Positions 1-33,544 are shown, counted from the first letter of the stretch. The stretch is DNA of 33,544 nt from Gemmatimonadota bacterium (GCA_003222155.1 QHUU01000078.1:1-33544), one strand, 5' to 3'. Translations and numbers: made by a program. Notes: generated by a model from the letters alone, not told the origin.

Positions 1-397
1 CCAGCACCTTGAGCCATTGCGACGCCGCCAACGTCCACGTGAGCGCGTTGGCGTACACCGCCGCATGGCCCCGCACTTGGGCGGGCGTGGCACCTGCGAG
101 AGACGCGAGGCCCGAGGAGACGACCACGCTCGCGAGCAGCACGCTGCTCGCGGTCGCGGCGGACCCGGAGAACGTGTGCAGCGCCAGGTGATCGATGCCG
201 GGGAGCGAGGCGGGGTCACACGGCAGCGCGCACGGCGGCGGGCCGTGGGGGAGCCCCGCAGCGTCGGGGATGACGGACAACCCGCCGGCGGCCACGACCG
301 ACGCCGCATCCCACCAGGCGACGCGATACGAAGTCTGCGCCGCCGCCGGTCGCGCGGCGACGGTGCACAAAGTGATCGCCACGGCCAGCCGGCGCAT
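1..397 (-). CDS. PAP2-family phosphatase, secreted, 5' part only
   Basis: Reading the minus strand from an ATG at 397 gives an open frame that runs off the left edge, so only about 132 N-terminal residues are present. It begins with a signal peptide (MRRLAVAITLCTVAARPAAA, likely cleaved before QTSY). Mature-protein features are a WWDAASVVAAGG stretch, a Cys-containing loop, a hydrophobic helix and QWLKVL just at the edge. Secreted PAP2 phosphatases of this layout carry the first catalytic motif (K-x6-RP) right after such a K, but that motif lies outside the window. It is divergent from spt with 148 bases between. The family dephosphorylates lipid phosphates at the outer membrane face. It could instead be another multi-helix envelope protein. 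The reading frame is clear; the family assignment is moderate. Confidence 0.6.
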   Translation of the reverse strand, partial: MRRLAVAITLCTVAARPAAAQTSYRVAWWDAASVVAAGGLSVIPDAAGLPHGPPPCALPCDPASLPGIDHLALHTFSGSAATASSVLLASVVVSSGLASLAGATPAQVRGHAAVYANALTWTLAASQWLKVL

Positions 398-479
398 CCG
401 GGGTTCTCGTTCGAAACGGGCGGTCTTGAACTTACGTACCGTGGCGAACCGGTGCTCGAGGGTCGCATCTCTCGTCCCC

Positions 480-508
480 TTGCGGTTTTAGGTCACCTCC
501 ACTAGCAT
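480..508 (+). promoter_or_regulatory. Candidate sigma-70-like promoter for the ceramide operon
   Basis: TTGCGG (480-485), a 17-base spacer and TAGCAT (503-508) lie 37 bases before the spt start, inside the 148-base divergent gap (398-545). A G-rich stretch (537-541) just before the GTG may act as a weak ribosome binding site. This is a match by eye to a loose consensus; nothing else is evident in the gap. Confidence 0.3.
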
Positions 509-545
509 GTAGGCTGCATTTTCCCATCACCGCCCTGGGGGCCCC

Positions 546-1751
546 GTGAACACCGAGACCCTGCAGCACGTCGCATTGTTCGACAAGTGCAAGAGCTTCA
601 CCAAGGCCCGGGAGCTCCAGTCAGTGGGCTTGTACCCGTACTTCCGGCCCATTTCCCACTCCGAAGACACCGTCGTCGTCATCGAGGGCAAAGAGCGGAT
701 CATGATGGGCTCCAACAACTATTTGGGGCTCACGCATCATCCGGCGGTGCTCGCGGCGGCGAAGCAGGCGCTCGAGCGCTACGGGTCGGGCTGCACCGGC
801 AGCCGGCTCTTGAACGGCACGCTGGACCTGCACGAGCGGCTCGAGCAGGAGCTGGCGCAGTTCTTCGGGAAGGAAGCGTGCCTCGTCTTCTCGACCGGCT
901 ATCAGGCGAACCTGGGGCTGATTTCGGGGCTGGTGGGCCGGGGCGACGTGGTGTTCCTCGACAAGCTCGACCATGCGTCGATCGTGGACGGCGCCAAGAT
1001 GTCCTACGGCGAGACGGTGCGCTTCAACCACGGCGACCTGGCCGCGCTGGAGCGTAAGCTGCAGCAGGTGCCCCCCGGCACCGGGATGATGGTCATTGTC
1101 GACGGCGTCTACTCCATGGAGGGAGACATCGCCGACGTACCCAGCCTGCTCAAGATCTGTCAGAAGTACGGGGCGGCGCTCGCGCTCGACGACGCGCACG
1201 CCGTGGGCGTGCTCGGCCCCCGCGGCGACGGCACGGCGGCACACTTCGGGCTCACCGACGAGGTGGATATCATCGTCGGGACGTTCTCCAAGTCGCTCGC
1301 ATCGATCGGCGGCTTCGCGGCGGGCTCGGACAACGTCATCCACTTCCTGAAGCACAACTCCCGACCGCTGATCTTCACGGCCGCGCTGCCGCCGGCGAAC
1401 ACGGCAGGCGTGCTCGCCGCGCTCGACATCCTGCAGCGCGAGCCCGAGCGGCGCGAGTGCCTGTGGCAGAACACGCGCCGGCTCCAGAACGGCCTGCGCT
1501 CGCTCGGCTTCGACATCGGCCCGACCGAGACGCCCATCGTACCGGTGCTCATCGGCCCGCTCGAGAAGACGTTCCTGTTCTGGCGGAAGCTGTTCGAAGC
1601 GGGTGTGTTCACGAACCCGGTAGTGCCGCCTGCCGTACCGCCCTCGCATTGCCGGCTGCGCACCAGCCTGATGGCGACGCACACGGCGCAGCAGATCGAC
1701 CATGCGTTGGAGGTGTTCGCCCGGCTCGGCAAAGAGCTGGGGGTCATCTGA
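546..1751 (+). CDS. spt: Serine palmitoyltransferase (alpha-oxoamine synthase family)
   Basis: The 401-residue PLP enzyme starts at GTG. The family condenses serine with a fatty acyl-CoA to 3-ketosphinganine, the first committed step of sphingolipid synthesis, in the cytosol. Visible landmarks are the stacking histidine in LDHASIVDG (His143), the DDAHAVG loop (Asp216, His218), the PLP lysine in [13 protein letters not shown] (Lys249) and the [13 protein letters not shown]-terminal signature. The GTFSKS..(G)GF form around the lysine is typical of serine palmitoyltransferase rather than of AONS or KBL, which carry a TxGKAxG-type motif. Length matches soluble bacterial enzymes. It overlaps the next gene by four bases and heads an operon with ceramide synthase and ceramide reductase homologues, which strongly supports this call over 8-amino-7-oxononanoate synthase; no biotin genes are nearby. 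Confidence 0.9.
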
Positions 1752-2860
1752 GCCTTCCGGAGATCGCGCCCGTCACCGACGGGCGCGGTCTCGCGCAGTT
1801 CATTGCCTTCCCCTACGACCACTACCGCGGCGACCCGCTCTGGGTGCCGCAACTGCGGATGGACGTCCGCACCCTGCTCACACCGGGCAAGAACCCGTTC
1901 TTCCAGCACGCCCAGGCGCAGTACTTCCTGGCGCGGGTCAACGGGAGGACGGTCGGGCGGATCGCTGCCATCAAGAACGACGCGCACACGCGCGAGCACG
2001 GCGACCGGGTCGGGTTCTACGGCTTCTTCGAGTGCATCGACGACCCGGCGGCGGCGCGGGCGCTGTTCGACACCGCGGCCACCTGGCTGCGCGCGCGTGG
2101 TCTGCGGGTGATGCGCGGGCCCATGAGCCCGTCGATCAACGACGAGTGCGGACTTCTGGTCGAGGGCTTCGACACGCCGCCCACGCTGATGATGCCCCAC
2201 AACCCGCCCTACTACGTCGGCCTGCACGAGGGCTACGGCTTCGCCAAGGCGAAGGACCTGCTCGCCTTCGAGAGCCCCAACGCCCGGATGCCCGAGCGGA
2301 TCGCGCGCGCGGCCAAGGTGATCGCGGAGCGCAAGAACATCACGCTGCGGCCGTTGAACATGAAGCGGTTCAGGCAGGAGGTAGAGCTCGTCAAGGCGCT
2401 CTACAATCAGGCGTGGGAGAAAAACTGGGGGTTCGTTCCCCTCACCGACGCCGAAATCGACCACCTGGCCAAGCAGCTCAAGCCGATCGTCGAGCCCGAC
2501 CTGGTGTGCTTCGCGGAGCGGCAGGGCGAGGTGATCGGATTCGCCGTCGCTCTCCCCGATTTCAACGTCGCCCTCAAGCACAACCCCTCGGGGCGCCTGT
2601 ATGGATTGCCGAAAATCCTCTGGTATGCGCGCAAGATTCATCGCTGCCGCATCCTCCTGCTCGGCACCGTGAAGGCGTACCGCATGAGCGGGGTGGACGC
2701 CCTGATGTACCATTGGATCTGGACCAAGGGCGCGACCCACGGCTACCACTGGGGCGAGGGGGGCTGGATCCTCGAGGACAACGTCCCCATGGTGAACGGC
2801 GCCCTGCAGCTCGGGTTTCGTCCGTACAAGACGTACCGGATCTACGACAAGCCGCTGTGA
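1748..2860 (+). CDS. bcerS: Bacterial ceramide synthase (GNAT-fold N-acyltransferase)
   Basis: This 370-residue protein resembles the GNAT-like family whose Caulobacter member, bCerS, N-acylates 3-ketosphinganine to 3-oxo-dihydroceramide. The family-like N-terminus includes the block [20 protein letters not shown], then [40 protein letters not shown] and a C-terminal acyltransferase half ending [23 protein letters not shown]. There is no ATG, GTG or TTG in frame near the expected N-terminus. CTG at 1748, overlapping the spt stop as CTGA and preceded by a G-rich GCTGGGGG, gives the family's usual length, so I use it. The frame stays open upstream into spt, but that part looks like out-of-frame coding and not like the family. 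It overlaps cerR by four bases. Confidence 0.82.
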
Positions 2861-3822
2861 GGGCGTTCGTCACCGGCGGGACGGGCTTCGTCGGGGCGCA
2901 CCTGGTCCGTGCGCTGCGCGCTCAGGGCGACGCGGTGACGTGCCTGGTTCGAGCCCCTGCCCGGGCGCAGGCGCTGGGATGGACGGACGTTCGCCTGGTT
3001 TGCGGCGACCTGGACGACGCGCGCGCGCTGCGCGAGGGGTGCGCCGGCGTGGAGGTGATCTACCACGTCGCGGGACGCATCAGCGCGCGCGGTCTCGACG
3101 AGTTCATGCACGCCAATCGCGACGGTACGGCCAATGTGCTGGAAGCCGCGGCCAAGCAGCCGCCGCGGCGCCTCGTGCTGGTGTCGTCGCTCGCGGCAGC
3201 CGGGCCGACACAGCCGGGGGCGCCGGTCGATGAGACGAGCCCCCCCTCCCCGGTCACGCCGTACGGCCAGAGCAAGCTCGCCGCGGAGCTGCTGGTGCGC
3301 GCGGCGGCTTTCCCCTGGACCATCGTGCGCCCGCCCACCGTGTACGGCGAGCGGGATCGCGAGGTGCTCAAGCTGTTCAAGCTGGCGCGGCTCGGGCTCG
3401 CCCCAGTGTTCGGTGACGGATCCCAGGAGCTGTCGGTCATCTACGCGGGGGATCTCGCGGCCGCGCTGGTGGCGGCGGCGGCGCCCGCCGCGGCGAATCG
3501 CGTGTACTACGCCGCCCACCCCGCGGTGACGACGAGCCGCGCGCTGGTGCGGGCGATCGGGCGCGCGGTCGGCCGAGAGCCCCGCGTCGTATCGCTGCCT
3601 GCCCCCCTCGTGCGCGGCTTGTTGTGGGCGATCGGCTCGGTCGCGCACCTCGCGGGCCGGGCGACCTTGCTCTCGTCGGACAAGGCGGCCGAGTTTCTCG
3701 CGCCGGCGTGGACCTGCCGTCCCGACGCGCTGATGCGTGACACGGGATGGCGGCCCGAGACGGACCTTGAAACCGGCTTGCGACAGACCGCGCAGTGGTA
3801 TCGGAAAGAGGGGTGGCTGTGA
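2857..3822 (+). CDS. cerR: NAD(P)-dependent epimerase/dehydratase-family ceramide reductase
   Basis: The 321-residue extended short-chain dehydrogenase starts at GTG in the quartet GTGA (2857-2860). The Rossmann motif GGTGFVG is at residues 7-13, an acidic GDLDD loop is near 50, serines lie at 110-111 and the catalytic Tyr136-x3-Lys140 sits in TPYGQSK. The substrate-binding part has RPPTVYGERD and the usual C-terminal WRPETDLETGLRQT. In Caulobacter a homologous epimerase-like protein, CerR, reduces the 3-keto group of 3-oxo-dihydroceramide after bCerS acts. The position directly after spt and bcerS gives it the same role here. Without that context the sequence alone would support only a generic NAD-dependent epimerase/dehydratase. 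It overlaps the following PAP2 gene by four bases. Confidence 0.8.
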   Translation: MRAFVTGGTGFVGAHLVRALRAQGDAVTCLVRAPARAQALGWTDVRLVCGDLDDARALREGCAGVEVIYHVAGRISARGLDEFMHANRDGTANVLEAAAKQPPRRLVLVSSLAAAGPTQPGAPVDETSPPSPVTPYGQSKLAAELLVRAAAFPWTIVRPPTVYGERDREVLKLFKLARLGLAPVFGDGSQELSVIYAGDLAAALVAAAAPAAANRVYYAAHPAVTTSRALVRAIGRAVGREPRVVSLPAPLVRGLLWAIGSVAHLAGRATLLSSDKAAEFLAPAWTCRPDALMRDTGWRPETDLETGLRQTAQWYRKEGWL

Positions 3823-4781
3823 GCACTTCACACGACGCCATGACGCCACGTTTCACGACGCTGCTTGCGACGTTGCGTCGTGGCGTCGTGGAACGACTTA
3901 CCGCCGTGGACGTCGTCACGCTCCTCTATATCGCCGTCGCGACCGCGGCGGTCCTGGCGTATTCGGGTCACGACCACGCCAGCTGGGACCTGCTGCTCAC
4001 CGCGCACGCCCTGATCCTGGTCCTGGTGCTGATCGCTCCCGCGGCGCGGCAGGCGGGCCCCATGGGTCGGTTCCTGGGCGACTGGTACCCCATGCTGCTC
4101 CTGGGCGGGCTGTACGCGGAGGTCGGGGTGCTGAACGTGGATCTCGCGTACCAGCACGACCTGGCCATCCAGCGGCTGGAGATGTGGGCGTTCGGCTCCC
4201 AGCTGTCGTATCGCTGGATCCGCGAGATGCCGAATCCGCTGCTCTCGTGGTTTCTCCACGGCTGTTATCTCGCGTACTACGCGATCCTGTACGCCTCGCC
4301 GCTCGGGCTGTGGCTGAGCGGGCGCCGCAGTGCGGCGCGGCGCACGATCTTCGCCGTGATGATCACCTTCTATCTGTGCTACGTGGTGTTCTTGTTCTTC
4401 CCGGTGGCGGGGCCGCGCTACGCGTTCGACCTCGCGCACAACGCGGCGACGGGCGTGTGGCCGGCGCGCGCGACGCAGTGGTTGCTCGACCGCGGCGACT
4501 CGTGGGGCGCCGCGTTTCCGTCGTCGCACGTCGCGGCCGCGGTCGTGGCCGCGGTGTGCGCGCTGCGGTACTGGCGTCGCCTTGGAGTGGTGCTCGCGCC
4601 GTTCACGATCGGCCTGGTGCTGTCGGTGGTGTACGGACAGTTTCACTACGCGGTGGATGCGGTCGCGGGCCTCATCGTAGCGGGCGCGGTGCTCGCCTCC
4701 CACACCGTTTACTACGCGACAGCGCCCGCCGCGGCGCCGGCCGCCCTCGCCGAGCGCGGGCTCGAAACCGGCCGGGCCTAA
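3819..4781 (+). CDS. AUR1/IPC-synthase-like PAP2 membrane enzyme
   Basis: The 320-residue polytopic membrane protein starts at GTG in a GTGA overlap with cerR; GAGGGG at 3808-3813 is a good ribosome binding site. An ATG at 3840 is an alternative. After a soluble leader it has about six or seven membrane helices. The PAP2_3 (AUR1-type) motifs are present: GPRY (198-201), PSSHVAAA with the catalytic His237, and HYAVD with His276 and Asp280 in the H-x3-D arrangement of yeast Aur1. Eukaryotic relatives move phosphoinositol from a phospholipid to ceramide. As the last gene of a ceramide operon, it is inferred to attach a phospho-head group to ceramide, or to remove one. Plain lipid phosphatase activity is the main alternative. 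Its TAA overlaps the stop of the convergent gene. Confidence 0.78.
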
Positions 4782-5380
4782 CCCGGGAGGGCCGCCGCGC
4801 GCGAGGCGACCGTGTCGAGGTCCCCACCGAGCGCGTCCATCTTCCGTTGAAAACGACAGTCGATGATCAGCAAGCCCACCACGTACGCCGTCAGATTGAC
4901 CACGAAGACCACGCTGAAGATGAGCGGGTACGGCAGCCACAACCCGAAGTAGAGCGCGAACCGCTTGACCCCGGGGTCGAGCTGCGAGCGATCGGCGATG
5001 CTCGTCATCAGCAGGATCGCCGACAGCGCAAGGAGCACGAGCCGCCACGGGACGAGGCCCGCCCAACCCAGCCCCGCGAACATCACGGCCTCGGAGGCGC
5101 GGTCCAGCTGGGTGTCGAGCCGCCGCCCGGCGGCCGAGGCGAGCCCGTACGCCCGGGCGATCCCGCCGTCGATCCCGTCCAGTACCTGTCCCAGCGCCAT
5201 CAGGGCGAGGCCCCAACCGAGGCGTCCCACCCCGACGGCCACGCCCGCGGCGGCGCTCGTGCCGAACGCCGCCCACGTCACCTGCGCCGGCGACAAGCCG
5301 AGCGTCTCGTGGCAGAGGCGCAGCAGCGGCCGGATCGCGCGATCCAGACCCCGTCCGATCGCCGGCGCGAAGTCAAACAC
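4778..5380 (-). CDS. CDP-alcohol phosphotransferase (copy 1)
   Basis: A 200-residue integral membrane enzyme carrying the full family signature D-x2-DG-x2-AR-x8-G-x3-D-x3-D: Asp68, Asp71, Gly72, Ala75, Arg76, Gly85, Asp89, Asp93, all metal and CDP ligands. Such enzymes transfer a phospho-alcohol from a CDP-activated donor to a second alcohol, usually in lipid synthesis. The GTG at 5380 is chosen because it lies eight bases inside the end of the preceding gene and gives the normal family N-terminus; longer readings overlap that gene out of frame. It is the last gene of the minus-strand operon, and its TAG overlaps the stop of the ceramide operon. The substrate is unknown; a phosphatidylinositol-phosphate-synthase-like role would suit the neighbours. 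Confidence 0.85.
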
Positions 5381-5816
5381 GGCGGCGGTACCAGTACAGA
5401 GCCGCGTACCCGGCGAGCAGCAGCGCGAAGAGCGTGCCTTCTTTGAGCCTGTCGGAAACCGTGACGAGCCACCCACGGGTGACCCACGTCGAATACGGGT
5501 AGAACGGCATCTTCTCGAACCGCACGCTGTAATCCATCGCCACGTGGATCGCGAAGAACAGCAGCGGCACCACGCTGCCGAGAAACAGGCACAGCGGCAC
5601 GATCCAGAGGAGCGCCACCGGCTCCTGCAGCGAGGAGCGCCAGTAGTAGCCCCGTTTGTCCCGCAGGCCGACGGCGCGGAGGTAGAACGGCGCCTTGACG
5701 ACGTGGTCGATGTCGACGCCCATACCGAAGGCGTAGGCGAGCACCTTGTCGCGTCCCTCGAGGCCCATCGCCTGCACGCCCAGCGTCGTGGCGAGGAAGT
5801 GCGTGAAGACCGTCAT
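5373..5816 (-). CDS. YdjM/DUF457-like membrane metal-dependent hydrolase
   Basis: A 147-residue membrane protein beginning [13 protein letters not shown]. The ATG at 5816 overlaps the stop of the upstream gene as ATGA. Probable metal ligands follow the YdjM-like pattern: His6, then VDIDHV (Asp35, Asp37, His38), then HVAMD (His91, Asp95), between about three or four hydrophobic helices. Relatives are predicted membrane hydrolases of unknown substrate. Placed between a flippase-like gene and a CDP-alcohol phosphotransferase, it may act on a lipid or lipid precursor, but that is only inference. Confidence 0.6.
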
Positions 5817-6817
5817 GGCGTGGCGGCCCCGGCCGGCGCCGCCCGGCGGCGCCCCGACAGCCAAACGAGGCCGACGCCCGCGCCGATCCACGCGAGATCG
5901 CGCACCCGACTCACGATGGCAGTGTAGACACCGAGTGCCGGGTCGAGGCCCAGCAGCTGGAACAGCAGGTAGAGCGAGCCTTCCTTCGTGCCCGCCTCGA
6001 ACGGGACCACAAACAGCGCGTTCTGGACGAGCTGCGTGAGGCCACCGATGACGTACGCCCGGGCGTAGCCGATGTCGAGCCCCACCGACAGGGCGATGAG
6101 CAGGTACTCGGCCATGAAGAGGCAGCGGCTGGCGTACTCGAGCGCGAGGGCCTGGAGGAAGCGGCGTGGGCTCGCGTGGTAGAACTGGGCGATCTGCTCG
6201 TCCATCGAGGCGAGCGTGGCGCGCTTGGGCTCGAGGCGTCGGGCCAGCCGGTCGAGCAGCGGCGTCCGGTGCAGCAGGTCGAGCGCGCCCGCGAGCATGC
6301 CCCGCTGGTGGCCCGTGAGGAGCAGCAGCGCCAGGACGGCGAGCACGAGGAAGGCCGCGGCCAAGAGCGCGACGATCACCGGGGCATGGGGCAGGAGAAT
6401 CAGGCCCAGCACCACGGCGGTGAGAAGGCTCAGCAGCATGCCGAAGGTGTGCAGCATCTGATAGATCACCGCCGAGCCGGCGGCGCGCCGCAGCCCGAGC
6501 CAGGGCGCGACGGCCGCGATCTTGAACGGCTCGCCCCCTACGTTGACGAGCGGCGTCATGAAGTTGAGCGAGAAACTGGCTACGGTGATCGCCCAGGCGC
6601 GCCAGAACGGCGGGCGGCTCGGCTCACCCGCCATCACGAGCCACCACGCGCCGGCGTTGCAGGCGCACACCGCGCCGTACAGCAGCAGGATCGGTACGAA
6701 CATCCAGCCCGTCCGCCGCGCGTCCGCGAGCAGCGCCGCCACGCCGATGCGCGCCACCAGATAGGCGAACACCGCGGAGCCGACGACGAACAGCAGGGCC
6801 TGGAGCCGACGACTCAC
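5813..6817 (-). CDS. Flippase-like lysylphosphatidylglycerol-synthase TM-domain protein
   Basis: The 334-residue multi-helix protein (about eight membrane spans) resembles the LPG_synthase_TM (flippase-like) family. Landmarks are FMTPLVNVGGEPFKI near residue 100, where the family carries a conserved P-x-x-x-GGEP/K motif, and VPFEAGTKEGSLYLLFQLLGL late in the protein, matching the family's PxGxGxxEG-type loop. The family includes the lipid-translocating half of MprF and hopanoid/glycolipid transport proteins; the aminoacyl-transferase half is absent. GTG at 6817 overlaps the stop of the Gfo/Idh gene as GTGA. In this operon it probably moves the finished or half-finished lipid across the membrane. 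Substrate cannot be read from the sequence. Confidence 0.82.
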   Translation of the reverse strand: MSRRLQALLFVVGSAVFAYLVARIGVAALLADARRTGWMFVPILLLYGAVCACNAGAWWLVMAGEPSRPPFWRAWAITVASFSLNFMTPLVNVGGEPFKIAAVAPWLGLRRAAGSAVIYQMLHTFGMLLSLLTAVVLGLILLPHAPVIVALLAAAFLVLAVLALLLLTGHQRGMLAGALDLLHRTPLLDRLARRLEPKRATLASMDEQIAQFYHASPRRFLQALALEYASRCLFMAEYLLIALSVGLDIGYARAYVIGGLTQLVQNALFVVPFEAGTKEGSLYLLFQLLGLDPALGVYTAIVSRVRDLAWIGAGVGLVWLSGRRRAAPAGAATP

Positions 6818-7863
6818 ACGCCGTCCGGGATCGTCACGGTCGCGCCGCTCCGGGCGGCCGCGTACGCGTGCTCCACGACGCTCGCCACGCGGGCGATGTC
6901 GTCCAGGAATCGCGTGCCGGCGTCCCCCGAGTCCAGCGCGGCGACGAACGCCTCGAACAGACAGGCGAACCACCGGTGATACGCCGTCTTGTCCAGCTCG
7001 GCCGCGAAGTCCAGCCGCTCCACGGCGCCCCCGCGCTCGAGCCGCAGCTCACCGTCCACCCATTCGATCGTGCCGGCATCCCCGACGAAGCGGATGCGGT
7101 TCTCACGGGTGCGTCCGGCCCACGTGAAGAACATCGTCGCCAGCCGGCCGGGATATTCGAACCGCAGGGCGGCCGTGTCCTCGACGTCGTATCCCGCGTG
7201 CCGCAGTGTGCCCGTCCAGGCGCTCACCGCAGCCGGCATGCCGGCGACGTCGAGCAGCTGGTAGACGAGATGCGTGCCGTGGTCGAGCAGCACGCCGCCC
7301 CGTCCCGTCGCGCTGGTGCCCCGCCAGGGCGTGCTCCCTGCTTGCGCTCCTCCGGCCCGGCCGGGGTCGGCCGCGAGCCGGTGGACGGAGAACTCCGCCA
7401 GGTGCCAGCGACCGATGGCTCCGGCCGCGAGCCACTCTTTCACCCGCAGCCAGGCCGGGTTGTAGCGGTACTGGTGGCACGGCATCACGATGCGGGCGCT
7501 GGCCCGGGCAGCCGCGGCGATCCGGGCGGCCTCGGCGCGAGTGAGCGCCACCGGCTTCTCGCACACCACGTGGTACCCCTGCTCGAGTCCCCACATGATG
7601 AGCTCGAGGTGGGAGGCGGTCGGCGTGCAGATATCGATGAAGTCGAGCGGGGCGAGGTCGCGCAACGCCGCGCGGTCGCCCAGCAGGGGGATCCCGTCCA
7701 CCGGCGGAACGGCGGGCGCGCTGTCCACGATGGCGACGACGTCGACGCGGCCGCGGAGGGCGGCGCCCCGCAACGCGGGCAAATGCGACTGCCGCGCGAT
7801 GCCCCCGGCTCCAATCAGGGCACCACGGTACCGCCCCGGCTCAGGTGACGCGGGCGTAGGCAT
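6814..7863 (-). CDS. Gfo/Idh/MocA-family NAD(P)-dependent oxidoreductase
   Basis: The 349-residue enzyme starts at an ATG preceded by GGAG with a four-base gap, 23 bases inside the end of the CDP-alcohol gene. The Rossmann motif GAGGIA is at 18-23, the catalytic lysine lies in CEKPVA (Lys103), and the active-site loop GRGGVLLDHGTHLV supplies Asp194 and His198, as in inositol 2-dehydrogenase and related sugar dehydrogenases. The family oxidises or reduces a ring hydroxyl of sugars and cyclitols with NAD(P). Beside a class III aminotransferase, it could make a keto intermediate for amination (as in inosose to inosamine), which is inference. Length and motifs are complete. Confidence 0.85.
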   Translation of the reverse strand: MPTPASPEPGRYRGALIGAGGIARQSHLPALRGAALRGRVDVVAIVDSAPAVPPVDGIPLLGDRAALRDLAPLDFIDICTPTASHLELIMWGLEQGYHVVCEKPVALTRAEAARIAAAARASARIVMPCHQYRYNPAWLRVKEWLAAGAIGRWHLAEFSVHRLAADPGRAGGAQAGSTPWRGTSATGRGGVLLDHGTHLVYQLLDVAGMPAAVSAWTGTLRHAGYDVEDTAALRFEYPGRLATMFFTWAGRTRENRIRFVGDAGTIEWVDGELRLERGGAVERLDFAAELDKTAYHRWFACLFEAFVAALDSGDAGTRFLDDIARVASVVEHAYAAARSGATVTIPDGV

Positions 7864-8743
7864 TGTGCTCCGCGTCGAGCAGGCCGCCCAGGGCGGTGGC
7901 ATTCCACTCGTGCATCCACAGGAGCACCACGAGCAGCAGGCTCATCCACACCGCCTCGGTCCACAGGAACACCGACGGGCGCCCGGCGAGCCCCGCGACG
8001 CCGAGCACGATGAAGCGGATGTTCTGCCCCAACCACGCGCACAGGGGCAGCACGGCGTCCTGGCGGGCGCGGTACTGCGTCCGGAAGGGCGTCGAGACGC
8101 CGCCCTGCCGCAGGGCACGGATGAGCTTCACCGAGCGGGGGAACAGCTGGACCTGTCGCACCACGTAATCGCGGTACACGCGTGCGCCGAACCGCTCGAG
8201 CAGCGAGCCGCGCGGGGTGGGGTCCAGGTCCTCGGGGAGGTCGAGCTCACCCCGGCCGCCTACCCCGATGTACAGGAACGCGTTGCGCACGAAGTCGATG
8301 GCCGCGCTCTGGAACGTGTGCGCGAGCCCGGCGGCCGCGACGAGCAAGCACGCGCCCGGCCACCAGAAGCCCGCGGCGATGAGTCGGTACATCAGATGGA
8401 AGTAGAGGTTGACGAAGCGGAGGTTGTCGTTGATCCCGTCCAGGGCCCGGCCGAAACGGGTGGACGTGCCGCGCAGCCGCGCCAGCTGCCCGTCCGCCGA
8501 GTCGAACACGTCCGACACGATGAAGAGCCCGAAGCCGATCAGGTTCGTCCAGTGGTCGCGGTAGGCGAACAGGTGGCCGGCCACCAGCCCGATGACGAGC
8601 GACCACAGGGTCACCTGATCGGCGGAGATGCCGGTGGGCTGCAACGCGCGGGCGATCCGGATGCCAATGGGCCGGAAGAAGTGGAGGTCCACCCACTCCT
8701 CGACCGACCGTCCCTTATGCGACAAGTCGTTCGGTGGCTTCAC
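7841..8743 (-). CDS. CDP-alcohol phosphotransferase (copy 2)
   Basis: A 300-residue membrane enzyme longer than copy 1. The complete signature is present: Asp81, Asp84-Gly85, Ala88-Arg89, Gly98, Asp102, Asp106, in DSADGQLARLRG..GRALDGIND. The first 20 residues are soluble and a long central segment (about 165-230, LYIGVGGRGELD.. to ..RQDAV) probably faces the cytosol, unlike copy 1. A CDP-linked donor is expected, and the upstream nucleotidyltransferase could make it. The start at 8743 overlaps the aminotransferase end by 29 bases, and the stop overlaps the Gfo/Idh start. Copies 1 and 2 differ in length and surroundings, so they probably act on different substrates. Confidence 0.87.
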   Translation of the reverse strand: MKPPNDLSHKGRSVEEWVDLHFFRPIGIRIARALQPTGISADQVTLWSLVIGLVAGHLFAYRDHWTNLIGFGLFIVSDVFDSADGQLARLRGTSTRFGRALDGINDNLRFVNLYFHLMYRLIAAGFWWPGACLLVAAAGLAHTFQSAAIDFVRNAFLYIGVGGRGELDLPEDLDPTPRGSLLERFGARVYRDYVVRQVQLFPRSVKLIRALRQGGVSTPFRTQYRARQDAVLPLCAWLGQNIRFIVLGVAGLAGRPSVFLWTEAVWMSLLLVVLLWMHEWNATALGGLLDAEHNAYARVT

Positions 8744-10049
8744 TGAGCACGTCCTTCATGATGGCGAGGGCGCCCATCGCCTGGTCTTCCTCGATGACCA
8801 GCGGCGGGTTGATGCGGACCTCGGGGTTGTAGATCATCGCCAGCACGCCGCGCGACAGCAGCGTGTCGAAAATCCAGCGGGTCGTCTTCTTGTCGAGCAG
8901 CGTGCGGGTGCCGGGGACCACGAGATCCAAGCCGAGCAGCAGGCCGCGGCCCCGCACGTCCGACACGATCGGCAGCTGCGACGGCCAGCGCTTCAGCTCG
9001 GCCAGCATGCGCTCGCCCACCCGGCGTGCGTGCTCCACCAGGTTCTCCTCGACGATCGTCTCCACCGTCACGCGCGCCGCCGCGGCCGCCAGCGGGTTGC
9101 CGCCGTACGACGACGAGCTGCCGCTCGGGTTGGCCCAGGGCCGCGAGAACGCGATCTCTTCGCGAGCGATCACGCCGCTCATCGGAAACCCGCCCCCGAA
9201 TCCCTTGCCCACCGTCAGGATGTCCGGAAGCACGCCCTCGTGCTCGATCGCGAACATCTTGCCGGTGCGCCCGAACCCCGTGATCATCTCGTCGCAGATC
9301 AGCAGCGCGCCCAGCTCGTCGGCGAGCTCGCGCAACAGCCGCAGGTAGCCCGGCGGCGGCACGACGTTGCCCGCCGTGCCCTGGATCGGCTCCACGATGA
9401 TGGCCGCCACCTCCTTCGTGGTCTCGACCTCGACCTTCTTGCGCAGGAAGTCGACGCAATGCCATTCGCATGACGGGAAGGTCTTGCCGAACGCGCACCG
9501 GGCGCACGAGGCGTAGGGCGAGAGGTACGCCCCCGGCATCAGCGGCCCGAGCGCGTGCTTGAAGCTCGATCCCAGGACCGGGAGCACGCCCCCGGTCTTG
9601 CCATGGAACCCGCCCCAGAACCCGATCACCTCCGTATGTCCCGTGCGCGACTTCGCCAGCCGCAGCGCCGCCTCCACCGCCTCGGCGCCGCTCGAGTAGA
9701 ACTGGCTGCGGTTCAGGTCGCCGGGAGCGAGCTCGGCGAGCAGCTTGACCAGCGCCGCCCGGTGCTCGGTGGTGAAGCTCCCCACGTGCACGCGGGCGAT
9801 CTGCCGCTGCATCGCGGCGACGTACTTGGGATGCGCGTAGCCGAGGCTCGCCACTCCCACGCCGGCGAGGAGATCGATGTAGCGGTTGCCGTCCACGTCG
9901 TACAGCACGGCACCTTCGCCACGGTCGATCGACAGGTGGCTGAACAGCGCCACGCTCTGCGTGCCGGGCGCCAGGTACAGCGCCTCGGCGTCGAACAGCG
10001 CCTTGGACCTGGGGCCGGGAATCTGGAGCCTGCGCAACGTATGGGTCAC
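8715..10049 (-). CDS. Class III PLP aminotransferase
   Basis: The 444-residue fold-type I enzyme shows SSGAEAVEAALR (119-130), the PLP-ring Asp253 in CDEMITGFGRTG, and the PLP lysine Lys282 in LTVGKGFGGGFP. Closest in form are 4-aminobutyrate, ornithine and polyol-type aminotransferases of the class III group; the substrate is not evident. An inserted cysteine cluster (Cys182, 185, 194, 198; C-x2-C-x8-C-x3-C) could bind zinc or a redox centre; related thermophile and archaeal enzymes have similar cysteines. The ATG overlaps the stop of the ATP-grasp gene as ATGA (10049-10046). With a Gfo/Idh dehydrogenase encoded nearby, amination of a keto sugar or cyclitol is a reasonable hypothesis; amino acid catabolism is the alternative. 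Confidence 0.85.
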   Translation of the reverse strand: MTHTLRRLQIPGPRSKALFDAEALYLAPGTQSVALFSHLSIDRGEGAVLYDVDGNRYIDLLAGVGVASLGYAHPKYVAAMQRQIARVHVGSFTTEHRAALVKLLAELAPGDLNRSQFYSSGAEAVEAALRLAKSRTGHTEVIGFWGGFHGKTGGVLPVLGSSFKHALGPLMPGAYLSPYASCARCAFGKTFPSCEWHCVDFLRKKVEVETTKEVAAIIVEPIQGTAGNVVPPPGYLRLLRELADELGALLICDEMITGFGRTGKMFAIEHEGVLPDILTVGKGFGGGFPMSGVIAREEIAFSRPWANPSGSSSSYGGNPLAAAAARVTVETIVEENLVEHARRVGERMLAELKRWPSQLPIVSDVRGRGLLLGLDLVVPGTRTLLDKKTTRWIFDTLLSRGVLAMIYNPEVRINPPLVIEEDQAMGALAIMKDVLSEATERLVA

Positions 10050-10897
10050 GAACGTTTCCGGTGAGCGAACCGATGGGTAATGTAGGCCGCGATGGCGCGC
10101 GCCGCCCCCTCGCGGAACGGGGCGAAGCTGGGCCAGTCGTTGATGTCGATCAAGACGGGCCGGTCGGGCTCCGGGAACGCGACGTCGCCGCCGAACACTT
10201 CGAGTCCGAGAATCGCCGCCGCCTCGAAGGCGAGCGCCTTGAGGCGATTCTCATCCACCAGGGGACGCTCGCCGGCGAACCCCGCATCCGCCCCGTACCA
10301 ATTGAAAAACCGGCCGTCGGTCACGCCGTAAAACTTCACTACCGGCCCGGGCACGTGCTCCTGCAGCGCCACCCAGGGAATGCCGCGGGCGGTGAAGGCC
10401 CGCAGCGTCTCTCCCAGACCGTCCAGCGTCGTCGCGACCACATCCTCCGGACGCTCGGCGTGTACGTCGCCGCGCTTGATCCAGACCTTCTGGTGATCGG
10501 GACGGAGGGCGCTGAGGTGGGCGGGCGGCGGGAGCGGCGCGGAGCTGGCGAGGATGAGCGTGCGGGGAAACGGCAGCGTGCTGTCGCCGAGGCGCCTGAC
10601 CAGCCGATACCGGTGGCAATTCAACGCGCTCGACGGGCGGTTCACCACGACGATACCGTCGGACTCGAGGGGCATGAGCTGCTCGGCCGCCAGCGAGCCC
10701 TGGCACATATTGAGGTAGAGCTCGGCCGCCGGGAGGCGGCCCTGCTCCACCTCGCGTTCCGTGGTCTTGGTGGCGCGCCAGCCCTCGGCCTCGAGCAACC
10801 CGACGGTGGCGTCCAGGATGGCGGTGTCGTTCACGCGGTGCTGCAGCGGCGAGTACGACGGGCTGCGGTAAATCGCGACCAGTTGGCCCAAGGTCAC
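10046..10897 (-). CDS. ATP-grasp enzyme, possible polyol/inositol kinase-like
   Basis: A 283-residue protein starting at GTG in the quartet GTGA (10897-10894), which overlaps the nucleotidyltransferase stop. The frame is open further upstream, but that part overlaps a certain gene. ATP-grasp features are the nucleotide-binding VWIKRGDVHAER block, LQEHVPGPVVKFYGV, and the metal-binding end LGLEVFGGDVAF..PVLIDINDWPSF. The D-x-N-x-x-P-S/G-F ending is shared by RimK-like ligases and by the inositol-phosphate kinase ITPK1, whose equivalent segment is similar. It therefore could be a carboxylate-amine ligase or a kinase for a polyol. Operon position favours head-group synthesis. Substrate is unresolved. 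Confidence 0.7.
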   Translation of the reverse strand: MTLGQLVAIYRSPSYSPLQHRVNDTAILDATVGLLEAEGWRATKTTEREVEQGRLPAAELYLNMCQGSLAAEQLMPLESDGIVVVNRPSSALNCHRYRLVRRLGDSTLPFPRTLILASSAPLPPPAHLSALRPDHQKVWIKRGDVHAERPEDVVATTLDGLGETLRAFTARGIPWVALQEHVPGPVVKFYGVTDGRFFNWYGADAGFAGERPLVDENRLKALAFEAAAILGLEVFGGDVAFPEPDRPVLIDINDWPSFAPFREGAARAIAAYITHRFAHRKRS

Positions 10898-11604
10898 CTT
10901 TCGCGCGCGGCGAGCCACGCGTTCGCAGTCTGAAGATCCGATGGCCGATCGATATCGATGATGCGCGGCACCTCGACCGCCGCCACCCGCCGCCCCTCCG
11001 CCACCAGCCCCTTGAGGAAGGCACGCATCTTGTGCACGCCGCGGGCGACGGCGTCCGCCGCGGCCAGACGGGCCGCCGCGCTCAGGCCGTACGCCCCGCC
11101 GGTCACGCACACGGGCGCCACCGGCTCGTCGCTCACGGCGCGCACATCACCGTCCCCGCGCCGGCTCACGTACACCGGAGACTCGTCGTCCACGTACGGC
11201 GTCACAGCGAGCACCAGCTCGGCGCCCTCCTCGAGATACCGCCCGGCCGCCCCATAGACCGCGTTCCAGTCCTCCGGCCGCATCACCGTGTCCACCATGC
11301 TGCAGAACACCGGCCCGCCGGCCATTCCCCGCAGTCCCTCGACCAGCGTGTGCAGCGAGGAGGGGGTACGGCAGGTCACCACTGTAAGGGGCGGGCCGAA
11401 CCGCCTCCCGTCAAGCAAGCGCCGGACGGCCGGGAAATCCGCACGAACTGCACACGTGAGGCTGGAGCACCCCAACGCAGCGAAGGTCTCGAGCAGGCCG
11501 ACGATCTGAGGCCTGCCCGCCACTTCGACGAGCGGCTTGGGAACGGCAATTCCCCCCGCCGCGAGACGGGAACCCTCGCCGCCGGCGAGGATGAGTCCGT
11601 GCAC
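10894..11604 (-). CDS. NTP-transferase-family nucleotidyltransferase
   Basis: The 236-residue protein starts at GTG, two bases after the HAD gene stop. LILAGGEGSRL (5-14) is the nucleotide-binding signature, followed by PKPLVEVAGRP (22-32), and the C-terminal half ends with IDIDRPSDLQTANAWL, the DxDxPxDL-type ending of sugar- and polyol-phosphate nucleotidyltransferases. The family joins an NTP to a phosphorylated sugar or alcohol with release of pyrophosphate. Two CDP-alcohol phosphotransferases in the same operon suggest CTP as the donor nucleotide and a phospho-polyol (for example an inositol phosphate) as acceptor, a relation known from the inositol-phosphate cytidylyltransferase/DIPP synthase pair. 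The nucleotide and sugar are not provable from sequence. Confidence 0.8.
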   Translation of the reverse strand: MHGLILAGGEGSRLAAGGIAVPKPLVEVAGRPQIVGLLETFAALGCSSLTCAVRADFPAVRRLLDGRRFGPPLTVVTCRTPSSLHTLVEGLRGMAGGPVFCSMVDTVMRPEDWNAVYGAAGRYLEEGAELVLAVTPYVDDESPVYVSRRGDGDVRAVSDEPVAPVCVTGGAYGLSAAARLAAADAVARGVHKMRAFLKGLVAEGRRVAAVEVPRIIDIDRPSDLQTANAWLAARER

Positions 11605-11606
11605 CT

Positions 11607-12308
11607 TTAGGCGAGCACCCTTTCGACGTCCACGAAGCGGGCGATGCGGGCGGTGGGGACCTGCGCCTCCCCCTCCGCGGCCCCCGCCCGCGGGGGCAAC
11701 GCTCGTTCCGGCGGAGCGAGCCAGCAGGTGCGCATGCCGAGCGCCGCGGCGCCGCGAATGTCCGCCTCGAAGTTGTCCCCCACCATCCAGGCACGCTCCG
11801 GGCCGGCTGCCAACGTGGCCAGCGCGCCGAGGAAGATGCGTGGATCGGGCTTGCTCCATCCGACCACCGCGGAGTCGGTGACTGCAGCGAACAATCTCGC
11901 CAGGCCCAGCTCATCCAAACAAGGCTGCAGGTTGCCGGTAAAGTTCGACACGACACCCAGCCGGTAGCGCCGGGCCAGCCGCTCCAGGACCGGGCGGTTG
12001 CGCTGCACGACGGCCAGAGCCTCGCCGTGCAGACGCCGGGCGACCGCCGCCGGATTCACGCGCGCACCCGCGGGAAGGACCTCGTCCAGCAGGCGAGCTT
12101 GGGTCTCGATCGCGGCCCGGAACCCGAGCGCCGCGATGCCCGGCAACCGCGCCAGGGCCTGGTCGGACAGCTTGAAGAACGAATCGAAGGCCGCGAGGTC
12201 GAGGGTGCCCCCTTCGGCGCGATAGGCCATGTGAAACCGGGGGCTCCAGTGCACGCCGTCCGCGTCGAGCGTGCCGCCGAAGTCCAGCAGCACGACTTCG
12301 GCGGTCAC
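11607..12308 (-). CDS. HAD-superfamily hydrolase-like protein
   Basis: The 233-residue protein starts at GTG one base after the preceding stop. HAD motif I reads LLDFGGTLD, so the nucleophile Asp9 is present but the usual second aspartate (general acid/base, D-x-D) is Gly11. Motif II is VVSNF, motif III the lysine in SKPDPRIF and motif IV MVGDNFEAD. A C1 cap of helical character (about 20-85) lies between motifs I and II. The family removes phosphate from small metabolites or moves it. DFGxTL forms occur in apparently functional relatives, so the loss of the second Asp may mean altered chemistry, not decay. A role in dephosphorylating or making the phospho-polyol used by the next gene is inferred from position. 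Confidence 0.75.
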   Translation of the reverse strand: MTAEVVLLDFGGTLDADGVHWSPRFHMAYRAEGGTLDLAAFDSFFKLSDQALARLPGIAALGFRAAIETQARLLDEVLPAGARVNPAAVARRLHGEALAVVQRNRPVLERLARRYRLGVVSNFTGNLQPCLDELGLARLFAAVTDSAVVGWSKPDPRIFLGALATLAAGPERAWMVGDNFEADIRGAAALGMRTCWLAPPERALPPRAGAAEGEAQVPTARIARFVDVERVLA

Positions 12309-12309
12309 C

Positions 12310-13389
12310 TCAGCGGTGGCCGTGCGCGGCGTGCTCGTGCCCGGCCGTCGTCATGGGCATCGCGGTTCCTGCCATGTTCATCTCGTGTCCACCGACGAGA
12401 CGCATGTAGTGCAGGTAGTCCTCGTGGTAGAGCGAGTCGCGCGGCTCGGCGGCCGGCCACGTGGCGCCACGATCGGGCACGAACAGGCCGCCCACCACGC
12501 CCATGCCGCCGTCCGGAATCGGCTGACCGGTCGGGTTGTCGTACGATACCGTCACGCGATAGCGGTGCTCGGGAACCACGTGCACGCCGAGGCGCGTCCA
12601 TCCGAAGAGGAACGCGACCGGAACCGACGCGATGTGGCCGCCCGCGTCGGCCACGGGAGCCGCACGGTAGATCACCTCACCGGTGGTCGCGTCCGCGAAC
12701 TCGATCACGCGGCCGTAGTCGTGCATGTGGCCCCCCAGGGCCACGATCTTCCCCGGCACGATCGGGTTCCCTTGGTAGGATCGCGACGAGCGGCCCGGCG
12801 GGAGCGTGAACGACTTGTCGCCGACCGGGAACGCCACGTCCATCTGCCAGGGCGAGGCGCTGAACAGCGGCCACGGCCGGCCGGCCGGGGTGAAATTCAT
12901 CGCGAGCCGCACGCGCGCCCGCGGGTAGGCCGCGCTGGTCAGGTTCTCGACCATCGCGCTGGCGACGACGTGCTCCCCGCGCTCGAGCGGCAATCCGAAC
13001 AACAGGCGCGGCAGGCGGATGGCGCCGGTCTCGTGCCCGGCCGCGAGCAGGCGGCGCGAGATCGGGAGGAACAGCTCGCGGTGATCGGGATCGATGAGAT
13101 TGAAGTGATGAATGAGCTCATCGGGCAGCGGGTGTCCGGCGCTGTCCACGACCTGCACCCGGAAGCCATAGATGAATCCCGTCTCCGGAATCTCGAGCGT
13201 CGCGACGGGTGGCTGCGCGATCATGTGATGCGGCGTGTTGGCCGGCAGATCCGTCGGGGCGAGGTCGATGACGAGCATGCCTGCTGCCGCGTCGCGAAAG
13301 ATGCGGGCGGCGGCCGCGTCCGGCACGCGAAAAGCCCCGTCGCTCGACCGAGCGAGTAGCAGGAGACCAAGGAGCAGGCGGTTGATCAT
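12310..13389 (-). CDS. Secreted protein with PHM/DBM-like copper-ligand pattern
   Basis: The 359-residue protein has a short signal peptide (MINRLLLGLLLLA) and no family I can name with certainty. Its putative copper ligands occur in the order found in type II copper monooxygenases (peptidylglycine and dopamine hydroxylases): a His-His pair (94-95, LIHHFNLID), a middle histidine (His119 or His140), a His-Met-His (221-223, GGHMHDYG) and a methionine about 200 residues after the pair (Met296). Spacing is close to the PHM pattern HH-(~134)-HxH-(~70)-M. The C-terminus is rich in His and Met (GHEMNMAGTAMPM, HEHAAHGHR), as in copper-trafficking tails. It follows a cupredoxin gene by 61 bases, and its stop lies one base before the HAD start. 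It could instead be a structural beta-sandwich copper-binding protein without enzyme activity. Confidence 0.6.
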   Translation of the reverse strand: MINRLLLGLLLLARSSDGAFRVPDAAAARIFRDAAAGMLVIDLAPTDLPANTPHHMIAQPPVATLEIPETGFIYGFRVQVVDSAGHPLPDELIHHFNLIDPDHRELFLPISRRLLAAGHETGAIRLPRLLFGLPLERGEHVVASAMVENLTSAAYPRARVRLAMNFTPAGRPWPLFSASPWQMDVAFPVGDKSFTLPPGRSSRSYQGNPIVPGKIVALGGHMHDYGRVIEFADATTGEVIYRAAPVADAGGHIASVPVAFLFGWTRLGVHVVPEHRYRVTVSYDNPTGQPIPDGGMGVVGGLFVPDRGATWPAAEPRDSLYHEDYLHYMRLVGGHEMNMAGTAMPMTTAGHEHAAHGHR

Positions 13390-13400
13390 GGCGCGGGGGA

Positions 13401-13422
13401 GGCCCCGGCGGTGGCCGGGGCC
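13401..13422 (-). promoter_or_regulatory. GC-rich hairpin between cupredoxin and PHM-like genes
   Basis: GGCCCCGGC, a four-base loop and GCCGGGGCC form a nine-base-pair perfect stem. It ends about 11 bases before the ATG at 13389 and lies 29 bases after the cupredoxin stop on the minus strand. No T-run follows, so it is a poor intrinsic terminator. It could stall transcription, stabilise the upstream message or mask the ribosome binding region of the next gene, which shows no clear Shine-Dalgarno. Confidence 0.4.
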
Positions 13423-13450
13423 GTTTCACGCTGCAGTCGAGTCTCGCCGG

Positions 13451-13909
13451 CTATTGGACGGTGATGGTGATGTGCATGCCCAGCGCGACGTGCGGCATAC
13501 AGTAGCCCTTGTAGACGCCGGCCGGGGCGCCCGCAAAGGACACGTCGTATTTCTCGTTGGGCTGAGTGAGGAACGGTCCCGTGAGGTCACCCATCGGGTT
13601 CGGCATCCCCTTCTTCAGCGCGTCGGCGCCGCCCTTCGGCACCGAGTCGCCGTAGAAGGCAACATTGTGCGGGCCGCCCGATACATTGATGAAACGAACC
13701 GTCGTGCCGGTCTTGATCGTCAGCTTGTTGGGCTCGAACGAGGCCTGGCTCGTGCCGTTGCCGGTCATCTTCACTTCGACCACGGCGCCGGCCGGTTCGG
13801 CGGTCGGCGCTGGCGTTGCAGCCTCGGCCTGGGACGCCGCCGACTTCTTCTCGCCGCCGCAGGCGACGGCCGTGAACGCGACGAGCGTGGTAAGCAGGGT
13901 GAACCGCAT
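13451..13909 (-). CDS. Type I copper (cupredoxin/plastocyanin-like) lipoprotein
   Basis: The 152-residue protein has a lipoprotein signal ending in AVAC, with Cys17 as lipid anchor, then an Ala/Thr/Pro-rich linker (about 20-42). The cupredoxin domain (about 43-152) shows His81 (GGPHNVAF) and the loop Cys137, His140, Met145 (YCMPHVALGM), a complete type I copper set. Such proteins carry electrons at the cell envelope. A strong GGAGGG precedes the ATG by six bases. It is followed by the PHM-like gene, so it may feed electrons to, or share copper with, that protein. Upstream is the 18-base palindrome. Confidence 0.88.
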   Translation of the reverse strand: MRFTLLTTLVAFTAVACGGEKKSAASQAEAATPAPTAEPAGAVVEVKMTGNGTSQASFEPNKLTIKTGTTVRFINVSGGPHNVAFYGDSVPKGGADALKKGMPNPMGDLTGPFLTQPNEKYDVSFAGAPAGVYKGYCMPHVALGMHITITVQ

Positions 13910-13945
13910 TGCAAACTCCCTCCGGGACGATAGACGAGATGGTGC

Positions 13946-13963
13946 TTGTGAACGCGTTCACAA
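13946..13963. promoter_or_regulatory. 18-bp perfect palindrome, CRP/FNR-type operator
   Basis: TTGTGAACGCGTTCACAA is a perfect inverted repeat with TGTGA and TCACA arms separated by six bases, the spacing of CRP/FNR-family sites. It sits in the 139-base gap between the cupredoxin gene (starts 13909, minus) and the rhodanese fusion (starts 14049, plus). Overlapping AATATATT (13962-13969) contains TATATT on both strands, so the palindrome would overlap or abut the -10 region of both possible promoters. That position suits repression more than activation. No clear -35 boxes were found. Confidence 0.5.
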
Positions 13964-14048
13964 TATATTCGCGGGTCCCGAAAACGGGAGCCCTCCCATG
14001 ACATGAGGACGTTGCGCATTCGCCGCGCGCCCGCGACACTGATCCGAC

Positions 14049-15200
14049 ATGCCGGAGCCATCCGTCCCGCGTATCCCCGCCGCCGATTTAGCGCGCCGCC
14101 TCGACCAGGGAGAGCGCGTGCAGCTGCTCGACATCCGCACGCCCGAGCACGTCGCCGGCGGCCGCGTCACACTGGGCGCGACTCTCGACTTTCGGGCCCT
14201 GCCCGCCTCGGCGATGTACGACCTGCCGACGCTCGACTCGCTGCGACTCGATCCCGCGACTCCCGTGGCGGTGATCTGCGGTCACGGCAACTCGAGTCAG
14301 CAGGCCGCGCAGTACCTGCGCGAGCGTGGCTTCGATGCGTTCTCGGTGACCGGTGGCATGGCCGCGTGGGAGGCGGTGTACCTGCCGCGCCGCCTCTCCC
14401 CTACGCCGGCGCTCCAGCACGTCGTGCAGGTCGATCGCGTCGGAAAGGGCGCCCTCTCCTACGTCCTGGTGAGCGACGGCGATGCCGTGGTGGTGGACCC
14501 GGGTCGTCACCTCGAGCCATACGAAATGCTGCTCCGCTCCCTCGGCGCCACAGCCGCCGCGGTGATCGATACGCACATGCACGCCGACTACTTGAGCGGC
14601 GCCCGCGCCGCCGCGCGACACTGGCAGGTTCCCTATTTCCTCCATCCCGACGACGCCCGCTCCCCTTACGATGGCGCGGAGGGTCGAGTCGCGTACCAAC
14701 CCCTGAGTGACGGCGACACCATCGCGTTCGGTCGCGCCACGCTCGTCGCCGCGCACGTCCCCGGACACACACTCGGGAGCGTCGCGCTGTTGGCCGACGA
14801 GGCACTGGCGCTCACGGGTGACTTCCTGTTCGTGCGGTCGGTGGGCCGCCCCGACCTGGGGGGACAGCGCGACGCCTGGGCGGCCCGGCTGTGGGACAGC
14901 CTCGAGCGCGTGCGGCGGACCTGGCCGGGGGACCTCCTCGTCCTCCCCGCCCACTATGCAAGCGAGACGGAGCGTCGCGCCGATCGCAGCGTGGCCGCGC
15001 GGTTCGACGTGATCGCCGCGACCAACGAAGCGGCGGCCATCCAGGAGAAGCGTGGGTTCCTCGCCTGGGTAGCGGACCATACCGTAGCCGCGCCCGAGAG
15101 CTACCGCACGATCAAGCTCGCGAATCTGGGACTGGTGGAGGTCGCGGATGCGGATGCAGAGTCGCTGGAATTCGGTCCGAACCAGTGCGCGATAGCCTAG
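14049..15200 (+). CDS. Rhodanese–metallo-beta-lactamase fusion, persulfide-dioxygenase-like
   Basis: The 383-residue protein has a rhodanese domain first (about 8-115, active Cys77 in VICGHGNSS) and a metallo-beta-lactamase-fold domain after it (about 122-380). In the latter, THMHADYLSG (His176, His178, Asp180) replaces the usual final His of HxHxDH with Tyr181. Other metal residues are His240 (VPGHTLGS), Asp258 (TGDFLFV) and His302 (PAHYASE). RPDLGG is typical of the ETHE1/persulfide dioxygenase branch, which uses one iron with two His and one Asp, so the His-to-Tyr change is tolerable. Persulfide oxidation with sulfur transfer to a rhodanese is the likely role. The order rhodanese-MBL is reversed from many fusions. 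There is no clear ribosome binding site. The upstream palindrome may regulate it. Confidence 0.8.
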   Translation: MPEPSVPRIPAADLARRLDQGERVQLLDIRTPEHVAGGRVTLGATLDFRALPASAMYDLPTLDSLRLDPATPVAVICGHGNSSQQAAQYLRERGFDAFSVTGGMAAWEAVYLPRRLSPTPALQHVVQVDRVGKGALSYVLVSDGDAVVVDPGRHLEPYEMLLRSLGATAAAVIDTHMHADYLSGARAAARHWQVPYFLHPDDARSPYDGAEGRVAYQPLSDGDTIAFGRATLVAAHVPGHTLGSVALLADEALALTGDFLFVRSVGRPDLGGQRDAWAARLWDSLERVRRTWPGDLLVLPAHYASETERRADRSVAARFDVIAATNEAAAIQEKRGFLAWVADHTVAAPESYRTIKLANLGLVEVADADAESLEFGPNQCAIA

Positions 15201-15203
15201 CGG

Positions 15204-15548
15204 CTATTCTGTCGGCGCCTGCAGTACGACGTACACCCAGTCCGTGCCCCCCAGGGTCTGCAACCCGTACGGCACGCCCGCCGGAATGTGGACCAGATCG
15301 TTCGCCGACACCTCGATGCGATCGCCGTCGAGCAGCATCACGCCGCGCCCGGAGATCGTGAAAACGACGATCCCCGTATCGTCCTCGACCGAGATCGGCA
15401 CAGCGGCGCCGGGGCGCATGACCATGTGCTCGAAGCTCAGCCCGTGGAGCATGCCGGGGAGGTTCAGCACGGTGTGGCGGCGGAGCTCGTCGGCCGTGCT
15501 GGGAAGCTTCGTCAGGCGGCGGTAAGTGTAGCGCGGCACGGTTCCCAT
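15204..15548 (-). CDS. Small cupin-domain protein
   Basis: The 114-residue single-domain protein has a cupin pattern: GMLHGLSFEHMVMRPGAAVP, then ISGRGVMLLDGDRIEVSANDLVHIPAGVPYGLQ. The usual first His-rich motif G-x5-H-x-H-x3-4-E-x6-G is weak (AAVPISVEDDTGIVVF), so metal binding may be altered or lost, and the second motif PxGxPxx is better kept. No substrate can be named. It is convergent with the rhodanese fusion, with three bases between the stops, and divergent from the VIT-VWA gene. Start is the only ATG giving a full cupin; no strong ribosome binding site is visible. Confidence 0.7.
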   Translation of the reverse strand: MGTVPRYTYRRLTKLPSTADELRRHTVLNLPGMLHGLSFEHMVMRPGAAVPISVEDDTGIVVFTISGRGVMLLDGDRIEVSANDLVHIPAGVPYGLQTLGGTDWVYVVLQAPTE

Positions 15549-15676
15549 CCAGTAGGGCGCGCCGACCTACAGCCGGCGGGTGCGGGCGCACCCCAAAATG
15601 CGGGCCCGCGCGCGTTTACCGCAACCCCTTCGGGCACCGTCACGTAGCACTTCCGCCCCGGCGGGCGCCCCATCTC

Positions 15677-15706
15677 CTGTGTGCAACACAGCGGGCTAGC
15701 GACGTC
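15677..15706 (+). promoter_or_regulatory. Inverted repeat and possible ECF-type promoter
   Basis: CTGTGT-GCA-ACACAG (15677-15691) is an inverted repeat. Within it AAC (15685-15687) is followed after 15 bases by CGTC (15703-15706), the loose layout of an ECF sigma promoter (AAC at -35, CGTx at -10). Two copies of CGTCTCTC (15703-15710, 15714-15721) stand 11 bases apart. AGGAG precedes the ATG at 15738. This gap (15549-15737) contains no gene. An autoregulated promoter for the sigma-factor operon is plausible but weakly supported. Confidence 0.3.
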
Positions 15707-15737
15707 TCTCTGGCGTCTCTCACAGGAGCCGATCGTC

Positions 15738-17912
15738 ATGCTGTCCTCGCCTCGCCTGCTGGCGCTGCTCTCCCTCTTCACCGCGCCGCTCGCGCCGGGA
15801 GCGGCCCAGGGATGGATCGAGCCGATGCGGCCGCTGCCGGCGTTTCCGCGCGGCGCGGTCGCCAAAGTGCGGAGCTCCGTCCAGGTCACGCTCACCGGAC
15901 GGGCGGCGCGGGTCACGGTCGAAGAATGGTTCCATAACTCCGGTCCCGTGCTGGACGAGGGCACCTACCTCTATCCGCTGGCGGGCGAAGCGGTCTTCAG
16001 CGATTTCTCGCTGTGGCAGGGCGATCGCGAGCTGAAGGGTGAGCCGATGGATGCGAATCAGGCGCGCGCGATTTACGAAGACATCGTGCGACGCAAGCGC
16101 GACCCCGCCCTGATCGAGCTGGCCGGCCACGGCCTGCTGCGGGCGCGCGTGTTCCCGATCGCGCCAGGAGAGACCCGCAAGATCACGCTCCGCTACACGC
16201 AGATGCTCGATCGGGTGGGAGATGCCTGGCGCTTCCGGTACGGCGCGGGCAGCGGACCGGGCATCGCGCCGTCCCGGAGCCTGCGGCTCCAGGTCGATTC
16301 CGCGGGACGGTTCGGCGAGCCCTATTCCCCGACGCACCGTGTGAATGTGACCCGCGACGCCGACCGCCTCGAGATCACGCTCGCCGACTCGAGCGCCCGC
16401 GGCGACGTCGAGCTGTTCCTGCCCCTGGCCCGCGGCCTCGTGGGCCTGTCGCTCGTCGCGAGCCAATCCGCCGGCGAGGACGGATACTTCATGCTGCTGC
16501 TCGAGCCGGGCCGCGCACGGGAGGCCCAGGCATTGCGGCGCGACCTCGTCGCGGTCCTCGACGTGTCCGGATCCATGTCCGGCGACAAGCTCGACCAGGC
16601 GAAAGCGGCGCTGGTGCAGTTGCTGGGTGCGCTCCGCGCGGGGGACCGGTTCCGGGTGATCGCGTTCTCGGGCGGGGTGGAGCGATACGCGGCAGCGTGG
16701 ACCGACGTATCCGGCGAGAACATACGGGCGGCGCAGGACTGGGTGCGACGCCTCGAGACGGGAGGAGGCACCAACGTGGCGGGCGCGCTCGCCGAGGCCG
16801 TCGCCGCGCCGCCCGCCGAGGGGGCTTTCGGGGTGGTCGTGTTCCTGACGGACGGCGTGCCCACCGTAGGCGAGACCGACCCCGAGCGCCTCGCGGACCA
16901 GGCGGAGCGCGGGCGCGGACCGTTCCGGGTGTTCGCATTCGGGATCGGGTATGACGTGAACACATATCTGCTCGACCGCTTGACCGAGCGCGCCCGGGGA
17001 GTCACCACGTACATCCGACCCGGGGGCGATATCGAGCAAGCCGTGGGCTCGCTCGCGACCAAGGTGTCGTCGCCGGTACTCACCGACCTCGCGCTCGCGG
17101 CCGACGGCGTCGACCTGTATGATCTGCAGCCGCAGCGCCTGCCGGACCTGTTCACGGGCGACGAGCTCGTCGTCTTCGGGCGGTACCGGGGAGCGGCGAG
17201 CGGGGAGCGGTCGCTTACCGTGACGGGACGGAGAAACGGTCGCGAGGAGCGATTCGCGACGGCGGCGCGGTTCGACGGCGCGCCGTCGGGGGTCGGCTAT
17301 CTCCAGCAGCTCTGGGCGGCCCGTAAGGCGGGGGCGCTGTCGCGGGAGATCCGGCTGCACGGCCCGAATCCCGAGATCGTGGACGAGCTGAAACGACTCG
17401 CGCTGCGCTATGGCATCCTCACGGAGTACACGTCGTACCTGGTGCAGGAGCCGAGCTTCGCGGCGCGCGCCATCCCGCTGCCGGCGCCGGCGCCGCGAGA
17501 CCAGGCGGGAGCAGCCGCAGTGCAGCGTTCCGAGGAAGCCCGCAGGCTGGCGGGTTCGATGAGCCTCAGCGCCGTTGTGGTGACCGGCGCGCCCTTGGCG
17601 GACTCGCTCGCCGCGTCGGGACGTGGCAAGGAGAGTCGCTCGCAGCGGGTCGGCGGACGGTTGTTCGTCTGGCGCGACAGCGCGTGGACCGACGTGGCGC
17701 ACGGCGACTCGTTGCGCGTAGTGAGCGTCGCGGCATTCAGCGACGCCTACTTCGCGCTGCTCCGCGCCCTGCCCGAGCTGGTGCAGCCGGCGACGCTCGA
17801 GCCCGCGGTGGTGGTGGCCGGGCGCCGCGTAAGCGTCAAGATTCAGACCGACGGCAAGACGACGTGGACGGACGGTGAGCTGGAGCGGCTGGTGCGAGAC
17901 TTTCGGGGATGA
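15738..17912 (+). CDS. VIT- and VWA-domain secreted protein
   Basis: The 724-residue protein starts at ATG 15738, nine bases after AGGAG; a longer reading begins with non-signal sequence. The signal peptide (MLSSPRLLALLSLFTAPLAP..AAQG) is followed by a VIT domain (about 35-165: VEEWFHNSGPVLDEGTYLYPL, ARAIYEDIVRRKRDPALIE) and a VWA domain with the metal site DVSGSMSG (Asp275, Ser277, Ser279), a threonine loop (GGGTNVAGAL) and VFLTDGVPT. The C-terminal third has no domain I recognise; it contains AVVVTGAPL, like the TonB-receptor plug start. Such proteins are envelope adhesion or sensing proteins. It overlaps the sigma factor gene as ATGA, so it may be the sensor, or the main target, of that switch. 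Confidence 0.85.
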   Translation: MLSSPRLLALLSLFTAPLAPGAAQGWIEPMRPLPAFPRGAVAKVRSSVQVTLTGRAARVTVEEWFHNSGPVLDEGTYLYPLAGEAVFSDFSLWQGDRELKGEPMDANQARAIYEDIVRRKRDPALIELAGHGLLRARVFPIAPGETRKITLRYTQMLDRVGDAWRFRYGAGSGPGIAPSRSLRLQVDSAGRFGEPYSPTHRVNVTRDADRLEITLADSSARGDVELFLPLARGLVGLSLVASQSAGEDGYFMLLLEPGRAREAQALRRDLVAVLDVSGSMSGDKLDQAKAALVQLLGALRAGDRFRVIAFSGGVERYAAAWTDVSGENIRAAQDWVRRLETGGGTNVAGALAEAVAAPPAEGAFGVVVFLTDGVPTVGETDPERLADQAERGRGPFRVFAFGIGYDVNTYLLDRLTERARGVTTYIRPGGDIEQAVGSLATKVSSPVLTDLALAADGVDLYDLQPQRLPDLFTGDELVVFGRYRGAASGERSLTVTGRRNGREERFATAARFDGAPSGVGYLQQLWAARKAGALSREIRLHGPNPEIVDELKRLALRYGILTEYTSYLVQEPSFAARAIPLPAPAPRDQAGAAAVQRSEEARRLAGSMSLSAVVVTGAPLADSLAASGRGKESRSQRVGGRLFVWRDSAWTDVAHGDSLRVVSVAAFSDAYFALLRALPELVQPATLEPAVVVAGRRVSVKIQTDGKTTWTDGELERLVRDFRG

Positions 17913-18412
17913 GCCAGGACCTCGCCGAGGTCTACCGCACCACCTACCGCGCGCTCGTGCGGTTCCTGTACCGCAAGGTGTGGGACGCCGAGCGTGCGGA
18001 GGACTTGGCCCAGGAGGCGTTCGCTCGAGCCGTGGTGCACAAGCCCGACAATGCGAGGGGGTGGCTCTTCATCGTGGCGGCGAACATGGCGCGGGACGAC
18101 GCACGGCGCGCGGCGCGGGAGCGTCGCCACCTGACGCTGCTCACGGCCGAGCCGCAGGCGAGCGAGCCCGCTGCGGACGACGCGCTCCACGTCGAGAACG
18201 AGCGCACCCGCGTCCGCGCCGCGCTGGAACAGCTCACGCCGCGCGACCGGGAGGTACTGCTGCTGTGGGACTCGGGTGTTTCGTACGAAGCAATCGCCGC
18301 TCAGACGGGGCTCGCGCGCGGCGCGATCGGCACCACGCTGGCCCGTGCGCGCCGGCGGCTGGTCGAGGCCTACGAGGCGGGACAGCGGGGTGAGCATGTC
18401 GCACGTGGATGA
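17909..18412 (+). CDS. ECF-type RNA polymerase sigma factor
   Basis: The 167-residue protein has sigma region 2 (about 5-70: YRTTYRALVRFLYRKV..AEDLAQEAFARAV, then ARGWLFIVAANMARDDARR) and region 4 (about 105-155: LTPRDREVLLLWDSGVSYEAIAAQTGLARGAIGTTLARARRRL). The size and the lack of region 3 are typical of ECF sigma factors. The region-4 helix-turn-helix would read the -35 element. It overlaps the VIT-VWA gene by four bases and the anti-sigma gene by 17 bases, so the three are translated together. It is probably held inactive by that anti-sigma factor. Confidence 0.92.
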   Translation: MSQDLAEVYRTTYRALVRFLYRKVWDAERAEDLAQEAFARAVVHKPDNARGWLFIVAANMARDDARRAARERRHLTLLTAEPQASEPAADDALHVENERTRVRAALEQLTPRDREVLLLWDSGVSYEAIAAQTGLARGAIGTTLARARRRLVEAYEAGQRGEHVARG

Positions 18413-19373
18413 CGGTATGCTGCACGCGTATCTCGACGGCGAGCTCTCCCCGGCCGAAGTCCAGGGGGTCGATGCGCACCTGGCTCAATGCTCCGACTGC
18501 GGCCGCCGGCTCGCGGAAGAGCGCGCGCTGATCGCGCGTGCCGCCGAGCTGCTGGCCCTGGCCGCACCACCGGACCGCGAGCTGCCGCCATTTCGGGCTG
18601 GGGACGTGAAGCCTCCCACCCGGCTGTGGTGGCAAGTGCGTCTACCGCTCGCATGGGCGGCGACGATCGCACTGGCCCTGGGAATCGGAACCTACCTCGG
18701 CAGGGATACCGAACCGCCTCGGCGAGCCGAGACGACGACCGACGCTGCGGCGGCGAAACCCCGCACACCTGCGGAGCCGGTGCGCGGGCTGACGCGGCGC
18801 GCAGCGCGCACCCCGCCCGCGGCTCAGCCTGCCCCGCCGCCTCGCGCTCGGGCGGACAACCTCCCGCGCCCGCGCCCGGAGCCCCTCGTGTCACAGGCGG
18901 ACACGGCTGCCGCGTACGCGTATGCCGAGCGGGTTGCCGACTCGGTAGCGGGGATCACCCGCCGAAAAGCATCGCAGGACGAACACGGCCGGTGGCAGAA
19001 GGGCGATGCCATCAGCATCGACAGCGCGCGACGCGTGCTCGGCGCCGACCCGCTGGTCGTCCCCGGTGTCCCGATCGAGGCGTTCTACCGGGGCCGCAGC
19101 ATCGGTTACTCCGGCGTCGTGATCGTCGAGCAGGCGCTCGATTCGACTACGATGATCGAGGTGATCAACGCGCGGTCCGCTCCCGCGGTTCTCGACGAGG
19201 TCGTGGTCACGGGGGCGCAACCGGTTCGGTCCCGACCCGCCGAGGCTGCCCCTCCTGCCGCCCCTCGACCGGCGCCCAGTCCGGGCGCCGGGCTCTTCCG
19301 CGAGGTGCGCGGACCCCTGTCAAGCGATTCCCTCGCCGCCCTGCGGCGACTGCTGCGACCGCTGCGGCCCTAG
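18396..19373 (+). CDS. Zinc-finger membrane anti-sigma factor
   Basis: The 325-residue protein has an N-terminal zinc-binding anti-sigma motif, His28-x3-Cys32-x2-Cys35 (DAHLAQCSDC), a single membrane helix (about 83-101) and a Pro/Arg-rich stretch (about 115-175) leading to an extracytoplasmic domain. The motif LDEVVVTGAQP (266-276) resembles the N-terminal plug of TonB-dependent receptors. The cytosolic part should bind the ECF sigma factor just upstream, and the outer part should sense a signal. ATG 18396 is preferred; GTG 18390 with GCGGGG ahead is an alternative. Downstream is the convergent cupredoxin gene, only 21 bases away. Confidence 0.85.
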   Translation: MSHVDDGMLHAYLDGELSPAEVQGVDAHLAQCSDCGRRLAEERALIARAAELLALAAPPDRELPPFRAGDVKPPTRLWWQVRLPLAWAATIALALGIGTYLGRDTEPPRRAETTTDAAAAKPRTPAEPVRGLTRRAARTPPAAQPAPPPRARADNLPRPRPEPLVSQADTAAAYAYAERVADSVAGITRRKASQDEHGRWQKGDAISIDSARRVLGADPLVVPGVPIEAFYRGRSIGYSGVVIVEQALDSTTMIEVINARSAPAVLDEVVVTGAQPVRSRPAEAAPPAAPRPAPSPGAGLFREVRGPLSSDSLAALRRLLRPLRP

Positions 19374-19394
19374 CTGGTGCGGGTCTCCAAGGTG

Positions 19395-19793
19395 CTACTG
19401 CACCGTGATTGTGCCCATCATGTTGTACGTCGGTGGTGGATGAAGACTGCAGTGGAAGGGATAAGACCCGGCCGTGGGAAAGGTCACCACCACGATGCTG
19501 CCGCTCGGCAGGCTACCGCCCGTGAACCCGCCGTTGTCGGATGTGACCGTGTGGGAGATCCCGCTGTTGTTCACCCAGCAGACCTTCTGCCCCGCCGTGA
19601 TGGTCGCCGTGCTCGGGCTGAAGGTGAACGAGCCAGTCGCCGTGATGGTCGCGCTGGCTCCGGAGCTCGCACAACTCGCCGGAGGCGTCCCGCCGCCCCC
19701 CCCGTACGGTGACGTGGAAGTGGACCCGCCGCACGACACGAGCAGCACCGCTCCCGCGATCCCTGACACCAGCGACAGCCACTTCGACCGCAT
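19395..19793 (-). CDS. Type I copper (plastocyanin/azurin-like) lipoprotein
   Basis: The 132-residue protein has a lipoprotein signal (VLLVSC, Cys21) and a Gly/Ser/Pro linker. Cupredoxin ligands are His81 (GISHTVT) and the loop Cys115, His118, Met125 or Met126 (PFHCSLHPPPTYNMMG). Three extra residues between the Cys-His and Met parts make this loop longer than in plastocyanin. It starts with GGAGGG seven to eight bases before the ATG. It lies just downstream of the act operon, same strand, beyond a hairpin, so it may be the electron acceptor for complex III. That is an inference. Confidence 0.87.
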   Translation of the reverse strand: MRSKWLSLVSGIAGAVLLVSCGGSTSTSPYGGGGGTPPASCASSGASATITATGSFTFSPSTATITAGQKVCWVNNSGISHTVTSDNGGFTGGSLPSGSIVVVTFPTAGSYPFHCSLHPPPTYNMMGTITVQ

Positions 19794-19869
19794 AAACCCT
19801 CCGGCGTGACACGTGGGGGACGTCGGACGACAGGACGCGCCTTACTACCCGCCGCACACGCCAAAGGGA

Positions 19870-19888
19870 CCGCGACCGAAAATCGCGG
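19870..19888 (-). terminator. Hairpin after actF, weak intrinsic terminator
   Basis: CCGCGA, a seven-base loop and TCGCGG form a six-base-pair stem 31 bases past the actF stop. On the minus strand it is followed by TCCCTTT, a poor T-run. It probably ends or reduces transcription of the act operon before the cupredoxin gene. The rest of the gap 19794-19919 shows only the GGAGGG ribosome site of the cupredoxin. Confidence 0.4.
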
Positions 19889-19919
19889 ATGTCAGGAAAT
19901 CGTAAGCGAGCCGACGCGA

Positions 19920-21128
19920 CTAGTGTCGCTCGCGCTCCACGGCGTCCGCCGCGAGACGCGGCGAGAGCATCGGGTAGCGCGCTCCGAACCAGCCGAGCGC
20001 CGCGAGAAACAGCCCGCCGAACAACAGCGCCACGCCGATCTCGGGAACGCCGAGGGCCGGCCCTGCCCCGCCGTTGATCGACGGCACGATCTCGAGGTAG
20101 CGCTCCAGCCAGATACCCACCAGGCTCACCAGCGCGAACGTCGTGAGCAGGGGCGGTGACTTCTTGGGCCTGACGCCGAGCAGGCCGATGAACGGCACGA
20201 CGAACACCAGCAGGAACACCCACACGCCAAGCGGCCGCCAGGGGCCCATCAGGCGGTAGAAGATGAAGAACGTTTCCTCAGGCAGGTTGCCGTACCAGAT
20301 CACCAGAAACTGCGCCCACATGAGGTACGCCCAGAAGACCGTGAACCCGAAGCACAGCTTGCCCAGGTCGTGCAGCTGCCTCGATGAGATCACCGCATCG
20401 AGTCCCATGCGCCGTCGCACGGCGACGGCGAGCACGGCGAGGGCCATGAGCGCGGCCAGGAAGCAGCCCATGAAGTAGAACGCGCCGAACAGATTGCTCA
20501 CCCACCTGTGGGCGAGCGACATGATCAGATCGAACGCCAGGAGGCTGTATCCGAACGCATACGCGACGACGAGCACCGCAGCATCGCGCGTGATCGCGTC
20601 CCGGTTCTCGAGACGGTCCGCCGGGCGACCCTCGGCCAACTCGCGGACGTCCGGCCCAAGGTCGCGCTGCACGAAGCGCCACGACAGCCAGGTCAAGAGC
20701 GCATAGATGGCGCCGTTTCGGAGGAAGAACGTCTTGGCCGTGAGCCAGGCGCCCAGGTCCGGGCGCGGCTCGTGCAGCCAGCTGAAGACGTACGCGCGTC
20801 CTACGATGAAGCCGATGAAGAGCGCGAGGGAGACCCAGAGGAAGGCCGCCGCCGCCTCGGCCAGCCGGATCACCACCCCGGACCAGTGTCCCTTGGCCAG
20901 CTTCTGGGTCGCGGCGAACACCACCATGCCCTGCGCCAGCCCGGTCCAGAACATGAAGTTGAAGTGCCACGACTGCCATGCGCGCGCCGCGCCCCCGCCG
21001 GTGAACGTCCACAGGAACGCGGCGCCCCCGACCAGGGCGAGGATCGTCCCGGAGAGCGTGAACGTCCGGGCCGGGAAGCGCCGCGCCTTCTCGACCAGCT
21101 CGGCGCGCGACGCGCTCGCCGCGGTCAT
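19920..21128 (-). CDS. actF: Alternative complex III subunit ActF (NrfD/PsrC-like)
   Basis: The 402-residue protein starts at ATG in an ATGA overlap with actE; longer readings are out-of-frame coding of actE. About ten membrane helices are visible, including GHWSGVVIRLAEAAAAFLWVS, ALLTWLSWRFVQRD, LLAFDLIMSLAHRW and FWAYLMWAQFLVIWYGNLPEE, the last two matching the NrfD-like quinone-binding family as found in ActF. It forms the membrane part of the quinol:electron-carrier oxidoreductase together with ActC. It is the last gene in the act operon. Confidence 0.92.
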   Translation of the reverse strand: MTAASASRAELVEKARRFPARTFTLSGTILALVGGAAFLWTFTGGGAARAWQSWHFNFMFWTGLAQGMVVFAATQKLAKGHWSGVVIRLAEAAAAFLWVSLALFIGFIVGRAYVFSWLHEPRPDLGAWLTAKTFFLRNGAIYALLTWLSWRFVQRDLGPDVRELAEGRPADRLENRDAITRDAAVLVVAYAFGYSLLAFDLIMSLAHRWVSNLFGAFYFMGCFLAALMALAVLAVAVRRRMGLDAVISSRQLHDLGKLCFGFTVFWAYLMWAQFLVIWYGNLPEETFFIFYRLMGPWRPLGVWVFLLVFVVPFIGLLGVRPKKSPPLLTTFALVSLVGIWLERYLEIVPSINGGAGPALGVPEIGVALLFGGLFLAALGWFGARYPMLSPRLAADAVERERH

Positions 21129-21682
21129 CGTCTTCCGGTAGGGCTCTTGGCCCCCGCCTGCAGCGTGCGCACGTAATTCACCAGGTCCCAGCGATCGGCG
21201 CCGCGCACCTTGTCGCCGTATACCGGCATCAGCCCCCGCCCCATCACCTGCCCGCTCACGATCACCGCGTAGATGTAGCCGTCGGTGCGCCGGGCGATCG
21301 TGTCGTTGACGAGCGAGCGCACACCGAAGAACGGCCCCCCCGCCACGGACGAGATCGGCCCGTCGCCACGGCCGGCCGCACCGTGACAGACCAGGCAGAA
21401 GGTCTCGTACAGGAACCGCCCGTGGTTGATCGACTCGGACGTACGGGTGCGGGGGTTTGCGAGCCGGTCGGCGGACTGCAGGCTCATGAGCGGCTCGGCG
21501 CCGGTCACCGGCACGGTGCCGGGTACCGGGGCGATGGGTCGGGCGTACGGCTTGATGCTCCGCTGGTGGCGCATGGTGGCAAACCAACCCACACGGTGCA
21601 CGACGTCGTCGGGATTGCAGCCCAGAACCGAAAGGGCGGCAAGGGCGGCAAGGGCGGCAAGGGCGGCACACGACCTACGCAC
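21125..21682 (-). CDS. actE: Alternative complex III subunit ActE (monoheme cytochrome c)
   Basis: The 185-residue protein begins at GTG and overlaps actD by eight bases. Its lipoprotein signal is made of tandem Ala-Ala-Leu repeats, ending VLGC with Cys22 as anchor. One c-type heme motif, CLVCH (96-100), is followed by PVYGDKV and a distal Met. The sequence fits ActE, a small periplasmic cytochrome c that passes electrons to the external acceptor. Known ActE proteins also have a lipidated N-terminal cysteine. Confidence 0.9.
   Translation of the reverse strand: MRRSCAALAALAALAALSVLGCNPDDVVHRVGWFATMRHQRSIKPYARPIAPVPGTVPVTGAEPLMSLQSADRLANPRTRTSESINHGRFLYETFCLVCHGAAGRGDGPISSVAGGPFFGVRSLVNDTIARRTDGYIYAVIVSGQVMGRGLMPVYGDKVRGADRWDLVNYVRTLQAGAKSPTGRR
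21634..21669. repeat. Four 9-bp tandem repeats in the actE signal sequence
   Basis: GGGCGGCAA is repeated at 21634, 21643, 21652 and 21661, the last copy with its final A changed to C. It codes the Ala-Ala-Leu run of the ActE lipoprotein signal. The unit is a multiple of three, so gain or loss of copies would not shift the frame. Confidence 0.85.
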
Positions 21683-22220
21683 GTCGCACCTCTTCTGCCC
21701 CCGCGCCGCGCAGCAACGACTCGACCTGGCCCGCCCGCGCCGGCTCGCTCGGGACGAAGATGCCGAACTTGTCATTCGTGAAGCGCGGATCGTAGGCCAC
21801 GGTCCCCAGGCGCCGCGCGGCGAACAGCGCGTTGAAGCCGATCCCGAGGATGGTGGAGAGCGCACCGAACAGCACCGTCATCTCGAACATGATGACGACG
21901 TACGGGGGGATGGAGCCGATGGGCTTGCCGCCGACCACCACGGGCCAGTCGTACGACATGTACAGCGTGAGCCAGGCGCCGATGGCACAGCCCGAAATGC
22001 CGCCGACCAGCGTGAACATGCGGACGGGGCTGACGGGCTGGTCGAGCGAGTCCTCCAGCTCGTGGCGCGGCACGGGCGAGTACACGGTGAAGTCGGTGTG
22101 GCCGGCCGCGCGCAATCGGCCGATCGCATCGACGGCTGCGTCCAGGTGGCCGAACACCGCCAACAGGCCCGGCGTGGGCGGCGGGTGGAAGATGGCGGCG
22201 AGCGGATTGACCAGCTTCAC
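21675..22220 (-). CDS. actD: Alternative complex III subunit ActD
   Basis: The 181-residue protein starts at GTG in a GTGA overlap with actC. It opens with a soluble part (AVFGHLDAAVDAIGRLRAAGHTDFTVYSPVP), followed by two membrane helices (MFTLVGGISGCAIGAWLTLYMSYDWP and YVVIMFEMTVLFGALSTILGIGFN), the ActD layout, and a C-terminal tail with DPRFTNDKFGIFV, a common ActD signature. The role is structural support between the membrane and periplasmic subunits. Confidence 0.9.
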   Translation of the reverse strand: MKLVNPLAAIFHPPPTPGLLAVFGHLDAAVDAIGRLRAAGHTDFTVYSPVPRHELEDSLDQPVSPVRMFTLVGGISGCAIGAWLTLYMSYDWPVVVGGKPIGSIPPYVVIMFEMTVLFGALSTILGIGFNALFAARRLGTVAYDPRFTNDKFGIFVPSEPARAGQVESLLRGAGAEEVRRA

Positions 22221-23560
22221 GCCGCCACCGCCTTGCCGCGCTTGGGTGCCGGCAGCACCTCCTTCACTTCCGAGATCGACACCGCCGGGAAGTTCTTCAC
22301 GAACAGCAGGAACCACATGAAGAACCAGCCGAAGCTGCCGGCCATGATGCCCCAGTCAGCCCACGTCGGATTGTACGTCGCGTTGGAGAACCGCTCGAAC
22401 GGCTCGCCCGCGAGCGACACGACGATGATCACGAAGCGCTCGAACCACATTCCGATGTTCACGAAGATGGACACGACGAACAACGCGATCACGCTGGTCC
22501 GGACCTTCTTGGACCACAACAGCCACGGCAACAGCCCGTTGCAGATGTTCATCGTCCAGCTGGCCCACCAGAACGGCCCGAACGCGCGGTACCAGAAGGC
22601 CGCGCGCTCGTGCGGATTGCCGCCGAACCAGGCCGTGAAGTTCTCGGTGCAGTACGACATACTCACGATCATGCCCGTGAGCAGGCACAGCTTCGCGAGG
22701 TTTTCGAAATGATGGACCGTGATAAGCTCTTCCAGGTGGAACAGCTTGCGGATGGGCACGAGCAGCGTGATCACCATCGCGACGCCCGAGTAGATGGCGC
22801 CGGCCACGAAGTAGGGCGCGAACAGCGTGGCATGCCAGCCCGGGACCAGCGCCATGGCGAAGTCCCAGGACACGACGCTGTGCACCGACAGCACCAGCGG
22901 CGTCGCGAGCGCGGCGAGGTAGAGATAGCCGCGCGTATAGTGGCGCCACTGCTCGTTCGTGCCGCGCCATCCGACCGCCGTCACGGCGTACAGCTTCTTG
23001 CGCCACCCCGTGGCCAGGTCGCGCACCGCCGCGATGTCCGGGATCAGACCCATGATCAGGAACACGGTCGAGACGGTGAAGTAGGTGCCGATCGCGAACT
23101 CGTCCCAGATGAGCGGCGACTTGAAGTTGGGCCACAGGCCGCGCTCGTTGGGATACGGGATCAGCCAGTAGAAGTACCACTGGCGACCGATGTGGATGAG
23201 TGGGAACAGGCCCGCGGTCATCACCGCGAACACGGTCATCGCCTCGGCGGTGCGGTAGACCGCGGTGCGCCAGCCGGAGCGGAACAGGAACAGGATCGCC
23301 GAGATCAGCGTGCCCGAGTGGGCGATACCCACCCAGAACACGAAGCAGGTGATGTAGACGGCCCAGTACACCGGGTGCGAATAGCCCGCGAGCCCCAGAC
23401 CGTAGCGCAGCAGGAACAGCAGGCACGTGATCCCGACGCCGAGCAGCGCCACCGCCGCGGCGAGCAGGGCGAAGTAGCCCTTGCCCGGATTGCCGAGCGT
23501 GCGCGCGATGGCGCGGGTGACGAAGTCGTAGGTGACGCGCGCCGGCGGCGTGTCGGCCAT
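22217..23560 (-). CDS. actC: Alternative complex III subunit ActC (NrfD/PsrC-like)
   Basis: The 447-residue membrane protein has about ten helices and family motifs such as FVFWVGIAHSGTLISAILFLF, LVLSVHSVVSWDFAM, PGWHATLFAPYFVAGAI, YCTENFTAWFGGNPHE and WFERFVIIVVSL. ActC carries the quinol oxidation site of the complex. It starts four bases after the actB stop. A positively charged tail (APKRGK) and a VKEV segment end the protein. Confidence 0.95.
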   Translation of the reverse strand: MADTPPARVTYDFVTRAIARTLGNPGKGYFALLAAAVALLGVGITCLLFLLRYGLGLAGYSHPVYWAVYITCFVFWVGIAHSGTLISAILFLFRSGWRTAVYRTAEAMTVFAVMTAGLFPLIHIGRQWYFYWLIPYPNERGLWPNFKSPLIWDEFAIGTYFTVSTVFLIMGLIPDIAAVRDLATGWRKKLYAVTAVGWRGTNEQWRHYTRGYLYLAALATPLVLSVHSVVSWDFAMALVPGWHATLFAPYFVAGAIYSGVAMVITLLVPIRKLFHLEELITVHHFENLAKLCLLTGMIVSMSYCTENFTAWFGGNPHERAAFWYRAFGPFWWASWTMNICNGLLPWLLWSKKVRTSVIALFVVSIFVNIGMWFERFVIIVVSLAGEPFERFSNATYNPTWADWGIMAGSFGWFFMWFLLFVKNFPAVSISEVKEVLPAPKRGKAVAA

Positions 23561-23564
23561 CGAC

Positions 23565-26500
23565 TCAGCCCTCCACCACGGCGCCGTGCACCACTTTCGC
23601 GAGGTAGGTGATCGCCGGCTGCGTGTTCAGGGCCGCGAGCACGTGGTAGCCGCGCGGGTCCCGGGCGAGCGCCGCGACCCGCGAGCTGGTGTCGCGCAGG
23701 TCGCCGAACACGATGGCCTCCGACGGACACGCCTGCGCGCACGCTGGCGTGATGTCGCCGTCCTGGACGTTGCGGTCCTCGAGACGGGCCCGGTTCTGCG
23801 CGCCGCGGATCCGCTGCACGCAGAACGTGCACTTCTCCATCACGCCCTTTTCGCGCACCGTGACGTCCGGGTTGAGCAGCATGTTGAGAGGATCGGGCCA
23901 GCTCTCCCACTCGCCCCCCTGCTCCGCATAGTTGTACCAGTTGAAGTAGCGGACCTTGTACGGGCAGTTATTGGCGCAGTAGCGAGTCCCGACGCAGCGG
24001 TTGTACACCTGGCCGTTCAGGCCATCGGCCGTGTGATACGCCGCGTACACCGGGCAGACCGGCTCGCAGGGGGCGTTGCCGCACTGCTGGCACAGCATCG
24101 GCGTGACGACGGCGCCCACGGGTCGGCCGGCCTCCCCGCCCGTGTAGTAGCGCTCGATCCGCAGCCAGCTCATCTGCCGCCGGCGCACCACCAGCTCCTC
24201 GCCCACGGTCGCGAGGTTGTTCTCGGCGTAGCACGCCGTGACGCACGCCGAGCAACCGGTGCACTTCGCCAGGTCGATCGCCATGCCCCAGCGCGGATGC
24301 GGATGCGCGTAATCCCCCAGGGACGCCGCGTCGTGCTGGGCCTCCGCCCAGTCCGCCAGCGCCCTGTCCGCATAGGGCGGCGTTTCCCGCTCCTGGAAGG
24401 CGTGCGCGCCTGGCTTGAGCTGCTGCGCCCGAGAGAGCGGCAGGACCTCAATCACCCCGCGTCCCTGCTCGCGCGCATCGCCTTCGAGCGTCGCCAGGCG
24501 GCGGTGGTCGCCGGTCTTCGCCACGGCGACGCTCACGGCGAAGGCACGCCCGCCGTAGGCGGTGGGTGCGTCGCTCAGGAGCTCGAACGCGTTGAACGAG
24601 CGGTCCTTGGCGTAACGGCCGTAGGCCTTGTGACCCTGCCCGGTCGGGACGGCCAGCACGTCGGGGCGGACGCCCGGGGTGATCCAGACGGGCGCCCGCA
24701 GCGCGCCGTGGCCCGACCGGAGCAGCAGGACGTCGCCGTTCGCGACCTGCCACTTCGCGGCGGTCTCGGGGTGCACCTCGACCCAGCCGTGCCAAGTGAT
24801 CTTCGAGACCGGGTCGGGCAGCTCCTGCAGCCACGGCTTGTTCGCGCCCCGGCCGTCGTGCAGGGCAAGAGAGGGATACACCAGCAGCAGCGGCTGATCG
24901 GGCGAGGCTTGCCAGCCGGGGGCCGCCTTGTCGCCGGTGAGCGCCGGTGCGCGCGTCACATCGAGAGCGAGGCGTACGGTCTGCAGCGGCACGTTGGTGT
25001 AAACGCCGCCGTGCTGCAGGGCGTCGTCCCAGAACTCCTCGAAGCTCCGGCCGCGGCCGTACCGCCGGTGCAGCTCCTGCCACCGGCCCTGCAGATAGTC
25101 CTTGAACGTCCCGGGCCTGCCCGCGAGCCGCAACAGCACGTCGCCGGCGTGCATCGTGTTCGGGAACACGGGCGACATCACCGGCTGCTGCAGGGCGTGC
25201 ACGCCGCTGCGCGGCTGCGAGTCGTTCCACTGCTCGAGCGGGTGGAGATCCGGGAGGACGAGGTCGGAGGCGGCGGCGGTTTCGTCGAGGTAGGACGAAA
25301 AGCTGACCTTGTACGCGGCGTGCCCGAGCGCCTGGGAAAACGCCGCCGGGAGCGAATGCGCCGGGTTGGCACCATGCACCAGCAGCAGCGCCACCCTGCC
25401 CGCGCTCAGGTCGCCCGTCAGGTCGGTGAGGTCCTGGAACGACCCAGCGCCCGCGAGGGCGTGGTTGGGACCGAATTGCACGGTCTTCCCCACCTGCCCG
25501 GCGACGTAGTTGAGGATGTTGACGGCGGCGACGATCTCCGCACCATTGGGGTACTGGGCCGCGATCCCGCCGGCCACGGCGAGGCCGCCCCGCGACGCGG
25601 CGAACTCGCGGGCGAGGCGCGTGATCACCTTGGCCTCGATCCCAATCGCCGCCGCGACCCGTTCGGGGGCGTGGGCATCGAGCGCGGCCCGCACGCGTCC
25701 CACGTCCGCGGGCAGCGGGGCGAGGCGGCGGGCGACGATCACGTGCGCCATCGCGAGCGCGAGCACGCCCTCGGTCCCCGGCGCCGCGGCGATCCATTCA
25801 TCGGCGCTCATGCCCGTGAGCGCGAGTCGCGGGCCGACATAGACGAACTTGGCCATGGACGCGTCGCGGCCCCCCGTGAAGGCATGGGCCCGGGTGAAGC
25901 TGTTCTGGTAACCCACCGGCGAAAGCCACGTCTCCATGAAGTCGGCGCCGAACGACACGATGTAGCGCGCGTTGGCAAAGTCGTACCAGGGAATCGCGGA
26001 CGTGCCGAACGCGATGCGGTTCCCCGCGCGCAGCGCCTCGAACGCGAACGGCTCGTAGGTCACGTGCCGGCCGCCGACCTGCCTGGTCCAGGCGTCGACC
26101 AGATCGCCGAACGACCCGCTCTCGAGCCCCGTGACGAACGCGATCCCCTTGCCGCGTGCTTCCTTCACTTTGGCCTGCAGCCGTCCCAGGCCCTCGTCCC
26201 AGGACAGTTTCCGCCACTGGCCGTTTGCGCTGCGGGCCATCGGATCCGTGACGCGATCCGGGTTGTACAGGCCCTGCAGCGCCGCTTGCCCGCGCGCGCA
26301 CAAGCGACCCTGGTTGACGGGCGACTCGGGGTTGCCCTCGAGCTTGATCACGCGGCCCTCGCGCACCTTGGCGTGCAGCCCGCAACCGGCCGCGCACTCG
26401 CGGCAGGTAGTCGCGTAGTAGGTGGCGATGCCGGGGACCTGATTCTCCGGCGGCACGAGGTACGGGACGAGTTGCTCGGTGGGCTCCGGGCCGATGCCGC

Positions 26501-26567
26501 ACCCCGTCAGGGCGGCGGCGCCGCCGCCCGTGGCGCCCAGGACTCTCAGGAACCGTCTGCGGTCCAT
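23565..26567 (-). CDS. actB: Alternative complex III subunit ActB (MopB-like plus iron-sulfur)
   Basis: The 1000-residue periplasmic protein starts with a Tat-type signal (DRRRFLRVLGATG) that ends in a lipobox-like LTGC (Cys23). The MopB-like half has Cys55, 58, 62 and 90 (C-x2-C-x3-C-x27-C), the classic [4Fe-4S] pattern. The C-terminal ferredoxin-like half has clusters at Cys769-779, Cys826-838, Cys858/864/868 (CVGTRYCANNC, three cysteines, [3Fe-4S] type) and Cys913, 916, 943 and 947: fifteen cysteines, as expected for three [4Fe-4S] plus one [3Fe-4S]. No Mo cofactor ligand was recognised. ATG 26567 is 11 bases after actA. Confidence 0.95.
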   Translation of the reverse strand: MDRRRFLRVLGATGGGAAALTGCGIGPEPTEQLVPYLVPPENQVPGIATYYATTCRECAAGCGLHAKVREGRVIKLEGNPESPVNQGRLCARGQAALQGLYNPDRVTDPMARSANGQWRKLSWDEGLGRLQAKVKEARGKGIAFVTGLESGSFGDLVDAWTRQVGGRHVTYEPFAFEALRAGNRIAFGTSAIPWYDFANARYIVSFGADFMETWLSPVGYQNSFTRAHAFTGGRDASMAKFVYVGPRLALTGMSADEWIAAAPGTEGVLALAMAHVIVARRLAPLPADVGRVRAALDAHAPERVAAAIGIEAKVITRLAREFAASRGGLAVAGGIAAQYPNGAEIVAAVNILNYVAGQVGKTVQFGPNHALAGAGSFQDLTDLTGDLSAGRVALLLVHGANPAHSLPAAFSQALGHAAYKVSFSSYLDETAAASDLVLPDLHPLEQWNDSQPRSGVHALQQPVMSPVFPNTMHAGDVLLRLAGRPGTFKDYLQGRWQELHRRYGRGRSFEEFWDDALQHGGVYTNVPLQTVRLALDVTRAPALTGDKAAPGWQASPDQPLLLVYPSLALHDGRGANKPWLQELPDPVSKITWHGWVEVHPETAAKWQVANGDVLLLRSGHGALRAPVWITPGVRPDVLAVPTGQGHKAYGRYAKDRSFNAFELLSDAPTAYGGRAFAVSVAVAKTGDHRRLATLEGDAREQGRGVIEVLPLSRAQQLKPGAHAFQERETPPYADRALADWAEAQHDAASLGDYAHPHPRWGMAIDLAKCTGCSACVTACYAENNLATVGEELVVRRRQMSWLRIERYYTGGEAGRPVGAVVTPMLCQQCGNAPCEPVCPVYAAYHTADGLNGQVYNRCVGTRYCANNCPYKVRYFNWYNYAEQGGEWESWPDPLNMLLNPDVTVREKGVMEKCTFCVQRIRGAQNRARLEDRNVQDGDITPACAQACPSEAIVFGDLRDTSSRVAALARDPRGYHVLAALNTQPAITYLAKVVHGAVVEG

Positions 26568-26578
26568 CGGGTCGGGCC

Positions 26579-27145
26579 TCAGTAGTGGCACAGCGTGCAG
26601 TCGCGCGACACGTTGCGCTGGAGGTGGCAATTGACGCACCAGCCCATCTTGAGCGTGGCCACCTGATAGACCTGCGGCATCGCGCGGACGTCCCCGTGAC
26701 ACGTGATGCAGCTCTCCGGGCCCAGGACTTTGATATGCCGCATGTGTGGAAAGCGCACGAATCCGGGGAGCGCGTGCACCCGCACCCAGCGCGGCGGCTG
26801 CTTGTTCACCCACGCCTCGCGCACCTTCTTGATTTCAGCCTGATGCGACGGCGTCGAGCCGCCGATCATCTGGTGGCAGCCGAAGCACGTCTGTACTGCG
26901 GGGATGCCGGGCTCGCTCGAGGCCGTCGCCGTGCTGTGGCAGTACAGACACGGCACCTGGTCCTGGCCGGCGTGGACGTCGTGACGGAAGAAGATGGGCT
27001 GTCGCGGACCCTTGAGTCGCCCCGTATCGCTGATCACGGGGGCCTTGGCGCTTGCGGCGGGTTGACCGGTTTGTGCGGCGGCGGGGACGGCGATCCACAC
27101 GGCGACCGCCACGCCCACCCCGACCCTACCACCCCTCTTCGTCAT
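26579..27145 (-). CDS. actA: Alternative complex III subunit ActA (pentaheme cytochrome c)
   Basis: The 188-residue protein has an N-terminal hydrophobic segment (about 7-24) and five CxxCH heme motifs: Cys66-His70, Cys87-His91, Cys146-His150, Cys170-His174 and Cys183-His187. Five hemes and the final CHY are as in ActA. FRHDVHAGQDQVPCLYCH and FPHMRHIK supply further axial histidines. ATG 27145 is the first that gives the signal-like start; the ribosome site is weak. It is the first gene of actABCDEF, and a promoter-like element lies 61 bases upstream. Confidence 0.95.
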   Translation of the reverse strand: MTKRGGRVGVGVAVAVWIAVPAAAQTGQPAASAKAPVISDTGRLKGPRQPIFFRHDVHAGQDQVPCLYCHSTATASSEPGIPAVQTCFGCHQMIGGSTPSHQAEIKKVREAWVNKQPPRWVRVHALPGFVRFPHMRHIKVLGPESCITCHGDVRAMPQVYQVATLKMGWCVNCHLQRNVSRDCTLCHY

Positions 27146-27205
27146 CCGGAGCGCTCGATGGCGACTGGATCGTTGTGTGTGTGTGGAACGCCTCGCGGGC
27201 GCCGG

Positions 27206-27235
27206 AATGTAGCGCCGGCGCGGAAGCGCGCACAA
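27206..27235 (-). promoter_or_regulatory. Candidate promoter for the act operon
   Basis: On the minus strand TTGTGC (27230-27235), an 18-base spacer and TACATT (27206-27211) lie in the 101-base gap between the DUF3788-like gene and actA. The leader would be about 55 bases. Match by eye only. A short GT repeat (27174-27185) sits between it and the actA start. Confidence 0.4.
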
Positions 27236-27246
27236 GTAGGGTGCGG

Positions 27247-27723
27247 TCACTCCGGCCGCGCCAACAATTGATGTTTCAGCGTGACGACGCCGACGAACGC
27301 GTCGACCGCGTCCAGGTCGGGAAACTCCATCCAGCACCAGCGGACACCGCCCGCCATGCGCCCGTCGCGGACCGCCTGCCGAGAGGCGCGTGGCAGGCCG
27401 TCGGTCACGGCGAGCTCACGCTCTTCGCTCTCGCTCAAGATGAACGTGCCCGAGAGACCGGTCTCCATGGGATGGAGGTACGCGAGCTTGCGCCCGCCGA
27501 CCTCGTACATCCACACCCACTTCCACGCCGTCCCCATGAAGACCACCTGCTCCGTCACATGGCGGAGCGCCCGGATCCCTTCGCGCGCCCGCTTGAAACG
27601 CTGGGCGGCCCGGGGCGGCAGGTCCTTGAGCGGCGCCTCGGACTTGGGACGCTTGCGAGGGCTGGTGTAGAGATTGGTCGCCCAGTAACCCGGCGGCTGG
27701 TGCTCGATCGGGATCATGATCAC
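27247..27723 (-). CDS. DUF3788-like hypothetical protein
   Basis: The 158-residue soluble protein begins at GTG directly after the preceding stop; ATG 27717 is an alternative two codons later. It is rich in Trp and Arg, with WKWVWMYEVGGRKLAYLHP (67-85), SGTFILSESEERELAV and a late MEFPDLDAVDAFVGVVTLKHQ. The pattern (Trp-x-Trp, a central ExxE and a K near the end) resembles DUF3788, whose function is unknown. It follows the BNR-repeat gene without a gap and may be co-transcribed; no functional link is known. Confidence 0.6.
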   Translation of the reverse strand: MIMIPIEHQPPGYWATNLYTSPRKRPKSEAPLKDLPPRAAQRFKRAREGIRALRHVTEQVVFMGTAWKWVWMYEVGGRKLAYLHPMETGLSGTFILSESEERELAVTDGLPRASRQAVRDGRMAGGVRWCWMEFPDLDAVDAFVGVVTLKHQLLARPE

Positions 27724-30700
27724 CTATTGTAAACGACGTGTGAGCGAACGGAAGCGCCGCTCGAGCGCGCGCGCTTCCGCTTGCCGCGTGGCGAGCACGC
27801 CCAGCCAGTCCCGGACGGCGGCCTCGACCTGCGCCGTGGGCTCGACGTCGGCGCCCTCGATCACGCCGTACAGGTCCACGAGCTGACCGTTCAGACGGGC
27901 CAAGCTGGCATCGCCGCTTTCCAAGGCCGCGGCCTGACGGTCGAGCGAGTCGAAGGCGGTCGCGAGTGCCGGAGCCCCCGCCTGCTCGCGCGCGCGCCCG
28001 ACGGCGGCCCGCAATCCCTGCAGGCCCGCGAGCGCCACGGAGTCGCGCGACAGCGCGTCCACGACGCGCAACGCCAGCGCCAGCTGGCGACCGAGCGCTC
28101 CCGACGCCACCGACACACGCGGATCCATCGTCACGCTCAAGGTTCGCGTGAGCGTCGCCCCGTCGACCGTGAGACGGATGGTAAAGCGGCCGGGCAGGAC
28201 CCAGGGACCACGCGGCTCGCGCGGCGTGGCGTGGTACACGGCCGAGATGGGGTACTCGTGCCGCAGGGCCGCGGGGGGTGGATAACGCAGATCCCAGACG
28301 ACGCGATGCATCCCGGCGCCGCTGCCGACTACGGGCGACGGGCGCATCCACCACGACGGAATGTTCAACCCCGAGTCCTGCGGCGGCACGGTGTCGGCGC
28401 TCGAGAAGCGTCGCACCACGCTCCCGCTCCGGTCGAGAATCTCGAGTGCGACCGGCCCCACGGCGGGCCGCGGCAGATAGTAGTCGAGAATCGCGCCGTC
28501 GGGAGGATTCGCACCGACCGGCTCGTCGATCGGGAGCGGTGTGTCGGTGTTCTCGTTCCAGCGGACCCGGACGGCACCGGCGGGCCGGTAGAGGTAGACG
28601 TCCGGCGCCGCCGCGGCCTCACCCGCCTGGCGCAGCGGCGTGATGTCGTCGAGGATCCAGAAGCCGCGGCCGTGCGTGCCGACAACCAGGTCGCTGTCGT
28701 GTACGACGAGGTCACGCGCCGACGTGGGCGGCAGGTTGAGCCGCAGCGCCTGCCAGTGGCCGCCGTCGTCGAACGAGACGTACACGCCGCGTTCGGTGCC
28801 GGCGTACAACAGTCCACGCCGCGCGGGATCCTCGCGTACGGCGTTCACGACGGCGTTCGACGGCAGGCCCTGCACGATTTCCATCCAGCTGCGCCCGCCA
28901 TCGCCGGTGCGATAAACGTGCGGTCGCAGGTCGGCGAGCCGGAAGCGATTCACCGCCGCGTACGCGACGAGCGTGTCGAACCGCGAGGCCTCGAGCAGCG
29001 CGACCTTGCTCCAGGGCGTGAGCGCGGCGGGCGTGACATCCGCCCAGGTCCGGCCGCCCGAGTGCGTCACGTGGATCAGGCCGTCGTCGGTGCCGACCCA
29101 GAGCAGGCCGGCCTTCCGAGGGGACGGCGCGACGGTATAGATCACCCCCCGGTGCTTACCCTTCTCGGGGTCGAGCGACGCGAACGCGCCGAGGTTCTCG
29201 GGCACTGCATATGTCGCGCGCGTCAGATCGGGACTGATGGTCCGCCAGCTGCGTCCGCCGTTGGTCGTCTGGAACAGCACGTTGGCGCCGAAATACAGCA
29301 CGTGCGGGTCCACCGGCGAGAAGAGCAACGGCATGGTCCGGACCCAGCGGTACTTGCCGGCCCGCACGGGCTCGGGCGACACGTCCTGCACCTGGCCCGT
29401 GATCCAGTCGAAGCGGCTGACTCTGCCACCGTACACGATGGTGGGGTGCAGCGGATCGGGGGCGATGTAGCCGTACTCCTCGGCGCCGACCGGATGCCAC
29501 TCCCGGAACGTGATCTGACCGTCGTTGGCCCGGCTCACGATCCCAACGGAGCCGCTCTCCTGCTGCCCGCCGTACACGCGGTAGGGAAAGCGACGGTCGG
29601 TTGCCACGTGGTAGAGCTGCGCCGTGGGCTGGTTGTACCACGAGCTCCAGCTCTCGCCGCCGTTCGCCGTCACCACCGCGCCCTGATCACCGGCGAGCAG
29701 GATGACATTGGGGTCGTCCGGATCGATCCACAGACGATGGTAGTCGTCCCCGCCGGGGGCGCCGCGGAACGCCGCGAACGTGTGCCCGCCGTCCACCGAC
29801 TTCCACGTCACCACGTTGGCGACGTACACGACGTCGGGGTTGGTGGGGTCGACCTTGACCTCGTTGAAGTCGCCGTCCCGGCCCCACAGGCGCTCGTCGC
29901 CGTTCGCGAGGCGCCAGCTCTCGCCGCCATCATCCGAGCGGTACAGCCCGCCCCCCCTGGTCGCGCCGACCACGGCGTACATCCGAGCCGGAGCGCTCGC
30001 CGACGTGGCGAGCCCGATGCGGCCGAGACGCTCCGCTGCGCCGGGAAGGCCGGCCCCGACCTGTCGCCAGGTGGTGCCGCCGTCCGTGGACCGGTACAGC
30101 CCGTTCGCGGCCGACAGGGTCCACGAGCTGCCGATCTCCCACGGCGCCTGCCGCGCGGCCCACAACACCGCGAACACGGTCTGAGAGTTCGCGGGATCGA
30201 ACGCGAGGTCCACCGCACCGGTGTTCTCGTCCTTGGCGAGCACCTGCTGCCACGTGTCGCCGCCGTCGGTGGAGCGGTACACACCCCGCTCGACGTTCGG
30301 TCCGTACGGAGACCCGAGCACCGCCGCGAACACGCGATGCGGATCCCGCGGATCGACCACGAGCCCCGGGATCTGGAGGCCGTTGGTCAGACCGAGGTGA
30401 CGCCAGGTCGTTCCGCCATCGGTCGATTTGTAGATCCCGTCGCCGACCGAGAGGTCGGGACGCTGCAGGCCTTCCCCGCTTCCGACATAGATCGTGCGCG
30501 GATCCGATGGGGCGATCGCAATCGCCCCGATGGAGCCGGTCGGCTGATCGTCGAAGATCGGCGTCCAGGTGCGCCCGTAGTCCCGGCTCCGCCACACGCC
30601 GCCGTTGTTCACGCCGATGTAGAACACGGGCGGCCGACCCGGCACTCCGACCGCGGCGACGGTGCGGCCGCCGCGGAACGGACCGATCTGGCGCCAGCGC

Positions 30701-30804
30701 ATCCCCGCGAACAGGGCCGGATCGTATTGTTGGGCCTGGATCCCGGACCGGAGCCCCGCGACCGAGAGGGCGCACAGCATGACTACCTGACTCGCACGAG
30801 CCAC
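27724..30804 (-). CDS. Secreted Vps10/BNR-repeat beta-propeller protein
   Basis: The 1026-residue protein starts at GTG 30804 with GGGAG eight bases ahead and a signal peptide (VVMLCALSVAGLRSG, cut near IQA/QQ). It contains about ten Asp-box repeats of form SxDxGxTW (for example YKSTDGGTTW, YRSTDGGDTW, YRSDDGGESW, WKSVDGGHTF, YRTGDGGRSW), which build a sortilin/Vps10-type beta-propeller. The C-terminal quarter (about 830-1026) is helical, with LRVVDALSRDSVALAGLQGL and ERRFRSLTRRL, possibly coiled coil. Large proteins of this family are abundant in Gemmatimonadota and Acidobacteriota; their substrates are mostly unknown. It begins 13 bases after the enolase-superfamily gene ends. Confidence 0.88.
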   Translation of the reverse strand: MARASQVVMLCALSVAGLRSGIQAQQYDPALFAGMRWRQIGPFRGGRTVAAVGVPGRPPVFYIGVNNGGVWRSRDYGRTWTPIFDDQPTGSIGAIAIAPSDPRTIYVGSGEGLQRPDLSVGDGIYKSTDGGTTWRHLGLTNGLQIPGLVVDPRDPHRVFAAVLGSPYGPNVERGVYRSTDGGDTWQQVLAKDENTGAVDLAFDPANSQTVFAVLWAARQAPWEIGSSWTLSAANGLYRSTDGGTTWRQVGAGLPGAAERLGRIGLATSASAPARMYAVVGATRGGGLYRSDDGGESWRLANGDERLWGRDGDFNEVKVDPTNPDVVYVANVVTWKSVDGGHTFAAFRGAPGGDDYHRLWIDPDDPNVILLAGDQGAVVTANGGESWSSWYNQPTAQLYHVATDRRFPYRVYGGQQESGSVGIVSRANDGQITFREWHPVGAEEYGYIAPDPLHPTIVYGGRVSRFDWITGQVQDVSPEPVRAGKYRWVRTMPLLFSPVDPHVLYFGANVLFQTTNGGRSWRTISPDLTRATYAVPENLGAFASLDPEKGKHRGVIYTVAPSPRKAGLLWVGTDDGLIHVTHSGGRTWADVTPAALTPWSKVALLEASRFDTLVAYAAVNRFRLADLRPHVYRTGDGGRSWMEIVQGLPSNAVVNAVREDPARRGLLYAGTERGVYVSFDDGGHWQALRLNLPPTSARDLVVHDSDLVVGTHGRGFWILDDITPLRQAGEAAAAPDVYLYRPAGAVRVRWNENTDTPLPIDEPVGANPPDGAILDYYLPRPAVGPVALEILDRSGSVVRRFSSADTVPPQDSGLNIPSWWMRPSPVVGSGAGMHRVVWDLRYPPPAALRHEYPISAVYHATPREPRGPWVLPGRFTIRLTVDGATLTRTLSVTMDPRVSVASGALGRQLALALRVVDALSRDSVALAGLQGLRAAVGRAREQAGAPALATAFDSLDRQAAALESGDASLARLNGQLVDLYGVIEGADVEPTAQVEAAVRDWLGVLATRQAEARALERRFRSLTRRLQ

Positions 30805-30817
30805 GGTTCGACTCCCG

Positions 30818-31945
30818 CTAGAGGGTGCGTGTCGCGGCACGGAAGCGCCCGGGGTCGAGCAGGCGCGCAACCGACACGCCCGGGACGCTCATCCGGCCGT
30901 CCTTGCTCATCGTCAGCTTGACCACGTCCGACGCTCGCCCGAACCAGCGGGCGCTCGGCTCCAGGTCCGAGGGATAGACGCACGACGGCTGCGCGGCCAC
31001 CGCGATACCGGCCTGGGAACCGATGCCCGACTCCGGCATCGTGCCGGTCCAGAGCCGGGCGCCGCACTCCGCGGCTACGCGATAGATGCGACACGCCTCG
31101 GCCAGCCCGCCGATGCGATGCACCTTGATGTTCCAGACCATCGGCCCATCGAGCGCGACGATCTGGCGGGCGATCCCGGCATCGCGCAGCGTCTCGTCGA
31201 GACAGAGCGGAGTCTCGAGCGCGCGCGCCAGCCGCGCGTGGCCCACGAGCTCTTCCGGCGCGAGCGGCTGCTCCATGTAGAGCAGGCCGGCGGCATCGAG
31301 GGCGCGTAGGGCGCGCTCGTCGCCGGGCCATTCGTAGGCACCGTTGGCGTCTACCGTGAGGGGCAGGTCCGTCCCCGCCATCCCCGCGCGGGCGGCCGCG
31401 ACGGCGAGCTCGTCCCAGCCGGGCGCGACCTTGATTTTCACCCGCCGGTAGCCGTGTTGCAACGCGTCGTAGACGCGACGTGTGAGCGTATCGGGGCGGC
31501 GATCCTCGGGGATCCCAAGCGCCACGCCGCAGGGAAAGCTCGTCGCCGGCGTGACGCCGAGCCGTTCGGCGACGAGCTGGGCCAGCCCGGTGCCGCGGCG
31601 ATGGGCTTCCAAGTCCCACGCCGCCGTCTCGACCCCCGCGCGCGCGAACGGATTCCCCCGCACGTGCTGGCGCAGAGCGGCGTCCACGGCCTCCGGAGAA
31701 TCGAACTCCCGTCCCGCCACCCGCGGCACGAGCACGCGGGTGAGCAGATCGCGCGCGCTGCCGAGGGTCTCTTCCGAGTAGAACGGCAGCTCGTCGGGCG
31801 CTGCTTCACCGTACCCGACGTGCCCGTCGTCGTCGTGGAGCACGACGACAATCGAGCGGCGTGCGTCGATCCGCCCGCCGGAGATGATGAACGGCTCCAG
31901 GAACGGAAGCTCCAGCGCGTGCAACTCAACCCGGGCGATGCGCAT
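30818..31945 (-). CDS. Enolase-superfamily OSBS / N-acylamino-acid racemase
   Basis: The 375-residue protein has the capping domain first (LHALELPFLEPFIISGGRIDARRSIVVVL) and then a barrel with the muconate-lactonizing subgroup residues: Lys-x-Lys (VKIKVAPGW), Asp (TVDANGAY), Glu (YMEQPL), Asp (CLDETL) and Lys (NIKVHRIGG). The family catalyses o-succinylbenzoate synthesis for menaquinone, N-acylamino-acid racemisation, or both. No other men gene is in the window. It overlaps the DHOD-like gene by 20 bases, which suggests an amino acid role rather than quinone synthesis, but the sequence does not decide between them. Confidence 0.85.
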   Translation of the reverse strand: MRIARVELHALELPFLEPFIISGGRIDARRSIVVVLHDDDGHVGYGEAAPDELPFYSEETLGSARDLLTRVLVPRVAGREFDSPEAVDAALRQHVRGNPFARAGVETAAWDLEAHRRGTGLAQLVAERLGVTPATSFPCGVALGIPEDRRPDTLTRRVYDALQHGYRRVKIKVAPGWDELAVAAARAGMAGTDLPLTVDANGAYEWPGDERALRALDAAGLLYMEQPLAPEELVGHARLARALETPLCLDETLRDAGIARQIVALDGPMVWNIKVHRIGGLAEACRIYRVAAECGARLWTGTMPESGIGSQAGIAVAAQPSCVYPSDLEPSARWFGRASDVVKLTMSKDGRMSVPGVSVARLLDPGRFRAATRTL

Positions 31946-33089
31946 GGGCCCGCACGTCGAGGAAGTGCAGCTCGCCGTCGCGTCGGTCGATCTCGCCGCG
32001 CGCCTCGAGCTCCAGCATGCCGGCGATCAGTCCATCGTCCGGCGCGAACACGAGCGCATGCAGCGCCCGCGCGGTGCGCGATCCGTGCGTCGCAGGATAC
32101 TGAGACAGGGGGAGCTGGAAGAACGTGTGCAGCTCGAGGCTCTCGCAGCCGCGGCGGGCGTAGTCGAGGATCATGCGGCCAGAGCAGATGTTGCCGGTGC
32201 CCGTTAGCCCCGGGAACCCCGGGCTTGCGCCCGGTGTCGGTGAAGTCTCGAGAACTCTTAGATTCCGCTCGCTCAAGTCCCAGCCTCCGTAAGCCACGCC
32301 TCGCTCGGCATCGAACAGTCGGTTGAAGCACACCAGCGCATCCGCCCCCGACCCTGCCGCCGCCCGCATCATGTCGAGTTGAAAGCCGTCGTCGAACCGT
32401 GCATTCATGAGCTTCACCGCCACGCGCACCGACAGCGGCGCCGCGGCGCGGATCCGGCCCGGCACTTCCCGCAACCAGCGAAGGATCTGCGCGCGATCGT
32501 CGGCGAGCGCGTCGCCGGCGAGCGTGGGTGAGAAGTCCTTTTCCACGATCAGCGGCGGCGTCCCCCAGGCCTGCGCCAGCCGGGTGGTCGTGTGGCGATA
32601 TTCGGCGTCCCGGAACGGCTCGTCGAGCCGCGGCAGGTGGTACTTCACCGACGGCACCACGAGGGGCCCGCCGGCACGCGTCAGGTCCCGACCGGCGCGT
32701 ACCAGGGCGACGTACTCGTCGAGCGTGCGGTCCCAACCCCGGCCTTTCCACGTCACGGTCCAGCCCGGCCGCCCGTCGGCGGCCGCGCGCCGCTCCACCC
32801 GCATGCGGGTTTCGTGAATCGCCCAGGCCGCCATCGCCCGCACCCCCGCGTCATCTTCAGCGATGACGGTCTTGAGCACGACGAACGCCAGGCCCGCGGC
32901 GGCGTCCTCCTCCAGCTGGCCCGCGTTGAGCGACAGCTGCCCGGAGCCCTTGCCGATGGGATGCGGCAGCGGCTCGCCGGCGTAGCGACCCGTGAGATCG
33001 ATGCGATACGCGGCCCGCACGTGCGCCGCGAAGTCGGGCGGCAGCGCCCGCTTGAACCGCTCGAAGTCGTGCTCGAGCTTGGCGCGCAC
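31926..33089 (-). CDS. Dihydroorotate-dehydrogenase-like FMN TIM-barrel protein
   Basis: The 387-residue protein starts at GTG 33089, 11 bases after the flavoprotein stop; no better start is in frame. Landmarks of the DHOD/PreA-like flavin barrel are PHPIGKGSGQLSLNAGQ, GLAFVVLKTVIAEDD, PLIVEKDFSPTL, VRVAVKLMNARFDDGFQ, ADALVCFNRLF and TGTGNICSGRMILDYARRGCESLEL, where the G-x-G-N-I-xSG resembles the FMN-phosphate loop GGIxSG. The active-site base for pyrimidine reduction is not evident and no pyrimidine gene is near. A new redox specificity is therefore likely, linked to the neighbours; I can name the fold, not the substrate. Confidence 0.6.
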   Translation of the reverse strand: MRAKLEHDFERFKRALPPDFAAHVRAAYRIDLTGRYAGEPLPHPIGKGSGQLSLNAGQLEEDAAAGLAFVVLKTVIAEDDAGVRAMAAWAIHETRMRVERRAAADGRPGWTVTWKGRGWDRTLDEYVALVRAGRDLTRAGGPLVVPSVKYHLPRLDEPFRDAEYRHTTTRLAQAWGTPPLIVEKDFSPTLAGDALADDRAQILRWLREVPGRIRAAAPLSVRVAVKLMNARFDDGFQLDMMRAAAGSGADALVCFNRLFDAERGVAYGGWDLSERNLRVLETSPTPGASPGFPGLTGTGNICSGRMILDYARRGCESLELHTFFQLPLSQYPATHGSRTARALHALVFAPDDGLIAGMLELEARGEIDRRDGELHFLDVRAHAHRPG

Positions 33090-33100
33090 GGGCCGGTCGA

Positions 33101-33544
33101 CTAGCCCCGGGACGATGCCCCAGGACCAAAGCGCGAGAGGCGAAATTGCGCGTCCGGAGTCCCGTGGCCTAGCACGAGCCGCGCCACCAGCTCGCCCAAC
33201 GCCGGCCCATGCTTGAACCCGTGGCCCGAGCCACCGCCCACGAGCCAGGCGTTCGCTGCGGCCGGGTGGCGATCGATGATGAAATGCTCGTCCGGCGAGT
33301 TCTCGTACTGGCACACGCGCGCCTCGACCAGCGGAGCGTCTTTGAGCCCCGGAAAGCGGTATGCCAGGTAGTCGCGGGCGCTGCGTAGCGCCTCCGGCGA
33401 CGGCACACGCTCGCCGGCGGTGGGGTCGAACGCCGGCCCCCGCGCGTCGTCCGCCACCTTGAACCCCCGCCATTCGTTCCCGGGGATCCCGTACATGAAG
33501 TGATTGGCGTGGTCGGCCCACACGGGGAGCGCCTCCTCGGTGAA
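33101..33544 (-). CDS. Sarcosine-oxidase-like FAD oxidoreductase, C-terminal part only
   Basis: The frame enters from the right edge (FTEEALPVWADHANHF) and ends at a TAG, giving about 147 C-terminal residues. YGIPGNEWRGFKVADD, ARVCQYENSPDEHFIIDRHP and GGGSGHGFKHGPALGE match the monomeric sarcosine oxidase/N-methyltryptophan oxidase (SolA) family. The Cys in VCQY aligns with the cysteine that binds FAD covalently in sarcosine oxidase. The family oxidises N-methyl or other secondary amines and releases hydrogen peroxide. The FAD-binding N-terminus lies outside the window. It probably starts an operon with the next three minus-strand genes. Confidence 0.85.
   Translation of the reverse strand, partial: FTEEALPVWADHANHFMYGIPGNEWRGFKVADDARGPAFDPTAGERVPSPEALRSARDYLAYRFPGLKDAPLVEARVCQYENSPDEHFIIDRHPAAANAWLVGGGSGHGFKHGPALGELVARLVLGHGTPDAQFRLSRFGPGASSRG

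Follow-up and report, generated by a model that had tools for sequence, protein, structure and literature searches.

The window, a 33,544-nucleotide stretch of DNA from a Gemmatimonadota bacterium, carries two convergent sets of genes between positions 546 and 12308. The plus-strand order spt-bcerS-cerR-PAP2 was confirmed from 546 to approximately 4781, and nine tightly packed minus-strand genes converge on it. With the starts chosen here, neighboring genes overlap or are separated by no more than about 20 bases, and the last codons of the two operons overlap by 4 bases (4778-4781). All genes named in the first-pass annotation of this region are present in the order and on the strands it gave; for the YdjM-like protein, no match was found in Pfam or NCBIfam. 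The features are as follows.

546..1751, plus strand: spt, serine palmitoyltransferase (PDB and NCBIfam matches)
1757..2860, plus strand: bcerS, ceramide synthase-like acyltransferase (Roseomonas gilardii relative with Caulobacter-like surroundings)
2857..3822, plus strand: cerR-like NAD-dependent epimerase/dehydratase-family reductase (PF01370, 132 bits)
about 3840..4781, plus strand: PAP2-superfamily membrane protein (PF14378, PAP2_3, 72 bits, obtained with a longer ORF)
12308-11607, minus strand: HAD-superfamily protein, candidate phosphatase, first gene 5' to 3' (PF00702, 58.5 bits)
11604-10894, minus strand: MobA-like nucleotidyltransferase, candidate cytidylyltransferase (PF12804, 41.9 bits, longer ORF)
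10900-10046, minus strand: ATP-grasp enzyme, candidate inositol/inosamine kinase (predicted fold and profile match)
10049-8715, minus strand: class III PLP aminotransferase (PF00202, 319 bits, the sole Pfam match listed)
8743-7841, minus strand: CDP1, CDP-alcohol phosphotransferase with full catalytic motif (PF01066, 44.6 bits)
7857-6814, minus strand: Gfo/Idh/MocA dehydrogenase (PF22725/PF01408/PF02894)
6814-5813, minus strand: LPG_synthase_TM (flippase-like) protein (PF03706, 83.7 bits, longer ORF)
5816-5373, minus strand: small membrane protein, named YdjM-like in the first-pass annotation (no family match)
about 5389-4778, minus strand: CDP2, second CDP-alcohol phosphotransferase (PF01066, 39.5 bits, longer ORF)
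12310-13389, minus strand: possible tenth operon gene, abutting the HAD gene

The best PDB match of Spt is the Sphingobacterium serine palmitoyltransferase (8guh/3a2b) at 441 bits, followed by other serine palmitoyltransferases at 318 bits and Kbl/BioF-type chains at about 313 bits or less. Against NCBIfam NF047600 (serine palmitoyltransferase) it scores 541 bits, below the equivalog cut-off of 640. The higher score of the Sphingobacterium enzyme over the Kbl/BioF-type places the window protein in the Spt group at the level of sequence similarity. bCerS is 45% identical over its full length to a protein of Roseomonas gilardii, and its sole Pfam match is Acetyltransf_6 (E 0.09). This Roseomonas relative has LptF/LptG-type permeases and a sterol-desaturase-family gene on its 5' side, a nucleotidyltransferase on its 3' side, and CDP-alcohol transferase and metallophosphoesterase genes close by, a neighborhood resembling that described for Caulobacter CC_1154 (PMC11324152). 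The window CerR is identified at superfamily level only; relatives of both bCerS and CerR adjoin spt in the window, and cerR lies 3' of bcerS in eight window-type relatives (L039, L040, L042, L045-L047, L049 and L050). A 706-codon ORF (1702-3822) considered as a gene fusion was rejected, as cerR has its own start (GTG 2857). While Caulobacter and the window share spt, CerS and CerR, the phosphoglycerate head group and second Lpt transport gene copies described for Caulobacter (PMC11324152) have no counterpart in the window operon. Caulobacter further has AcpR and AasR as partners in this pathway.

The PAP2 gene occurs in 13 of the 80 loci compared and in none of the 61 listed loci L138-L198. 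A PDB sequence search returned no relative of this protein, and its structure model is unusable (pLDDT 44.6). PAP2_3 (PF14378) is the Pfam family of AUR1-type transferases; the gene sits beside CDP-alcohol transferases, and its product is at most a candidate phosphoinositol-ceramide transferase of the AUR1/BT_1522 type.

Within the minus-strand operon, HAD motif I reads D-x-G-G-T in 53 of 55 relatives, the usual second Asp being absent. Profile relatives of the nucleotidyltransferase are all weak, with mannose-1-P guanylyltransferase first and glucose-1-P cytidylyltransferase, CTP:phosphocholine cytidylyltransferase and CTP:inositol-1-P cytidylyltransferase among them; the protein is closer to sugar-phosphate enzymes than to inositol enzymes. 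The fourth motif Asp is missing from its usual place in 31 of 60 CDP1 relatives, all of them outside the 24 Gemmatimonadota ones. CDP2 has the full D..DG..AR.{8}G...D...D motif and its best NCBIfam match is archaetidylinositol-phosphate synthase (52.5 bits, below the cut-off of 180). Residues E100-K101-P102 and D192/H196 of the Gfo/Idh protein are kept in all 53 aligned sequences, and its PDB relatives are headed by uncharacterized proteins, with sugar and inositol dehydrogenases among the others. Five Ignavibacteria loci (L166, L171, L173, L190 and L192) have relatives of the YdjM-like protein (52-56% identity) next to CDP2. The earlier proposal that a head group is activated and then attached by a CDP-alcohol transferase is supported. 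Both CDP-alcohol transferases also show weak matches (26-29 bits, cut-off 580) to the IPCT/DIPPS NCBIfam model, and CDP-inositol routes serve solute synthesis in hyperthermophiles (PMC9246714), yet a non-lipid product, namely a soluble compatible solute of di-inositol-phosphate type, is very improbable, given the LPG_synthase_TM protein, PAP2, Mla and ceramide genes surrounding the block.

A block of seven of the nine genes (HAD, nucleotidyltransferase, ATP-grasp, class III aminotransferase, CDP-alcohol transferase, Gfo/Idh and LPG_synthase_TM) keeps its order in all 17 Gemmatimonadota loci with enough flank, so this arrangement is not due to chance; the block recurs in phyla beyond Gemmatimonadota. 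Two forms were observed. The compact form consists of the nucleotidyltransferase, ATP-grasp, CDP-alcohol transferase and HAD genes, usually beside inositol-phosphate synthase, while the enlarged form, to which the window belongs, has the dehydrogenase and aminotransferase in addition. These two genes are all-or-none: 48 of 58 well-flanked loci have both, 10 have neither and none has a single one. The ATP-grasp tree contains three changes between the forms, one of which rests on the long branch L184. In the order to which L196 (a Paludibacteraceae MAG) belongs, eleven compact loci all have nucleotidyltransferase-ATP-grasp-CDP1, with HAD in 10 and inositol-phosphate synthase in nine, and none of the 11 has the aminotransferase or Gfo. 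Among the compact loci, L212 seems to repeat L182, the two contigs being equal in length.

Of the 80 loci, 26 have inositol-phosphate synthase next to the block (15 of 17 in Ignavibacteriota, 9 of 10 in Bacteroidota, one in Chlorobiota and one unassigned), which makes a cyclitol head group likely, as the first-pass annotation had suggested. Both forms neighbor this gene in Ignavibacteriota and Bacteroidota, and the synthase of L159 was verified by a Pfam check (343 bits). None of the Gemmatimonadota, Verrucomicrobiota and Acidobacteriota loci among the 80 contains it. The synthase of the window genome sits on another contig (Pfam-checked, 316 bits) and says little, since 88 of 101 relatives carry one; in the relative G070 gene and operon share a contig and are some 5 kb apart.

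The pathway had been put forward as a candidate new one; it is not wholly new, since the compact form, compared by description, contains the same set of genes as an uncharacterized cluster known from gut bacteria, the "alternative inositol lipid cluster" (Bacteroides vulgatus/Prevotella), proposed by Heaver et al. (2022) for B. vulgatus and P. veroralis, makers of phosphoinositol-dihydroceramide (PMC9246714). The window shares with it a nucleotidyltransferase, a CDP-alcohol transferase, a HAD protein and a lysylphosphatidylglycerol-synthase-type protein, and adds the Gfo/Idh dehydrogenase, the class III aminotransferase, a second CDP-alcohol transferase and the YdjM-like protein. In the B. vulgatus type, inositol-phosphate synthase is in the vicinity, with exceptions such as P. 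copri (PMC9246714); it is not in the vicinity in the window, which we therefore file as an enlarged relative and not a member of this type. One gene fits each numbering gap between BVU_RS13095 (NTP), RS13105 (Ptrans) and RS13115 (HAD), and judging from this numbering the gaps would coincide with the positions of the ATP-grasp and LPG-type genes in relatives; the available text of PMC9246714 makes no mention of an ATP-grasp protein. Bacteroides thetaiotaomicron BT_1522-1526 build an inositol lipid on dihydroceramide, as is likewise proposed for the window, but through a phosphoinositol-phosphate intermediate and, as described there, without a nucleotidyltransferase of the window kind (PMC9246714).

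The pairing of Gfo/Idh and aminotransferase in window-type loci is also that of the inosose route to aminocyclitols. Inositol-phosphate synthase, phosphatase, Gfo/Idh-family dehydrogenase and aminotransferase, plus a kinase, are the enzyme types of the streptomycin pathway. The first four also give inosamine in hygromycin A biosynthesis (PMC10949010), and the same source counts 1,236 cases of class III next to PF01408 versus 15,139 of DegT. These two pathways end in an antibiotic part, whereas the window has a class III enzyme and a CDP/lipid-transfer end. No DegT-type (PF01041) aminotransferase was matched, the window enzyme being PF00202. Inosose aminotransferases are typically DegT-type rather than class III. 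This would suit a plain or epimerized (e.g., scyllo- or chiro-) inositol head group, with Gfo and aminotransferase serving, for example, redox tailoring or nitrogen supply and no amino-inositol lipid being made. So would the ordinary phosphoinositol-dihydroceramide of compact-cluster species (Heaver et al., PMC9246714). We consider such a head group quite unlikely, however, because the pair is kept or lost as a unit and because, in Gemmatimonadota, its two genes alternate with those for ATP-grasp, CDP1 and LPG, as would suit enzymes that act on the head group. The dehydrogenase and aminotransferase behave as one unit, in line with the amination step proposed earlier; the aminated compound would be inositol.

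The Pfam match of the ATP-grasp enzyme is marginal (E 0.04); the fold is confirmed by a confident structure model (pLDDT 94.4) and by fold matches. Profile and fold comparisons point to different relatives. The top PDB match of the profile, though weak, is ITPK4 at E 8e-4 (best single stretch only E 0.02), with RimK at about E 0.04 (no single stretch better than 0.7), whereas fold comparison ranks ATP-grasp ligases first (RimK, ArgX and D-Ala-D-Ala ligases), with ITPK1 at rank 12 in the Foldseek list. The closest PDB relatives of the aminotransferase are alanine/serine racemase, then 4-aminobutyrate-type aminotransferases. The fold matches and the racemase would be consistent with a ligase joining an amino acid supplied by the aminotransferase/racemase to an (amino-)inositol head group, resulting in an aminoacylated inositol lipid. 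This appears improbable, as the enzyme is retained where both aminotransferase and Gfo are missing and as D239, D252 and N254 occur in all 60 relatives, with a D-x-N metal motif that ITPK4 shares and where RimK has E-x-N (printed alignments); ITPK4 also heads the profile matches, though weakly. ITPK/PPIP5K-type inositol phosphate kinases share the ATP-grasp fold and active-site residues with the window enzyme. Since the compact form also carries it, its job would be independent of the amine; we favor a putative role as kinase.

spt or bcerS adjoins the block in 30 of the 80 loci, and ceramide genes do so in different arrangements in Gemmatimonadota, Verrucomicrobiota, Acidobacteriota and Bacteroidota. 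However, they are outside the fetched stretch in eight of the 17 well-flanked Gemmatimonadota loci and adjoin the block in none of 17 Ignavibacteriota loci. The comparison across Gemmatimonadota called for by the first-pass annotation upholds the seven-gene order, half bears out the neighborhood break named there as refuting, and speaks against strict linkage of the two operons; a head-group operon beside a ceramide operon is partly supported. A further 27 genomes were checked, all but one with a locus that lacks both spt and bcerS. Spt-grade and bCerS matches coincide in 24 of the 27 (with weak bCerS matches of 155-181 bits in three of these) and are absent from three. bCerS is carried by 23 of 24 operon genomes versus 45 of 77 others, counts that ignore kinship; in the family to which the window's organism belongs, the figures are 21 of 22 versus 35 of 39, which is not telling. 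One genome with the operon (G058, 94% complete) has no bCerS match. Mla-type lipid-transport genes lie inside L159, L161 and L166 (Pfam check for L166 only), and Heaver et al. suggest that the compact cluster works through a diacylglycerol intermediate (PMC9246714). The Mla genes, this intermediate and the loci without adjoining ceramide genes could be explained by aminated inositol on diacylglycerol, i.e., an amino-phosphatidylinositol, with ceramide genes adjacent as both outer-membrane lipids are made together. The joint occurrence of Spt and bCerS in genomes with neither gene in the locus, and the differently arranged adjacency in four phyla, make this somewhat unlikely. Ceramide is a putative acceptor, the one we prefer; no sequence favors it over diacylglycerol.

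Our main reading, with a probability of about 0.55, is that the minus-strand genes form an enlarged inositol-lipid cluster making an inosamine phospholipid, most probably inosamine-phosphoceramide on the spt-bcerS-cerR ceramide. Observed are the gene set and its kept order, the tie between Gfo and aminotransferase, the nearness of inositol-phosphate synthase in other phyla and the joint occurrence with ceramide genes. The substrates, products, step order and acceptor that we infer are the following. Inositol-phosphate synthase, encoded elsewhere in the genome, would provide inositol phosphate, from which the HAD protein would strip the phosphate. The Gfo/Idh enzyme would oxidize inositol to inosose and the class III aminotransferase would convert this to inosamine, to which the ATP-grasp enzyme would add phosphate. 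The nucleotidyltransferase would then form the CDP derivative, and CDP1 would move phospho-inosamine onto ceramide, or onto diacylglycerol, in which case CDP2 or PAP2 may act as a second transferase or swap head groups. The lipid may be moved or protected with the help of the LPG_synthase_TM protein.

More tentatively, and at somewhat less than even odds, amino-inositol phosphosphingolipids may be an undescribed lipid class that Gemmatimonadota, Verrucomicrobiota, Acidobacteriota and Ignavibacteriota make with a conserved operon, while a compact sister operon would make plain inositol lipids in Bacteroidota with an overlooked ITPK-like ATP-grasp inositol kinase. If so, one two-gene amination cassette would switch lineages from inositol to inosamine sphingolipids or back, and the window operon may yield a lipid class without earlier description.

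The possible tenth gene (12310-13389) has no Pfam match and no convincing PDB match; its relatives lie near spt in L138, L141 and L147.

The window is one entire contig of a 3.45-Mb genome that is 95% complete; among named relatives, the nearest ones found are Gemmatimonadetes MAGs. The gene list proposed for 546-12308 in the first-pass annotation was borne out; the "YdjM-like" label that it gave to a small membrane protein has no family support in Pfam or NCBIfam. Neighbouring genes nearly touch or overlap, and the final codons of the plus- and minus-strand operons overlap.

Genes of the ceramide and head-group operons in the window
546-1751, plus strand: spt, ceramide operon
1757-2860, plus strand: bcerS, ceramide operon
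2857-3822, plus strand: cerR, ceramide operon
about 3840-4781, plus strand: PAP2_3 protein, ceramide operon
12308 down to 4778, minus strand: nine-gene operon (HAD, nucleotidyltransferase, ATP-grasp, class III aminotransferase, CDP1, Gfo/Idh, LPG_synthase_TM, small YdjM-like, CDP2; CDP1 and CDP2 are CDP-alcohol phosphotransferases)
12310-13389, minus strand: 359-codon open reading frame abutting HAD, possible tenth operon gene

The 359-residue product of 12310-13389 contains a GGHMHDYG stretch and gave no Pfam and no convincing PDB match. Its relatives are found near spt in distant Gemmatimonadota (loci L138, L141 and L147), so this protein may belong to ceramide metabolism. A plastocyanin-like copper protein (13451-13909, minus strand) adjoins the operon, and cytochrome c and NrfD-type genes (21125-23560, minus strand) lie farther right.

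Among PDB chains, Spt matches Sphingobacterium serine palmitoyltransferase best (441 bits), compared with about 318 bits or less for other bacterial serine palmitoyltransferases, about 313 or less for Kbl/BioF-type chains and 262 for cysteate fatty-acyltransferase. bCerS has no above-threshold Pfam match (best Acetyltransf_6, E 0.09), and a Roseomonas gilardii protein is 45% identical to it across its length. Upstream of the gene for this relative are a sterol-desaturase-family gene and LptF/LptG-type permeases, and downstream of it is a nucleotidyltransferase; a metallophosphoesterase and a CDP-alcohol transferase lie close by. The gene company of Caulobacter CC_1154, as described in PMC11324152, is much like it. 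A bCerS-like frame also occurs in 45 records of a plasmid collection, including 13 from Roseomonas and 3 from Escherichia. A fusion of bCerS and CerR (ORF 1702-3822) was rejected as an artefact of a long upstream frame.

The minus-strand operon is a real, conserved and biochemically coherent gene cluster. In a search of 101 genomes with CDP1, an E-value of 0.001 was too loose as a marker, giving matches in 92 genomes because the family is common; matches of 1e-60 or better (24 genomes) were taken as orthologues. Stretches were fetched from 25 genomes: 23 that carry the operon, leaving aside that of the window, and two with weak CDP1 matches, where CDP1 is the sole gene recognised (L037 and L038). 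Seventeen orthologue loci have sufficient flanks (L034, L035, L039, L040, L042, L045-L047, L049-L051 and L053-L058), while the other six end at contig ends (L036, L041, L043, L044, L048 and L052). The order HAD-nucleotidyltransferase-ATP-grasp-aminotransferase-CDP1-Gfo-LPG_synthase_TM is kept in all 17. The proposed convergence with ceramide genes holds in nine of these (L039, L040, L042, L045-L047, L049, L050 and L057, the last lacking PAP2 and belonging to a different family of the order), and ceramide genes are missing from the fetched stretch in the other eight. The link between the two gene blocks is therefore recurrent, not obligatory. bCerS was found in 23 of 24 operon genomes versus 45 of 77 others (Fisher P 3.6e-4), where the others include two genomes with both the ATP-grasp gene and bCerS that the strict CDP1 cut-off missed (G003 and G059); by genus the counts are 14/14 versus 32/46 (P 0.026), and both P values ignore kinship. 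Counted in the family of the window alone, bCerS is in 21/22 versus 35/39, which is uninformative. In a phylum sample of Gemmatimonadota, the ATP-grasp gene is present in 32 of 298 genomes.

An ATP-grasp profile (A1, 16 sequences) retrieved 234 related stretches from a genome collection, and the best 80 of these were analyzed. They belong to Gemmatimonadota (38, overlapping the CDP1-selected loci, so that the two sets are not independent), Ignavibacteriota (17), Bacteroidota (10), Verrucomicrobiota (8), Acidobacteriota (2), Pseudomonadota (2), Chlorobiota (1) and Eisenbacteria (1), with one unassigned locus, L176. The latter comes from a Patescibacteria record with a 1.2-Mb genome and neighbours a Melioribacteraceae sequence in the ATP-grasp tree; it may be misbinned. 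Window proteins mapped onto these 80 loci are the nucleotidyltransferase (76), HAD (76), CDP1 (73), aminotransferase (67), Gfo (62) and the LPG protein (56).

A gene for myo-inositol-1-phosphate synthase lies within 26 of the best 80 loci, immediately following HAD or near it in those whose gene order was read; that of L159 scores 343 bits in Pfam. These loci comprise 15 of 17 Ignavibacteriota, 9 of 10 Bacteroidota, the Chlorobiota locus and L176, and include both the enlarged form of the block, which has the Gfo-aminotransferase pair, and the compact form without it. The gene was found in none of the loci of Gemmatimonadota (0/38), Verrucomicrobiota (0/8), Acidobacteriota (0/2), Pseudomonadota (0/2) or Eisenbacteria (0/1). 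The window's genome has it elsewhere, outside the operon, and in another searched genome (G070) it is about 5 kb from the operon. Genome-wide presence was dropped as a discriminating test, since 88 of 101 relatives possess the gene regardless of the operon; the link rests solely on its position next to the block in other phyla. The order to which L196, a Paludibacteraceae MAG (Bacteroidales), belongs was sampled separately with 119 genomes, and 12 of them have the ATP-grasp gene. Eleven loci were fetched, of which L212 seems, from its identical length, to be the same contig as L182, and L217 ends at a contig end. The nucleotidyltransferase-ATP-grasp-CDP1 order is present in all 11, HAD in 10, inositol-phosphate synthase in 9 and the LPG protein in 4; none has the Gfo-aminotransferase pair.

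Few bacteria make inositol lipids, and the alternative, CDP-inositol route of gut Bacteroidota is uncharacterised. ATP-grasp aside, the compact form corresponds to the gene set of the alternative inositol lipid cluster which Heaver et al. (PMC9246714) describe in B. vulgatus and Prevotella, species shown to make phosphoinositol-dihydroceramide, and whose gene functions they give as unconfirmed. The available part of that paper names no ATP-grasp gene for the cluster, and its locus tags leave a one-gene gap between nucleotidyltransferase and transferase, where the loci studied here have ATP-grasp; we infer that the gap gene encodes this enzyme. A review restates the proposal, also without ATP-grasp in the portion available (PMC10191378). 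We regard the operon in the window as a larger relative of an inositol-lipid cluster that is known but still uncharacterised, with a proposed two-gene amination cassette. Our comparison brings a conserved ATP-grasp gene into this type of cluster and shows that it has homologues in Gemmatimonadota, Verrucomicrobiota, Acidobacteriota and Ignavibacteriota as well.

The product is predicted to be an inosamine (aminated inositol) phospholipid, probably a sphingolipid. The Gfo-aminotransferase pair resembles part of the inosamine route proposed for hygromycin A, which according to PMC10949010 comprises inositol-phosphate synthase, a phosphatase, a Gfo/Idh-family dehydrogenase and an aminotransferase. 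Addition of the pair would yield an amino-inositol, a zwitterionic head group. The streptomycin pathway adds a kinase to such steps. The catalytic E-K-P and D/H residues of Gfo are conserved in 53 of 53 sequences. Against an inosamine role of the pair, the aminotransferase belongs to class III and is not of DegT type; its nearest PDB relatives are an amino-acid racemase and 4-aminobutyrate-type enzymes. A literature search of mostly openly accessible journals, judged from listings, recognised no inosamine, aminoinositol or aminocyclitol lipid or such an operon, including among lipids of these phyla. The available main text of a Black Sea sphingolipid paper (PMC11334938) does not contain inositol, Ignavibact- or Gemmatimonad-, and the available text of the lipocone paper (PMC12419801) does not describe the operon. 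If true, the inosamine prediction would name a sphingolipid head group in large, poorly cultured lineages.

Among the 58 of the best 80 loci with at least 6 kb on each side of the ATP-grasp match, 48 have both aminotransferase and Gfo, 10 have neither (one of them, L184, lacking CDP1 too) and none has a single member; the five aminotransferase-only loci among the 80 are all near contig ends. Melioribacter roseus has the enlarged form on the evidence of a MAG (L183), and Olivibacter jilunii P8502 (L185) has the compact one. In the ATP-grasp tree, built from 59 sequences, the pair-less form requires three changes forced by well-supported branches, with the caveats that one change hangs on the long branch of L184 and that several rows have odd composition. 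On this tree the two genes were probably gained or lost together on more than one occasion.

The ATP-grasp gene is retained in loci without the aminotransferase, and its product could be a kinase or a ligase. The predicted model is confident (pLDDT 94.4) and has an ATP-grasp fold; D-Ala ligases, RimK and ArgX come first both in Foldseek and in VIA-align, where their Z is about 19-21.5. In the Foldseek match list maize ITPK1 ranks 12, and ITPK is absent among the best 50 VIA-align matches, which excludes nothing. Since both kinds match, the fold comparison does not discriminate between kinase and ligase. A profile search of the PDB places ITPK4 first (whole-chain E 8e-4, best stretch 0.02), with RimK at about 0.04 (best stretch 0.7 or more). 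In the printed alignments ITPK4 has D-x-N and RimK E-x-N; D239, D252 and N254 are present in 60 of 60 family sequences. On balance we lean towards a kinase for inositol or inosamine.

Motif I of the HAD family (window copy 11607-12308) reads D-x-G-G-T in 53 of 55 relatives; most HAD phosphatases have Asp at a position that is Gly here. The fourth motif Asp of CDP1 is kept in 29 of 60 relatives, including all 24 from Gemmatimonadota; outside this phylum the position is Gly in 27 of the 60 and another residue in 4, and 10 of the 11 loci from the order of L196 have Asp one residue past it. No inference was drawn from the strict CDP-alcohol motif, and a nucleotidyltransferase signature, written too strictly (40/71), was left out of the argument. 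The PAP2 model (pLDDT 44.6) is unusable for judging AUR1 likeness, and PDB searches with the PAP2 sequence gave nothing useful.

At least one of spt and bcerS is located in 30 of the best 80 loci, in differing arrangements (15/38 Gemmatimonadota, 8/8 Verrucomicrobiota, 2/2 Acidobacteriota, 5/10 Bacteroidota). We searched 27 further genomes, none of them from Gemmatimonadota. In 26 of these the locus contains neither gene, the exception being L196 with spt. Spt-grade matches (above 400 bits, against 316 or less for the next class) were found in 24, as were bCerS matches in the same 24, at 278 bits or more in 21 and only 155-181 bits in G125-G127; both were missing in G109, G111 (the 1.2-Mb L176 genome) and G124. 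Such a pattern speaks for ceramide as the acceptor lipid without proving it, since ceramide genes may be common in these lineages in any case. Mla-type transport genes (MlaE, ABC ATPase and MlaD-type) lie inside the operon in L166, as called by Pfam, and in L159 and L161, as judged from the sequence start only, which fits an outer-membrane lipid.

In Bacteroidota (L160, 2276-8475; L170, 1402-8568; L182; L212), a block of spt, two bcerS genes, a CDP-alcohol transferase, a nucleotidyltransferase and a LysE-type protein is located immediately upstream of the compact inositol cluster. It is possibly a second CDP-alcohol module for another sphingolipid head group. L170 adds a class I aminotransferase (Pfam) after the second bcerS, and L182 has a similar frame.
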